NCBI GenBank assembly: GCA_030147845.1
Contig: JASBUN010000058.1
Location: forward strand, 307,585-371,584
Length of the DNA: 64,000 bases
Origin: Gammaproteobacteria bacterium
GTDB taxonomy: Bacteria > Pseudomonadota > Gammaproteobacteria > JASBUN01
Direction: 5' to 3'
The notes under the pieces are model-generated. The model worked only from the letters and a program-made list of their open reading frames with translations, was not told the origin of the DNA and did no database searches. The number at the start of each line of letters is the position of its first letter. The stretch's first letter is position 1. Position numbers and translations under genes: made by a program. Positions 1 through 64,000 of the stretch are shown here, piece by piece.

Positions 1-9
1 TTGCCAGCC

Positions 10-345
10 TTACGACTTGCTGACGTCGCCATCGCGACCGCTGCCATTGGCCGTCGGTTTGCTCGGCAGGATGCTTTCGACTTCGTCATGCGGACGCGCG
101 ATGATGTGCGCAGCCGCAAGCCCGTCGCCGACGCGCTCGCAGGCATCGGCGCCGGCACGCACTGCCGCGTTCACAGCGCCGGTCTCACCGCGTACGAGCA
201 CGGTGACGTAACCGCCGCCGACGAACTGCCGGCTGATCAGGCGCACTTCCGAGGCCTTGGTCATGGCGTCGGCGGCTTCAATCGCCGGAACCAGACCACG
301 GGTCTCGATCATGCCCAGTGCAATGCCCATCTTCTCGCTAGCCAT
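10..345 (-). CDS. csoS1: Carboxysome shell hexamer protein CsoS1 (BMC-H)
   Basis: MGIALGMIETRGLVPAIEAADAMTKASEVRLI...GGGYVTVLVRGETGAVNAAVRAGADA is a canonical BMC-H sequence; sits in the cso operon. Confidence 0.97.
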   Translation of the reverse strand: MASEKMGIALGMIETRGLVPAIEAADAMTKASEVRLISRQFVGGGYVTVLVRGETGAVNAAVRAGADACERVGDGLAAAHIIARPHDEVESILPSKPTANGSGRDGDVSKS

Positions 346-392
346 CGTCGTAACTCCTCAAATAAAAGTCATTGATTAATTGAATACCGACC

Positions 393-695
393 TTACGCCG
401 TCGGGCTGGTCGGCAGGATGCTTTCGACTTCGTTATGCGGACGCGCGATGATGTGCGCAGCCGCAAGCCCGTCGCCGACGCGCTCGCAGGCATCCGCACC
501 GGCGCGCACCGCCGCGTTCACCGCGCCGGTCTCACCGCGCACGAGCACGGTGACGTAACCGCCACCAACGAACTGCCGACCGATAAGGCGCACTTCCGAT
601 GCCTTGGTCATGGCGTCGGCAGCTTCAATCGCCGGAACCAGGCCGCGGGTCTCGATCATGCCCAGTGCAATACCCATCTTCTCGTTTGTTGCCAT
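393..695 (-). CDS. csoS1: Carboxysome shell hexamer protein CsoS1 paralog (BMC-H)
   Basis: Nearly identical to the neighbouring BMC-H protein. Confidence 0.97.
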   Translation of the reverse strand: MATNEKMGIALGMIETRGLVPAIEAADAMTKASEVRLIGRQFVGGGYVTVLVRGETGAVNAAVRAGADACERVGDGLAAAHIIARPHNEVESILPTSPTA

Positions 696-757
696 GTTCA
701 GTCTCCTATCATTTCAATAGTTGAAAAGCCATCAAACCGTTTTCCGGCCTGTCTTGT

Positions 758-1018
758 TCAAGAGCGCCACTGCTCCTCGCTCCAGTGATCGATGATTCCA
801 CCGATCGTCATGTCCGTCGTAATGTTGGGGTTGCCCGCCGCGATTCGCGCGGCCGAAATCCCGATCGTAATAACAAAGTCCCCCGGCTTGCAGCCAATCG
901 GATCGAGCGCCACCTGCAGGTTGCCCGCATAATCCTCGACCACGCGCAGCGACTTGGCAGCGAGCCAGAAGTTGCGCTTCGTCGTGACCAGATCGCGAAC
1001 GACACGCATGATTTCCAT
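758..1018 (-). CDS. csoS4B: Carboxysome vertex pentamer protein CsoS4B (BMC-P)
   Basis: MEIMRVVRDLVTTKRN...LQVALDPIGCKPGDFVITIGISAARIAAGN; BMC-P signature. Confidence 0.95.
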   Translation of the reverse strand: MEIMRVVRDLVTTKRNFWLAAKSLRVVEDYAGNLQVALDPIGCKPGDFVITIGISAARIAAGNPNITTDMTIGGIIDHWSEEQWRS

Positions 1019-1288
1019 TTACTTACCCGCCTCTTTGCCGCCTTCCTCCCAATAGTCGATGATGCCGACAATGGTGAGGTCGCTCGGGTAGTCGTTGCTA
1101 CCGGCAGCGGTGCGTGCCGCCGAGCTTCCGACCACGATCACCCAGTCGCCGGGCTTACAGCCCACCGGATCGACCGCGACCTGCTTGACACTACTAGTGG
1201 TCTCCTTGACCACCAGTAGCCGCCGGTTGCCGAGCTGACCAATACGGGCAGTCGCCACGAGCGTGTTTTCAACCTGACAGATTTTCAT
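1019..1288 (-). CDS. csoS4A: Carboxysome vertex pentamer protein CsoS4A (BMC-P)
   Basis: MKICQVENTLVATARIGQLGNRRLLVVKE...VDPVGCKPGDWVIVVGSSAAR; start placed at MKIC inside the longer ORF. Confidence 0.95.
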   Translation of the reverse strand: MKICQVENTLVATARIGQLGNRRLLVVKETTSSVKQVAVDPVGCKPGDWVIVVGSSAARTAAGSNDYPSDLTIVGIIDYWEEGGKEAGK

Positions 1289-2886
1289 TGTCTTGACTCC
1301 GATTTGTTGCAACCGCAGGCGCAGCGCTGACCGGCCGGCGCCTGCTGCGCGTCGATATCCTCGAGCTTGCTGCCGGCTACTACGCCGTCCTTCACCGTGG
1401 CATAGGTGTATAACCAGCCCTCGCGCAACAGCTCGGGGTAGCGCGCATGGATCGCACGGGTGAGCCGCCGACAGCGCGCCACCGCACGGTCCCGCGAGCC
1501 CGGCACCCGTCCGTCGTAGCGGAAATGGACGAAGGTCGGGATGGGCAAGTCGTGCGCCATGTTCACCTTTCTGAAAATCTTGATACCTACGTCCATGTCG
1601 GCTGCACCTTCCTCGATCGTTTCCATCTGCGCCTGATAGGCGAGATTACGCATCTGTACGTCGTCAAAACTGTCGCCGACGGTAATGAACCGCTCGGTGT
1701 GACCCAGGTCGACGTAGCGGCCGTCGTGATAGGTGCGTACATAGTCGATCTGCGCCATGTTGTTCTTGAGCAGATAGCCGCAGAACCAGCGCATACCCTC
1801 GGTCGCCGCATCGTCCGGCGACACGCCCGCGCAATCGGCAACGGCAAGGCGAATCGCCTCCTTGGCCTCGTCGCGCGAGAGGCTCGCGGTACGTTCGAAC
1901 AACACGCGGTTATCGATGCAGCGGTTCAGAGTGATCTCGCCGCGCGCATCCGGCACGTGCACTTTGATCGCGTCAGTGTCGGTGTCGACGCCAACCAGCA
2001 GCGTCGCCACCGATGCGCCGCAGCAGTGACTATTCTCGATCGCACGCGCGAAATCGTTCAGGCGTTCGAGCAGCGCCTGCGCGGCCTTGCGTTCGTCGCT
2101 GCCATGCGCGGCACAGCCTTCGTGATCCGGCTGCGAGCTGCTCAGGTGATACACACCGATCTTGAGATAGCGAGTCGGCTCATCCGCCGCGTTGGGTAAT
2201 CCTTCGCGGTAGCGGCGCAACTCAGTCTGTTCCCAATTGCGCAGGCTCTCATCGACATCGAACATGCTGCCGGCAAATGACTTGCGATGAACGACTACCG
2301 CCGGCGGCACGCGTAAAATGTAATCGACCACGCCGCTCAAACGGCCATCGGCGCAGGGCGTGATGTCGATCGCGTGGAAGCCCCACTTGCGTATGACCTC
2401 ATCAGCCGGCTCGCCCTCCGAGAGGTCGGCGTAGCTGCGGTCGAAATTGCGATCCGCGAGTTGACGAAAGGTCTGAAACACGCTGTAGGCATAAAGTCCC
2501 CGCATGTTGAGCGGCCGAGCCCAGCTTGATTTCAGGCACGAGTCCGGCAACTCGAAACCGAGGCGGCTACGCACGAGCTGCTGGATGCGATCAGCGCCAC
2601 CGTCTTGATACTGAAGCCCCGCCGCATCTTTCAACGCCGGCTCGATGGCCGCGAACGCCGCAGTGATCTCGCTCTCGCGCTCGAGCAAGCGGCGATTATG
2701 CACTTCATCATAGAGCGGGTGTGCACCAGCCGGAGCTATGTTGCCGGACACCGCCGGCGTCTGTCCGAACATGGCCAGATACGGATCGGTCACCGCCGGC
2801 CTAGCGTCATACGCGCCGGGGTTATAGATCCCGCCCACATTGGGACGTCTGCTGCCCGTTGACGACATCACGTGATCGTTCCTCAA
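1285..2886 (-). CDS. csoSCA: Carboxysomal carbonic anhydrase CsoSCA
   Basis: 533 aa at the expected operon position; RYLKIGVYHLSSSQPDHEGCAAHGSDERKAAQALLERL and HCCGASVATLLVGVDTDTDAI segments. Confidence 0.95.
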   Translation of the reverse strand: MRNDHVMSSTGSRRPNVGGIYNPGAYDARPAVTDPYLAMFGQTPAVSGNIAPAGAHPLYDEVHNRRLLERESEITAAFAAIEPALKDAAGLQYQDGGADRIQQLVRSRLGFELPDSCLKSSWARPLNMRGLYAYSVFQTFRQLADRNFDRSYADLSEGEPADEVIRKWGFHAIDITPCADGRLSGVVDYILRVPPAVVVHRKSFAGSMFDVDESLRNWEQTELRRYREGLPNAADEPTRYLKIGVYHLSSSQPDHEGCAAHGSDERKAAQALLERLNDFARAIENSHCCGASVATLLVGVDTDTDAIKVHVPDARGEITLNRCIDNRVLFERTASLSRDEAKEAIRLAVADCAGVSPDDAATEGMRWFCGYLLKNNMAQIDYVRTYHDGRYVDLGHTERFITVGDSFDDVQMRNLAYQAQMETIEEGAADMDVGIKIFRKVNMAHDLPIPTFVHFRYDGRVPGSRDRAVARCRRLTRAIHARYPELLREGWLYTYATVKDGVVAGSKLEDIDAQQAPAGQRCACGCNKSESRQ

Positions 2887-2892
2887 GCCGCC

Positions 2893-4908
2893 TTAGCCCT
2901 GAGCCCCGCCCGAGAGCGTGACCCTGGCGCCTGACTTCGCCGACCAACCCACCATGCCGGTGACGTGATGCGTCGGCGTGCGATGCTCACCCTTGCCCTT
3001 GAACAGCCCGGCGCCGGCGAAGGCCTGCGGTTGGCCCGCGCGCTCGCTCGGATTGCGCTCGACTGCGATGTAGTCCTCGGTGCCGGTCACATTGCTGTTC
3101 TCGGTCCAGGCGCTACCGGTAATGGTCGGGCCTTCGACGCGGCCCTCACCGGTCACTTGGCCGCGCGCAGGGCGCTCGCCATTTGCACGCGGATTGAAGT
3201 AAAACTCCCGGTTACCGGTAACCTTGCCCTCGCCAATGGCGAACGACCCGGTGATACGTCCGGCCGCGCTCGGCGCCTGCGCCGCACTGGCGTCGGCGCT
3301 CAAGTGCGCCTCGCGCTGCGGCGAGTGCACGCTGAAGCGTGTGTTGATCTGCTCGATGGCGTCGCCTTGCGTTTCTTCGGCGACTGCCTCCCGGTAGTAC
3401 GGCGTGCCCGTAATGCTGTGCCCGGAACCACGTTGCGTGCCGGTGACGTGATCCACGCTCAGCGGTGTATCGCCCGTGACGCGGCTGCCCGCGGTCGCTG
3501 GCGCCACCGCCGGAGCACCGCCCGGGCACACCGCCTCGTACTGACCCGGACCGGCGTAGGGAGTGCCGGTGATGGAGTTACACACGCCGTATTCATCGCC
3601 CGTGACGTGATCGCTATGCTCGACGTCCACGCCGGTGATGCGCTGGCGGCTCCAGGTTTCGGACTCGGCCACTTTGGCGCCGGTGACCGGATCACGGCGC
3701 CCACTACCCATAGACTCCCGGCCTGCGCGCGCGACGTCACTACCGGTTTCGCACAGTGCCTGGCGCGCAGCGGGCATGAGATACTGTTCGCCCGTGATCG
3801 GTCGGCACGAGCCGCGCTCGTCGCCGGTCACGTTGGCGCTACGTCCCACAGCGGAGCCGGAGATCGGCAGACCGCCGTCGGTAAATTCGAGCGCGCGCTC
3901 GCGACTGCGTTCGCGCGAGCCGACTGCCTTCGCGGCGCGGCCTAGATTGGTGCCGAACACCGTGCTGCCGTGCGGGTTATGCTGACGCTGGAACTGCATT
4001 GAGGAATACGCTCCAGACTCGCGCCGCTCCAGCAAATCATCGACGAGCTGCTGATCGGCCTCACCGGTAATCTGGATACCGCTACTATATTCGTCACCCG
4101 TGATAGAGACCTTACTGCGCACCTGCGTGCCGGTGACCATCAGGCCGCCAGTGGTGCGCGAAGCACCGACCTTGATGCCGCCTTCACGCGGCTGGAACCC
4201 GGTCTCCTTACCGATGTACTGCGAGCCGGTCACCTGCAAGGATGAACCGCGTTCGTCGCCTGTCATGTTCATACCGCGACCGATGCGCACGCCGGTCACC
4301 CTGCCGCCCTGATAGGTTTCACTGCTCGCGACCTTGGGCGCGTAATTCAGTTGAGTAGCATTGCGCACGCGTCCGCTGGGGCGCGCAGGCGGCGTATCGC
4401 CGCGACCATTCCTGGCACGCGCGGCGCGCATCGCCTGGGCGGCCATACGCGCGGAACCGGCGGTCCGCACCGGTTGCGCTGTATTACCTGCGCCGTTGCC
4501 TGGTGCGCTTTGTAGCGCTGCGGTCGGCGTGGGCGTCGTGTTGCCGGCAGACGCGGCCGCCGGCGCTGAATTCGTGAATTGACGCAGTGCGCTCTTGCCA
4601 AGCGCCAGCGCCTGGCGCCGCGCACGCGACAACTCGCGGCCGGAGAGCGCACGGCTGGTGCCCGCCGGCACCGAGGACGCCGGCGTGACGGCCGGCTGCA
4701 CCGGCGTCGCGCCCGCCGCCGGTGCCTGTACCGCGGGCGACGAAACAGTCGTGGTGGTCGGCACGGAAATCAGACTCGCGCTACGGTTGCCCGTACGCTG
4801 GCGTTCGCTCGCAGGCGGCAACGCCGCCTTACCTTGGGCGAGCTGCGCGCGGCGTGCGCGCGAAGCATCGCGGCCACCCTCGGCCATGATCGCTGTAGTC
4901 GTATTCAT
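2893..4908 (-). CDS. csoS2: Carboxysome assembly scaffold CsoS2
   Basis: Basic N-terminal repeats (SRARRQALALGKSAL) and many VTG/ITG repeats (VTGDEYGVCNSITGTPYAG); start set at MNTTTAIM. Confidence 0.96.
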   Translation of the reverse strand: MNTTTAIMAEGGRDASRARRAQLAQGKAALPPASERQRTGNRSASLISVPTTTTVSSPAVQAPAAGATPVQPAVTPASSVPAGTSRALSGRELSRARRQALALGKSALRQFTNSAPAAASAGNTTPTPTAALQSAPGNGAGNTAQPVRTAGSARMAAQAMRAARARNGRGDTPPARPSGRVRNATQLNYAPKVASSETYQGGRVTGVRIGRGMNMTGDERGSSLQVTGSQYIGKETGFQPREGGIKVGASRTTGGLMVTGTQVRSKVSITGDEYSSGIQITGEADQQLVDDLLERRESGAYSSMQFQRQHNPHGSTVFGTNLGRAAKAVGSRERSRERALEFTDGGLPISGSAVGRSANVTGDERGSCRPITGEQYLMPAARQALCETGSDVARAGRESMGSGRRDPVTGAKVAESETWSRQRITGVDVEHSDHVTGDEYGVCNSITGTPYAGPGQYEAVCPGGAPAVAPATAGSRVTGDTPLSVDHVTGTQRGSGHSITGTPYYREAVAEETQGDAIEQINTRFSVHSPQREAHLSADASAAQAPSAAGRITGSFAIGEGKVTGNREFYFNPRANGERPARGQVTGEGRVEGPTITGSAWTENSNVTGTEDYIAVERNPSERAGQPQAFAGAGLFKGKGEHRTPTHHVTGMVGWSAKSGARVTLSGGAQG

Positions 4909-4987
4909 GCAGTCATCCTCAATCAATCACATCGCATTCCCACGCACGCGTCGTCCTCCATCGCTGCGTGTTGAACTCCGCCTTCCG

Positions 4988-5329
4988 TTAGCGACTTCCG
5001 GCACGGTGGACGATAAACGCCGTGCCCATGCTCTGTGCGTAGTTGTCATAGCCGACCAGCCGCACGTGGTGTCCCGGGTTGGCGCGATGACAGGCTTCGA
5101 TTTCGGCCAGGATCTTCTCGACCGAGGTCTCACCGAAGAACGGCAGCTTCCACATGTACCAGTAGTGCGAGAACGCCTTTTCCGGCTCGGTGTGCTCGAT
5201 TGACGGATTCCAGCCCTGATTCACCAGATACTGGATCTGCTTGCGGATATTGTCCGGCGATAGCGGCGGCAGATACGAAAAGGTTTCTCCCCTGCGTTCC
5301 GTGGCCTTGTATGGTTGAACTTCTGGCAT
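4988..5329 (-). CDS. cbbS: RuBisCO form IA small subunit
   Basis: [57 protein letters not shown]. Confidence 0.98.
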
Positions 5330-5370
5330 GGTCGTAACTCCTTCGAAATAGGTTCAGTGAATACCGGCGC

Positions 5371-6792
5371 TCAGCGCTTCTGCGCGTCGAGCTTGTCGAC
5401 CGTATCGAACTCGAACTTGATCTCTTTCCATGTCTCCATGGCGATCTTGAGTTCGGGCGAGTGCTGCGCCGCCTCAGTGAGAATCTCGCGGCCCTCGCGT
5501 TCAACTGCACGACCCTGATTACGCGCCTCAACGCAGGCCTCGACAGCCACGCGGTTGGCCGCCGCACCCGCGGCGTTGCCCCACGGATGGCCGAGCGTGC
5601 CGCCACCGAACTGCAAACATGAATCGTCGCCGAAGATCGCAACTAGAGCGGGCATATGCCACACATGGATACCGCCGGAGGCCACCGGCACCACGCCCGG
5701 CATGGAGCCCCAGTCCTGATCGAAGAAGATGCCGCGGCTACGGCTCTCCGGCACGAAAGACTCGCGCATCAGATCGATCCAGCCGATGGTCGCTTCGCGG
5801 TCGCCCTCGAGCTTGCCGACGACGGTACCGGAGTGCAGATGGTCGCCGCCGGACAGACGCAGACATTTGGTCAGTACGCGGAAGTGAATGCCGTGGTAGG
5901 GGTTGCGGTCGATTACCGCATGCATCGCGCGGTGAATGTGCAGCAACACGCCGTTTCTGCGGCACCAATTGGCCAGCGTGGTATTGGCCGTGAAGCCGCC
6001 GGTCAGGAAGTCATGCATGATAATAGGTGCGCCCAGGCTCTTGGCGAACTCAGCACGTTCCAGCATGTCCTCGCACGTCGGTGCGGTAACGTTCAGATAG
6101 TGACCCTTGCGCTCGCCGGTTTCCGCCTCGGCCTTGTGCACGGCCTCCATCACGAACTCGAAACGATGACGCCAGCGCATGAACGGCTGCGAGTTGATGT
6201 TTTCATCGTCCTTGGTAAAGTCGAGTCCGCCACGCAGACATTCGTATACGGCACGGCCGTAGTTCTTGGCCGAAAGGCCGAGCTTCGGTTTGATGGTGCA
6301 ACCGAGCATCGGGCGGCCGTACTTGTTAAGGCGATCACGTTCAACCTGAATGCCGTTCGGCGGGCCCCCGCAGGTCTTCACATACGCGACCGGGAAGCGC
6401 AAATCTTCCAGCCGCAGACTGCGGATCGCCTTGAAGCCGAACACGTTGCCGACCAGCGATGTCAGGACGTTCACCACCGAGCCTTCCTCGAATAAATCGA
6501 TGGGATAGGCGACGAAGGCATAAAACGCGCTCGCATCGCCAGGTACCGGCTCGATGTGATAAGCGCGACCCTTATAGTAATCGAGGTCGGTCAGAAGGTC
6601 GGTCCACACTGTGGTCCACGTGCCCGTGGACGACTCTGCCGCCACTGCCGCCGCCGCTTCTTCCGGCGGTACGCCAGCCTGCGCCACGACCTTGAAGCAT
6701 GCCAACAGGTCCGTGTCGAGCGGCACGTAGTCCGGTGTCCAGTAGGTCGTGCGGTAGTCTTTGACGCCTGCTTGATAGGTCTTCTCAGCCAT
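5371..6792 (-). CDS. cbbL: RuBisCO form IA large subunit
   Basis: [45 protein letters not shown] and typical C-terminus. Confidence 0.99.
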
Positions 6793-7461
6793 GTTCGCTC
6801 CTACAATAAATTATGTTGAACCGTTTTACCGCCCGGTGAATTTCCGCTTCGGTCTCCACCGGCTCATAACTTTCGGCGCCACTACGCTCGCGTCGCCCTG
6901 TCTGTGTCGTTGCCCGCGCGACCCCGGGCTCTATTGGGCACAAACAATAAACGGACACTGATGCAAGGAGAAATAGATATTTGAAATACGACCTATAGAT
7001 TTTCACGTGCTGAGTGTCAGGGCCGGCGCGTGGACCGCTGTTTTAGGAAAACTCCGACTTGTGCCTTCGCGATACTAAAGCCAGGCCGAAGCTAAGGTTT
7101 TCGGCGTTGAATCCTGTTAGTATTTTCTTTACGCTGCTGCGTTGAATCATCCTGCACATCACTAGCGTTAGAAAGATAGAGAGACTGCGCCTGTCCGCAC
7201 CGATGCCAAATGCACATATAGACGCACGTAGATTGGTGCAATCGCGAATTTCTATTTCCTGCCGGCGCTCGCACCGCCTATCGTTCGACCTCATTCGACG
7301 ACACGCCGCGTTCAGACGCACGCCTCCGCGGTCTCGGCATTCACTGTGCCCGAGCGGCACGCCTGATGCGAATCGTGACGACCATACAGCATCATCTGCA
7401 GCGAATCCCGATTTGTTGCGGCACTGCGCGACGTTGACCCGAATCGAGGAAATTTGACCAG
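6793..7461. promoter_or_regulatory. Divergent control region between the carboxysome and DAB operons
   Basis: 669-bp gap between oppositely oriented cbbL and dabB; no convincing CDS. Confidence 0.6.
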
Positions 7462-9141
7462 GTGGACAAACTGACCATTCTGCTACCGGCCATACCTTTA
7501 CTCTCGGCCGTCATCATCTCCCTATTTGCGGGCGGGCAACGGCGCCGCGTGGCGCGGATCAGCACGGGTTTCTCCACCCTGACGTTACTGGTTGCCATCG
7601 CCACGCTGGCGCTGTACCTGCGACATCCGCAGCCGACGCAGGTGTGGCTCGGCGCCAGTTGGGGCAGCCTGTATCTCGATCCGCTGGCCTGTATCATGGC
7701 GCTTGGCGTCGCCGGCATCAGCCTGGTCGTGCACGCCTATTCGGCGCGCTACATGGCGGAAGAGTCTGGCTATACACGATTCTATCTGCTGCTGGACCTG
7801 ATGGCGGCGTCCATCTTGCTGATGGTGACCGCCGGCGATCTGGTCACGCTGCTGGTGGCCTGGCATCTGATCGGCGTGCTGCTGTATTTCATGCTCGGCC
7901 ACGACACGCGGCGCGCGACCGCACAGCGCTACGCCTTCTGGACATTCTTCACCTATCGCCTCGGCGATCTACCGTTGATTCTCGCTGCGGTGCTGTTATA
8001 TCAGGCCTACGGCACGTCGTCTCTTCCGCTGCTGTTCGAGCGCATCGCCGCCGCGCCGGACCCGCACACTGTCTTTGGCCTGCCGCTCATGACGACCGTG
8101 GGTCTGCTGATCGCGCTCGCGGGCTTCGCGCGTTCGGCGCAGTTCCCGCTGCACACATGGCTACCCTACACCATGGAAGGACCGACGCCGGTGTCGGCGC
8201 TGATGCACGCCGGCATCGTCAATGCCGGCGGCTTCATCATAAACCGTTTCGCGCCCGTGTTCGTGCACTCGGGCGACGCGCTGCACGTAGTGTTCGCGGT
8301 CGGTCTGGTCACCGCCATTCTCGGTTCGGTCCTGATGCTGACGCAGAACGACATCAAGAAGGCGTTGGGTTACTCGACCATGGGTCAGATGGGTTTCATG
8401 TTCGTCGAATGCGGCGTCGGTGCTTTTTCACTGGCCGTCTATCATCTAATCGCACACGGTCTGTTCAAAGGCACGCTGTTCCTCAGCGCGGGCGGCGTGA
8501 TCGGTGATGCGCGCAAGCACGACGGCGTACCGCACGATGAAGTCTATACCTTCGTGGTGGAACGCCGGCCGGTCGCCTCGCGCATGCCCTGGGTGGTTGC
8601 CGCGATCATTACCGTGGTGGTGCCGGTGGCGTTGCTTGCTCTGTCGCATTGGCTCGTCGGCGGCCGCTTCGTCCAACAACAGGGCGCGGTTATCCTGCTG
8701 TTCTTCGGTTGGGTCACCGGTGCGCAAGTGCTGTTCGCGACCTACCGGCTGCGCGCCGAGAGCCCGTGGAAGACAATGGCGCTGATCATTTTGTCTTTGA
8801 TTGTCGTGGTGGCCGGCTATACGGTGATCGAGCATGCCTTCGATCTGTTCCTGTATCCAGACCGCGCATTGAGTGAGCGCATCTTTGTCGCCGCCAGCAT
8901 CCCATTGGCTACCTTCGAGATCCTGGTCGCCATCCTCACCGTGGCAACCGTAGCGGGCTGGCTCGCCGCCTACTACACCAACGCCAAGCGCGGTAAGGGC
9001 GATGGCCGCCCGTCGGCACTGCGGCTGGCGTTCTACTCGTTGATCTCGCGTGAGTTCTACATCGCCGACATCTACGCTTGGCTGACCCAAACGGTACTCG
9101 GTCTGTCGCAACGCCTGAACGTGTGGTCGAGGTGGGTATGA
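7462..9141 (+). CDS. dabB: DabB, NuoL/MrpA-like proton-conducting membrane subunit of DAB
   Basis: Proton-channel antiporter motifs (RSAQFPLHTWLPYTMEGPTPVSALMHAGIVNAGGF); upstream of dabA; GTG start. Confidence 0.93.
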   Translation: MDKLTILLPAIPLLSAVIISLFAGGQRRRVARISTGFSTLTLLVAIATLALYLRHPQPTQVWLGASWGSLYLDPLACIMALGVAGISLVVHAYSARYMAEESGYTRFYLLLDLMAASILLMVTAGDLVTLLVAWHLIGVLLYFMLGHDTRRATAQRYAFWTFFTYRLGDLPLILAAVLLYQAYGTSSLPLLFERIAAAPDPHTVFGLPLMTTVGLLIALAGFARSAQFPLHTWLPYTMEGPTPVSALMHAGIVNAGGFIINRFAPVFVHSGDALHVVFAVGLVTAILGSVLMLTQNDIKKALGYSTMGQMGFMFVECGVGAFSLAVYHLIAHGLFKGTLFLSAGGVIGDARKHDGVPHDEVYTFVVERRPVASRMPWVVAAIITVVVPVALLALSHWLVGGRFVQQQGAVILLFFGWVTGAQVLFATYRLRAESPWKTMALIILSLIVVVAGYTVIEHAFDLFLYPDRALSERIFVAASIPLATFEILVAILTVATVAGWLAAYYTNAKRGKGDGRPSALRLAFYSLISREFYIADIYAWLTQTVLGLSQRLNVWSRWV

Positions 9142-9884
9142 CACTGAAACTGACGCTGATCGCGCTGTTCCTGCCGCTGTTCCCGCTAAGTATGGTGCAG
9201 AACCTGATACTTGCGCGGCTGCGCGCGCCGATCGTGCGCGCGGCGCTACTGCTGCTCTGGCCGCAGCTCGGTGTGGCGCTACTGTATACGCTGCAGCCGC
9301 AGATTCCCGCCTTCATCGTCACCTGGGCGCTGCTGAGCGCCGGCTTCTACGCCTTGCGCCTGTTGACCGTGCGTGATCTCGGCCTGTGGGCGGCCTTCCT
9401 CGCCAGTTCTGCACTCGCGCTCAGCTGGGGACTCGCCGTTCGCGGCGTAGACGTCACCACGCTGCGCCTGTTCGTGTTTTGGTTCAGCCTGCCGGCAGCG
9501 CTTTTGGTGCTACTGACCGGCCCGCTGGTGCGGCGCCTCGGCGCTGCTTACGCCGGCCTGTTTACGGGCATCGTCGAGCGGCAGCCTCGCCTGGCGGTAG
9601 TACTGACCGCGGTGGTGTTGAGCACCATCGCCACGCCACCCTTTCCCGGCTTCTTCGCTCTGCTGGATCTGTTGCGAGGACTCGGCAACGCCGCCGCGGT
9701 CGGCGTGCTCGGCGTCTGGCTGCTCTGGGGGTGGGCCGCGACGCGCATATTGCAGGGCTTCGTCGCCGGCAGCGGCCGCGAGATCGTCGCCCCTGACCTC
9801 GCTAAGAGCAGTATGCTGACCTATACAGCCGTGCTCGCCGTACTCGTGGCGGTCGGTCTGCAATTCACCGGAGGTGGTCTATGA
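9138..9884 (+). CDS. Multi-spanning membrane protein between dabB and dabA
   Basis: MTLKLTLIALFLPLFPLSMV...; several hydrophobic spans; 4-nt overlaps with both neighbours indicate coupling. Confidence 0.8.
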   Translation: MTLKLTLIALFLPLFPLSMVQNLILARLRAPIVRAALLLLWPQLGVALLYTLQPQIPAFIVTWALLSAGFYALRLLTVRDLGLWAAFLASSALALSWGLAVRGVDVTTLRLFVFWFSLPAALLVLLTGPLVRRLGAAYAGLFTGIVERQPRLAVVLTAVVLSTIATPPFPGFFALLDLLRGLGNAAAVGVLGVWLLWGWAATRILQGFVAGSGREIVAPDLAKSSMLTYTAVLAVLVAVGLQFTGGGL

Positions 9885-12800
9885 GTCCCTCACTCGGACA
9901 CCGCCTGCGCATCCGCGCCATGGTGCACGTGGCCGGCGAGCCGATCCCGTTCTTCTGGCCAATGCGCTCGTTCATTCACCACAATCCGCTGTTCGGCCTC
10001 GAACACATGCCCTTCGCGGACGCCGTGCACGAAGGCGAGCGCCTGTTCCATGCCCGTGGCTATCTGCCGCGCGAGCAGTATCAACGCTATCTCGCCCAAG
10101 GCACGGTCGATGCAGACGCGCTCGCCGATCAGGTCGAACGTTTCCTGGCCGGCGAACCGGCGCTTGCCAGCATCGACCGGCATAGGTTGCTGATGACGCT
10201 GCTCACCGAGTCGGCAACCACGGTCACGACGCACGCGACGTTGGCGGATGCGCACGATATCCACGCCGCCCTTGCCGGCGCGCCGTTGCCGGCCCCGGCC
10301 GTCAATCCGACCGCACTAGCCGCGCGGGTCAAGTCCGCACTGCCGCCCGATTGTCCGGTCTACATCGGCGTCGACGAACTGTTCGGCACGACCATCGGCG
10401 CAACGCTGGACGAACTGGTAATCAAGAGCTGCCTCGACTTCTTCGACGAAGGCCAGTCGGTATGGCAGATGCCCGGCCGCGAGCACGGCCTGTTCGCGGC
10501 CTGGAGCGCGGTGGCGCGGCGCAACCTGCGGCTGTTTATCCGCGGCCTGCACATCCAACGTATCCTGGCGCAGGACGACACCCCGGAAGGTATCATCAAT
10601 TATGCGATGAAAGAGCTGCGCGTGCCCGAAGAGGCGTGGGTAGACTATTTCACGCGCTCGCTCAACCGCCTGCACGGCTGGACGGGCTTCATCCGCTGGC
10701 GTTCGAGCGCCAAGCATTACCACTGGAGCCAAACCTACCCAGCCGATCTCGTTGACTACCTCGCGATTCGCCTGGTGCTGGGACTCGCGCTGCTGCGCGA
10801 ACACGCTGCGCGCATGAAGCTGCCGGCGGACACCCAAGCTCTCGCGCGCTTCATCGACGAGCGTCCGGCGGAGGCCTATCTGCGCCGCGAATTCCACGGC
10901 GGCCATGTGCTGCCGGCACTCGCGCACGCGGTCGAAGACGCACTGGCGAGCAGGCGGCAGGCGCGCATCGAACGACTGCTGCCCGATTACCTCGCGCGCA
11001 AGCGTGCGGACGAGGCTCAGCGTCAGGCCGAGGCGCTACGCGATGTCGCCGCGCGCGCCGGTCTCGACTCAGCGCTGTCGCGCCTGACGACGGATGAACT
11101 CGACCGCCTGCTCGCTACCCTCGCCCGTTTCGAGCGTAGCGAGGGTCAGCTGTGGCTGAGTGCGCAAGAAGCCCATTACCTGAATCGACTGTCCGGCGAG
11201 TTGGATTTGAGCATCCCGCCGCCACGCGCAAAACGCCCATTCGCGCAGATCATGTTCTGCATCGATGTACGTTCCGAGCGCATCCGCCGGCACCTGGAGC
11301 GCATCGGCGACTACCAAACCTTCGGTATCGCCGGCTTCTTCGGCATTCCGGTCAGCTTCGTCGGCCTGGACAAAGGCAGCGAAACCCACCTCTGCCCGGT
11401 CGTCGTCACGCCCAAAAACCTGGTGCTCGAACTCCCCATCGCACGCAACGCCGAAGACCGGGCATTCGTGTCCGTATTGGAGCACGTGTTCCACGACCTG
11501 AAGGGATCGGTACTCTCGCCCTACGTAACGGTCGAGGCCATCGGCCTGTTATTCGGCCTCGACATGTTCGGCAAAACGCTCGCGCCGCTGGCCTACAATC
11601 GCTGGCGCAGCCGGCTGCAACCGGACAAACAGGACAGCCGCCTGCTGCTCGACAAGCTCACGCGTGAGCAGGCCGACTCCATCATCCGCGCCCTGCAACG
11701 GGCCTTGATCAATAAAGCGCTGGCGAGCGAGCTCGGCATTGCGCGCGAGGCGGTCAATGATGAGATGATCCGCGAACTGCGCGAGACGGCCCTTGGCCAT
11801 CAACCGACGGCGGCCGGCTTCGCGCAACAGTTCGATCTGAGCGCGGACGCGGAGCGCGAATTTATCGAGCGACTGCGCTCGTCGTACCGTATCAACCGGT
11901 ATTACGCGCAACTTCAGCTCGAGCGCCTGGGTCGCATCGGCTTCACGCTCGATGAACAAGTGAACTTCATCTCCCAGGCGCTGCGTTCGATCGGCCTGAC
12001 ATCAGGCTTCTCGCGCTTCGTGCTGCTGGCCGGTCACGGCAGCGTCACCGACAACAATCCTTACGAATCCGCCCTCGACTGCGGTGCGTGTGGCGGTAAC
12101 CACGGCATCATCAGTGCGCGCGTGTTCGCGCAAATTGCAAACAAATCCGTTGTGCGCGAACGCCTGCGGGCGCAGGGCATCGACATCCCCGACGATGCGT
12201 GGTTTGTGCCTGCGTTACATAACACTACCACCGACGAGTTGCGACTCTATGATCTCGATCTGCTGCCTGCCAGCCACCTTGTCTATATCGAGCGGCTGAG
12301 CAACGGTCTGCAGGCGGGTGCGCATCTGTGTGCGGCCGAACGCATGCCGGCACTGGATTGCAGCGACGGCAGTGAAGGTCCGCTGAGCGCCTACCGCGCC
12401 GCGCGGCGCAATTCACTGGATTGGTCGCAGGTGCGGCCCGAATGGGGTCTGTCGCGCAACGCCGCCTTTGTCATCGGCCGCCGCCACATTACGCACGCGC
12501 TGGATCTTGAGGGCCGCGTGTTTTTACATTCCTACGATTATCTCTGTGATCCCAAGGGACGCCTGCTTGAAACTATCCTAAGCGGCCCATTGGTGGTTGG
12601 GCAGTGGATCAACATGGAGCACTATTTCTCGGCGGTCGATAACGAGCATTATGGCAGCGGCAGCAAGGTCTACCACAATGTCGCCGGTCGCTTCGGCGTC
12701 ATGACCGGAAACCTGTCCGATCTGCGCACCGGCCTGCCGGCGCAGACCGTGCTCAAAGACGGCACGCCCTTCCACGAGCCGCTGCGACTACTCACCGTGA

Positions 12801-13000
12801 TCGAAGCACCTTTCGATCACGCCCGGCGCGCCATCGATAGCGTCGCCAATGTTCGCAATCTGGTCCGTAACGGCTGGGTACGCATGGCCATCGCGGATCC
12901 GGTGACGCAAGTCCTACATGTGTTCGACGATGGTACGTGGAACCCACGCACGCTCACGACCGCCGGCAGCCCTAGCTCAACTCAGGAAGTCACGACATGA
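9881..13000 (+). CDS. dabA: DabA, DUF2309 beta-CA-like subunit of DAB
   Basis: 1039 aa; FCIDVRSERIRRHLE and LAGHGSVTDNNPYESALDCGACGGNHG carry the expected Cys-Asp and His-Cys metal-site motifs. Confidence 0.96.
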   Translation: MSPSLGHRLRIRAMVHVAGEPIPFFWPMRSFIHHNPLFGLEHMPFADAVHEGERLFHARGYLPREQYQRYLAQGTVDADALADQVERFLAGEPALASIDRHRLLMTLLTESATTVTTHATLADAHDIHAALAGAPLPAPAVNPTALAARVKSALPPDCPVYIGVDELFGTTIGATLDELVIKSCLDFFDEGQSVWQMPGREHGLFAAWSAVARRNLRLFIRGLHIQRILAQDDTPEGIINYAMKELRVPEEAWVDYFTRSLNRLHGWTGFIRWRSSAKHYHWSQTYPADLVDYLAIRLVLGLALLREHAARMKLPADTQALARFIDERPAEAYLRREFHGGHVLPALAHAVEDALASRRQARIERLLPDYLARKRADEAQRQAEALRDVAARAGLDSALSRLTTDELDRLLATLARFERSEGQLWLSAQEAHYLNRLSGELDLSIPPPRAKRPFAQIMFCIDVRSERIRRHLERIGDYQTFGIAGFFGIPVSFVGLDKGSETHLCPVVVTPKNLVLELPIARNAEDRAFVSVLEHVFHDLKGSVLSPYVTVEAIGLLFGLDMFGKTLAPLAYNRWRSRLQPDKQDSRLLLDKLTREQADSIIRALQRALINKALASELGIAREAVNDEMIRELRETALGHQPTAAGFAQQFDLSADAEREFIERLRSSYRINRYYAQLQLERLGRIGFTLDEQVNFISQALRSIGLTSGFSRFVLLAGHGSVTDNNPYESALDCGACGGNHGIISARVFAQIANKSVVRERLRAQGIDIPDDAWFVPALHNTTTDELRLYDLDLLPASHLVYIERLSNGLQAGAHLCAAERMPALDCSDGSEGPLSAYRAARRNSLDWSQVRPEWGLSRNAAFVIGRRHITHALDLEGRVFLHSYDYLCDPKGRLLETILSGPLVVGQWINMEHYFSAVDNEHYGSGSKVYHNVAGRFGVMTGNLSDLRTGLPAQTVLKDGTPFHEPLRLLTVIEAPFDHARRAIDSVANVRNLVRNGWVRMAIADPVTQVLHVFDDGTWNPRTLTTAGSPSSTQEVTT

Positions 13001-13332
13001 AAAACCTCAAACTCAGTCCACTCAAGAAGCTCGAGATCATACTGGAAGGTGCGCATCAGGAGTTCGCCACGGATCTGCTCGATCGTGCCGGCGTCACTGG
13101 CTACACCATTATCAACAGTCTGTCGGGGAAGGGACAGCACGGCTTCCACGAAGGTCACCTGATGTTCAATGAGGACGCCGTACTGATCATGATCATCGTG
13201 GCCGTCCCCGAAGAACTGGTGGAACCGATCCTCGAGGGCTTTGCGCCTTTCTTCGACAAACACACCGGCGTGGTATTGATATCGGACATTCAGGTGAGTC
13301 GTCTGGTCAAATTCCGCAGCCGCGAAGGTTGA
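12997..13332 (+). CDS. PII-like signalling protein linked to DAB
   Basis: LKKLEIILEGAHQEFATDLLDRAGVTGYTIINSLSGKGQHG; PII-like fold pattern; overlaps the dabA stop. Confidence 0.8.
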   Translation: MKNLKLSPLKKLEIILEGAHQEFATDLLDRAGVTGYTIINSLSGKGQHGFHEGHLMFNEDAVLIMIIVAVPEELVEPILEGFAPFFDKHTGVVLISDIQVSRLVKFRSREG

Positions 13333-13697
13333 CCCACACGCGACAGCGGCCTGGTGCGCGACCCGATGATCAACCACCGGGCACGCCAATTCCTGCTTCA
13401 TGCGCCGGCAGCGGCAGCGCGATCGTGAAGAACACACCCTTGAACAGTCGCTCGGATTGAATGGTCGAATTAGCCGCCACTAAGCGGCGATGCCGGCCCC
13501 CGGGCGCGCGACATGGCCCGTGGAACCGGCCCGAATAAGTAGTAGCCAGCGGGTATGGAATCATAGATAATTCTCTATGAGTTGGAGTCGTTCCTCTGAC
13601 TTCCGAAAAACCCCGGGCGCACCTGTAGTGAGCCCAATGATCGCGAACCTACTGACTCCGCATTACCGACCGACACGATAACGATACCAGCCACCCG

Positions 13698-14723
13698 GTG
13701 ACGAAACAGAACAACAACGGTGCACGTACCAGTCTCGCCGGCGCCCTCGCTCGCCATACCACCCTGCGCCAGTTGCAGGTCTTCGAGGCGGTGGCGCGGC
13801 TGCGCAGTTTCACGCGCGCGGCTGAGGAACTGTTTCTTGCGCAACCGACGGTCTCGATGCAACTGAAGAAGCTTGCCGATACGGTCGGCATGCCGCTGTT
13901 CGAGCAAACGGGTATTCGCATCCACCTTACCGACACGGGCCGCGAGGTCTACGCCGCCTGTCAGGAGGTGTTCCGCGCCATGGCCGATCTCGAAATGAAG
14001 GTCGCCGATCTCAAGGGGATTAAGCGCGGCCGACTGCGACTCGGTATCATCACCTCCGCCAAGTATCTCGCGCCGCACCTGCTCGGGCAGTTTGGACGTC
14101 TGCACCCTGGCATCGAGTTTTCGCTTAAAGTCACCAATCGGGAAAACCTGCTGGAACGCATCGCCAATCACGATGACGACCTCTACATCCTCGGCCAACC
14201 GCCCGCCGGGCTCGATGTGGAGGTGCATCCGCTGGTGCCGAACCTGCTCGTAGTCATGGCGAGCCGCGACCATCCGCTCGCCGGCGTGCCGGACATTCCG
14301 CTCAAGCGTGTGTTGAAAGAGCCGTTCATTCTGCGCGAATCCGGCTCCGGCACGCGCGACGCCGTATTCCGCCTGCTCGAGGAGCGCGGTTTGCAGGCAC
14401 CTTTGGTACGCATGGAATTGTCGAGCAATGAGTCGATCAAACAGGCGGTTGCCGCTGGACTCGGCATCACCGTGCTGTCGCTGCACTCGCTCGCCCTGGA
14501 GGGTACCGCCGGGCCAATCGCACTGCTAGACGTCCAGGGTTTCCCGATCCAGCGGCAGTGGTACCTGGCGCATTCGAAGGGCCGCAACACCTCGCTGGTG
14601 GCGCAGGCTTTCCTCGATTTCGTCAAGCAGGAGGGACGGAATATGGGCGAGAATCTCGACCGCGAAGTCGCCAAGGTTCGCAGCCTGCGATCCACCGCGC
14701 CCGGCACGCGCAGCCGACGATAA
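13698..14723 (+). CDS. LysR-type regulator, CbbR-like
   Basis: LRQLQVFEAVARLRSFTRAAEELFLAQPTVSMQLKKLADTVGMPLFEQ; GTG start; adjacent to Ci-assimilation genes. Confidence 0.88.
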   Translation: MTKQNNNGARTSLAGALARHTTLRQLQVFEAVARLRSFTRAAEELFLAQPTVSMQLKKLADTVGMPLFEQTGIRIHLTDTGREVYAACQEVFRAMADLEMKVADLKGIKRGRLRLGIITSAKYLAPHLLGQFGRLHPGIEFSLKVTNRENLLERIANHDDDLYILGQPPAGLDVEVHPLVPNLLVVMASRDHPLAGVPDIPLKRVLKEPFILRESGSGTRDAVFRLLEERGLQAPLVRMELSSNESIKQAVAAGLGITVLSLHSLALEGTAGPIALLDVQGFPIQRQWYLAHSKGRNTSLVAQAFLDFVKQEGRNMGENLDREVAKVRSLRSTAPGTRSRR

Positions 14724-14794
14724 TTTGTTTCGTCGACTTCCCCAGCAGAGATAATCGCACTGCCGTTGCGCCGCGGGTTCTCGCTTTACCAAGA

Positions 14795-14870
14795 TGGCGT
14801 CCCCAAGGGGAGTCGAACCCCTGTCGCCGCCGTGAAAGGGCGGTGTCCTAGGCCTCTAGACGATGGGGAC
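14795..14870 (-). tRNA. tRNA-Glu (TTC), CCA encoded
   Basis: GTCCCCATCGTCTAGAGGCCTAGGACACCGCCCTTTCACGGCGGCGACAGGGGTTCGACTCCCCTTGGGGACGCCA folds as a cloverleaf. Confidence 0.97.
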
Positions 14871-15091
14871 GTGGTAAATGGCGGCCCTGGTATTTGATTA
14901 CAAAACGGGCGCCACAGTCACGCGAAGCGCGCACTTTACGCTACTCATAATTGCGTGTCAAGTGATTGAGTATTTGGAAAAAATGGACTCGACACACGAT
15001 CCCCTAGCTGCTTGATTTTTGAAGCCTGTGGGCCACTTACCTACCCCGGCCGAGGGTCGGGATAGGTAAGCTCAGAGGGACCACGAACGCG

Positions 15092-15640
15092 CTAAAACCA
15101 GATCTCCGGGTAACGGCGCGTGGACGGGATATTATTGACGATCAGCGCCACCGCCAACAGAACCAACGGGCCCAAGGTCGCCGGAAGCAACACATAATAG
15201 TATCCCAGCTCATGGATTCTGGGCGAGCCGATCACGGCAATCAGCGCAGTGGCGCCGCCCGGCGGATGCAGCGTGCGCGTGGCATGCATAGCGGCAATGG
15301 CCGTGGCAACCGCCACCGCTTCCGCCACCCACGGAAACGGGTGCAGCAACTTCCAGCAAATCACTCCCACGATCGCCGACACGATGTGTCCGCCGACCAA
15401 GTTGCGGGGCTGCGCCAACGGGCTGCGTACAGCGCCATAAGCCAGTACCGCCGAGGCACCAAACGAGCCGATCATCATGGTCAGGTCATGGCCGCTGAAG
15501 AAATATTCGTTCATCATACCCACCGCGCCAATACCAAAAAAGGCGCCAACCCACGACCAAAAAATTTCCGTATTGCTGACCCGCGGCGGGCTGCCCTTGG
15601 TAGTACCGCGCATTTTCCTGAGGTATGACCCAAAACTCAC
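15092..15640 (-). CDS. HPP-family transmembrane protein
   Basis: ATRTLHPPGGATALIAVIGS and hydrophobic spans typical of the HPP family. Confidence 0.88.
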   Translation of the reverse strand: MSFGSYLRKMRGTTKGSPPRVSNTEIFWSWVGAFFGIGAVGMMNEYFFSGHDLTMMIGSFGASAVLAYGAVRSPLAQPRNLVGGHIVSAIVGVICWKLLHPFPWVAEAVAVATAIAAMHATRTLHPPGGATALIAVIGSPRIHELGYYYVLLPATLGPLVLLAVALIVNNIPSTRRYPEIWF

Positions 15641-16269
15641 AGTAATTCCTCCAGATGATAGGCATCGATGAAATCTTTGCGCAGCAACAGCCCGCGCAAA
15701 CGCCCCTCGCCATCCACCACCGGCATGCTACGACCTTCGTGAGCACGAAACGCACCGATGGTGGCAAAGAAGCCGGTACCTTCACCAATGGTCACAGCCG
15801 GCGCAGTCATGGCCGCGCTGACCGGTGTCTCATGGCAACGGTGCTTAAAGCTGCCCGCATCGGCTACCAGCCGCAGCAACAGTTCGAGGAATGTGTCGGC
15901 GCGCAGTCGGCGTAGAAAATCAGTTTCAGTGAGCATGCCGACCACGCGGCCGTCGGCGCCCACTACCGGCGCACTCTTGAGACCCTGGCGTGCGAGTGTG
16001 GCTGCAGCAACGTCCAGTGCCATGTCCGGATGCACCGGCTCGATTCCGATCCGCATCAAGTCACCAACCCGGATACCCCCGAACAAACGTCCCATTGCGT
16101 GACGATGCGCCAGGTGGTATATCTCACGGAAATCCGAGGTACTGATATCCAGATAGCCGGAAATATGCTGCATGGCATCAAGAATGTCCTCATCGGACAA
16201 CTCGAGTTCCGGTATGTCATCGCCGCCGGCATGCAGCGCCTTAGGATCGAAGTCCACATCATTGGTCAT
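15637..16269 (-). CDS. Tandem CBS-domain protein
   Basis: Two CBS-like modules (KSAPVVGADGRVVGMLTETDFLRRL; RSMPVVDGEGRLRGLLLRKDFIDAY); 4-nt overlap with the HPP gene; start set at MTNDVDFD. Confidence 0.88.
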   Translation of the reverse strand: MTNDVDFDPKALHAGGDDIPELELSDEDILDAMQHISGYLDISTSDFREIYHLAHRHAMGRLFGGIRVGDLMRIGIEPVHPDMALDVAAATLARQGLKSAPVVGADGRVVGMLTETDFLRRLRADTFLELLLRLVADAGSFKHRCHETPVSAAMTAPAVTIGEGTGFFATIGAFRAHEGRSMPVVDGEGRLRGLLLRKDFIDAYHLEELL

Positions 16270-16702
16270 AAGCGTGCGTCCATCAGGTTGAGCGGCGATG
16301 CATTTATCCAGCGCACCCACGCCGCCGCTAAATCTTTTCAGGCCAAGCGCGCCCTTGGCCGTCCCCCGGCACCGACAGTGATTTCGATTAGCACGAGTCC
16401 CGCACGATTTTTGTCACGCGCACGGTTGCGCCCAGCCCGCCGAGTGCGCATGCATGGTACCGATATGCTGGCGCGCCAACAATACATACATGCCGAATAT
16501 ATGTACATAAAGCCAAACGCGGACCCGCCAGGCGCCATGCACCGACGCCTCCGCGCGACGCGATAAACCAACCTCGAAGTACGGAATTGCGGGCCACGGC
16601 CGGCACTGAAGAAACTCCGCCGCGCGCGGCCGGCACCTGAATTGACGGCCGCCCCACATCCCCCTTAAACTTCCGCAGGTTGTATATACCGTTTCGCGCA
16701 TT

Positions 16703-16777
16703 GGGCGGTTAGCTCAGCGGGAGAGCACTGCCTTCACACGGCAGGGGTCACTGGTTCAATCCCAGTACCGCCCACCA
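16703..16777 (+). tRNA. tRNA-Val (CAC), CCA encoded
   Basis: GGGCGGTTAGCTCAGCGGGAGAGCACTGCCTTCACACGGCAGGGGTCACTGGTTCAATCCCAGTACCGCCCACCA. Confidence 0.97.
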
Positions 16778-16779
16778 AT
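16727..16779 (+). repeat. Attachment-site direct repeat, left copy
   Basis: actgccttcacacggcaggggtcactggttcaatcccagtaccgcccaccaat, identical to 30291-30343. Confidence 0.96.
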
Positions 16780-17011
16780 AAAAACAATAGGTTACATCTG
16801 AACGGCAGATGCGTACGGAAATCTGTACGGAAAAATGCGGGCCGAACTTCTAAGTCTGTCCGCAGACCTTTGCCCACTAAGTGTTACGACGGCCGTCACA
16901 AATATTGCCGTCTCCGGAGTCTCCCCCACCATTCTTGCCGGCCAGCCGGTTACGGGTTCGCCATTCGTTTGCTAGACTCCAAACAATCGCATTCGGATAT
17001 TGGGGGATATC

Positions 17012-17521
17012 ATGGATAAGGGAAAAGTTTCCGGCATCATACTTGCCGCCTTCTTAGGTTGTCTCTCGGTGGCAAATGCTGATACTCGTGTAGGAGATTG
17101 GCGCGTAAACGCCAATAACGGGCTCACCGAAGCCTTCACTGTCAATGAATCTGGGTCCAAACTCGGTTTGCTTTGTTCCTCCGGGTCAGGAAGTTGTGTT
17201 TTTTACCTAGCAAGTTCTATCTCATGCACGCAACGTGCGCACGGCATCGTATTAGTCAATGTCACAGGGGGCGCATTCTCGCTCACTACCACGTGCCAAA
17301 AATTAGATACTCAATGGCTTGTTACCCTAAATAATTTTAAGCTGATGAAAACAACCATCGAACACGAGCGCGTTATCGGCTTCGCGTTTCCATTGTCAGA
17401 TGGGGAATTCAGAGCCATCCGATTTAGTTTGGACGGATCAACAGCCGCGATAAGTCAGGCAGCGTCTTTAGCGTCCGGCACTACGGATATGAAGAACGCG
17501 AAGCACGATGTTAGATTCTAG
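17012..17521 (+). CDS. Predicted secreted hypothetical protein
   Basis: MDKGKVSGIILAAFLGCLSVANA resembles a signal peptide; opposite strand to the other element genes. Confidence 0.7.
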   Translation: MDKGKVSGIILAAFLGCLSVANADTRVGDWRVNANNGLTEAFTVNESGSKLGLLCSSGSGSCVFYLASSISCTQRAHGIVLVNVTGGAFSLTTTCQKLDTQWLVTLNNFKLMKTTIEHERVIGFAFPLSDGEFRAIRFSLDGSTAAISQAASLASGTTDMKNAKHDVRF

Positions 17522-17662
17522 GAGCGCCCCTTAGTGGGGAAACCTTGCTGCACCGAACTGCCTTATGGCAGGAGTGATTTTTTGCCACTTAACCCCATGA
17601 TCTCCACGAGACGCCCACACAAGCCGTATGGGGAGACTTCGCGCTAGGGTAGCAGTAAGGGC

Positions 17663-17692
17663 AGGAAAGAAAAGCCCCGCCGTAGCGGGGCT
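17663..17692 (-). terminator. Rho-independent terminator of the element's minus-strand genes
   Basis: Minus strand AGCCCCGC-TACG-GCGGGGCT followed by TTTCTTTCC. Confidence 0.8.
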
Positions 17693-17709
17693 GTGTGGAA
17701 GCGTTCAAT

Positions 17710-17964
17710 TCAGCCAAGTAGATGCTTGTTAAGGACGTACAATTTTTCGGCAATGTCTTCGACGGTACGCTGCATGATCGATAGCCCGTTAATAATATCG
17801 GCGCTGCTCGGGGATTTGTCACGGAAGTCCGGCATTGCGCGAATCATTACCGTCGCTATGCTGCTGACTTCATACGCTTGATCCATGCACCCTAGAATAT
17901 GGCCGTCAACATCATCTATGGCAAACTCTTGAATATCGGTCGGGGTTTGCGTTTCCTCATTCAT
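17710..17964 (-). CDS. Small hypothetical protein
   Basis: 84 aa; 4-nt overlap with the upstream ORF. Confidence 0.65.
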   Translation of the reverse strand: MNEETQTPTDIQEFAIDDVDGHILGCMDQAYEVSSIATVMIRAMPDFRDKSPSSADIINGLSIMQRTVEDIAEKLYVLNKHLLG

Positions 17965-18215
17965 GGCTGTTCGTCCTCCGCGGTGAACGCATCGAGAAAT
18001 GCGTCTACTTCATTATGTGAATGCGGCCCACGCTTCCAGCCACGCAACCATTCATGCGCTTGATCGCGTATGGCGGGTTCCTGGCTATTTAGCGCGTTCA
18101 TCAGCTTGTGGACACGCTCCTGCTCATACTCTGGTAGTTCCCGCATGCAGAGTATTAAGCTCTGTACTTTGGGCGGTAGATCGCGCATGCGCAACACTGC
18201 GGATTCGGCGCTCAT
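17961..18215 (-). CDS. Small hypothetical protein
   Basis: 84 aa; overlaps both neighbours by 4 nt. Confidence 0.65.
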   Translation of the reverse strand: MSAESAVLRMRDLPPKVQSLILCMRELPEYEQERVHKLMNALNSQEPAIRDQAHEWLRGWKRGPHSHNEVDAFLDAFTAEDEQP

Positions 18216-18487
18216 GGCTGCGTGCTCGTGGACGGGCCTATAGTATCTTCGGCGATCGCTATACCAATGCTCCGGGCATCCGCCATTGCGGCGAAGAGTG
18301 CACCGACAATCAGGGATGAGCCGCTCTCCGGGCCCATATGATCGATGCAGAGTTGCAGGATTGATTCAATGCGCTCTGCGGCGTATGAAATATTCTCCGC
18401 TCTTGTATCGGCCCAGTGGTAGGACTGGGCCAATTGTTTGTATATCTCGTTTTTCGCGATATCGTTTTGTTCCTGCTGTGTGATCAT
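18212..18487 (-). CDS. Small hypothetical protein
   Basis: 91 aa; first gene of a three-ORF overlapping operon. Confidence 0.65.
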   Translation of the reverse strand: MITQQEQNDIAKNEIYKQLAQSYHWADTRAENISYAAERIESILQLCIDHMGPESGSSLIVGALFAAMADARSIGIAIAEDTIGPSTSTQP

Positions 18488-18980
18488 GTGATGGTTCTCC
18501 TGTGCTTCCGTGAAAGGAATACGCCCGTAGGCGTCGGGTGTTGATTACCGTTCAGAGAGACGGCCCGCTAATTTCCCCGAAGGGTCTTGTATTCACGGAC
18601 ACCCGGCATGAACCGGATCGCCCAGTTACGGGCACAAAAATGCCGCAAGTCTGACGGGTGCGGCATCCGCTCTGATAGGGTAATCAGCCCTACTCCGATA
18701 ATAGCGCGGTGCCGGCTAAATACAAGCCGCCTGAGCCTGGAATCGCGCGCTACAGGGTAGGCTGCGCGGCCTAACACTACCGCGGTGTACCCTCGGGTTG
18801 GGTGTCTGTGACGGTGCGCTTAGCGGCCTTGTTCGGCTACCAGGAACATGATCCCGATGGCCGACAATGACCAGAATCGGCGACTTTCCCCGCCAGTTTC
18901 CGTACAACGTTCCGTACTGAGACAGTGAATCGTTATATATCAATGTTATATCAAACATAATCACTGCCCTGATACGGCGG

Positions 18981-19235
18981 TCACACTACATAGCGGGTAT
19001 CGTTCGGCAACCGATCGGCGGCCTTATCCTCGTGCACAATGGCTTGATCGATCCAGTGAGGGTAATGCTTCATATCATGCTGGCTAAACCGCAGTTCGCT
19101 ACGACGCCCACGTAACTTAAGCTTCAGCAGATACCCGACAGATTCCACGGTCGGATCAGGGTCCCAAACGAAATTCGTGCCATTATCGCGGGCTAAACGC
19201 TTTTCTATTGCGCGTGCGGTGTTGATTCGTGACAT
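18981..19235 (-). CDS. Small hypothetical protein
   Basis: 84 aa ORF in the same operon direction. Confidence 0.55.
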   Translation of the reverse strand: MSRINTARAIEKRLARDNGTNFVWDPDPTVESVGYLLKLKLRGRRSELRFSQHDMKHYPHWIDQAIVHEDKAADRLPNDTRYVV

Positions 19236-19338
19236 TTTATTGCTCCTTTAGCTGTAAAATGGGTGATATGAGCCGATAAAGCGCGTTTTCTTAGCATACA
19301 TTCTACTTATGGCTAACAACAATTTCATAAGCCATTGA

Positions 19339-20889
19339 TTATACAACCCACTGCAGATGATTGGGTTGATAAGGCAGTGGTCGATCCCAGTCCGAATTGG
19401 GCGCATTGGTGTCCACTTCGGGGTCACATAGACGGGCTAAGGCATCTAGCATGTCGTCATGGGCACCGACGGGGAATAACTCGTATTCCTCCTCGCGGAA
19501 GGCTTGTACTAGATCGACCTCAGTGCCTTCGTAGTCATATTTCATGAGGTGGCGGGGAAACAGGATGCGGCCTTCTTCGAATAATGGGATTAAGCGCCGA
19601 ATACGATCGGGTTTGCTCATCGTGCCGGCCACCGGCGTGATGTTGAAGCGGTAGGATTCCTGCGCCATTTTTTCCTCGAAATAGGGAATATCCGCCTGCA
19701 TGCCGTATTGTTCGTAGTAGACTTCGGGACGGTGTTTGCGATGCATCTTTAGCAGTAGGCTCCATCGCTCTCCCAGGTTAAGGCGGTCGCGCACCATGTC
19801 CAGGATGTAGTAGTTCTCATCCTCACCAATACCGATGATGAAGAGTGCGGTGTAATCGGAGTGTTTGCGCTTCTGGTTGGCCGGATCGCAAATAAGTATT
19901 TTCTTCATACCGGCGTCGTCGACGGTGTCGTAGATATTGAACCACTCGGGTTTGAAGGTCTGATTTTGGCCGGCGTTCGGATTCTGCAGAATCTGGCAGG
20001 CGAAAGTGTACGGACCCATTTTCTTCCGTTTCTTAGTCAGGATTCCCTCGCTCCAAAAAACCGGCTTGCCGTCCTCGGTGCCGTCATGCGTTCCCGTGTA
20101 GAGTCGGACCGTTGCAGCATCGCGCTTCATCATCTCGGCGTAGGAATCGTGCAAATGATACCGCGTGCCGATGTAGCGCTCGTACCCGTCGATCGTGCCA
20201 AGGTTTAATGACATCTCCCATGCTTCGGTCGTCTTGCGAATCATATCGACTGAACGCACCGAATCGAGCGTGACCACGTCATCATAAACACGTACACCGA
20301 AATGCTTCGACGTGGGTTGACCGTCCACCAACCCCCACGCCTCGATAGTCGACTCTTTTGGGTTGCTCTTGCGTCGAAGGATTAAACCATCATCCTCGGA
20401 CCATTTGGGCGCATCGCGGCTGGGATTCTCCCATACGATATCGGGAAACAATTCCAGTAGCAGCGCATTCTGCTCAAACTCGCGTTTGATCTGTCGCAAG
20501 AAGCCTTTCGCAATGGGGCGCGTACAGGAAAAGATCCCGAACGTGGGTTCCATACCCTGCCACACCGGCAAAGGTCCTTCGCCATGCGATGCCAGTACAT
20601 CCTGGATCGTTTTTGCAAACGTGATGATTGTGCTCTTGTAATGTTCACGCGCCCATAGGTCGAGATAGCCATTCGGCTGCTCCTGAACCTCCCGGCAGCG
20701 AGCAAACAACCAGGGATGCTCAATGTCGGGTCGGTTCAGTACGTGCCTTAGCAGAAAGAACAGGTCTGTCCGTGCCAGTTGCCTCATCGCCGGAATTCTT
20801 TCCGCCGGCGATAAGTTCGCCAACAAGTCGCTCAGTCTCTTCTGATAAGTGAAGATGTCTGTGTTCATACTCGACATGTCCTTGGACAT
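19339..20889 (-). CDS. Phage terminase large subunit
   Basis: WAREHYKSTIITFAKTIQDVLA (Walker A-like region), RVYDDVVT (Walker B-like), C-terminal nuclease motif ICDPANQKRKHSDYTALFIIG; start may be at 20874. Confidence 0.9.
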   Translation of the reverse strand: MSKDMSSMNTDIFTYQKRLSDLLANLSPAERIPAMRQLARTDLFFLLRHVLNRPDIEHPWLFARCREVQEQPNGYLDLWAREHYKSTIITFAKTIQDVLASHGEGPLPVWQGMEPTFGIFSCTRPIAKGFLRQIKREFEQNALLLELFPDIVWENPSRDAPKWSEDDGLILRRKSNPKESTIEAWGLVDGQPTSKHFGVRVYDDVVTLDSVRSVDMIRKTTEAWEMSLNLGTIDGYERYIGTRYHLHDSYAEMMKRDAATVRLYTGTHDGTEDGKPVFWSEGILTKKRKKMGPYTFACQILQNPNAGQNQTFKPEWFNIYDTVDDAGMKKILICDPANQKRKHSDYTALFIIGIGEDENYYILDMVRDRLNLGERWSLLLKMHRKHRPEVYYEQYGMQADIPYFEEKMAQESYRFNITPVAGTMSKPDRIRRLIPLFEEGRILFPRHLMKYDYEGTEVDLVQAFREEEYELFPVGAHDDMLDALARLCDPEVDTNAPNSDWDRPLPYQPNHLQWVV

Positions 20890-21082
20890 TACTTTCGCGC
20901 ACCAGGAATTTGGCGATCACGTTGAACATATGCACCCCATTCGCTTCGATCATGTCCGCCATTAACTCGGCCATGCTCTGCTTCTTCCGGTTGGCCAATT
21001 CCACCAGCCCGTTCCAGAATACGCCCCGCAACCGCGGCGCAATGTTGTGCGTGCCCTTCCGACTTCCACCCGCTTTTGCCAT
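20720..21082 (-). CDS. Small terminase-like DNA-binding protein (tentative)
   Basis: Immediately upstream of terL and overlapping it out of frame; basic N-terminus (MAKAGGSRKGTHNIAPRLRGVFWNGL). Confidence 0.5.
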   Translation of the reverse strand: MAKAGGSRKGTHNIAPRLRGVFWNGLVELANRKKQSMAELMADMIEANGVHMFNVIAKFLVRESNVQGHVEYEHRHLHLSEETERLVGELIAGGKNSGDEATGTDRPVLSAKARTEPTRH

Positions 21083-21099
21083 GATTCACCTCATTAATG

Positions 21100-21906
21100 T
21101 TATACATGTCCACCTTCCATCAACCGTAGCGCGATCTCATCCGGACCACCCGGGAACCGTCGGGCGTTATCCCGTATATACATCTCTTTATCCGGGTCAA
21201 TCCCGAGTGATGGCTTAGCCGCCGCTTTCGGACCAACGCGTTTCACTTTCTGCTGTGTAGCAACTCGCTTCTCGGTCTGCATCCAATTTCGAGCATTGAC
21301 TACGTCCTGTACCGACACGCCATTAATTTCACGATCTGTATACCCTTTCCCTTTCAAAAAGGCGCGTATCGCGGGCTGCTCTTTGGCGGCCACGTCCTTA
21401 TCGCGCCATTCGGGGATCGCCTTGAGCAACTTAGCCCTCTCGGTCTCAATATGTTTACCTTGAACGTCCTGCGCAGACTGTATAAGTCGCTGCTCTTCCT
21501 GGGCGATTGCGTTTTGAATGGTCAGCTTTTCTTGCATCGCGATCGCATACTGCGCCGGATCGTCCTGGCGTAGGCGATTCCAATCCACCGCATTGACCTG
21601 CGCTTGAAATTGGCCCGCCGCCTGGGCTAGCTGCTGGTGCGCACCCTGAATCTCTGCCATCGATTCGTAGTGCTTATCTGGTGCACGCTCGGCGTGGTCG
21701 GCTGCAGCCCAGTCCGATTCCGACGTGTCCGGTACTGACGTGTCCGATTCCGACGGGCCTGATTCCGACGGGCCTGATTCCGAAGGATCGGCTTCCTCGT
21801 CAGCGAACAAAACGTCCTGCAGGCGATCTTGTATCGAAGCCTTTTCCGCCTCCTGCTCATGGCTGTCCTGTATGGCTTCGCTGATTACTTCGTCACTCTC
21901 ATTCAT
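21100..21906 (-). CDS. Scaffold-like acidic/coiled-coil phage protein (tentative)
   Basis: 268 aa; acidic SESGPSESGPSESDTS tract, helical Q/E-rich middle, basic C-terminal region; position near terminase. Confidence 0.45.
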   Translation of the reverse strand: MNESDEVISEAIQDSHEQEAEKASIQDRLQDVLFADEEADPSESGPSESGPSESDTSVPDTSESDWAAADHAERAPDKHYESMAEIQGAHQQLAQAAGQFQAQVNAVDWNRLRQDDPAQYAIAMQEKLTIQNAIAQEEQRLIQSAQDVQGKHIETERAKLLKAIPEWRDKDVAAKEQPAIRAFLKGKGYTDREINGVSVQDVVNARNWMQTEKRVATQQKVKRVGPKAAAKPSLGIDPDKEMYIRDNARRFPGGPDEIALRLMEGGHV

Positions 21907-23963
21907 TTTTTTGCCCTCGTGGTGAATTGCCGTAAGTATTCCTGCGTTGCGTTCTTGTCCTCGGGTGACTCAGTACGCATGGCCACGCCCAAGCGCGCCA
22001 CATAACCCGGCAACCGGCTTGCCGGTATTGCGGTCGAACGGGCCAACCACCGTACAAACTGCGGGTTCGTCATTAACCGGGATGCCGCATTTGAACTGAG
22101 CGTACCGAGACCGATCAGCAAAGGTGTCTGTAGGTCACCACTCAATGCCGCATAGCCGGCGATCGAAGCTGCACTAATGTTTCCCATCTGCGCGGCGGTC
22201 CCGGACGGGTTCGCCAATACCCTTGAGCCTTCACGTATGCGCGATGCCGCCTTGGCAATGGCTTCGATATTGGATCGGTATTGATCCAACTTGCGTGAGC
22301 CACTGAACAGTTCGGATTTCGCCACCGGGCTTAATCGGTTCCAGTTCGTCAAAAAGGTTTCTGGCGAGAACACCTCCTGCACTTCGTTCTGCGCGCCCGG
22401 GCGAGCTTTACCGAGTCGCCGTAGTAAGGCCCCCGTAACGACGTTCCATTGGTCGGGCGTTAGACTTCGCTTCACTGCACGGATACGCGTTGCACCGTCC
22501 GCGCCTTGGGTCGCCGCCTTAAAGATATCTTCTGGGTTTGCCTTCTTGACCAGGGGTTGCAATTGGTCGTCGATGCGTTGAATTCCAGAACGGTAATAGG
22601 CATCGGCACGATTAAAGGCGTTCGAAGCCTCTTGCCCGGCGTCGCGTGCGGCTTGGCCAATGTCTTGCGACAACGCACCGTAGATGCGCTTAATCTCGGC
22701 TTTCGGCATGCCGGTATGTAACTCGGAGGTTGAAAGTAATCGCCCGACCTGAGAGCGCAAGTTTTTCATAGCAAGATAAGGTAATGCACCGTTCTGAACG
22801 TCGGCCTTGAAGGCTTGATAGATTTCCGCAATCTTTGGATTCGACAAAATGCCGGACAAGTTACGTGCACCGGGAATCGGGGCAGTGAGTTGCATTAATG
22901 CCTGCGTGGTGTTCGTCGCCGGGATTAATTGCTGTTCCGGAAGGTAATTGTCGAGACGGTTGTATAATTGATCGGCTGTGTTACGGAAGCGGTTCACGAA
23001 ATCTTCAATACCACCGCGAATCGTGCGCCCGGCCACATCCGGCTCGGGGCTGCGGGCCAACCGGGCCGACAGGTCTTGCGCCGACTTACCCAACGCCTGG
23101 GCCGTTTTTTGTGCTTGCCGCGCCAGTGGTCCACCACCGCCGGGTAATCGCGCTAGGACGCTCTCTAGCGCTTGTGATCGTCGTGTGCCGGCAGCTTGGC
23201 CAACCGACGGCGTAGCGCCGGCCTGGGTGAAGTCGTTAATGTTGCGCTGCATCTGCGGCACGCCCGCCTCACCACGGAAGGGGGCGCGAACCGCTCCACC
23301 GACGATCGATGGCAACGCCGGGCCTAAAAAACTACCGATCATTTCAGCATAGGGATTCTGCGGCGCGACTTGGTGCGCGGTCTCGGCACCCACCCCCGAC
23401 GCGGCAGCAGCGGTCGCCTCTTGTCGGGCAAACTTTACCGGGGCGCTACGGGCCTGTGAAACGATTCGTTCTAAGAGCGGGGAAGCAAGTTTAGTGGTCT
23501 TTCCTGCCGCGCGCATCACAGCTGCACCCGGTAGAACAGACGCAGCGCCAGCACGATCCACGGCGGCGATCATGCGCTCGGCCTCCGTTTTGGGTTGGGG
23601 TAGTCCCACCGCATTGAGTCCAGCGTCGAACGATTGGCTCGCGCTCGGAAGCGTTGGGATATTCGTGTTGAACATCCGATTCGCGCCACGAATGCCGAGG
23701 TTGACGGCACCGTTAATCGCATCGCCTACTATCAAAGGCAACCCCGCCAACCCTTCGGCGGTCGCGCGCGTGCCGAAGCCAAGACCATGCGCCAACCCTT
23801 GGCCGAAACTCTGCGGTTGTGCAGGGTGTAGCGGTTCCCAGCCGCGATCACCGTGCACAAGGATTTCACCCGTGTTGGGATTCTTGGCGGTCGGCACGGG
23901 TACCCATTGCCCTTGGCGTAATTCGACCACCGCGCCGGTTTGTGGGTTGACGGCACGTTCCAT
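21903..23963 (-). CDS. Large virion/ejection-like phage protein
   Basis: 686 aa; Gly/Ala-rich hydrophobic N-terminal region and long helical remainder. Confidence 0.5.
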   Translation of the reverse strand: MERAVNPQTGAVVELRQGQWVPVPTAKNPNTGEILVHGDRGWEPLHPAQPQSFGQGLAHGLGFGTRATAEGLAGLPLIVGDAINGAVNLGIRGANRMFNTNIPTLPSASQSFDAGLNAVGLPQPKTEAERMIAAVDRAGAASVLPGAAVMRAAGKTTKLASPLLERIVSQARSAPVKFARQEATAAAASGVGAETAHQVAPQNPYAEMIGSFLGPALPSIVGGAVRAPFRGEAGVPQMQRNINDFTQAGATPSVGQAAGTRRSQALESVLARLPGGGGPLARQAQKTAQALGKSAQDLSARLARSPEPDVAGRTIRGGIEDFVNRFRNTADQLYNRLDNYLPEQQLIPATNTTQALMQLTAPIPGARNLSGILSNPKIAEIYQAFKADVQNGALPYLAMKNLRSQVGRLLSTSELHTGMPKAEIKRIYGALSQDIGQAARDAGQEASNAFNRADAYYRSGIQRIDDQLQPLVKKANPEDIFKAATQGADGATRIRAVKRSLTPDQWNVVTGALLRRLGKARPGAQNEVQEVFSPETFLTNWNRLSPVAKSELFSGSRKLDQYRSNIEAIAKAASRIREGSRVLANPSGTAAQMGNISAASIAGYAALSGDLQTPLLIGLGTLSSNAASRLMTNPQFVRWLARSTAIPASRLPGYVARLGVAMRTESPEDKNATQEYLRQFTTRAKK

Positions 23964-25210
23964 TATTGTGTCCTCACGAAGCCCGGCGGCAGCGGTGGTA
24001 TGGGCTGCGAGGTGTTATTTGCGGGGGAGACTGGCCCGTTTTGGTCTTTTTTGCGGCTCACCCGTCCCATTGCTTGATCGAACCAAGCTTTTAGCTGTTG
24101 AATTTTTTGCTGCGCCACGTCCCGAGTATCGGGCAAAGACATTAACCCGTCGCCGGTCGACGGGACTAGTTTTAATGCACGGGCAATGTCTTCGTTTGCT
24201 AGGTTGCCTTTTTCACCTACCGCGCGAATCAACGGCGCGAGCGTGCCTTGCGAAAACGCTTCGTACAACACTTGGTTCTTGTCGGACTGTGTGACACGAT
24301 TCCAGCCTGCGGATATGTCATTGAGGAAACGGTTATCCGTGTGCCCCGGTTGCCAAATGCCGACGTTATTGACCAGTTGCTTGAGCCGATCCAGGGTTGC
24401 AAAGGCACCGCGCGCCGATAGTTGCGTGTTTTGAGCCTGGGTATTCGCTAACTTGAATCCCGCGTCCAACGCCTGCTGCGGCGTCATTCCGGGGTTAGGA
24501 TGGTCGCCCTGCTCATTAGTCATTTTTAAGGCGTTTTGCACGCCAAGGTATCGATCAGCGGGGTTCACGTTGACGCTAGTGGCACCGGCGTGTGCGCGGT
24601 CAATAACCCACTGCTGATAAGTACCCGGATATCCCTGGTTGCGGGCAAATTGATATTCCTGTACGCCGTTCGGTAACTTATCGACCTTTGGGTTGAGTAT
24701 GGCGTTAGCCGCGGCGTCCGGATTGGTTGCCGCTTGGTAACGCAATGCGGCGGCGCGCATTTGCGGCGCGGATAGTTGCCCACCCAGATAACCCGTGCCC
24801 GGCGTGCTCACGGTCGGCGTGTTGACGTCCGGCGTGAAGTTCGGGTTATTGAACTGCTGGAATTCCTGTGCACTACCGGGTTGTACGGACTGGGTGACAC
24901 CTGAAGTACCTAGCACTTGAGAGAAGCGCTGTCGTGCTAAATCGGCCTGCGCCTGTTGAGTTTGGGCGCGTTGCATCTTCGCCAACTCAGACTGGGCAAT
25001 CGATTCGCGGATCTTCTGTAAGCGGTCCTGCTGCGCCAACTGGTGCTGAGCCACCATATTTTGGTAGCCAGCACCCAAAGCCTGCCCCGTCGAAATCGGT
25101 ATAGTGGACCAGCCAGAATTTGCCAATAGTCCAGCGCCGAAGGCGGCCAATGGACTATACAAGCCACCGCTCAATAAATTCTGCCCGCCAGAATTGTCTT
25201 GGTTTGCCAT
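23963..25210 (-). CDS. Phage structural/ejection-like protein
   Basis: 415 aa; GGLYSPLAAFGAGLLANSG N-terminus followed by Q/A-rich coiled coil; stop/start overlap with the next gene. Confidence 0.5.
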   Translation of the reverse strand: MANQDNSGGQNLLSGGLYSPLAAFGAGLLANSGWSTIPISTGQALGAGYQNMVAQHQLAQQDRLQKIRESIAQSELAKMQRAQTQQAQADLARQRFSQVLGTSGVTQSVQPGSAQEFQQFNNPNFTPDVNTPTVSTPGTGYLGGQLSAPQMRAAALRYQAATNPDAAANAILNPKVDKLPNGVQEYQFARNQGYPGTYQQWVIDRAHAGATSVNVNPADRYLGVQNALKMTNEQGDHPNPGMTPQQALDAGFKLANTQAQNTQLSARGAFATLDRLKQLVNNVGIWQPGHTDNRFLNDISAGWNRVTQSDKNQVLYEAFSQGTLAPLIRAVGEKGNLANEDIARALKLVPSTGDGLMSLPDTRDVAQQKIQQLKAWFDQAMGRVSRKKDQNGPVSPANNTSQPIPPLPPGFVRTQ

Positions 25211-25229
25211 GCTGTCTCCCGACAGTAAG

Positions 25230-25553
25230 TTAGTGAGTCGTTTCGCTCCCGCAAAAATCGGTCAGTTCGTTTGATGGCATGGACTGCCAAACGAAGCTGA
25301 TGATGTCATCGATCGTTTCGGCGAGTTTTGGTATCGCCTGCGCATTGCAGTCTAAATATCCGGTTGTGGCCGCGGCGATTTCGCGGATTTGCCGGTGATG
25401 CACACTGTCATCGCGATAGTCAACCAATGCCTGTTGCAAAACGGCTCGGAACGAATCTTGATCCGAGACGGATAGCTCGAAAATATCGCGCACCTGCACC
25501 AGAAATTCTTCTAGCGCTTGGGCGTCGATGATCCGGTATTTCGCTTGTTCCAT
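25230..25553 (-). CDS. Hypothetical protein
   Basis: 107 aa ORF in the element operon. Confidence 0.55.
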   Translation of the reverse strand: MEQAKYRIIDAQALEEFLVQVRDIFELSVSDQDSFRAVLQQALVDYRDDSVHHRQIREIAAATTGYLDCNAQAIPKLAETIDDIISFVWQSMPSNELTDFCGSETTH

Positions 25554-25565
25554 GCCGATCCCATG

Positions 25566-26105
25566 TCAGGCGGTCCACTTACGACAAAGCATAGCATCCA
25601 CGGTACGCGTGCGGGTGAGTTGGCTTAGTCGCTGCACAATCTCTTTCAATTGTCGCCAACTGGATGGTACACCGACGTCAAACTTGAACACCTGGAAAAG
25701 GCACCTTTGCTGAGCCGTGAAAGTCGCCGGTGCCCTTTCATCGTGACCAAACGTTGCCCACTCGCATGCCCTGAAATCCTTAATTGCATCCGCGAAGTCG
25801 ACGAATCCCTGTCGATCATCACCGTACTGCCCCGCTTCCCATGCGTCGTGCAATAACCGATCGCGGCGGCGCAAAAGATACTGCGTACGCAAATTGCGGC
25901 CGTGCCCGCCAGTCAGCCCCAACACCGCCGAAATATCCGCGCCTTCCAGAATGTGAACCGATAGGCTTTCCATAAACCACTTCACCACGTCGGGCGGGCA
26001 TTCGACTTGATCGAGTGGGCGGCCTTCCCTAGCCGCCTCACCGATGGCTTGCATTGCGGACGTGAGCAGCCGCAATCGCTGTGCCTCGTCAAGGTCGGAA
26101 GCCAT
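25566..26105 (-). CDS. Hypothetical protein
   Basis: 179 aa ORF in the element operon. Confidence 0.6.
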   Translation of the reverse strand: MASDLDEAQRLRLLTSAMQAIGEAAREGRPLDQVECPPDVVKWFMESLSVHILEGADISAVLGLTGGHGRNLRTQYLLRRRDRLLHDAWEAGQYGDDRQGFVDFADAIKDFRACEWATFGHDERAPATFTAQQRCLFQVFKFDVGVPSSWRQLKEIVQRLSQLTRTRTVDAMLCRKWTA

Positions 26106-26109
26106 AGTG

Positions 26110-26913
26110 CTAGATCATGCCGTCCGAGTGAGCATACTTGACGTCCAGATCATACGCCGCACGACTTTTATCGCCCTTGGCGAGCGAAAGGTTGTTTGTC
26201 GCCTCCGATCGATAACTAGCCCAGTCGAATACAATCGTGGCACCGCCCTCACTCATACGGTCAATAACGCGCTGCCCGATCAATGCCGCTAAATCCGATC
26301 GACCCAGGTTACTGACTAGAATCGTGGGGTGATATGCAGCATATCGACTATTGACCAAGTCGTATAAAGCATTGCGCTCATAATCAGTGCCATGGGACAC
26401 GCCGATTTCATCGACAACGAGCAGTGGCGCTCGCGCATGACCCTTCATGACATCGGCATAGCTCTCCGTTGCATCGGGGCGGTAGGTCGCTTTCAGCGCC
26501 GCGAAGAAATCAGCCGCCGTTGTGTATCCGGCTGAATGCCCGTGAACATCGATCACGTGACGCACGATAGCGACGGCTAGGTGTGTCTTGCCGGTGCCGG
26601 GAACGCCGGTAAGGATCATGCCGCCACCGTCGTTCAAGCGCTCTTCGAAATGATTCGCGTAGCCACGTGCCACCGTGAGTGCGTGTTGTTGGCTCGGCGT
26701 CGAAGCGACATAGTTGTCGAAACGCCGTAGCCAGAATCGAGTGGGTATACCCGACGCTTTGAGATGCCTGGAACGTCTAATCCGCGCATCGCATTTTGGG
26801 CAGCGGCGTGGTCGGCTAAATTCATCGTATGTCGGATAGTCGCCGTGCTCGTCACAACGGCTATTCTGCCCATTCCGGGGTGTCGGAAATTCCATAATCG
26901 TCAAATCGCTCAT
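26110..26913 (-). CDS. DnaC-like helicase loader ATPase
   Basis: Zn-finger-like CPKCDARI, MILTGVPGTGKTHLAVAIVRHV (Walker A), PLLVVDEIGVSHGTDYE (Walker B). Confidence 0.9.
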   Translation of the reverse strand: MSDLTIMEFPTPRNGQNSRCDEHGDYPTYDEFSRPRRCPKCDARIRRSRHLKASGIPTRFWLRRFDNYVASTPSQQHALTVARGYANHFEERLNDGGGMILTGVPGTGKTHLAVAIVRHVIDVHGHSAGYTTAADFFAALKATYRPDATESYADVMKGHARAPLLVVDEIGVSHGTDYERNALYDLVNSRYAAYHPTILVSNLGRSDLAALIGQRVIDRMSEGGATIVFDWASYRSEATNNLSLAKGDKSRAAYDLDVKYAHSDGMI

Positions 26914-27724
26914 TGGTTATTCCTCTTTGGGAAGTGAGTCGCCAGTCATTGGCAAAATTCGGCGGATCGGCAGGCCCGAAGAATGTCACCGCCTGCATGA
27001 CATACTGGGTGCCTGTTTTCCGATCGCCATCACAGTAACGTCGGTACCGTTCGGCACCGGCGGTCATCTGTTCGGGGGTATGGCCATCCTTGAGGCGCGC
27101 TTTCCAGGCACTGAAGGCCTTTCGCTTGTCATTGCTGCCGGTGCGGCCAGGCAAAGTTTTCCAAGCGGCTTCGAAGTCGTCGGGATATTTAAAATCGCAC
27201 TTTTTAGATTTTTTGCCCGTAGGACGTAGCGGTTCTTTTTTTTCGTCACCCTGGTAGGTATTACTACCGTCTTTAGTAAATTTATCCCCATGGGCGGCAA
27301 CACTTGTACTCTCTACTTCAGTAGATACTTCGTTAAATACTTCTATGTCCCCTGATCGGGGAGTACCTACTCCCATATCTAGGGAGGACCTACTCCCTGA
27401 ATTAGGGAGGACCCCCTCCCCTGATCGGGTAGTACTACCTGACTTAGGGGGTATGTCAGGAATCAGCATTCTGTATCGGCGTGTTTTGACACCCGGTGTC
27501 CATTCGAGCTTTTCCAGCCAGCCACAACGTTCCAGCTTCGTGGTCACTTCACTAATGCGATTTGGCCGGATGCCCGTCAATTCCGCGAGGGTTCGACGCG
27601 AGGGGTACACCACGTCTTCGTCCTTCCGGGTGTACGACTTCAGTGCGATGTACACTCGCATGTCTTGCAAGTTAAGGCGCTTGTCGCTCACGACTTCGAT
27701 TGGGACCATGCTGTAGGTCGGCAT
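26861..27724 (-). CDS. Replication initiator-like helix-turn-helix protein (lambda O analog)
   Basis: N-terminal winged-HTH (YPSRRTLAELTGIRPNRISEVTTKLERCGWLEK); directly upstream of the loader; contains DNA-level repeats. Confidence 0.75.
   Translation of the reverse strand: MPTYSMVPIEVVSDKRLNLQDMRVYIALKSYTRKDEDVVYPSRRTLAELTGIRPNRISEVTTKLERCGWLEKLEWTPGVKTRRYRMLIPDIPPKSGSTTRSGEGVLPNSGSRSSLDMGVGTPRSGDIEVFNEVSTEVESTSVAAHGDKFTKDGSNTYQGDEKKEPLRPTGKKSKKCDFKYPDDFEAAWKTLPGRTGSNDKRKAFSAWKARLKDGHTPEQMTAGAERYRRYCDGDRKTGTQYVMQAVTFFGPADPPNFANDWRLTSQRGITNERFDDYGISDTPEWAE
27348..27457. repeat. Four to five ~23-bp iteron-like repeats
   Basis: TCCCCTGATCGGGGAGTACCTAC / TCCCATATCTAGGGAGGACCTAC / TCCCTGAATTAGGGAGGACCCCC / TCCCCTGATCGGGTAGTACTACC / partial. 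Confidence 0.85.
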
Positions 27725-27776
27725 GGCTTAACCTTCACGCCGCGGTCGGTGCACTATTTTCGTGTAGCCTTTGTCG

Positions 27777-27980
27777 CTAATTTTTGTCATAATCGGTACC
27801 GTCTAATCGCTTAGAATTACGCCCGGCTGCCAGGCCGGGTTCTTTTTTTGTGTTCCCGATCGCGATCAATACATCATGTGCCCGATTACGCGGACGTCCG
27901 CCGGTATTGAGTAGCGCAAGATATATGCGTCGAGCTTTTTCGGTGTCGATGTTGTTTTTCGCGTGTGCGCGGATAGCCAT
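27777..27980 (-). CDS. Small hypothetical protein
   Basis: MAIRAHAKNNIDTEKARRIYLALLNTGGRPRNRAHDVLIAIG. Confidence 0.5.
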   Translation of the reverse strand: MAIRAHAKNNIDTEKARRIYLALLNTGGRPRNRAHDVLIAIGNTKKEPGLAAGRNSKRLDGTDYDKN

Positions 27981-27982
27981 GG

Positions 27983-28189
27983 TCACGCCGCCGATTGTTC
28001 GGCGAGCTTGGCCGCAAAATCTTCTTCGGCCTCGACGGTGACGATAAGTCTTCCGTTCGGTAACTGTACGGCACGGATGTAGCCTTCCTTGACCATCCAA
28101 TAGGCGGTGCTGCGGGGGATATCGCGAAGCTTAGCCCAATTGGGAATGCTCCAGCCTTTACGCTCGGATTCGATTTTGGTCATTGTCAT
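27983..28189 (-). CDS. Small DNA-binding (excisionase/AlpA-like) protein
   Basis: WSIPNWAKLRDIPRSTAYWMVKEGYIRAVQLPNGRLIV. Confidence 0.65.
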   Translation of the reverse strand: MTMTKIESERKGWSIPNWAKLRDIPRSTAYWMVKEGYIRAVQLPNGRLIVTVEAEEDFAAKLAEQSAA

Positions 28190-28299
28190 TGCCCTCTAGT
28201 AGCTTAGGTGTGCGTCCTATGGATGCATTGATCCATGTACCCCAAGCTACCAGGGTCGGCAAAACAGGCTTCCCGGTAATTGGTCGGGATAACGATCTA

Positions 28300-28965
28300 T
28301 TATTGGGATTCGCTAAGTACGTTGCGGATGGTTTTCAGACTTTGGTTCTGACCAACGAGTTCTAGGAGGGATCTGATGATATCGGAGCGCGGATCTTCAG
28401 GTCCCGCTTTACTCCATGGTTCTAGAATTGCGTTTAGTTGTCTCACCAGCGGGCGGATATGCTTTGGAGGCGCGCCGACGTCGAACGTGGGCGTATTCGG
28501 GTGCTCAATCGGATTAACTTCTTTTGTTGCGTTAGTAAGTGCTGTTAGAAGAACTTCTAGATCCAACAGCCGAAGCTCCGGCTGTGAGCTGGAAAGTTCA
28601 AGATGTGTTTCGTAGACGTCAATCGCCCCCTTATTGTGCCTAATCCATAAAGCCGTTTTGTCTACCTTCTCCAGGCACTTGGCAAACGCGGGCACTAGGG
28701 CCTCTTGGGTGTATGGATTCGAAAGGTCCTCGCGCAGCAAGTCCAGCAACTTACTTGCGGCTTTCCTTGTGTCTTCAATCTGACCCTTCTTCGCTTTCTT
28801 ATGAAGTGGCCGGTAAATTCTATCACCCGCACACTGGTTCTCGAATTCGTAGAGTGCCTCGGCCAGCTGGTCTATCAGTTCATCAGGAAATTCGTAGTCC
28901 TCTGCGACTTCCGATTGCGCAACTAATTCGCGCAAATTCCGATAGACAGGATTAACGGCGCTCAT
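28300..28965 (-). CDS. Hypothetical protein co-transcribed with the integrase
   Basis: 221 aa; start overlaps the integrase stop by 4 nt. Confidence 0.65.
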   Translation of the reverse strand: MSAVNPVYRNLRELVAQSEVAEDYEFPDELIDQLAEALYEFENQCAGDRIYRPLHKKAKKGQIEDTRKAASKLLDLLREDLSNPYTQEALVPAFAKCLEKVDKTALWIRHNKGAIDVYETHLELSSSQPELRLLDLEVLLTALTNATKEVNPIEHPNTPTFDVGAPPKHIRPLVRQLNAILEPWSKAGPEDPRSDIIRSLLELVGQNQSLKTIRNVLSESQ

Positions 28966-30155
28966 TGGACCGCCTCTTGCAGGATGGAGACGCCATCAAG
29001 CATCTCCTGTCGTTTCGTTTGAATTGCCTTCCAATAATGCTGCTCCAGCATCCGAATGGAAGTCCCGCAGTTGTCGGCAATTAGTTTCATGTTCGCCCCG
29101 TTCTCCAGGGCTCGTGTGATGTAGGTATGCCGTAGGCTATACAAGACGGTATCCGCCGGAAGCTTTGCGGTTATCCGAACATCCTGCATGATTCGGGAAG
29201 CCTCTTTTTCTCTCCATGGGTCTTTTCCGTCACGAGTGAATAGATAGGCTTTCGGGTGTTTGTCCTTGGTGAGTTCATTAAAGAACGTCCGCCCCTCTTT
29301 CGAGAGATAGACAACGCGGGGACCTGTTTTGGATTCGCGGACCTCCAAGGCCGCAATCTCTCCGCGCGGAGTTTTGCGCACGGTGTACTGTTCCCGCCGT
29401 AGATGTTCGATCTCGATACCGGGGCGCAGCCCGGCCAGGAGAAGCCCCCTAACCAAGTCCTCAAACCGCTCAGGGGCGTTATCCAGTAGCCTTGTGGTCT
29501 GCTCGGGGCTAAGGGCTTCCTCCTCGCCCCGCTTACCCTTGGTCTTGCTGAATCGCTTCACCCTGCGCCATGCGCTATCGCTGGCAACGATCCCATCCTG
29601 CCAAGCCTTATTGAGGATGGCTTTGAGAGTGTTTAAGTGCCGGTTTGCAGTGTCGCGGGCTCTGCGTAGTGTTTCCTCGTCGCCGTCCTTGGGAACAAAG
29701 GCATTCTTCCACTTGTTCAGCCTCGCCGTAGTCAGCTCGTCTAGGTAAACATCTTTCAGCTTGGGGAGGATGTACGCGTTGGTTCGCATCTTGGCGTCTT
29801 TGACCGCACGGGGTCCTTTCTCGGCGCTTAGATACTCTTCATAATGGTCGACGGCATCCTTGACCGTGGGACGTCCCTTGGGAGCGTCTGGGCGGGATTT
29901 TCCGTCAAGCCATTCATTGGCCTGTTTGGAAGCTTGATCAAACTGCTCACGACCATCGTAGTCGGCAAGATCTCCAATGGGTTTGTATTCCTGCTTACCG
30001 TCTGCATTACGCCAACGGACTAACCACGTTTCGCCCTCCCTGAATTTCCGTAGGCCAACATAGCCACCTTTTCGGAGCTGATGCCAATAAGGTTCCCGGC
30101 GGGGCGCAAGTTCTGCCCGTCCCGTAGTCGTGGTGATTCTGTACCGCTTCGCCAT
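28962..30155 (-). CDS. Tyrosine integrase of the tRNA-Val element
   Basis: LLLAGLRPGIEIEHLR, YSLRHTYITRALE, HYWKAIQTKR; adjacent to the right att repeat. Confidence 0.92.
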   Translation of the reverse strand: MAKRYRITTTTGRAELAPRREPYWHQLRKGGYVGLRKFREGETWLVRWRNADGKQEYKPIGDLADYDGREQFDQASKQANEWLDGKSRPDAPKGRPTVKDAVDHYEEYLSAEKGPRAVKDAKMRTNAYILPKLKDVYLDELTTARLNKWKNAFVPKDGDEETLRRARDTANRHLNTLKAILNKAWQDGIVASDSAWRRVKRFSKTKGKRGEEEALSPEQTTRLLDNAPERFEDLVRGLLLAGLRPGIEIEHLRREQYTVRKTPRGEIAALEVRESKTGPRVVYLSKEGRTFFNELTKDKHPKAYLFTRDGKDPWREKEASRIMQDVRITAKLPADTVLYSLRHTYITRALENGANMKLIADNCGTSIRMLEQHYWKAIQTKRQEMLDGVSILQEAVQ

Positions 30156-30290
30156 AACGCGCCCCTCTGTACGAAATGCGTACGGAAATTATAACTGATG
30201 TACGGAAAAGACGCTATAGACTGGGTGGATATATTTATTGTTTACATACAGCCGCTTACTTAGACTCTGATAGACCGATTAAACAGTATT

Positions 30291-30343
30291 ACTGCCTTCA
30301 CACGGCAGGGGTCACTGGTTCAATCCCAGTACCGCCCACCAAT
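30291..30343 (+). repeat. Attachment-site direct repeat, right copy (partial tRNA-Val 3' end)
   Basis: 53/53 identity to 16727-16779; 5' half of the tRNA absent. Confidence 0.96.
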
Positions 30344-30946
30344 TAAATCAAGACGTTAAAGCCGACCGTCAAGTCGGCGTTAGCGTTTGGGCCCATCCTG
30401 GGCCCATAGCGGGCCCGCGCGGCGCTCTCGCGATTCCGTTGGCTACCTGATTGTGACCACTGCCGCGCGAGAACGATCGTACGCGGGAATGCAGAACTCC
30501 GTGGCAACCGCATCGAGGTGCGGCCGCCACACCACATGTCCGCGCTACAAAGCGAACCTTGTAGCGTTCCGATAGCTGTGCGAGGCGCGTTGCGATGGTC
30601 TCGTTATTGCGTTCGGACCGAACTCCCGTGGCGGTGAGATTGTCGATTTCGCTGACCACCGCACGAGGCTTTGGGATGATGTGTATCTCGTCGATCTCCA
30701 GCTAGGGGGGGCATCACGAACCGCATCGCACGACCAGTTCGTCCCACGTTAGAACTCCCAACTCGGCGAGCTTGGCCTCAATCTTCGGATCTCGCGTGTA
30801 AAGTGTTCCTGCGAGGTTTTTTTCTCAATGGCGTTACCAATCCATCACCCGTTTAATTTGGTACCACAGCCCACGATGTTCATCGTTCAAGCGCCTCCTC
30901 GAGCTTTGCCAGAAAGGCGGCACGTTTGGCTTCAGGGAACTCTGCA

Positions 30947-33001
30947 TCACTCTAGCAACGCCTTGAGCAGAGCATCCGGCGTATCCGAGTAAAACTGTAT
31001 ATTGATCCGCGTTGCCATATCATCGGAGAGTTCGAATAGCTGTTTCCGCGCCGACACTGGCATCAGTACCGTGTCCGCCCCTTTCTCCACGGCAACCTCG
31101 ACAATGCCGACAGCATTTGCCAGTGGTTCGACGGAACCACCCAGATTCAACGCACCGACCACGATCAGACCCCCTTTTGTGCTCTTCTCGAGCAATCCAC
31201 TGCAAAGAGCCATCAGTGCCGGCAGTCCGAGAGCGGTTCCGGTACGGTCGTTGTCTATCGCCCGGAGTTGTAGGGAGAACTCATGCGAACGCGGATCTCT
31301 GTCTCCTACCAGTTCTTTCGCCCGAGTGTACAGGTTCTGTTCGGCGTACCTGACGCTCTCGCGAAACGTGGGCGGTACTGGTGCGTTCAGTATCTTGACC
31401 CCGCTACCTTTACCGACCGTGACTTCGATACGATAGAGGCTGGGTCCTGCTTCTGGGCCGCCTGGGCTGATGCCCCACACCTGGCCAGGCGGTAGTGGAT
31501 CTAGTTCTATCGCTTCGTCGCTATGTAACTCCGGTGTAGATACGAACTTCTCGACGCCGTCTTCTCCCATCGCATAGCTGAAGTGCGTGTTGCGGAATTC
31601 ACTCTTGAACACTCGCTTCTGTTGTTCCTTAACGCGCCGACGCACTTCGAGGGCGGTGCGAACCATTTCTTCCAGCTCTTCGTCTGGAACTGTCATCTCG
31701 GGATCCGGGTACAGCAGCTTGAGCAGCCCGCTCACTGTCTTGTTGACGGCTGTGATGTCCCGACCACTGAGCGCGCCGCCGTAGTTCACTCGCCCCTGCA
31801 GTACCGGGACTCGACTTCCAGTGCGCAATCGACTCCAGCACTCCGATAAGAAGTCACTGACCAAACCGAAATGATCCGTGAAGTGTTCGTTCGGATTGAG
31901 CTTCGGAAAATCCCAGCCGGGCGCATACGCGTGGATACGGTCCATGAAGGCCGTGTCATCTCGCATCTCGGGGGGCAATGGACTCAGCAGGTGTCCAACG
32001 CGTTGCTGGTGCTCGACTTCGACATCCAGGTTACCGACCATTACGATGCCACCCTCGGCGCGGATGCTTTCCTTACCGCGCGAGAATTCACCAGACTCCA
32101 TGTAGCCCTTGAGGATGTTCACACCGTCTTTTTGATCAAACGACACGCCGGAGATTTCGTCGAAGCAGACGACGTCGTATTGACACACCAAACCACGCTG
32201 GCCGTTGGCGTTGTTGACGAACATCTTCGCCACTGTTGCCTTACCACCGGAGATAAGATGTGCGTAAGGAGAGATCTGCTGGAAGAGATGGCTCTTACCG
32301 GTCCCGCGAGGGCCCAGCTCGACCATGTTGTAGTTGCGTTCGACGAATGGCACCATCCGGACAAGTGCCACCAGCTGTGCGCGTTGTGAGAGTGCAGCTG
32401 GCTCCAGTCCAACGCTGCGGAGTAGAACGTGCTTCCATTCCTCAGTGGTGAACTCATGTCGGCCGCGCTTGAGCGTATCCAACACATCTGCCTTGGAAAG
32501 CTGGATGGCTCGAAGACTGTCGATCGCGAAAGGGCGACCACCTTTTTCTTGGGCGATGGCGGCGTCGTAACTCAACGTAACCTCGGCATAAAACCCATCG
32601 GTCAGCATGCGCTCGTGCTGTTTGACCAGACTGTCATCGATGCGTACATCCTTGATCGCAAGGCTTGGGAGCTCAGCGACGAACGAATCTGTCTTTGCAT
32701 CGAGCTTCGCTCTGACGATATCGATGAGCTTGATCGAACCCAGGTCGCGGGCCCGCGCCTTAAAGAGCTCCTCTTCGCCCGTTCTCACAGTTCGATCAGC
32801 CAGCTGACGTTCGACGATCGTCAGCCCTTCTTCTATTTCTTGCGCATCGGTGCTCGCGCAGTAGCGCCCTAGGAGGAACTCGACCACATACGTCGGCACC
32901 GGGTACTGGCGACTGTACTTGCGCACCAAGTCCTTGCGTACCATGTATCCCTCGAATGCGGAGGCCGCGACTCGATCAAGCTTATCCAATTCCATAATCA
33001 A
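30947..33001 (-). CDS. brxL: BrxL, Lon-like AAA+ protease of type I BREX
   Basis: ELGPRGTGKSHLFQQISPY, Lon-like C-terminal domain; terminal gene of the BREX operon. Confidence 0.95.
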   Translation of the reverse strand: MIMELDKLDRVAASAFEGYMVRKDLVRKYSRQYPVPTYVVEFLLGRYCASTDAQEIEEGLTIVERQLADRTVRTGEEELFKARARDLGSIKLIDIVRAKLDAKTDSFVAELPSLAIKDVRIDDSLVKQHERMLTDGFYAEVTLSYDAAIAQEKGGRPFAIDSLRAIQLSKADVLDTLKRGRHEFTTEEWKHVLLRSVGLEPAALSQRAQLVALVRMVPFVERNYNMVELGPRGTGKSHLFQQISPYAHLISGGKATVAKMFVNNANGQRGLVCQYDVVCFDEISGVSFDQKDGVNILKGYMESGEFSRGKESIRAEGGIVMVGNLDVEVEHQQRVGHLLSPLPPEMRDDTAFMDRIHAYAPGWDFPKLNPNEHFTDHFGLVSDFLSECWSRLRTGSRVPVLQGRVNYGGALSGRDITAVNKTVSGLLKLLYPDPEMTVPDEELEEMVRTALEVRRRVKEQQKRVFKSEFRNTHFSYAMGEDGVEKFVSTPELHSDEAIELDPLPPGQVWGISPGGPEAGPSLYRIEVTVGKGSGVKILNAPVPPTFRESVRYAEQNLYTRAKELVGDRDPRSHEFSLQLRAIDNDRTGTALGLPALMALCSGLLEKSTKGGLIVVGALNLGGSVEPLANAVGIVEVAVEKGADTVLMPVSARKQLFELSDDMATRINIQFYSDTPDALLKALLE

Positions 33002-35337
33002 TCCTCACCCCCGATGATCGTGGGTTGCTTAACAATTACATGACCGCTTGCATCGAGCACGACCACTGCTGCTGGTGCGCCCTCTAGTTCATCATCAGCA
33101 ACCAGAAGACTTGCCGCACCTTTGGCATCCACTGATCGCACCTTGCTGACGCTCGAGCTCGGGTCGTTGATCTTTGTTCGCAGATCAACGGACAGCCCAG
33201 ACTGGGCAGACTCAATCTGCACCCTGCAACGCAGGCCGACCCAGGAAACATCGGCCACCTTCACTGCCGTCTTAGCAGCCCCATCGCCAGTGGTAACGCG
33301 GATAACAGGTATTAAACTTTCCTGGAGACTCAACCCGCCATGAGCATATTCGTTGCCCGCGCCGAAGCACGCGATTCCGGGCGCAACCGCTACACGTTCG
33401 TGCGCATTCCAATGCCACCGCACAGTCGGCACCTCGACTTTCGATCCACCCTTGATCGCAGCACAGCGAGCCCAACGGCTCGCCGTTAAGTATTTGGGAA
33501 GATCGACCTTGGGCAGTCCGCCTGGAAGCCACAACCAGCCGTGGTCCGTCACCACGCGGATCTCGCGCCACCCGGCATTGAGGAGGGATTCGATGCGTTC
33601 AAGTAGCAAGTCGACCTGGTCTTCAACTCGACCGGCAAGCTTCCCTTGTAATGAGTGTCCCAACTTGTCGAGTTCCCCATTCTCGGTCCAGGCGCGACCG
33701 GACGGGTCACCTGTCTCATCCGCCCCGACATACTGGTAGCCCGCCGCGGAGAGCAACTTGCGGAAGCGATCCGTGGTCAATGGTTTTTCAGCATCGGCCG
33801 TAGCAGGGAGAAAATCTTCGCCGAGGGATAATCCCTTGATGTCCTTTGCCACCGGAGACACTGCCGGCTTCGCGGTTGCCGTAACCGTCGGCAGGCCAGT
33901 CCAGCGCGTCGACATGGTCACGGACCAGCCTTTCGCCCGCATGCGCTCCGCCAAACGCTGTGACACATCAAACCGGAGCCCATCTGCAAAGAGGATTAAC
34001 CCGCCCGATTCGACTAGCACATCCTCCATCCCCTGCCCGTCGTGACCAGGGAGGGGCTCGTTCTCGGCCAGTTCTTGTAAATGCTCAGCTGCCGATTCCA
34101 ACCATGGACGGTATATGGCGTTCAATACCTTGCTCAGGGCCTGGGCATCCACAGTCGACTTCACCGCGGCCATGGCAGAAAGCGCTGCAGTATCGACCTC
34201 CCATGCCGCATCAACATACAGCTTGGCCATGTCAGCCACGGATGCACCGCCAAGTTTGCTGGTCGTGCGCTCGGCGAGTATCACCAAGTGCGCAAGCGCG
34301 TTTGCCAGCGGCGCCTGATCGAGCTTCTCCCATACCCAGCCACGCCTCACACCGTGAGCCTTTTCCAACGCGAGGATCTGATCGCGCGCAGCCGACGGCG
34401 TCTTCTCTTCCAGCTCCATGAGTGCTTTCCGCAGTGCCGCTTCTTCTTTCTCATTGTTCTGCGGCCAGGAGGACGGCTCCATAAACAGCTCGCTCGGCAT
34501 CGCCTTACTCAAAAGCTCAGGCACACCTGGGTACAGCGCCGGTGACTCGGAAAACCGCTCCCACACCAATACCCACGGCCCTTCCCGCTTTCCGAGTAGT
34601 TCAGCCGCCACAAGCTCCCCATCCTTGTCTGGGTCGAACTTTAGGTCCACCTTGCAGCGCGACTTGAAGGCGCTCCATCGCCCGCTATTCCAGCCAGACT
34701 TCACCGTGTCGGGATCACTCAACCAGAGCAGCAAATCCTTCGCCGGGTCATCGGAGAAAAGCTTATCGAAATCCTGTGCTTCAAGATGTTTGCCCCTTAG
34801 TCTCTCCACCGAGGTCGTCGCTAGCTCCGTCAAGGCCCCTAACATCGACCGACGCGTCGCTGCATCGCGCGCCACATCCAAACCAATCCCACCATCTTCG
34901 GCAACCACAAATGCCTCAACGGTCCAGTCCTTACCATTCTTCTGGGTCCAACAGACACCCCGATACTGGAGTTCCACCAGCGGCTTGAGACTGTCCGGAC
35001 ATTCCTGGACGGCTCTGAGTTCTTGCCGGCTGACGCCGGGCAAATAGATGACGGGTATCGAGCCATCAGGAAGTTTGGGTTCTTCCAGTGCATGGTCGAG
35101 CACACACCGCAGCCAAATCGCCGGCCCGGTTCGCTTATCGGGCTCATATTCACCAATCATTAGCAATTGCGGCATCAGCCGACGAAGCTGGGAAATGATG
35201 GGCTGCCACTGGGCATCGTGATCGGTCCACAAGACAGCATACGGATGCACGACATCGTTCGGGTTGTACTTAGCCGCACTCTCCAAAGAACAGGCTAGAG
35301 CCTCGATTACGGTGTTGCCTGTATGTTGCGCAGTCAT
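32998..35337 (-). CDS. pglZ: PglZ/BrxZ alkaline-phosphatase-like protein
   Basis: LILFADGLRFDVSQRLAERM and VVTDHGWLWLPGGLPK motifs. Confidence 0.95.
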   Translation of the reverse strand: MTAQHTGNTVIEALACSLESAAKYNPNDVVHPYAVLWTDHDAQWQPIISQLRRLMPQLLMIGEYEPDKRTGPAIWLRCVLDHALEEPKLPDGSIPVIYLPGVSRQELRAVQECPDSLKPLVELQYRGVCWTQKNGKDWTVEAFVVAEDGGIGLDVARDAATRRSMLGALTELATTSVERLRGKHLEAQDFDKLFSDDPAKDLLLWLSDPDTVKSGWNSGRWSAFKSRCKVDLKFDPDKDGELVAAELLGKREGPWVLVWERFSESPALYPGVPELLSKAMPSELFMEPSSWPQNNEKEEAALRKALMELEEKTPSAARDQILALEKAHGVRRGWVWEKLDQAPLANALAHLVILAERTTSKLGGASVADMAKLYVDAAWEVDTAALSAMAAVKSTVDAQALSKVLNAIYRPWLESAAEHLQELAENEPLPGHDGQGMEDVLVESGGLILFADGLRFDVSQRLAERMRAKGWSVTMSTRWTGLPTVTATAKPAVSPVAKDIKGLSLGEDFLPATADAEKPLTTDRFRKLLSAAGYQYVGADETGDPSGRAWTENGELDKLGHSLQGKLAGRVEDQVDLLLERIESLLNAGWREIRVVTDHGWLWLPGGLPKVDLPKYLTASRWARCAAIKGGSKVEVPTVRWHWNAHERVAVAPGIACFGAGNEYAHGGLSLQESLIPVIRVTTGDGAAKTAVKVADVSWVGLRCRVQIESAQSGLSVDLRTKINDPSSSVSKVRSVDAKGAASLLVADDELEGAPAAVVVLDASGHVIVKQPTIIGGED

Positions 35338-35355
35338 CAGTTCATAGCTCCGGTC

Positions 35356-38300
35356 TTACGCCGAATCATCATGTGTAGCTTCTCTGGCCGCATGCTTCTC
35401 TGCAGTTGTCAGATGCACGTCGTTGACGCGCTCGCCGGTGAATTTGCCGTTGTTCCAGAACCAGGGAAACTGCGCCTGCTCGCGCATCGGTTCCTTGCCG
35501 CGATCTTTCTTCCAATGGATGTTCGGCGTGGCGCGCAGAATACCCGCACCCTTCTTGCCACCAGAGATATCCTGGGCCATGAAGGGGCGGATGTTGAGAC
35601 GCACGCCGTCGTTGATGTCCGGCTCCCAACCGATCGGCTGTTCTTCGATGGGTTTCCAGCGGACAAAGAGGTCGAAGGGCGGCTCGCCTTCGATGATGGC
35701 GCCCAGTCGCTTTTGCAATTCCGACGCCGCAGCCAATCGATCCTCAGCGCCGCCCTCACCGCGTTTCACGCCGTCTTGCTGGCGGGAAATCCAGTCACCG
35801 AGATAGCTATAGGTTAGGGATTCCAGTAACCGCCGGCCCTTACCGTTGCCCTCAGTCAGCTTGCGGTAGTTGATCAGCGCTTGGAAACCGTCGCCCTTGC
35901 GACCGTCCCAGACATGCCAGATGAAGGGACGGTGATGGAACAACTTGCAGTGCGCCTCGAAGAATTGAGTGCGTAGCCAGTCGTCGAGGCTGTTACTGGC
36001 GGCCTCTGCGAGCAGGTTCGAGAGCGTGTCGTTGCTCCATTCGTCGCCCCAGGCGGCCTCCAGCAGATGCAAGAGTCGCTCGTGCGCGGGTCGCTCGCCA
36101 CGCACCGACGGCAGGCAGGCGATCCCGTCAGCATCAATGTGTTTTTCTAGACCATCCGGACCTAGCGCCGGGCAATCGGGAAAACTGGAACCGGTCTGAC
36201 GTGGCCACTGGTAACCGAGCAACCGCGCTACGGCCACATGCAACGGCTGGTCTGCACCTTTCGGCTGCCCGTTGAACAGCCATTGCGTCGGGTCGCTGGA
36301 AAACGGCTTCGGCAATCCGTGCGGATATTTCTCCGCCGCCACCTTCTGCCAGTGCGCAAGGTCGAAGGGGACTTTGATGAAGTATCCACATCCCATAATT
36401 AGCTTCTGATTGATCTTACGGACTTCGGCTGTGTAGTTCTCTTGGCTCAAGAATGAATAGAGTGCGTTGAGATCACCTTCGCGCTTCGGAATGATGGGCA
36501 CACTTCCATCGTTAAACACCTCGCCGGTAAAGAGAGTTGCACGTGCCGTCTTTCCCTGAGACAAGAGCACGCCTTTCTTCCCAAGGACGCTAGTCGGCGG
36601 GAAATTGTGTGCTCCACTATCGTTATGCAAAGCTCCACTGGCTTGCTCCCAACGCACTAGGCTGTCTCGTCCGCAGTAGTGTGTGGTGATCGATGGGCTG
36701 GAGATGAAGTATTCCCAGGCGGGGCTACCACCAGGAATCTCCCAAAAGCGAACGACAAAGCGCGAGGTGTCTCCTGTGACGAGACCTTGCCATGAAGTCG
36801 CATATTCGCTGAGACGAGGTAAGTTCTGGCCGAGCGAGAGGACGATCACATGGTCTGGATTAGCAACCTGCTCAACCTGAGCGATCTGCAGGAAGTCTCC
36901 AGAAGAGAGCGCAGAGCTCTTCCTTTGAATGTCTGCGGCAGCATTCGCATCTATCGCGAGGAAATGGGTTACGTTAGACGGCCTTGTTGTGGTGAGCACG
37001 GACAGCACGACATTGACAACTTCCCCGGTAATGGTTTCGAACGCTCGAGTGCCAAGCGCCGCAATGCAATTCAATGCAGACTGTTGGAGGATATTGAGCC
37101 GAAAGCCCTTATAGTTGCGCAAAAACATCCATGTTTGAGGACTTACGAATGCTATCGAGCACGCGTTGCTCGCCATGTCGCGCATTCGATAAATCATCGC
37201 TGTTGCCAGATCTGCCATTGCCTCCCCGTAATACCTATCAAGATGCCCTGCAAGCACCGAATCTTGTCTGCTGCCCCCAAGAAACGGCACGTTGGTGGCA
37301 ACGAGCGTGAACTGGCCGGCGAGAATTTCCGCCGCCCTGGCCAGTCCGTGCGCGGTCACGGCCATTTCATGCGCGGTGTCGTCCTTGGTCTCCTGCGCCA
37401 GCGCCTTTTCCAGCAGCGGCTGGAGTTCGTGGAACCCAGCCTCCAGCAAATCGCCCTCGCCGGCGCGCGGGTTGATGAGGCTACCCAGCACCGCCGCCTT
37501 TTCGAACAGCCGGTAAAGCCGTTCCATACCACGCTGGAGTTTCTCATCGTCGCCAGCAATCTTCAGCCAGTCGGCTTCGCGGGTGTTCGGCGCGAGGCCG
37601 GAGCAGGCCAGGTTCATCGCCGGCAGCAGACGATGGCCCACTCGCCGCCACGCAGCCAGCGCCAGATTAAACGCGCCGATCTGCGTGCAGCGCGGGTCAA
37701 GCTCCAGACCAAACAGGTTGTCGTTGATGACAGCCGCCACCGCTGCCGCTTCGTCCAGTTTTTCCTCGGCCATGCGCAGGGCCACCAGCCGCTCGAACAT
37801 CGCTACCACGAAATGCCCGCTGCCCATGCACGGGTCAAGGCAGGTGAGTTCCTTCGCCATCTTTGGCCAGCCGTCGAACGTGCTGGCGGCCGGCGTCCAC
37901 GTTTCGTCCTTGCCTTTGATGAAGCGGAGATAGATCCACGGACATCCCGGCAGCGCGACGGCCTTGCGGAGTTCGTCTTCGCTCGTGGCGTTTTCGGCCA
38001 GCTTGGGATTTGCGGCGAGGACTTGGCCAGCGCGCCATGCGCCGAGCGTATTGTCCAACAGGAAGTCCACCATGTAATCCTCGGTGAACAGTTGTGTGAC
38101 GGACGGCAGTTCATCCGCGCCGATCTTGTTGGCGGCGGCGTTTACCTCGCCCTTCTTTTTCGCCTGCCAGAACTGATAGACCCAGCCGAGCGAGTCCGTC
38201 GCCGTGAACACCTCGGCCGGCAGGCGTTCGACCAGTTCTTCCAATTTCAATCGGTGTTCCCGCGCGAACTGGATCTCGAACACAGGATGATCTGGCCGAA

Positions 38301-38730
38301 ACACCTGGGGTAGCATGTGATGGGCAAAGCGTGCGGCGAGTGCCCATTTGTCGGCACCCTCCTCCTTCGCCAGCTCCTCGCATTCCTCCAGCGAAATGGC
38401 TACACCCATTTCTGGCTCGATGAGTAAATCGTTCTCGGCGAGAAAGCGGGCAAAGAGCATGCCGTGCCAATGCTCATAAGCGCACTCGTGCACCAGGTGA
38501 TCGATTCCGTGGCCGCCCGAGCGCGCATCGGGGCGATCGCCAAGCTGGCGGGCGTGCGCGCGCAATCGCCGACGCAGGGTACGCTGCTCCGAGCTCATGT
38601 GCCCGTAGGGCTCGTGATGGTGCACGGCAAGTGTCTCCAGCGCCGCACGAGCACCGGCTTCGGCAACATCACGGGCTTGAACGACGGTTCGCTCGAGTTG
38701 CTTTCTTAAGTTGGGGGACAGTGCCTGCAT
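35356..38730 (-). CDS. pglX: PglX/BrxX adenine-specific DNA methyltransferase
   Basis: CLDPCMGSGHFVVAMFERLVALR (SAM motif) and LVATNVPFLGG (NPPY-like). Confidence 0.96.
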   Translation of the reverse strand: MQALSPNLRKQLERTVVQARDVAEAGARAALETLAVHHHEPYGHMSSEQRTLRRRLRAHARQLGDRPDARSGGHGIDHLVHECAYEHWHGMLFARFLAENDLLIEPEMGVAISLEECEELAKEEGADKWALAARFAHHMLPQVFRPDHPVFEIQFAREHRLKLEELVERLPAEVFTATDSLGWVYQFWQAKKKGEVNAAANKIGADELPSVTQLFTEDYMVDFLLDNTLGAWRAGQVLAANPKLAENATSEDELRKAVALPGCPWIYLRFIKGKDETWTPAASTFDGWPKMAKELTCLDPCMGSGHFVVAMFERLVALRMAEEKLDEAAAVAAVINDNLFGLELDPRCTQIGAFNLALAAWRRVGHRLLPAMNLACSGLAPNTREADWLKIAGDDEKLQRGMERLYRLFEKAAVLGSLINPRAGEGDLLEAGFHELQPLLEKALAQETKDDTAHEMAVTAHGLARAAEILAGQFTLVATNVPFLGGSRQDSVLAGHLDRYYGEAMADLATAMIYRMRDMASNACSIAFVSPQTWMFLRNYKGFRLNILQQSALNCIAALGTRAFETITGEVVNVVLSVLTTTRPSNVTHFLAIDANAAADIQRKSSALSSGDFLQIAQVEQVANPDHVIVLSLGQNLPRLSEYATSWQGLVTGDTSRFVVRFWEIPGGSPAWEYFISSPSITTHYCGRDSLVRWEQASGALHNDSGAHNFPPTSVLGKKGVLLSQGKTARATLFTGEVFNDGSVPIIPKREGDLNALYSFLSQENYTAEVRKINQKLIMGCGYFIKVPFDLAHWQKVAAEKYPHGLPKPFSSDPTQWLFNGQPKGADQPLHVAVARLLGYQWPRQTGSSFPDCPALGPDGLEKHIDADGIACLPSVRGERPAHERLLHLLEAAWGDEWSNDTLSNLLAEAASNSLDDWLRTQFFEAHCKLFHHRPFIWHVWDGRKGDGFQALINYRKLTEGNGKGRRLLESLTYSYLGDWISRQQDGVKRGEGGAEDRLAAASELQKRLGAIIEGEPPFDLFVRWKPIEEQPIGWEPDINDGVRLNIRPFMAQDISGGKKGAGILRATPNIHWKKDRGKEPMREQAQFPWFWNNGKFTGERVNDVHLTTAEKHAAREATHDDSA

Positions 38731-38739
38731 GATTGATCT

Positions 38740-41700
38740 CTACGACACCACGATGGGGCCTTGCTTGAGCTGTTCGAGCAGCTCCTGCTCAGTCTTTTCA
38801 ACCCAGACCTTCACCTCGTCGGGCGTGCGGAGCGTGGCGCTACTTATTTTTACGTGGTGTGTCTTTGGCTCCACGAGCTTGTCGGCCTGGATGCGCGCGT
38901 CTGCGAAGAGCTGCGGGAGTGCAGCTGTGCGCGTCCTCCAGGCATCAAGAGAAATACGCTCCAGAGAATCGAGTACTTCTTGCTCGGAGCCGGTTGTGCC
39001 CTTAGTGACCTTGACGATATGCCATTGACCGAGGATGCGATCCTGTTCCTCTTGACCGATCTTCTGCCAGCTCTCGGCGCTTGAGAGGCGCTGCCACTCT
39101 TCGTCATAGATTTCGGCAAAGTGCTTCTCCGCTTCTGAAAGAGCGGCCCGGAGTGCATCCGCCAGCGCCTTGGTAAGATCGGGTACCGGGTCCGTCGTGT
39201 CGAGTAGGCTACGGTTCGCCACAATCGCATCGATTTGTGGCTTCACCTCCTTGGCAGCATCCAGACCATCGGCATGCTTGGACAACACCAGCAAACGCTT
39301 ATAGGCTGGCAAGCGCTTCTCTGCCATGTCGCGCGCCTTGCTCCACGCTTCGATGTTCTTGATGAGCTCGTCGTGGCGGTTGAGAATGCCAAGCAGTTGT
39401 TCGTTACCAGCAAGCGACTGCAAATCCAACAAGTGACTGGTAACCGGTCGTTCGGGCAGCGGGGCTTCGCCGCCGGCAGCGTTGGCTAACTCGGCAAGCT
39501 TTGTGAGGAACTGGCCGGCGGCCGCGGCCTCCTCGTTCGGCTTGCAGGCAATCCCGGCCGTCTGAAACAGCTTGCGCACCTTGAGGCGCTGTCGGGTATC
39601 AATGGTCGCACTCTCAACGCGGAAGTCTGTAATCGACACCTTTGCCTGATCCAGCTGACCCGGCTTGAGTGGTGCTCCGTTGGCGGTCGCGCGCAGATGC
39701 CCGGTTCCGAACAGGCTAATGAGCGCAGCATCAATTGCGTCTCGCGACCAACCATAGGGCGGGTCCGAAAAATGGGCGCGCACATCCTTACCCTTCTTCC
39801 CGGAACCGACAAATGAAAGCACGGCCGAGCAAACCGGGTGATCTTCGGTCTTGCCACTGTAGTCCATCACTTCAAGGGGATGTTCGGCGCCGTTTCGGGC
39901 ATGCTCGATCACTTTTGGCCAACGGTGGTCGTCTGCGTCCTTGAACTCGTAGAACAAGCGGTCCAACGATGCGTCGGCGGCTTCCCTCACTTTATCCAGC
40001 AGGGTCGCCTCCAACCGCTCGGCACCGCCACCCTGGAATACCTTTGCCCCATCGATGACTTCGGCTACCAGTGTTCGCAGGCCATTTGTCGCTTCGGTAA
40101 GACGTGTTTCCATGCCTTGGCGGGCCTCAATACCTTCGGGTGTCGAAGGCACGCCTTTGTATTCCAGCGTATCCTTGGCCCCGCTCTGGGAGGCGATGAC
40201 ACGCGCCAGCGCTTCGGCACGGGACTTCGGCACAAATATATGGATGACAGGGCTATCCGGCCCTGCCGCACGCGCATCGGAGATCACATTCTTCTCATCG
40301 GCGCCCCAGCCATCGCGTATCCACACCGGAATTTCGTGGCCCATGGATTGTGGCGGCTCGGCGCCAAAGTGCAGCGCGAGCTTCCTGGGCTCCTTACACT
40401 TGCCATGCATGAGCTTCACGGACCCAACCGCACCCTGTATGGCTGCGCCAAGGAGCTGGGCGCGTTTGCTGCTCATGCGGGTGGGATCGTTGACGAGCTT
40501 GGTTTGCCGATTGCGGAACTCGGCTTCCCACTCGCTGCTCTCCCGCGTCTGCAGGCTATATTCGTCGTCCAGCTTCATCAACGTGCCGGCGGCGACCAGT
40601 TCGTCCAAAAGCTTCGGAAGCTGACCACGCAATGCGGCACCATCCTTGGCCAAGTCCTCCACCAGCAAATCCGCCAGGGTTTCCGCCGTGGCGCGAACCC
40701 CGATGTCGACCCCTGCTTCTCGAGGAAGTTTTCGGATCAAGAACACCAGGGAACACAGCCGGGATTTGAGGCGCCCATCGGAAGTGCCATCGTCCTGCTC
40801 GAGAATGGTCTCATTGACCTCACGGAGCAGTACGCCGGATTGAAGCAGGTTGGCGGAGATCTCCTCAAACAGGAAATCCGCTGGCACCACTGTACCAACC
40901 GGTTCCTCAGCAGTGCGGCGTATAGCGTCGTAGACGATCCGCAGCTGCGTGCGGAGCTGACCCGCCGTGCCCGCGCGATCAACCGCGCGCAGTGTGTGCT
41001 CCCAGAAGCGTCGACGGACAGGTAGTAACGGGTAGTCTTCGACCAGGATGGACTTGTCTTCACTACGGGGGCCAATCTTGGTGCCAACCAAGTGACGGTC
41101 GAGTTCACCGGTGTTGGCATCCAGTGTGGATTTGACGTCGTTGACGCGGTCCGCGCGCTTCGCCAGCACAACCCGACGAGTGACGGTTTCGACGTCATTG
41201 TCCGAAAGTTCTACGTTGACCGTGAAGCGGCCCTGCAGGCGTTGCAGCGCCGGCGTGCCGGACAGGGCCGTCTGGCCAGTACCCATAAAGAGCAAACGGT
41301 CTCCGAATCGTTTGCTGCAGGCCTCTACCACTTCCTGCACGACGTAGGACCGGCTGGTGTCGTCGCCGATGTACTGTTGTACTTCGTCGAGAATGATAAC
41401 CGTACAAGGCATCTCGCCGCTGAACGCCAAGGTATCCTGCAAGGCGCTTGTGAACTCGTCCGTGGTGATGTCCTTAGGCTTCGGGAACTGGGCACGTATT
41501 GCGGCCTTAGCTTCCTTCTCGTTGGCGGCGAAGTTCGTGTCGGATGCGAGCAACGCTTTGGCGATAAGAGGGCTGACGTACAGGTCATTCAACTCTCGGC
41601 GAAAATCTCGCCCTTGCGCCTCAACCGCAGCGCAGACCGGGTCGTAGATATCGTTCTTTTTCAGCCAGAGGCAGAAACGTGCTTGAGGGAAACTCTCCGG

Positions 41701-42183
41701 AAGTTCCATGGACTTGAACACGATCCCAAGCAGCGCGAGTCGAACGCTGTCACCGGCACCGGCGCCGAGTGTACCTGCCGCAGCGTGAAGCCCATGTCCG
41801 CGTTTACCCAAGGTCGAAATTTCTTTCAGCAAGTCCTGCACATCGCTCGGTAGCCGCGCCAAACCGCGAGCGCTGGCACCATCTTCTGGGAACGTGTAGT
41901 CCGTCCACAGGAAGCGCAGCATCTTTGCCAGGTGAGACTTACCGCTTCCAAAGAACCCGCTGACCCATGCGGCTGGCTGTTCGGGCTGTCCCTGATTACT
42001 GACGTAAGAATCAAGTATGCGCACGAGGCCGCGCTGATACTCACCTTCACAGACGAAGTGCTCGAGCTCGAAACGCAGGGTGCGACGTTCATCATCGGTC
42101 AGGGCATCGGTCATAGTCGCGACGCCATTGTTCAGCAAGGTGATCTTGCTGGGGTCTCTCTGGTAGATCTCCCTGTTTTTCAT
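38740..42183 (-). CDS. brxC: BrxC, large P-loop ATPase
   Basis: AAWVSGFFGSGKSHLAKMLRFLW; start at MKNREIYQRDP overlaps the brxB stop. Confidence 0.96.
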   Translation of the reverse strand: MKNREIYQRDPSKITLLNNGVATMTDALTDDERRTLRFELEHFVCEGEYQRGLVRILDSYVSNQGQPEQPAAWVSGFFGSGKSHLAKMLRFLWTDYTFPEDGASARGLARLPSDVQDLLKEISTLGKRGHGLHAAAGTLGAGAGDSVRLALLGIVFKSMELPESFPQARFCLWLKKNDIYDPVCAAVEAQGRDFRRELNDLYVSPLIAKALLASDTNFAANEKEAKAAIRAQFPKPKDITTDEFTSALQDTLAFSGEMPCTVIILDEVQQYIGDDTSRSYVVQEVVEACSKRFGDRLLFMGTGQTALSGTPALQRLQGRFTVNVELSDNDVETVTRRVVLAKRADRVNDVKSTLDANTGELDRHLVGTKIGPRSEDKSILVEDYPLLPVRRRFWEHTLRAVDRAGTAGQLRTQLRIVYDAIRRTAEEPVGTVVPADFLFEEISANLLQSGVLLREVNETILEQDDGTSDGRLKSRLCSLVFLIRKLPREAGVDIGVRATAETLADLLVEDLAKDGAALRGQLPKLLDELVAAGTLMKLDDEYSLQTRESSEWEAEFRNRQTKLVNDPTRMSSKRAQLLGAAIQGAVGSVKLMHGKCKEPRKLALHFGAEPPQSMGHEIPVWIRDGWGADEKNVISDARAAGPDSPVIHIFVPKSRAEALARVIASQSGAKDTLEYKGVPSTPEGIEARQGMETRLTEATNGLRTLVAEVIDGAKVFQGGGAERLEATLLDKVREAADASLDRLFYEFKDADDHRWPKVIEHARNGAEHPLEVMDYSGKTEDHPVCSAVLSFVGSGKKGKDVRAHFSDPPYGWSRDAIDAALISLFGTGHLRATANGAPLKPGQLDQAKVSITDFRVESATIDTRQRLKVRKLFQTAGIACKPNEEAAAAGQFLTKLAELANAAGGEAPLPERPVTSHLLDLQSLAGNEQLLGILNRHDELIKNIEAWSKARDMAEKRLPAYKRLLVLSKHADGLDAAKEVKPQIDAIVANRSLLDTTDPVPDLTKALADALRAALSEAEKHFAEIYDEEWQRLSSAESWQKIGQEEQDRILGQWHIVKVTKGTTGSEQEVLDSLERISLDAWRTRTAALPQLFADARIQADKLVEPKTHHVKISSATLRTPDEVKVWVEKTEQELLEQLKQGPIVVS

Positions 42184-42749
42184 AATTCGTACACTCCTCG
42201 ATCTTCTTGTAAGGTGATCGGGACTGCGAGGTAGTTCCACCCATCCCGTGCGTCCAACAACCGATAGTTACTGTTCTCGTACTCCCCTGGGAAGAACACC
42301 GCCACGCGACCTCTAATATCTCGCTCGATCTCCTTCATCAACTCCGACACGCGCATGAATCCGAATAGTGAGGCGATGCCATAGATACCAACTACCGAGT
42401 TGTCATCCGCTTCCGGTGCCGTCAGTACCTCCTGTACCCGCCCGGCAACATGCTGCAGAAAGTCGTCTTCTAGCTTCAACTCGAGATCTTCCGGAGAGTC
42501 GAAGTAGCTATCCCGATATTCCGTATTCGCCATCCACTCCGAGAATGCCCGGGTCAGGTCACACTCGCTCCAACCATGTCCTGCCTCTGCGGTCGCCAGC
42601 GCGAATAGGTCTTTGCGCGCCCGCAGCCGTCGCTCGTCCGCCTTGTCGTAGACTATGAATATGGCGCGCTGCGCGCCCGCCAGATCCTTCTGCCACGGGA
42701 GCGCAATGTAGCTCTTGTAGCGCTCAGCCAGCCTGTCGATGCGTCCCAT
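42180..42749 (-). CDS. brxB: BrxB (DUF1788)
   Basis: RVSELMKEIERDIRGRVAVFFPGEYENSNYRLLDARDGWNYLAVPI. Confidence 0.95.
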   Translation of the reverse strand: MGRIDRLAERYKSYIALPWQKDLAGAQRAIFIVYDKADERRLRARKDLFALATAEAGHGWSECDLTRAFSEWMANTEYRDSYFDSPEDLELKLEDDFLQHVAGRVQEVLTAPEADDNSVVGIYGIASLFGFMRVSELMKEIERDIRGRVAVFFPGEYENSNYRLLDARDGWNYLAVPITLQEDRGVYEL

Positions 42750-43563
42750 GGATCAACTCCCGTTCCTTGTCGGTGAATATTGTTGGAAACGACACGTCAA
42801 TCATCGAACCGGACTGCTTGAGATCGAGCAGCCCGAGCCGCTTGGCATCGACGGCAACGTCTATGAGTTCGTCGGGGTCGGCATCCAACACAGCCGTCCA
42901 GGGTGTCTCGAACAGCAGACGACCGCGCCGGCCAACCGCAAATCCCATGAATAACGCGTATGTAGTTGCGGCCGGCGTTGCCTCAACGCGCTGCCTGATT
43001 TTTCGACTTCTTCCTTCCAGGTGACCGGACTGTGTCCATGATGACGAGGCGTTGCGCATCACCTTATCGAGCGTCGCTTCATTCAGGCGACCCTTGACTG
43101 CGTCGGTGAGTGCATCCTTCATCAATTGCCGCGCGAACTCGTGGCCAAACGGTGTACCGATAACGGCCCGTGCGGTTGCTCGTAGCAGCGGGTCGCGCGC
43201 AAGGGCGAGCACGAGCGCCAGCAGGGGGCGACTAGTTTCGTGCCGACTCCAGAAATCCCTCAGAACCCGGAAAAGAATCACCCGAGCATCGAGACCATAG
43301 AGTTCGGTCAGCCGCTGCAGCGATAGTTTGCGGGTTGCCACCGTCCTCTTGCCGAGACAGTTATCTTCCATGACGGCGCCCGCGTAGTCCTCGCGGGACG
43401 CCTCGCCCGGAACCGCATCCAGAAGACGCGATAACTCATCGAGCATGATCGTGCGACTCGTGTGGGTACCCCGATCGCCCGACCGGAACCCCCAGGCCAT
43501 GGCCTGGCTGCCGGTTAACCCAGCAATCCCTGCCTCGAAGTTCAGATCGGATATCGCACCCAT
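42724..43563 (-). CDS. brxA: BrxA (DUF1819)
   Basis: HTSRTIMLDELSRLLDAVP...NCLGKRTVATRKLSLQRLTELYGLD; first gene of the BREX operon. Confidence 0.93.
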   Translation of the reverse strand: MGAISDLNFEAGIAGLTGSQAMAWGFRSGDRGTHTSRTIMLDELSRLLDAVPGEASREDYAGAVMEDNCLGKRTVATRKLSLQRLTELYGLDARVILFRVLRDFWSRHETSRPLLALVLALARDPLLRATARAVIGTPFGHEFARQLMKDALTDAVKGRLNEATLDKVMRNASSSWTQSGHLEGRSRKIRQRVEATPAATTYALFMGFAVGRRGRLLFETPWTAVLDADPDELIDVAVDAKRLGLLDLKQSGSMIDVSFPTIFTDKERELIHGTHRQAG

Positions 43564-43571
43564 GGTGAGGT

Positions 43572-43599
43572 ACTATAGTGAGTCTGAAAAATATGTAAA
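43572..43599 (-). promoter_or_regulatory. Sigma70-like promoter of the BREX operon
   Basis: Minus strand TTTACA - 16 nt - TATAGT, ending 8 nt before the brxA ATG. Confidence 0.65.
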
Positions 43600-43633
43600 T
43601 GCTCGCCGGCTAGTTTGCCGGCGAGCATTTACA
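43594..43633. repeat. Perfect 17-bp inverted repeat with 6-nt spacer
   Basis: TGTAAATGCTCGCCGGC-TAGTTT-GCCGGCGAGCATTTACA. Confidence 0.95.
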
Positions 43634-43934
43634 GTCACAGGTGAGGCGTACAGGAGTTGTAAAACAATGGGTTACGATAGTTTTATTGAAGATCTGCCTT
43701 CCAAATCTGCAACGTGATCACCGCCGGAGCAGGATCAGCCGAGCCGCCGATAGCGGTATTGCGGAAGGTTTAGGGCGTTGGCTGGTATGGCCGTCGCCCG
43801 CTTTAGTCAGCAGCGTCCTGACGCATCTTGCCTTTGAGGCGAATGACCTCGTTAGCGCTTGTGCCGTGGCGGAGTTACTCAGGGCGAACGGCGCTTGGTT
43901 TTAAGAACACTCATGGCTCACACCCTCGCTACTC

Positions 43935-44706
43935 TACTGCGCACAGATCGTTCCAGCCGATGCCGCTCAGGCATTTCGAGCGCAGCGTTACATTAGGAAG
44001 ATCGAGAACAGTTTTCACGGTATCGGCGAGCACGCTCTTCTCGGTAGCCGTCAGCGTATTCAGGTGGCCATCACTGAACTAGACCAGCGCCTTCGGGCTC
44101 TCGCTTGGTTGAAAGTTCGGGTCGAAAAGCAAGCGGATGCGAATCCCCGTGACAAGCTCACCCCGGCATCGACCATCGCAGCAACATCGCGATAGTCATT
44201 AGCCTCGGCGCGTTGAAGAACGACCTTGACCTCGGTCGCCATCAGATCGTCAAAAGAGGCTACTTGCAAGACACCATCTTCCGTGAAGTCGGGCTTTCCT
44301 ACTCGCCCGAAAGCAATCGTGCCGAAGAAGGACACCTTGACGAGTTCCCTCTCGGAGTCCCCACCGGGGACAAGCACAACCCAAGTGTGTCCTGGTCTTG
44401 CAGTGTTGTGGACTGAACCACAAAGAGGAAAGCGGTCTCGATAGCTTCCCGATCAAGCGGCTTTTCCGGGAAGAAATCGAAAGCGACCGAATCACGGTGA
44501 CCCAGCCTCAGCGCAATGGCCGTGCCGCCGTACAACGTAAATACCAGATCAGGTACACGGCGAAGCTCTGGCCAAAGGTGCTGCTGCGCAGGCGGCAACA
44601 CGTCTACGCGAGGTTTGAACTTACGGCTCACGCAAATCTCCGCCCTGGCAGGGCAGAAACGTGATCCACGCTGGACAACCCGAGACGGTAGTGCCAATAC
44701 ACCCAA
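43935..44706 (-). pseudogene. Decayed AbiEii-like nucleotidyltransferase toxin
   Basis: LVFTLYGGTAIALRLGHRDSVAFDFF and VASFDDLMATEVKVVLQRAEANDYRDVAAMVDAGVSL lie in different frames; the upstream FNERSWVYWHYRLGL fragment resembles its usual partner. Confidence 0.7.
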
Positions 44707-45225
44707 GAACGTTCGTTGAACTGACCTGCCTGCGCGTGCGTTAAGACCTCGCGCAGCACCTCATCACCGACTTGCGTGACGAGCGGCTGAACATCAGTGT
44801 GCCGCCGATGTTCGTTACTCGGGTAATTACCCGCTCAGGCATAGCAACCGCCTCATCCGGCGTTTTCCACCAGATGCGCTACTGGCAAGGGGCTTTAAGG
44901 CTTCTCGGCTGATATGGATCATGCGACGGTCGCAGCAACGCAGCAACACACTTTTTCGATCTTATGCGCTCAGGAGAACTTGAGAGTACATCACGTAATC
45001 CACACGCTTTTACGAATAGCCGCGTTTTCATGGCGGTTCGGGATCCGCCTGGGAAAATGGTGTCGACTGGCTCCACCGGTGGCAATGCCGATACCCAGGG
45101 GCCGGATTGCGGCCACATCGAGGCGAGGAACGCTTGCGACCCTACGCAGACACTTTACGGCCAAATCGATAGCAACCCACGCAGTGAACGTGGGTGGCTC
45201 ACGGGAAGCACCCCATTCCTATACT

Positions 45226-45912
45226 TCACGCTCGGCTAGCGCCATTTATCCACTCACAAATCTTCATGGCTGCATGCGTCGGGGTAAACGCCGAAAAGTC
45301 AGCCACGCGATCCACCGGAAATTCATTCTCAGAGTGCCCAATGCCGGTGACCACAAGTACACCATTGCTGGCCCTAAGGGCATGGAGGAGTTCACATGCG
45401 GATTTTGCCCGGTATGCCTCAAATTGTGGCGTGGTGACATCCCCTCCACCACGAACGATCGCCAAAATGTCCCCGCGACGAACACCCTCTCTAAGATCGT
45501 CTAGCGCACGGGTTAGTCCTTCTGCACCATGAGAACGGAGAACCTTTGCCTGCCGGAAGACGTGAATTCCGTTTTTCCTTAAAATCCGAATGAAATCTTT
45601 TGCACCGAGAGAAAAGCTCTCAGTTGAGACGAGGAAGATCCTGCCGGTCAGTGGGTTCACAAGCGCCGGGATCGAAACGGGCGATTGCGCCCGAATCGCT
45701 CGCTTTTCTTTCCAGTCCGCGATCTTCAACCCGAGGATTACAGCCGCAGCGAGCACCATTAACTGTACTGCGACCAACCATGGCGCAAATACGTTTATCA
45801 ACGTAAAAGCGGCCCAAAAGACTACAACGCGATAAAACGCGCGCCTTTTCAGGAATAGGCTACAGACTAGGGTTGATACGAAAACAACGAGTTGATACGC
45901 AACAATGCCCAT
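45226..45912 (-). CDS. Membrane-anchored exonuclease VII large-subunit-like protein
   Basis: Hydrophobic N-terminal spans, then IVRGGGDVTTPQFEAYRAKSACELLHALRASNGVLVVTGIGHSENEFPVDRVADFSAFTPTHAAM matching XseA motifs. Confidence 0.8.
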   Translation of the reverse strand: MGIVAYQLVVFVSTLVCSLFLKRRAFYRVVVFWAAFTLINVFAPWLVAVQLMVLAAAVILGLKIADWKEKRAIRAQSPVSIPALVNPLTGRIFLVSTESFSLGAKDFIRILRKNGIHVFRQAKVLRSHGAEGLTRALDDLREGVRRGDILAIVRGGGDVTTPQFEAYRAKSACELLHALRASNGVLVVTGIGHSENEFPVDRVADFSAFTPTHAAMKICEWINGASRA

Positions 45913-46031
45913 GTCAACTGACTCCAGCCTTCTTCACACGACTGCGCCGGTATCTGTGGGCTCTGGAGGTCTAGCCGGTCGAAGCACACCGTCCGAAGGC
46001 TGCGCATCATCCCGCAAAGCGTCGCGGGACC

Positions 46032-46796
46032 TCACTTCGCGCACGTCTCACGTCGACGCGCATTACAAGATACGATATACAGCAAGGCTGGGGTGATCGT
46101 TTTCCATTTCGGTTCCGTAAGTTTCCAAACTCCCCACACGCTGGCGGTCAGCCAACCCATTGGGCCGATAACGTAGGCGATCGTCGACGTGAGGCCAGTG
46201 TAGGCTGCAAAAGGGAGTGTGACGCCGATCGCCTGCGTGAGAAATCCAAGCGCCGTGGTCGAGGCCGCGTATATGCCGAAACCCGACAATTGCGCTGCCC
46301 CTAGCGCAGCGATCGTGGCCATTGGCCCACGAAAGCTGTCGGAGTCTAGGCCCGCGCGGCTTGCAAGCGTATCGAAAGCGATCGGCTCCTGGAAGAACTT
46401 CATCCGCTGACGAGGGGTCATGTTCTGAAGCGCTGCCAGTATAATCGCATGCGACAGAAACACTTCGCAGTCATCCAAAGTCGAGTCGCCCTCGTAGACC
46501 TTTAAGTGTCGTGTTGCCTCGACAATCAACTCGTCATATCGCGGCGTCGCACGAAGCTCTTCCCTGGTCACTTCGTCCGATGACTCATTGCTGAACATTG
46601 TTCGCATTAAGGTCCAAGCGCTGCGGCTGCTTCTTTCTGCCTCCGCACGAACTTTGGAGTGATAGAGCCACTTGAAGCTGCGCTCGACTTGATCCAGCGA
46701 CGCCACCTCGTCCTTGCGCTCCAGCAGAAACCAGAGGTTGCGGAGATCACGATCATCCCACCCGGAAAGGGCTTCACGTAGGCTGATGGATGTCAT
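46032..46796 (-). CDS. YaaW-like membrane protein (tentative)
   Basis: Helical N-terminus, two hydrophobic spans, C-terminal TSTIAYVIGPMGWLTASVWGVWKLTEPKWKTITPALLYIV. Confidence 0.55.
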   Translation of the reverse strand: MTSISLREALSGWDDRDLRNLWFLLERKDEVASLDQVERSFKWLYHSKVRAEAERSSRSAWTLMRTMFSNESSDEVTREELRATPRYDELIVEATRHLKVYEGDSTLDDCEVFLSHAIILAALQNMTPRQRMKFFQEPIAFDTLASRAGLDSDSFRGPMATIAALGAAQLSGFGIYAASTTALGFLTQAIGVTLPFAAYTGLTSTIAYVIGPMGWLTASVWGVWKLTEPKWKTITPALLYIVSCNARRRETCAK

Positions 46797-46990
46797 TCGC
46801 CTTGTTTGCCGATCAGCCCCTCAATGCGGCACGTCTGCGATCCAATAATCGGAAAGTTCGCATAACGCGGTTCAGAGGTGTGATATTCATTGCCAGAGAC
46901 ATCAATGCAAATCCCATCTTTATCCGTCGCATGATGTAATTTCCTTGATTCGGCGTGACGGAGTTTCAACAACACATGCGAATCGTACAT
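46793..46990 (-). CDS. Small hypothetical protein upstream of the YaaW-like gene
   Basis: 65 aa; 4-nt overlap with the next gene. Confidence 0.45.
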   Translation of the reverse strand: MYDSHVLLKLRHAESRKLHHATDKDGICIDVSGNEYHTSEPRYANFPIIGSQTCRIEGLIGKQGE

Positions 46991-47446
46991 AGCGCGGACC
47001 AGCCGGTCAACTCAACCGGAGCCCTTCCTGTCTACATACTGATGACGACTCACGTTTTCGGGTGCGGCGCCAACTCGACGGGAACGCTTTCCCACAGACG
47101 CGCAAATTCATTTTGTCTCGCGCAGCTTCCCAATGCACGAAACAAAGAGAACGCGCGGTTGGCGACGACAAAGGTTTTCGGCGGCTCGTCAGTGAGACGT
47201 CCGGTAGTCTACCGAAACCTACCGCTCAAATATCCCCGACTGACTAGCGCGTTATGGCCAAACCCGTTATGCAGGCGATTACTAAATGCGTGCTCGGTGA
47301 CGTATACGATCTACCTAAATGACCCAGCAGTAGACCCACGAGACGCGGGAGCGCGAACTGCTAGGCGCATCCGGGCCTGAGGAGGCTTCGCAGCAAAAAG
47401 GCGTCGAGGCACGTATCGATTCAGGTAAGCATGATAGGCCCCGGGG

Positions 47447-47848
47447 ATGGAAGCGACGGGGAATCATGAACCACTGGTTCATGTCCTCTGCTGGGAGGAT
47501 CCGGTCAGATTCTCGGACACCGAGCCCACCTACATGGAATTTCCGATTACGGAAGAAGATCACGACGACATCTCGCTCAAGGAAAGCGTGCTGTTTCAAT
47601 GGAGAACGGATGACGCCAAGCAACCCGGGGATGCGGAATGGAACTATTGCCTGCGCCTTGCCGCGCTCGAATCAGCTGAAATCGTCAACCGAAACATCGT
47701 CCAGCCAGTGATTGCACTATTGCAGGGGAAATCGATCCGCACCGCGTTGCCGAAAGACATGAAAGGACTCGTGCATTTCGCCAAGACATCCGAACCGGGG
47801 CAATACCGTATTGTCTCAGTCCCGCACATCCGGGCACGACGCGCGTAA
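47447..47848 (+). CDS. Hypothetical protein
   Basis: 133-aa ORF with ordinary composition; no family recognised. Confidence 0.4.
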   Translation: MEATGNHEPLVHVLCWEDPVRFSDTEPTYMEFPITEEDHDDISLKESVLFQWRTDDAKQPGDAEWNYCLRLAALESAEIVNRNIVQPVIALLQGKSIRTALPKDMKGLVHFAKTSEPGQYRIVSVPHIRARRA

Positions 47849-48000
47849 CAACGGCGTCACTGCGGCACGGCTCTCCTGCAAGCCACAGGAAGCGGGGCCT
47901 TGTCGAGCGTTCCGGATCTGGATCTGAGCGGATGCGGGACGTAAACTGTTCGTTACATACAGGCACGCACCATTCACTTACATCCACGGTAGCAGAACGC

Positions 48001-48231
48001 ATGGCGATCAAGGATCTGACAACCGGCCGCGTGTACAGCACGCGCGCCTTTCGAGAGCGCCACGGCGCACAGTTCGCGAAACAGGGCATCGATCTGCGCG
48101 CGCCCTTCATCAACGAAGGCGACTGGCTCGGAGCACTGTGCGCGGCGACGCTCGATGACGAGGCAGCCGAGGCGGTGCTCGCGTACCTCAAAGCACTCAC
48201 CCCACCCGGGACAGAGCCCAACGACGATTAG
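48001..48231 (+). CDS. Small hypothetical protein
   Basis: MAIKDLTTGRVYSTRAFRERHGAQFAKQGIDLRAPFINEGDWLGAL. Confidence 0.5.
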   Translation: MAIKDLTTGRVYSTRAFRERHGAQFAKQGIDLRAPFINEGDWLGALCAATLDDEAAEAVLAYLKALTPPGTEPNDD

Positions 48232-48324
48232 GCCACCGAAGCGGCCGGCGCCCTCCGAAACCACAGCCTCGCCACCGGCGAACCTGCGGTGGCGAGCCCG
48301 GCGCGACACGGACCGCACCCGCCG

Positions 48325-48528
48325 TCAGCGGCGCCGGTACTCGAACAGATCCGCCACCTGGCATCCGAAGTAGGCGCACAGCCGGTCCAACACCTCCAGT
48401 TCAATGCGCGAGGCGGTTTCCTGGTACAGACGGGTGATGGTGCCCCGATTGATGCCGGTGTCGCGGGCCACATCCGCGATCTTCAACTTGCGTTCACCCA
48501 TCAAGCGGGACAGATGGCACTTGATCAT
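48325..48528 (-). CDS. Xre-family transcriptional regulator
   Basis: LSRLMGERKLKIADVARDTGINRGTITRLYQETASRIELEVLDRLCAYFGCQVADLFEY. Confidence 0.9.
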   Translation of the reverse strand: MIKCHLSRLMGERKLKIADVARDTGINRGTITRLYQETASRIELEVLDRLCAYFGCQVADLFEYRRR

Positions 48529-48685
48529 GCACCTATTCTCCTGAAGGTCAGAATAATCCACAATAAATCAAAATGCCTTGCGGAAGATCTTTTCGTAGGC
48601 TAAAATGATCTCCTATAGAACATATCGCCCTCTTGCGGAGCGCATTGTTCTTTGACAAATCCGAATGTACCAAAGGAGACCGTGG

Positions 48686-48922
48686 ATGTCACAGACCTTT
48701 CTGACCACCGACGAACTGGCGGCCCGTATCAAATACGAGCCCCGCTATATCCGCGAAACACTGAACGACGCCGTGTTCATCGAGGGGATCCACTACATCC
48801 GCCCTTTCGGGGGGCGCAAGATTCTCTATCTGTGGGAGATCATCGAGGAGGAAATGCTGCGCCAAGCGCCGGCCCTTGCGCCCGCCATTCCCCTGGCGCG
48901 CGGGGGCGTCTGCCGTGGGTAG
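48686..48922 (+). CDS. Excisionase-like small DNA-binding protein
   Basis: MSQTFLTTDELAARIKYEPRYIRETLNDAVFIEGIHYIRPFGGRKILYLWEIIEE; overlaps the integrase start. Confidence 0.75.
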   Translation: MSQTFLTTDELAARIKYEPRYIRETLNDAVFIEGIHYIRPFGGRKILYLWEIIEEEMLRQAPALAPAIPLARGGVCRG

Positions 48923-50114
48923 GATCCGTGCCCGCCTCGGCACCGACATCCTGTTCTTTGACTTTCGCTACCGGGGGATTCGCTGCCGCGAGTACACGAC
49001 CCTGACCGATTCGCGCCCCAACCGACGCAAAATGGCGCGGGTGCTGGAACGGATTCTAGCGGAAATCACGCTAGGGACCTTCGAGTACCGCCGCTATTTC
49101 CCCAACAGCCCCCTGGCCGATCGCTTTGAGACCATGGACCGCAACCGCCCACTCCACGGCCACATCCCCACCTTTGGACTGTTCGCCGAACAATGGTTTC
49201 AGGAAAAAGAGGTGGAGTGGAAGCGCTCCTACCGTGCGACCATCCGGTCGACTCTGGACCGCTACCTGATTCCGCATTTTCGAGATACCGTGGTGAACCG
49301 CATCACCAAAGCGGACGTGCTGCACCTTCGCGCCGTTCTCGCCAAGGCACCGGGGCAAAACCGTCGCACCCTGTCAGCCGATCGCATCAACCACATCATG
49401 ACGCCATTGCGTCAGATCGTCGATGAGGCCGCAAGCCGCTTCCGCTTCACCAGCCCCTGGCAAGGCATCAAACCCCTCAGGGTCCCACGAACGGAGGTGG
49501 ATCCGTTTACGTTGACCGAGATGACCACCTTTCTAGACCACGTCCGCCCCGACTTCCAGAACTACTATACGGTGCGCTTTCTGACCGGACTTCGCACCGG
49601 CGAAATCGATGGGCTCAAGTGGCGGTACGTCGATTTCGACAAGCGGCTAATCGTCGTTCAGGAGACGATCGTCGACGGCGAACAGGAAATCCCAAAGGTA
49701 CACGCCTCTTACCGCGAGGTGCAGATGTGTGAACCAGTGCGCGCGGCGCTTCAGCGCCAAACGGAACAAACGGCCAAGATCAGCGAGTATGTCTTCTGCA
49801 TCGGCGCAGGGGCGCCGCTCGCCCATCGCAATGTCACCAAGCGCATCTGGTACCCCACGCTCGAGCGCCTCGGACTGAAGAAGCGTCGGCCGTACCAGAC
49901 GCGCCATACGGCAGCCACGTTGTGGCTCGCCGCCGGCGAGAATCCCGAGTGGATCGCCCGACAGCTCGGTCATAGCAACACCCGCATGCTCTTTGAGCGC
50001 TATTCCCGATTTGTTCCCAACCTTACCCGCCGGGACGGCTCCGCCTTCGAGCGCCTCGTCTCGCCATACCTCGGTACAACCGCGCCGGAGCGCACCAATG
50101 GAGGCGTCCGATGA
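48915..50114 (+). CDS. Tyrosine-recombinase integrase
   Basis: FLTGLRTGEIDGLKWRYVD, YQTRHTAATLWLAAGENPEWIARQLGHSNTRMLFERYSRF; GTG start. Confidence 0.93.
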   Translation: MGRIRARLGTDILFFDFRYRGIRCREYTTLTDSRPNRRKMARVLERILAEITLGTFEYRRYFPNSPLADRFETMDRNRPLHGHIPTFGLFAEQWFQEKEVEWKRSYRATIRSTLDRYLIPHFRDTVVNRITKADVLHLRAVLAKAPGQNRRTLSADRINHIMTPLRQIVDEAASRFRFTSPWQGIKPLRVPRTEVDPFTLTEMTTFLDHVRPDFQNYYTVRFLTGLRTGEIDGLKWRYVDFDKRLIVVQETIVDGEQEIPKVHASYREVQMCEPVRAALQRQTEQTAKISEYVFCIGAGAPLAHRNVTKRIWYPTLERLGLKKRRPYQTRHTAATLWLAAGENPEWIARQLGHSNTRMLFERYSRFVPNLTRRDGSAFERLVSPYLGTTAPERTNGGVR

Positions 50115-50175
50115 GCCAGGCACCGCGAGCCAGCGCGCCAACCCCGTTTCCGACGCGCTCACAAGGCGCCGCCGC

Positions 50176-52503
50176 TTACTCATCCCTCGTCAGCGCCGGG
50201 CGGGCAATCACCAAGGCCTCGGGCAACTCGTACATCTGGGCCAACGCCTCGATTCCGCGGTCACGCAACTTCCGGTACACGCTGCTTTTGCGGTACCCCA
50301 GCAGCGGACCCAGATGCTCGATGCGAAGCCGCGGGACGCGCCGGCGCATCCAGTAGTGCAGCAGCAGATCGCAGCAGTGTACATAGTGCAGCAACGTCAT
50401 GCGCGGCGACGCATGACCCATCAGCATACTCGTCTGATAGAGCAACTTGCGCGTGGCCGACCGACCATCCAGCAGCGTTTCGAAGCGCGCGGCCTTCACG
50501 TCTCCGATTTCCTTCGGCAGGTCCGGTAACCGGTTCGCTTCCATTCCCAACAGCAACCACGTCGGAAACGAATGCCGCAGCGAATGGTACTTGATACTCG
50601 GATCCCCGGTCACCGCCCTCAGCACCGCCAGAATAATATCGAACGTGCGCTCCCGGCCCACCAATTCGTGGTCACACCCGACATCACAGAATAGCAGCGC
50701 ATCGCGATCCTCGGTTTCTGCGCAGCGCTGCGCATGCCACCGACGCAAGTAGGCCAGCTCGTCGGCAGACAGCAGATCATGCAGCGGAAACCACCGCCGG
50801 CTGCTCGCACTCTTGACCTCCCCGAGTGCGGTATCCACCATGCGCAGAAACGCTTGTGTCTTCAGGAAGACGAGGTCCTTCAATCGTAGCCGTCTTACCT
50901 CCTGGCGACGTCCCGCAAGGCGATAGCCCAACCCGGTGATCAAATACCGCATGTACCCATAACGATCGCGTAGGTCCCGCCGGACCCACACCCTGTTGAG
51001 CGTTTGGTCATAGTGATCCGGGCTTAGCACATTCGCGTTCACGCTGTGACGCGGTGACACAAAACCATCCAACTCTTCCCAGTCAACGGCCGGGACGTGC
51101 TCATTGGTTCTCATCAAGTAGGCGTGGAGGCTCTTTAAGGTTTTTCCCGCTTCGCATTGCCCCGACAGGGTAACGTGCAGATCCAGCACAGATTCGTAGA
51201 GGTCTTCGAGTTCGGAAACTTTCAGCTGCAGGATATCCCGTCCACGCGCACACGCCACCAGCTCCCGCCCCACCACAAAACTGTTCTGGATTGATTGACC
51301 TTTGTTGCGCAGCCGACCAGGCACCGTGCCGCACCGCAAACCCACGTACCACCTCGCCAGACAAACGGCGGTGGGCGACAGGCTGCTCACGTTTTCATCC
51401 ACGAGTGCCTCGAGCCCGTCAATCGGCACCTTTCGCACCGCTTGCTCCACCCGTTCGAGTGCCTCGAACTCGGCACAATAGCGAGCGCCGTTCGACCCTT
51501 CCGGCCGGCGATATGGCCGGACTCCGTCGAAGCGATCGCCTATCGTATGCCCTTCCCTGCTTCCATTTTCGCCCAGCCCTACCCCCCCACCCGTTTCGCC
51601 GGTGAGAAGCCGCCGCAATGCCGCGTCTGACATGGAATAGGAGGGATTGCGTCCCGCGGCGTAATCGACAAGATAGGGTGGCACGACCATGTCCATCTGC
51701 GTCTTGCTCCACTTGCATAACTGCGTAAGCGACTTCGGCAACGATCTCCCCAAGGCTCCAAACTTTTGTAACAATACCCGAAGGTGTTCCCAGAGCTTGC
51801 GCTCGCTCCATCCGCCATCCGGCATGTGCACCCCTTTACCGCGCGCCGTTTTGCCGGAAAGGACACGTTGATCCACCCGCAGTCGTCGTAGCAGCTGCTG
51901 CGAAATCGCGTCCGGAAATACGCGCTTGATAGTGCCCGGAACGGCCTTCGTCCTGTCGGCCGGGATATTCAGCCACACTAGGTTATCGCATCGATGAACC
52001 TCAACGATCTCCGCCCCGGAAAGGTTACACAGCAACGCCTTTTCAATCACACCCCCGTACCATATGAGGCTCAATATCCATTGCGCCACTCGCTCCTGCC
52101 AGTTGAGCTCATCAAGTGCCGCGACGCTCTGCCAAAACACCGCTTCGAGTTCGCGCGCCTGATGCCGACAAGAGGCAGTCGCCGGCGTGTGCCGCGATGG
52201 CTCATGACGGATCAGCTGGTACGCGGGCAATGGAGCCGACTTCCAGTTATGCTGCGACACCGCCTCATCCACGATCCGCCCAAATGTATGGCGCAAAAAT
52301 AGAATCTCTCCGAAGGTCCCGACTTCGCGGATCGCCGCCATGATCGTCTCCATTGCGGACCGCGTGATCTCGCCGCCGGTCCGCCCCTCCCACAACTCCG
52401 GCAACACCTCCCTGATTGCCTTCCTGAGCACCTCTCTCGAGAATTTCCGCCGCGACGATTCCTCGTCTCGCAAGCACTGCCGCACCCAGCTCTCCTGTCC
52501 CAT
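50176..52503 (-). CDS. Large tyrosine-recombinase protein, trio member 1
   Basis: C-terminal AGRRQEVRRLRLKDL, KYHSLRHSFPTWL, MGHASPRMTLLHYVH (R...HxxR...H...Y). Confidence 0.85.
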   Translation of the reverse strand: MGQESWVRQCLRDEESSRRKFSREVLRKAIREVLPELWEGRTGGEITRSAMETIMAAIREVGTFGEILFLRHTFGRIVDEAVSQHNWKSAPLPAYQLIRHEPSRHTPATASCRHQARELEAVFWQSVAALDELNWQERVAQWILSLIWYGGVIEKALLCNLSGAEIVEVHRCDNLVWLNIPADRTKAVPGTIKRVFPDAISQQLLRRLRVDQRVLSGKTARGKGVHMPDGGWSERKLWEHLRVLLQKFGALGRSLPKSLTQLCKWSKTQMDMVVPPYLVDYAAGRNPSYSMSDAALRRLLTGETGGGVGLGENGSREGHTIGDRFDGVRPYRRPEGSNGARYCAEFEALERVEQAVRKVPIDGLEALVDENVSSLSPTAVCLARWYVGLRCGTVPGRLRNKGQSIQNSFVVGRELVACARGRDILQLKVSELEDLYESVLDLHVTLSGQCEAGKTLKSLHAYLMRTNEHVPAVDWEELDGFVSPRHSVNANVLSPDHYDQTLNRVWVRRDLRDRYGYMRYLITGLGYRLAGRRQEVRRLRLKDLVFLKTQAFLRMVDTALGEVKSASSRRWFPLHDLLSADELAYLRRWHAQRCAETEDRDALLFCDVGCDHELVGRERTFDIILAVLRAVTGDPSIKYHSLRHSFPTWLLLGMEANRLPDLPKEIGDVKAARFETLLDGRSATRKLLYQTSMLMGHASPRMTLLHYVHCCDLLLHYWMRRRVPRLRIEHLGPLLGYRKSSVYRKLRDRGIEALAQMYELPEALVIARPALTRDE

Positions 52504-52504
52504 G

Positions 52505-55012
52505 TCAGAGTCCCTTTTCCAGACGCCAGCGATCGGCACCGAGAATGCATTCGAGGCGCGGCCGAACGGCTGCCATCACCTCGTCGACCGTTAGGGTCGA
52601 GTACCGCCCGCCGGGCGCCTCACCGTGCTGCCAGTGCCCCAAGTACGCATCGATGACTTCGCCATCACATCCTCGATTCCGCAATCGGAATCGCAGGTAG
52701 TGGCGGTTCGTGTTCAACGGCAAATGAAAATGCGAGCTTACCTGTTCCCTCAATGTCTTCGGCCGCAGCGGAATCACACCGAACTCGTCATTCAGAAAAA
52801 AGAACAGCCCATAATGGTCGCTGACGTGGCGGCGTAATTCCATGGCCCGCCACGACGATGGCTGCTGCGCGCTTGGATCGGAGAGTTCTCCGTACGCCGC
52901 GCCGGGATGCAGCGCCATTTTCTCCAAAACCCGCTGCCGGTGCTCCATATAAGCACGCAGTTGCTCCACCACAAGCGGTGGAAGCCAGCCAATGCGTGTG
53001 TTGTAAAAATCGCCCCCGTCCTTGTCAGATAGGAGTGCCACATTGCATACCTCATCCAAGCTCGTCGAAAAAAAGTATTTTCGCGCCACCGACCGACTAC
53101 CCGTTACGAAGTCCAGCATGGATACGACGTATGCGGTATAGACATTGTGTAACTTCGTCCAATTGCGAGCGCTGCGTGCGCGGTTTAACTCGGTACGTAA
53201 TCCACGCACAAGCTTACGCACGGTCCGGGGGCGTGGTGTCAAGCGCGCGCCGACATATTCCCCGTGGCGCACTTGCGGCAATTTTATCCGCCACACTCCG
53301 CTAAACGTCGCACCAAACCCAAACTCCTCTGCGATTTTATCCACCATCGTATTGTGTGCTCGCAGATGTAGCCAAGCCAGATACCGGCTTGGTCGCGTGG
53401 TATAGTGCAGTCGCGTTCGAACAAAGCCAAACGACTGGCCGGTGAGCATTATTGCTTCCACTAGATCATGAGATTGCCCATATATCTCTTGGAACATGCG
53501 CTTTCGGATTGCGGCATCCGTTAGCGCCGAGTCGGTCGCGGAACGTATGATTTTCCTGAGCGATCTTTCGTACGTGTCGGCCTTATCTGGGAATGCCGGG
53601 TATCCGGAGCGGGCGCCGCTATCTCTATTTTTGTGGAGTCGCTCCATCGCGTCTTGGATGATGCGGGGGCATCCCAGGATCGCATACTCGCCCACTGCAA
53701 TTGCCTCCTCCTTCTGACGCGGATCCAATCGGGCTCGATACTCCGGCCCAGTGACTCGCAGTACGAATACATTCTCCTTCCGGGCGTATCCCACTTCGGT
53801 TCCTGTAGGGAGCACTCGTGGCACTGACCCGAATATTCGAAGCGTGGACAATGTCGCGGGACTCATACCGAGCACCAGCATGCACCCCATCATCAGGTAG
53901 CCGTCCAGAAGAGCGCCATCCAAGTCGTCGAGATGGTGCGCCACTGCCTTAAATACCGTGCCTATCTCGAGCAGGCTCGCACTCGACCAGTCCATCGCGA
54001 GCAGCTGCGCACGCATCGCAACCGCATCGAACATGCCACGCATCCGGATCGCTTCCTTCACCGGGTCAATATCGTAATAATCGTCCGCCCTCGGCAAGAG
54101 CTCCAGGAGGCTACTCGGTTCGACGTAGTCATCAATGGTTATATCAATATCGCCGACCCAGCGCGCCGCTGGATCAGGATGCGCCAACCGGTAAGAGCGG
54201 ACGCCGGAATAATCCGGATCGGTATCGTCCTCGACGGCGCCGACATAGATCAGGACTCGCTGGCTCGGCGGTATGCTACGCATCGGTCCACCCCCCTTAC
54301 CGCCGACACCGCCTTGGTGATTCCGTGGCGAAAACGAAGCCTGGCCAAGCCCGATGCGGATCGCGCGGCAGATCTCCGCGAGATGATCTTGCCCGACCAG
54401 TGGCAAGCGTTCGCCGTCTGCGAGCAGTCGGCGCTCGATCACGTCCAAGTAATCGGGAACGGTCAGCGGGTCTCTTGGCATTTGTTCCATCAGAGGCGCG
54501 AACTTGATATATCCAAGTTCGCGAACACATCGTCCCAACTGGTAGAGATAGTCTGTACTAGTTCGTCGCCTCAGTAGCGGCCATATTCGGAACAGCGCTG
54601 CCTTTATTTGAAGGTAGTGCGCATCGAACCGGGCATCCTTTATGCCGTTCCACAAAAACCCATAAAGGGGATTGCTTCTTAGGCTTCCGCGCACACTATT
54701 TTTAGTTCTACGCCGACTTTTCGGTTTTCGACACCGCGCAATTGCTTCACAAATCGCTGGCCATTTCGAGTGCACTACTTGATTGATTTCACGCCATACC
54801 GCAAGCGCGGCTTGATCGCCCCGCTCGCCAACGTCTTCCAGCACGTCGATGATGCGGCCCATCTCCGCTGCTACCGCATCGAGGCCGACCAGATCGACCG
54901 GAACGTCGATTCGATCCAGATAAAAACGAACAGCCCCGAGCCTGTCTTTCACCGTCACGCTGCCCAAACCGCTTGCCAAAATCACTTCGACGCCCTCACG
55001 TATGCTAGTCAT
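52505..55012 (-). CDS. Large tyrosine-recombinase protein, trio member 2
   Basis: C-terminal VTGSRSVARKYFF, NTNRHYLRFRLRNRG, YLGHWQHGEAPGGRYSTL. Confidence 0.8.
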   Translation of the reverse strand: MTSIREGVEVILASGLGSVTVKDRLGAVRFYLDRIDVPVDLVGLDAVAAEMGRIIDVLEDVGERGDQAALAVWREINQVVHSKWPAICEAIARCRKPKSRRRTKNSVRGSLRSNPLYGFLWNGIKDARFDAHYLQIKAALFRIWPLLRRRTSTDYLYQLGRCVRELGYIKFAPLMEQMPRDPLTVPDYLDVIERRLLADGERLPLVGQDHLAEICRAIRIGLGQASFSPRNHQGGVGGKGGGPMRSIPPSQRVLIYVGAVEDDTDPDYSGVRSYRLAHPDPAARWVGDIDITIDDYVEPSSLLELLPRADDYYDIDPVKEAIRMRGMFDAVAMRAQLLAMDWSSASLLEIGTVFKAVAHHLDDLDGALLDGYLMMGCMLVLGMSPATLSTLRIFGSVPRVLPTGTEVGYARKENVFVLRVTGPEYRARLDPRQKEEAIAVGEYAILGCPRIIQDAMERLHKNRDSGARSGYPAFPDKADTYERSLRKIIRSATDSALTDAAIRKRMFQEIYGQSHDLVEAIMLTGQSFGFVRTRLHYTTRPSRYLAWLHLRAHNTMVDKIAEEFGFGATFSGVWRIKLPQVRHGEYVGARLTPRPRTVRKLVRGLRTELNRARSARNWTKLHNVYTAYVVSMLDFVTGSRSVARKYFFSTSLDEVCNVALLSDKDGGDFYNTRIGWLPPLVVEQLRAYMEHRQRVLEKMALHPGAAYGELSDPSAQQPSSWRAMELRRHVSDHYGLFFFLNDEFGVIPLRPKTLREQVSSHFHLPLNTNRHYLRFRLRNRGCDGEVIDAYLGHWQHGEAPGGRYSTLTVDEVMAAVRPRLECILGADRWRLEKGL

Positions 55013-56075
55013 GGTCTTGTTCTTCCTGGCATGTTTCATCCAATGACAACTCGATCTGCCATTTTTGAAGCGATTCTCGCTTTTCTGTCGCTGACCGGCT
55101 GCTGGAGTGGGCGCCGCGCGTATAAAACGCGTGTTGGCGACTATAGCGGATCAATTGAGCGGCACCCGATCGGGACAGCGGCTGACCAAAGGCCCAGCGA
55201 TGGTGTTCGATAGCGCCGTTCCTGAGACGATCGCCCAGCACCACCCCCTCGCACGGCGCTAGACTGTGCAGGCACGACAGCACTCCAACCTCCAGCGAGG
55301 CCAATGCTTGCAGGACCTTTGGGCTTTTTGTCGGGATCACCTGAACCGTAACGTCGTCCTCTTTGCGTAGTACTGCTCGGACCGCCTCTAGTATTCGGCA
55401 GTTCGCAATACAGATATAACGCCCCTTCACCGAAGGTGCGAGTACTGGCGGGTGGAGCTCGCTAAGGCGACGGACTGCACGCACCGATAGAACCTCCAGC
55501 GAGGCCATGCGATAGCGTGCGCCGGGGCCGCCCGTGCAGGTCGCAATATGTTGGAGTTTTACATGGCGATGTGTTGGCTGACGCGCGGAGAGACTCGCGA
55601 GGTTTTGGCAGGCGTTAGCGCACACTTTTTTTTGGTTACTCGGGCATAACAATCTCGCAGTAGCTATCGTGCCACCGTCGCTCTGCCCGGCTGCAATCGA
55701 GAACAATAACGGCAACAGATGTTCTTCGAGATATCGGACTTGTTGTATCCATTTTTCGCTCGGCTTTCCTACCAGTACACTCACGCGATGATTCGGATCG
55801 AACATTAAGCGCGCCATCTGCAGCGTGCGTAGATTGGCAACCGCACACAGTTCATTGGGCCGCGATCGACTCACAATGACCGGCTCCAACCTGATCAGTG
55901 CATCGCAAAATCGACGGCAGCGGGTTGCATGGTCGCCGAGCAAATAGGGCAGATTCATTTGACTCACACCCGTGGCTTTTATCACCGGGTGCACCCCTAC
56001 AATTGATCGGATTGTTGTTCGCGTTCGTTCGAACTGGGTATCGCCGATGGATACCTGGTTGTTGGCGTAGTTCAT
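55005..56075 (-). CDS. Trio member 3, hypothetical protein with internal duplication
   Basis: 8-nt overlap with the trio-2 start; two similar ~70-aa segments. Confidence 0.7.
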   Translation of the reverse strand: MNYANNQVSIGDTQFERTRTTIRSIVGVHPVIKATGVSQMNLPYLLGDHATRCRRFCDALIRLEPVIVSRSRPNELCAVANLRTLQMARLMFDPNHRVSVLVGKPSEKWIQQVRYLEEHLLPLLFSIAAGQSDGGTIATARLLCPSNQKKVCANACQNLASLSARQPTHRHVKLQHIATCTGGPGARYRMASLEVLSVRAVRRLSELHPPVLAPSVKGRYICIANCRILEAVRAVLRKEDDVTVQVIPTKSPKVLQALASLEVGVLSCLHSLAPCEGVVLGDRLRNGAIEHHRWAFGQPLSRSGAAQLIRYSRQHAFYTRGAHSSSRSATEKRESLQKWQIELSLDETCQEEQDHD

Positions 56076-56697
56076 TCGTAGTCCTCGTTCTTCCGACCGA
56101 CATCCCGCGGTTCTGCGGATTGCGGCATAGATCGACCTGGCGCAGATCAAGACGGGGCCTGGCCCAGCGCGGGGACTAACGAATCAGCACGATGATGTTG
56201 CGGTTCGTACACGGCGTCGAACGGGGAACGCGCGGCTCAATGGCTCGGCCACGAGCACACGGTCTCGTGCGACTGTCGCACACAACGGATTGGAGTGGGT
56301 CAGTCACCTGGACCGACGCAGTGGGTTGGCGAGGCGCGCTACGATACCAGCGCTGCATCGCTAATGAGAGGCTGATTGGTCCGCCTCTCAGGTGGGGGTC
56401 CACGTTACGCGACCGATCATGCGATGGTCGGGATCCCGACTCGGACGGGATCTCCCCCGGTTGCCGTTGGCTATGGGGCCTCTCATCCAGTGGAGTGTGC
56501 CCTATTTCGCTGAAGCTACTGCATCAGCAGCCCGGCTATTTTGCCTTCACTTCCATGCGTCAGGCAGTTGGGACTTTGTCTTTGACTATTAGCTCGAGTG
56601 GACCAACTGCGTCTACTCGGCGTGCGTTTCGTTATTCCGCTTCATGGGCTCGTTTGTATGTGTACTGATTATTTGTCATATCGTCAAGCTCCAGAAC

Positions 56698-57264
56698 CTA
56701 CCGCCAACCGACGAAACAATTGTGCCGTAGGTGGACCACTGGCGGCGCGAAATACAAATTTGAAGCGAGTGCGGAGGTGAATGCCTCCATTTGTTGTCGC
56801 AGGCTTTCCAAGCAACCCCCTGCGTGCCGCATCCAACTATCTCCGTTCTTCCGCCAGTCGATACGTTTCCGTTCACTGCTATCCAGATAAGAATCCAGTG
56901 GGACCTGAAGTGTCATGTCTTGGAGAACGATATGACGATGATCAATCTGAAAGGCGGAGAAATAACCTCCTGTGTTCGATCCTCGTGATCGGGAACTTCG
57001 TAGACAGGCGGGGAACCTGTCGTATCCCGCGCCCACTTCTTGGTGAACCAGGTATTTCCCTTGCGGACCGGGATATAACATGGCGGCGTATCTTTTTTGG
57101 GCGTCCTTACCCCGAAAACCGGGGAAAAAACCCAAACGCTCAAACCGTAACAGACGCGCTCGGTCAATTGACAGGCCTCGCTCGCGACAAAACTTGATAA
57201 ATCGATCCGCTCCCAGCGGTGGCCAAGTGATGACGGCGCCGGCTTCTACTCTGGCCCGTCCCAC
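56698..57264 (-). CDS. Hypothetical protein, possibly with premature stop
   Basis: 188 aa; LGADRFIKFCRERGLSIDRARLLRFERLGFFPG; the frame stays open past TAG to VLELDDMTNNQYTYKRAHEAE. Confidence 0.45.
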   Translation of the reverse strand: MGRARVEAGAVITWPPLGADRFIKFCRERGLSIDRARLLRFERLGFFPGFRGKDAQKRYAAMLYPGPQGKYLVHQEVGAGYDRFPACLRSSRSRGSNTGGYFSAFQIDHRHIVLQDMTLQVPLDSYLDSSERKRIDWRKNGDSWMRHAGGCLESLRQQMEAFTSALASNLYFAPPVVHLRHNCFVGWR

Positions 57265-57350
57265 GTTGAAGGGAAGAGCTTTCAGCTAGTCGTCCACAGC
57301 ATCTTGCTTTTTTCACCCGAGATTTCGTCATCGCCATTCCTTTACCAACA

Positions 57351-58610
57351 TTAAGAAAGAGAAAGCGCTGCTTTCAAGTCCTCATGCTCAAAGGCTGATG
57401 CCACGCGATCAATCTCGGCTCGCGTAAGACTTCCTTGCGCGGCCTCTTCGCGCCAGGTTGTCACGGCCTTCCCGACCTCGGCGGCGATCGCGTGCGCCCT
57501 GGCTTCATCCAGTTCAAAATATCCCACCACACTCATCGCCAGATCCAGAGAGGCCGAACCATCATCGAGATCGATGGCCGTTGTCAGAACGCGTGGTTTG
57601 ATATCCGTGGGTACTGGATTAAGATCATAGGCTGGGCTCAACCGCCAACCGTCTGGGCCGGTATAGAGGAAGGCATGATTACGCAAGTGGTCATCCGTGT
57701 TGGAAATCAAAATATTGAAGACGATACGTCGCCACAGTTCATGCATATCCTGTTTCGGATTGGCGCCATAGCGGCGCAGAGCATCGACAAATTCCAGGTA
57801 ACTGCGTGACTCGTTGTCGCTGGCGCCGAGCATACTCATGGCCGAAAGAAACGGGATGCGCTGACCTTGCACCCTATCGAACCGGCGCAGCAACAGCACC
57901 GGCTTGTTCAGTACATGTTCGATTCGCCAGTCGGGCACAGGGATACCAGCCTTTGCTGCAAGACGGAGCGCAACCGCTTCCCACAGAATCGCATTGATCT
58001 CATCATCCTTGTGTGGAAACTTGGCGATGGCAAGATGCCCGTCCCGGTCCCGAACAGACGCCTTGGGACGCGCACCACCCAATGATGAACCGGGAGCCAG
58101 CAGCAGGCGAAGGTCCTCGTCGCTATCCGTATCACCAACGACATGTTCCGCCGCCGACAGCAATTGTGGCAGATCGATCAGGGGTGGTATGCGGGCGGCT
58201 TCATGTTCGGCAAGAAACGAGCCGCCCTCCTGCCTGGCAAAGCGCAGAGCGCCTTGTCGTGCCTCATCATCAACCATGAGCAGGTAGTCAATTTCCATCA
58301 AGGTGCGCGGCGTCTCGCCCGCGCGCTCTGCCCGTCGCCGTTCTGCCCGACGCATCAAAACCCGCCCCCAGCGATCGGGGGCAGAATCACCGATGGTACC
58401 GAACAGGGGTTTACCTGTAGGTGTGTGGAAGGGACCCGGGCCCAGCGTCAGAGCCGGTTCCAGGGAGAAACGGTCGGCATACTCAAGCCAACCCGGATCA
58501 TATTCGAACGTCGCGCTTTCCCTACCCTTACGCACGCGCGCCCATAATCGCCCGGCCAGATGCGGCGTACCGGCAATATCCACATAGACGAACACTTCTG
58601 CTTCCATCAC
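57351..58610 (-). CDS. hipA: HipA-family serine/threonine kinase toxin
   Basis: FGTIGDSAPDRWGRVLMRR, PGSSLGGARPKASV, ISNTDDHLRNHAFLYTG, LSPAYDLNPVP. Confidence 0.96.
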   Translation of the reverse strand: MMEAEVFVYVDIAGTPHLAGRLWARVRKGRESATFEYDPGWLEYADRFSLEPALTLGPGPFHTPTGKPLFGTIGDSAPDRWGRVLMRRAERRRAERAGETPRTLMEIDYLLMVDDEARQGALRFARQEGGSFLAEHEAARIPPLIDLPQLLSAAEHVVGDTDSDEDLRLLLAPGSSLGGARPKASVRDRDGHLAIAKFPHKDDEINAILWEAVALRLAAKAGIPVPDWRIEHVLNKPVLLLRRFDRVQGQRIPFLSAMSMLGASDNESRSYLEFVDALRRYGANPKQDMHELWRRIVFNILISNTDDHLRNHAFLYTGPDGWRLSPAYDLNPVPTDIKPRVLTTAIDLDDGSASLDLAMSVVGYFELDEARAHAIAAEVGKAVTTWREEAAQGSLTRAEIDRVASAFEHEDLKAALSLS

Positions 58611-58978
58611 GCTTTACTCTTCTGCCCCGACTGGAGCGACTTGCGCCCGGATTTATGCTGGCGCGGCTTGCGGATACGTTGCGGCAAACGCGCATCGATG
58701 AGTTCGAGACCCACCGTATCCGTCTTGACATCAGCGAGTTCACCCAACCGCTCAGCTATGCCCAACACAAAGAGCACATTAGCGTAATTACCCAGCGCCA
58801 CGCCCGGATCGCCCTTTTCCACCTTGTTTAAGGTTGTCCGGCTGATAGAGGCCCGTTCAGCCATGACAGCGGTCGAGATACGCCGTCTGAGCCGGGCATC
58901 TCGGATATCCTGTCCAAGCTTATGCATCGCTCGCCTGACCGGAATCGGCACCATCAAGTCTAGCTGGGTTTTTCGCAT
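58607..58978 (-). CDS. hipB: HipB-like Xre antitoxin
   Basis: LGQDIRDARLRRRISTAVMAERASISRTTLNKVEKGDPGVALGNYANVLFVLGI; overlaps hipA. Confidence 0.93.
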   Translation of the reverse strand: MRKTQLDLMVPIPVRRAMHKLGQDIRDARLRRRISTAVMAERASISRTTLNKVEKGDPGVALGNYANVLFVLGIAERLGELADVKTDTVGLELIDARLPQRIRKPRQHKSGRKSLQSGQKSKA

Positions 58979-59577
58979 GTTTCGTCCATTTTTATGGTCA
59001 CTATCTATAATAGTGTATACAATAATGGACGTAATAACAATTGGATCCGATAGGAACGAGCACAGAACACGCCCACTTGGCCACTGGTCACAGGGTAACC
59101 ACCCACTGTCGGCATCCGACACCATTCATCCTGTTTTTTACCGCACGTAATATTTTATAAGAGATAGCGGGTGGCACAGGCTTATTTATCACGTGCGGTA
59201 AATATGGCTGCCCATTGACCGCTTAAGGTGCCAATTCTTACCGTACGATATCTTTCCTGAGGGCGCGACCATGGCGCAAGATAACATCGTGTACGGCACG
59301 GTCCAGACCGACGAGGAGTTCGGCCGTGTCAGGGGAGCGCGCCCTTATTTACCGATGTATACCGCCGTTGGTGGTCGGCGGGGGGGCGAACTGAACCATC
59401 ATCCGTGTCACGCCCCCGACCTGCCGTTGGCTTTACCGTAGGTCGTCGTAGCCCGCGCCTGGATCAGCCACCGAGGCCTATTTTTTTCGACGGCGGCCGC
59501 TCGCTCCCAATCCCCTAAAACCTTGCCTGTGCAATTTCTATGCGCTATTATTTCTACAGCAATACACGGAGGCTGCC

Positions 59578-59952
59578 ATGCGCGCACACGCAATCTTGAA
59601 CCCGGACCGCCAGCGGGTACTGACGGAAGCCACGGTGAGGGCTGCGGACATCCTGTGTTTGAGTGGCGAATCCTTGGCGAAAGTGATCGGGCTTAGCGCC
59701 GCGTCGGTGAGCCGGATGCGGACGGGGGCTTATCAGCTGGAGCCCGACAGCAAACCCTGGGAACTCAGCACCCTGTTGGTACGACTGTATCGGGGGCTGG
59801 ACGCCATCACCGCAGGGGATGAATCTTCGCTGCGCGCATGGATGCGGTCGGAGAATTTGGCTCTGCACGGGGTTCCGGCCGAGTTGATTGTCACGGTCTC
59901 CGGCCTGAGCGATACGCTGGCGTATGTGGACGCCCACCGCGCTCGCGTCTGA
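59578..59952 (+). CDS. Xre/ParS-type antitoxin
   Basis: LTEATVRAADILCLSGESLAKVIGLSAASVSRMRTGAYQLEPDSKPWELSTLLVRLYRGLDAI. Confidence 0.9.
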   Translation: MRAHAILNPDRQRVLTEATVRAADILCLSGESLAKVIGLSAASVSRMRTGAYQLEPDSKPWELSTLLVRLYRGLDAITAGDESSLRAWMRSENLALHGVPAELIVTVSGLSDTLAYVDAHRARV

Positions 59953-60658
59953 AGCGCGCGCCGCCGGCGGCGTCGTGTGGCGCGTGGTCGAACACCAGTA
60001 CACGGCCTCGACGCGCAAGATCGTGGCCCGGCAGTCCGACCAAGACATCCTGGAAGACCTCCTGGAGGAATCCAAGCCCCGGGTACCGGCGCCGTGCCGC
60101 CACCTCGATTACCTGCTGTACTCGCCGTTTCGGTACCGGGCGACGCACCCCGGCTCCCGGTTCCGCCTGCCCGCTCCCGGAGACGGCGTATTCTACGCCG
60201 CTGAGCATCGGGTCACCGCCCAGGCTGAATTTACGTACTGGCGGCTGCGCTTCTTCGCGGCATCCCCGGATACGCCGCTACCGCGCCAGGAGGAGCGGCT
60301 GACCGCGTTTTCCGCCGCCTACCGCACCGAGCGCGCGATCGATCTCACCACCTCCGCTTTTTCATCCGACCGGCAAGCGTGGACCGACCCCTGCGATTAC
60401 AGCGCCACGCAGGCCTTGGCGCTACAGGCGCGGCGTGCCGGCGTGGAGATGATCCGATACGAGTCGGTGCGCGACCCGAACCGATGGGCCAACATCGCAC
60501 TCCTTGGTTGTGCATCGTTCGACCGCCCCACCCCGGTGAGCCAGCAAACGTGGTACCTGTATCTCGGGCAAGAAGAGGCGAGCTGGCGACGGGCGCAGGG
60601 GACGCGGGCCGAGCGGGCACGCTTCGATGTCGGGGCATTCGATCTGTGCCCGTCTTAA
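59924..60658 (+). CDS. RES-domain toxin
   Basis: WRVVEHQYTASTRKIV, RYRATHPGSRFRLPAPGDGVFYAAEH; overlaps the antitoxin. Confidence 0.9.
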   Translation: MWTPTALASEARAAGGVVWRVVEHQYTASTRKIVARQSDQDILEDLLEESKPRVPAPCRHLDYLLYSPFRYRATHPGSRFRLPAPGDGVFYAAEHRVTAQAEFTYWRLRFFAASPDTPLPRQEERLTAFSAAYRTERAIDLTTSAFSSDRQAWTDPCDYSATQALALQARRAGVEMIRYESVRDPNRWANIALLGCASFDRPTPVSQQTWYLYLGQEEASWRRAQGTRAERARFDVGAFDLCPS

Positions 60659-60915
60659 CCTCCTGCTCGGTGCGACGCGACGGGGATTTCAGTTAGACGC
60701 GCGGTGAACGTACCGCGTCGGATCTACTCGCAGCGCACGGGTTTAGCGGTCACGCGAGCGGCGTTGGCGTGTTGACTGCCGGCGGGCACTGCGATGTCGC
60801 ACTTGCCACAAGTCGATCTGATTTGCTGTCGGAACGCGCCCGGGCTGCACTGCGACAAGGCGGGTCAGCCAAGTGGGCCCCAAGACGTGGACAGTGCGAG
60901 AAGTGCATCCTCAAG

Positions 60916-61542
60916 TTACGCCGCCATCGTGGCGGCATCCAGGTAATACACGCCGTCTGGCGTCTGCCTGTCAAGCGACGGAGGGCGTCGTTTCGTGTGG
61001 TAGCAGGCAAAGCCCGCACCCGGCTCCAGCGGGAAATCGGTGACCTTCACCAGGGCGTGTTCGATCTCGCGTTCCTGCGCCGCGTCGGTGAGGCCCAGAA
61101 AATGGAAACGATACGGGTCTTTCACCGACTCACGGGCCAGATCCGATTGCGGCTTCGGTAAACTCGCCGCGAAGTGGGTCACCGCCTTACCACTGCGCTC
61201 CAGCAAGCGGGTGTCGATTTGCATGAGCAAAATATTGCGCGACCAGCTATGCTCGATGGCTTGGGCGGCGTACCAACAACGGGCTTCGGGCGCCGACAGC
61301 TTGTCGAGCAGCGCCAACGGGTGATACCACGGCAATTGTCCAACAGCCTATTGGACAATTGCGGCATCCGGCCACGCCTCGGCAAAGGCGCGCATATACA
61401 TCAGCTTGGCGCGGGAAAAACCCTTCATCTCGGGAAAGGCGGCGCGCAAATCATGCGCCAGCCGCTCGATCACCTTCGCACCCCAGCCCTGCTCGGCCTG
61501 CCGCGCCAGAATCTCGCGCCCGATCCGCCAGTATAGCAACAC
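60916..61542 (-). pseudogene. DUF1016/YhcG-like nuclease fragment with in-frame TAG, fused to IS3-like transposase tail
   Basis: YWRIGREILARQAEQGWGAKVIERLAHDLRAAFPEMKGFSRAKLMYMRAFAEAWPDAAIVQ*AVGQLPWYHPLALLDKL...; terminal HTKRRPPSLDRQTPDGVYY. Confidence 0.85.
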
Positions 61543-61552
61543 CCGCTGGCGG

Positions 61553-61951
61553 TTAACCGCCAGCGCGGCGCACCTTATCCCGGCGCGCGCGTCGATCCAG
61601 TTCGTATAGCAAACGTTTCAGATGCAGCACCAGCAGGACACCCAGCGATTTATTTTCGTGCACCTCGACCAAGAGGGTGCGGTAGCCGTGCGCCTGCGCG
61701 ATACCGTCCATTTCGTTGCGCAGAACGGTTTCCCCCACGCCGCAAAGCCGAGTCGGTAAGCGGCTATTTTCCGGTCGCTTACGCTTGACGCCGCTGAGCA
61801 AGACACGGGCTTGCGTGATGACCTCTTTGCGTCCGGCGAGCTCGGTGGTGGTGCGCCGGCGCCGAGTGAAAAGGGGGTTTGGGATGGGATCCATTGGCCG
61901 CGATTCCCGTGAATCTAGTGAAGTATACGAGGGTATAGCAATGTATAGCAT
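61553..61951 (-). pseudogene. AAA ATPase N-terminal fragment
   Basis: NPLFTRRRRTTTELAGRKEVITQARVLLSGVKRKRP...LCGVGETVLRNEM; P-loop Lys replaced by Glu; short. Confidence 0.7.
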
Positions 61952-61957
61952 TGCATG

Positions 61958-61987
61958 CCTATAACTACCTATAACTGCCTATAAATG
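61958..61987. repeat. Three 10-bp tandem repeats
   Basis: CCTATAACTA CCTATAACTG CCTATAAATG. Confidence 0.85.
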
Positions 61988-62589
61988 GATAACCATGAGG
62001 TTTGAGGGGGCTCAACGTGCGGCATCGGGCCGAGCGTACCCTGCGGGCAGGGAATTACTCGACCGAATCGCCGCGCTCGCGCAGGTAGCGCTTCAGTGCC
62101 CAGTAGGAGGCCAGAAACTAGGCCCGGTACGTCGGCAGACTGCCGTAGTGGGGCTTAGCAAACCCCCGGTTCGCGCTGGTGAGAACGGCCGTCCGGTAAA
62201 GGGCGATCGTCCGCCGAGCAAAGTCCTCGGCGCCGGAATGGCTATCGCGCGCGGCCAAAAAATGCCAGTCGTCGCTGGTTGGCGTTGATGGTGGCCTGCA
62301 CAGAGCCCTCTGTCAGGAGCGGGTGCTACATGTACTCATCCTTTGACACCACGTCGATCGGGCAGCCGATCTACCACCGGCACTGAATGGGAATTATCCT
62401 ACGTCCAGCACACGCTGACACTACACACAGCCAGCGTAAATGCGGACTTTTTTTCGTATGCGTCTGCCACATTCTGGCACCGACGAGCATGCGCAAGCAC
62501 GAGTCTATCGATTAAGGTGTGGATAGGTTGGGCTGGTTTGATTTGCCTACAATGCCTGATGGTTATTTGACCAGTAGGGATTTTTCTTG

Positions 62590-62950
62590 GCTCAAAATTC
62601 TTTCCACCCCAACTGAGGATACCCTCACTGCCGCGGAAATCGCCCTGGATGAGCTGGAAACCAAATGGGGTGACAAGTATCCGATGGTGACCAAATCCTG
62701 GCGCAGCAAATGGCCCACACTGTCGATCTATTTTGAATACCCTGATTATGTACGTATGGCGATTTATATTACCAACGCGCTCGAAACCGTGCGTCGCCAG
62801 TTCCGCAAACGGACCAAGATCAAAGGCGACTTCGCTAACGAGAACAGTTTACTGAAGCTGCTCTATGCCGGTATATTGAAAGCCTCAGAACGCTGGACGC
62901 ATCCGGTGCAGAACTAGAACCTGACCCTGTCGCAACTGGCGATTCATTTT
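62590..62950 (+). mobile_element. IS256-family transposase C-terminal remnant
   Basis: ALDELETKWGDKYPMVTKSWRSKW...IYITNALETVRRQFRKRTKIKGDFANENSLLKLLYAGI, then TAG, then NLTLSQLAIHFEGTL. Confidence 0.88.
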
Positions 62951-63329
62951 GAGGGCACGCTGGAGGCGCATATTGCCCTATGACGATTGGTTGACACAGA
63001 GTTTTGAACACCCTCCTATAGAACGATCGCTAGCTTTACCGCCGATTGATAATTTGGACCGGTGTTGCCAGAAGCATGATATTACTTATGCTGATTGTCG
63101 AGCCAAATATCCTTGCGATGCTGAAACAAGACAACAATGCTTCCAGCAGGCGGATAGGCGTTTGAGCAGTTGTTCGGCGGCCACAAGCGGTAGTTCCAGG
63201 CAGTTAATCTTGATGATACTTGATTCTGGAAATGGTGGCAATCCGAATAAGTCGATCAAGGACTATATGCGGGATTCCATACCCAGCAGCGGAAACAATG
63301 CTGCTGGTTGCGGGTGCCCAAGTAAGTGA
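62949..63329 (+). CDS. Phospholipase A2-like toxin domain, probably an orphan Rhs C-terminus
   Basis: PIDNLDRCCQKHDITYADC matches the PLA2 CCxxHD active-site motif; Cys-rich. Confidence 0.75.
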   Translation: MRARWRRILPYDDWLTQSFEHPPIERSLALPPIDNLDRCCQKHDITYADCRAKYPCDAETRQQCFQQADRRLSSCSAATSGSSRQLILMILDSGNGGNPNKSIKDYMRDSIPSSGNNAAGCGCPSK

Positions 63330-63337
63330 GAAGATTT

Positions 63338-63679
63338 ATGAAGCTGACTGTCGCCAGGGTGATTGGTCTGTTATTTGCCATCGTGCATTTTGGATCGTTC
63401 GTACTATTCTCACTCATAATGAATTTTCAGTCACAAGATGCAATGGCAGGTATGCTGTGGGGATTGTGGAGGACAGTCGATTTTCCGATATCACTTTTAG
63501 CATTTTATGGCTTCATACCGCCACCTATGGAATGGAGCTCCTCGATTCTTTTGAGATTTATTTATCCATATGTAGTACACGGCGTCCTTGGGACTATATG
63601 GTGGTTTTTCATTCCCGTTATAATCGGCAATATTTTTAATAAACTGCTAAAGAAAGATCATGTGCGTAAGACAGGTTAG
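63338..63679 (+). CDS. Small membrane protein, putative cognate immunity protein
   Basis: MKLTVARVIGLLFAIVHFGSFVLFSLIMNF...; multiple hydrophobic spans; immediately downstream of the toxin domain. Confidence 0.6.
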   Translation: MKLTVARVIGLLFAIVHFGSFVLFSLIMNFQSQDAMAGMLWGLWRTVDFPISLLAFYGFIPPPMEWSSSILLRFIYPYVVHGVLGTIWWFFIPVIIGNIFNKLLKKDHVRKTG

Positions 63680-63888
63680 TGCTTCCTGGTTCATCGCTTA
63701 ATTTGTCGCCTCAATGATCTCGATCTCGCGTTTGAGCAGATCGTTGACATGAGCAATAGGCACAAAAGAAGACGGAGGAATTAAATGCGCTATACCGATT
63801 CGGTATCAATCTAGGACAGATGGAACACGGACGACCGCCAGCCTAGCAAAATGGCTTGGTCACGCATTAATCCGTCGCAAAAGAACGT

Positions 63889-64000
63889 GGAATACCGCTA
63901 TACCCATGGTCGCCTGACCAGCCTGCTGGTCAATGGCGTGGTGATCCTCGATGGCGTGACCTACGAACCCCACGTACCTTTTGGGCAGATCACCGGCTGG
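63889..64000 (+). other. Rhs/YD-repeat core fragment running off the window
   Basis: VEYRYTHGRLTSLLVNGVVILDGVTYEPHVPFGQITGW. Confidence 0.8.

Follow-up and report, generated by a model that had tools for sequence, protein, structure and literature searches.

A three-gene set of a catalytic tyrosine recombinase, a recombinase-fold partner without the catalytic tyrosine, and a predicted ParB-fold protein, associated with tRNA-integrated islands

Are three tightly packed genes, two of them encoding very large recombinase-like proteins, the mobility machinery of a mobile island, and if so, do they belong to a kind already described? To our knowledge, few multi-protein elements built on tyrosine recombinases are known, and how they work is poorly understood. 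The genes, which we call X, Z, and Y, lie in a 64,000-nucleotide stretch of a gammaproteobacterial contig (the window) and are transcribed on its minus strand in that order:

55005–56075, minus strand: X, 356 aa, the first gene of the operon, with a predicted tandem-duplicated ParB/Srx-fold domain.
52505–55015, minus strand: Z, 836 aa, a protein of tyrosine-recombinase fold without the catalytic tyrosine.
50176–52503, minus strand: Y, 775 aa, a tyrosine recombinase with the full R-K-HxxR-H-Y pentad (Pfam PF00589).

These coordinates are start-adjusted, and residue numbers given below refer to the unadjusted open reading frames. The original prediction described three long open reading frames on one strand (approximately 776, 836, and 357 aa) with 1-nt spacing and an 8-nt overlap, and this layout is confirmed: all three are open on the minus strand at the adjusted lengths listed, the stop codon of X overlaps the start of Z by 8 nt (ATGACTAG), and a single C separates the TGA stop of Z from the ATG of Y. 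The reading frames are not a product of chance, because the family recurs widely. Among loci found with Z, that gene immediately precedes Y, in the same orientation, in every locus with enough sequence, and an independent set collected via the neighboring integrase has Z leading into Y on the same strand at 30 of 30 loci, with the two genes mostly overlapping. Z and Y are fused into a single open reading frame in L038 (1862 aa), L121, L137, and L157 (range 1763–1897 aa), which argues that the two proteins act together. In one genus (g181), the order X-Z-Y-int-xis is found in all loci uncut by contig ends. The concern that the three genes might not co-occur elsewhere is thus answered: they do. 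Some other loci carry split Z or Y genes.

We found that only one of the two large proteins is a complete tyrosine recombinase. Y alone is recognized by Pfam and NCBIfam, weakly, as Phage_integrase, and Z, like X, had no match in the Pfam or NCBIfam libraries used. Judged by its alignment, Y has the catalytic set of the tyrosine recombinase superfamily (R-K-HxxR-H-Y): R544, K576, R655, H709, and Y719 are present in 23 of 23 sequences, and the histidine of the HxxR box (H652) in 22 of 23. Z has R649, K673, N776, R779, H802, and S814 invariant in all 23 of its sequences, so that its box reads NxxR (N776, R779). The Y813 column of Z is variable (Phe in 11, Tyr in 6, His in 3, and Ser, Val, and Leu in 1 each), and the next column, S814, is Ser throughout; an earlier set of 20 Z sequences agrees in having no conserved tyrosine column. 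When an AlphaFold2 model of the window Z (pLDDT 76) was compared with the PDB by Foldseek, the top 26 matches were all tyrosine recombinases, with a best E value of 5e-3; the E values are modest because most of Z lies outside the shared core. From the pattern of the catalytic columns together with the fold match, we conclude that Z is a recombinase-fold protein that has no catalytic tyrosine and keeps the rest of the pocket. Thus, of the “two giant tyrosine recombinases” originally proposed, both with a full R/HxxR/H/Y signature at the C-terminal end, Y bears out the description, and Z is better described as a tyrosine-less partner.

X is of a different kind. The window copy is internally duplicated (N-terminal versus C-terminal part, 28.6% identity over 70 aa, E 1e-3), and its C-terminal part matches X of another locus, where X has a single domain (E 6e-5); elsewhere, X is mostly 150 to 260 aa long. 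No Pfam family matched X, and in a profile search of chain sequences Noc and ParB-like proteins ranked first, below significance. In the AlphaFold2 model, the C-terminal half is confidently predicted, and the top PDB matches by Foldseek are all ParB, Noc, PadC, KorB, or sulfiredoxin (best E 9e-4, prob 1.0). On the strength of this model, X is predicted to consist of two tandem copies of a domain with the ParB/sulfiredoxin fold.

Facing the 3′ end of Y is a second group of genes, which the original prediction had missed as a conserved companion of the trio (HTH-xis-int cassette, 48325–50114):

48915–50114, plus strand: int, a tyrosine integrase of about 399 aa with an Arm-DNA-bind_2 domain (Pfam), from a family that targets tRNA genes, in convergent orientation to Y.
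48686–48922, plus strand: xis-like gene, 78 aa, overlapping int, with homologues 52 to 66% identical at the same position in 7 loci.
48325–48528, minus strand: XRE-type HTH regulator, divergent from the int cassette, matching by tblastn (E 3e-13) the HTH gene beside xis in L039.

Homologues of int (47–55% identity) lie 3′ of Y in 7 of the first 20 other loci, in which Z and Y are only about 20 to 28% identical to those of the window. Genome contigs scanned with an alignment of int yielded 80 loci, distributed over Marinobacter, Halomonas, Idiomarina, Thiocapsa, Geobacter, Rhodocyclaceae, and other taxa. Together with 4 viral contigs, these gave 84 int-family loci, of which 33 (about 40%) had Z within reach, compared with 0 of 76 control integrases (about 30% identity); 49 of the 84 had no detected trio. 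Of 30 loci, 26 have int on the 3′ side of Y, 24 of them in convergent orientation, and several trio genomes with no int alongside the trio have a member of the int family elsewhere on the same contig. We considered whether int (48915–50114) is an unrelated element inserted into Y and rejected this, since int and xis are found 3′ of Y in many lineages. An apparent boundary at position 16851 of L039 proved to be merely the end of the conserved part of the small HTH gene. Because the islands usually also carry a tRNA-targeting integrase and xis, the trio is unlikely to be their sole mobility machinery. In several islands, int is followed by a gene of about 285 to 310 aa that has HD-type motifs and what looks like an OB-like N terminus (L003 10004–10870, L011 6117–6962, and L031 2196–3134), which is absent in the window.

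The window copy of Y is unusually short. Sixty-eight residues follow its catalytic tyrosine, compared with 233 to 515 in 21 of 22 relatives, and it does without the C-terminal extension of about 250 to 300 aa that most relatives have; no remnant of this missing part was found anywhere in the window. Either a local deletion, possibly one between Y and int, or a natural short form could account for this, and the module in this genome may be impaired as a result. It is possible, though we would not favor it, that the window trio is a decaying and inactive remnant, Y having lost its 3′ end at the junction with int, a reading compatible with any of the functions considered below. Pointing toward decay are the length of Y, the interval of just 62 bp between Y and int, the absence from the window of a gene that often follows int elsewhere, and the split genes at other loci; against it, the three window genes are open, their catalytic residues are intact, and Y of L133 is equally short (63 residues past the catalytic tyrosine) in an otherwise complete locus.

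We examined where the trio stands with respect to the attachment (att) sites of the islands. In about 10 of the int-only loci scanned, a tRNA gene lies 0.6 to 1.1 kb from int on the xis side, as integrases that target tRNA genes would lead one to expect, and no tRNA gene stands at that position in the scanned int loci that bear the trio. In four unrelated loci of different lineages (L003, L031, L033, and L040), a tRNA 3′ half is found 185 to 242 bp upstream of X, always in one orientation and never as part of an intact tRNA. With the T-arm plus CCA pattern, about 0.7 such upstream matches would be expected in 42 upstream intervals, against the four observed, from a background that includes real tRNAs. 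These tRNA halves suggest that X starts close to the attachment site of the island in the four loci. The upstream intervals scanned contained no tRNA-like att site near X in the window itself or in most loci, and direct repeats that would link the X-upstream region to a second site, whether within the window or in its genome, did not rise above chance. Empty-site mapping in genus g181 gave no clean empty site, as rearrangements confound the comparison. Near-perfect inverted repeats with arms of 10 to 16 bp, which exceed simple shuffles, stand about 170 to 260 bp upstream of X in L039, L066, L032, L074, L076, and L035, at the distance where other loci have the tRNA half; each is present in a single copy per genome, and they are not conserved across groups.

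The window supplies a candidate island around the trio, with the following features:

30291–30343, plus strand: tRNA-Val 3′-half repeat of 53 bp, the right end of a 13.6-kb neighboring element and candidate left att site of the BREX/trio island.
30947–43563, minus strand: complete BREX type I operon (brxL, pglZ, pglX, brxC, brxB, brxA; PADLOC), cargo of the island, neighboring its int cassette.
57351–59125, minus strand: HipA-like toxin with an HTH partner (Pfam) on the X side, probably cargo or a stabilizing toxin–antitoxin pair.

The right end of the window is the end of its own contig, and a tRNA-Val 3′ half without the 5′ part lies at the very start of contig C67 of G000 (positions 88–140; L249), where it is a candidate right island end. 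The simplest reading is that a second and larger island, at least 34 kb in length, stands in tandem at tRNA-Val and contains BREX, HTH-xis-int, the trio, and the toxin–antitoxin genes, with a presumed join to C67. The neighboring 13.6-kb element at tRNA-Val (16703–30343), bounded by the 53-bp tRNA 3′ repeat, has its own tyrosine recombinase (28962–30155), terminase-like (19339–20889), and IstB-like ATPase genes. Beside HipAB, a RES-domain protein (59924–60658, plus strand) with further small open reading frames in the region 59554–60658 is probably a second toxin–antitoxin pair, and 45226–45912 encodes a hydrophobic protein of 228 aa with a weak match to the exonuclease VII large subunit.

To gauge the distribution of the family, we searched with Z only and obtained matches in 12 of 399 genomes of the phylum (counting the window's own) and in 3 of 184 further genomes of the same class; the resulting figure of about 3% of sampled Pseudomonadota genomes is a lower bound. 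Viral contigs and phage records contained no trio relatives of the window Z or Y. Plasmids of Vibrio, Acinetobacter, and Ketogulonicigenium carry the trio without int, so the trio need not act with int. Y had tblastn matches in 188 Acinetobacter plasmid records, among them L007, the only one of these opened, in which a divergent trio of 154, 798, and 1066 aa adjoins umuDC-like genes with no int detected beside it.

What, then, does the trio do? We propose that X-Z-Y is a heteromeric site-specific recombination module near the att-site end of tRNA-integrated islands, a role in which we have moderate confidence because int alone could account for integration at tRNA genes. The gene set with its fixed order and fusions, the catalytic residues, the predicted folds, the association with int and xis, and the proximity of putative tRNA-derived att sites are features read from sequence; we infer that Y, Z, and X form one complex recombining island ends (or cassettes or multimers), with a division of labor with int. 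The original prediction of “mobility machinery of a mobile island” therefore survives in kind, in that the islands are tRNA-integrated and, in four loci, a tRNA 3′ half stands some 200 bp away from the start of X, with the provisos that int and xis are usually present too and that a role of the trio in mobility is our deduction. In the proposed mechanism, Y would be the cutting and joining subunit, and the sole one that cuts. Z keeps the DNA-phosphate pocket but not the nucleophile, and its probable part is to occupy the other half-site or to define the architecture in a way that makes the exchange asymmetric. X probably contacts the DNA that separates its start from the att site and loads or regulates Y and Z. 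Many islands would thus have two recombination modules, the trio and, working beside it, an HTH-xis-int cassette with tRNA 3′ ends as its targets. A fuller version of this proposal, which we regard as tentative and on balance unlikely, is that these islands form a new class of mobile island, defined by a tRNA integrase with xis and an obligate three-protein recombinase in which Y provides the only nucleophile, Z a tyrosine-less pocket with an invariant serine, and the ParB-fold X loads or licenses the complex at the att site.

Two other functions have to be weighed against a recombination module acting at island ends. The trio could be a resolution or stability system, in which a recombinase complex resolves multimers of the excised island or plasmid and, together with the ParB-like X and the neighboring HipAB, prevents its loss from the cell, with int alone integrating and excising the island. 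The ParB fold of X and the int-less trios on Vibrio, Acinetobacter, and Ketogulonicigenium plasmids are what such a system would lead one to expect, and the inverted repeats about 170 to 260 bp upstream of X could be its resolution sites. We nevertheless consider it unlikely, because resolution does not usually involve giant multi-protein recombinases, the trio lies near island ends and not in a replication region, and the inverted repeats are not conserved between groups. Less probable again is that the trio does not serve mobility and is carried by the islands as cargo, such as an anti-phage or conflict module built from recombinase-fold proteins. The islands do bear defense cargo, here BREX, and 49 of 84 int islands lack the trio, but PADLOC gives no match for the trio, its conserved and mostly convergent site beside int and near att is unexpected for exchangeable cargo, and the catalytic pentad of Y is intact.

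If X-Z-Y is a recombination module as we propose, it would add a family to the multi-protein systems; at least about 3% of the Pseudomonadota genomes sampled have it, and two of its proteins match nothing in the Pfam and NCBIfam libraries used. Z, in keeping every other active-site residue, would offer a natural test of why such systems retain a tyrosine-less partner, and X would bring the ParB fold into site-specific recombination. The trio would also provide a sequence handle for finding tRNA-integrated islands with BREX and other defense cargo.

Least probable of all is that the trio is a divergent branch of a described multi-recombinase element (GMT, GInt, SE, Tn554, or RIT): the plan of a catalytic recombinase, a tyrosine-less recombinase-fold protein, and a small helper is shared (PMC10214605, PMC5385486), but GMT is excluded with positive controls, and gene number and order are unlike those of GInt (ginABCD), SE (intA-tfp-intB-srap), and RIT. 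For GMT, our statements rest on the NCBIfam models and on control loci, which were real GMT loci found via a published VPA1270 primer (PMC1464126). The control proteins matched the models for GmtY, GmtZ, and GmtX (NF040693, NF047926, and NF040692) with E values of 8e-167, 0, and 3e-75, in the order GmtY-GmtZ-GmtX, and X, Z, and Y had no match to any of the three at E ≤ 10. Profile comparisons of the window trio with GMT gave Prob values of 0.07 to 5.8%; Z and GmtZ are unrelated, as are X and GmtX, and Y and GmtY share only the generic recombinase box I. The suggestion that the trio might be related to GMT is thus rejected, both by sequence and by gene order. What the two have in common is a set of three genes (a catalytic tyrosine recombinase, a very large partner, and a small protein) and islands with defense cargo; GMT differs in its order Y-Z-X (485, 889, and 225 aa in control locus L050) from the X-Z-Y found here. 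In G575, of the same genus as G417, the GMT copies on contigs C1, C2, and C4 (L048, L049, and L051) are situated some 4 kb away from contig ends, and gmtZ is split in some of them.

Among known trios, Tn554 has the catalytic recombinases TnpA and TnpB with a small TnpC, and RIT elements have three consecutive recombinases, RitA, RitB, and RitC. Set against this description of Tn554, our trio has only one catalytic recombinase, and it had no NCBIfam match. It differs from RIT in that Z has no catalytic tyrosine and X has a predicted ParB fold. SE (strand-biased circularizing integrative elements) have the genes intA-tfp-intB-srap, with two catalytic recombinases flanking Tfp, and resemble the trio in producing a tyrosine-less recombinase-fold protein, Tfp, alongside the catalytic recombinases and one auxiliary protein (PMC10214605). 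SE differ in having imperfect inverted-repeat ends of 13 to 19 bp and no int/xis cassette, and the trio is set apart from them by gene content and order. In SE, recombination of attL with attR yields no empty site. GInt has four genes, ginABCD, for two catalytic recombinases, GinC, and the HLH protein GinD, all of which are needed (PMC5385486). It too places its operon at an island end near the att site, and GinC is recombinase-like with part of the signature gone (PMC5385486); our operon has three genes, one catalytic recombinase, the putative ParB-fold X, and often an additional int and xis, and is again set apart by gene content. Tfp and GinC would be analogues of the part we assign to Z (PMC10214605, PMC5385486). 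Finally, the window cassette (48325–50114) is of the kind found in tRNA-targeting islands with an Arm-DNA-binding integrase, xis, and HTH gene, whose int-only relatives adjoin tRNA genes, and the islands described here differ from these by the extra X-Z-Y module, which in most cases lies 3′ of int. The trio is therefore, as far as we can tell, a multi-protein recombination module not described before that is analogous to, and not a member of, GMT, GInt, SE, and RIT, from the last three of which it is distinguished by gene content.
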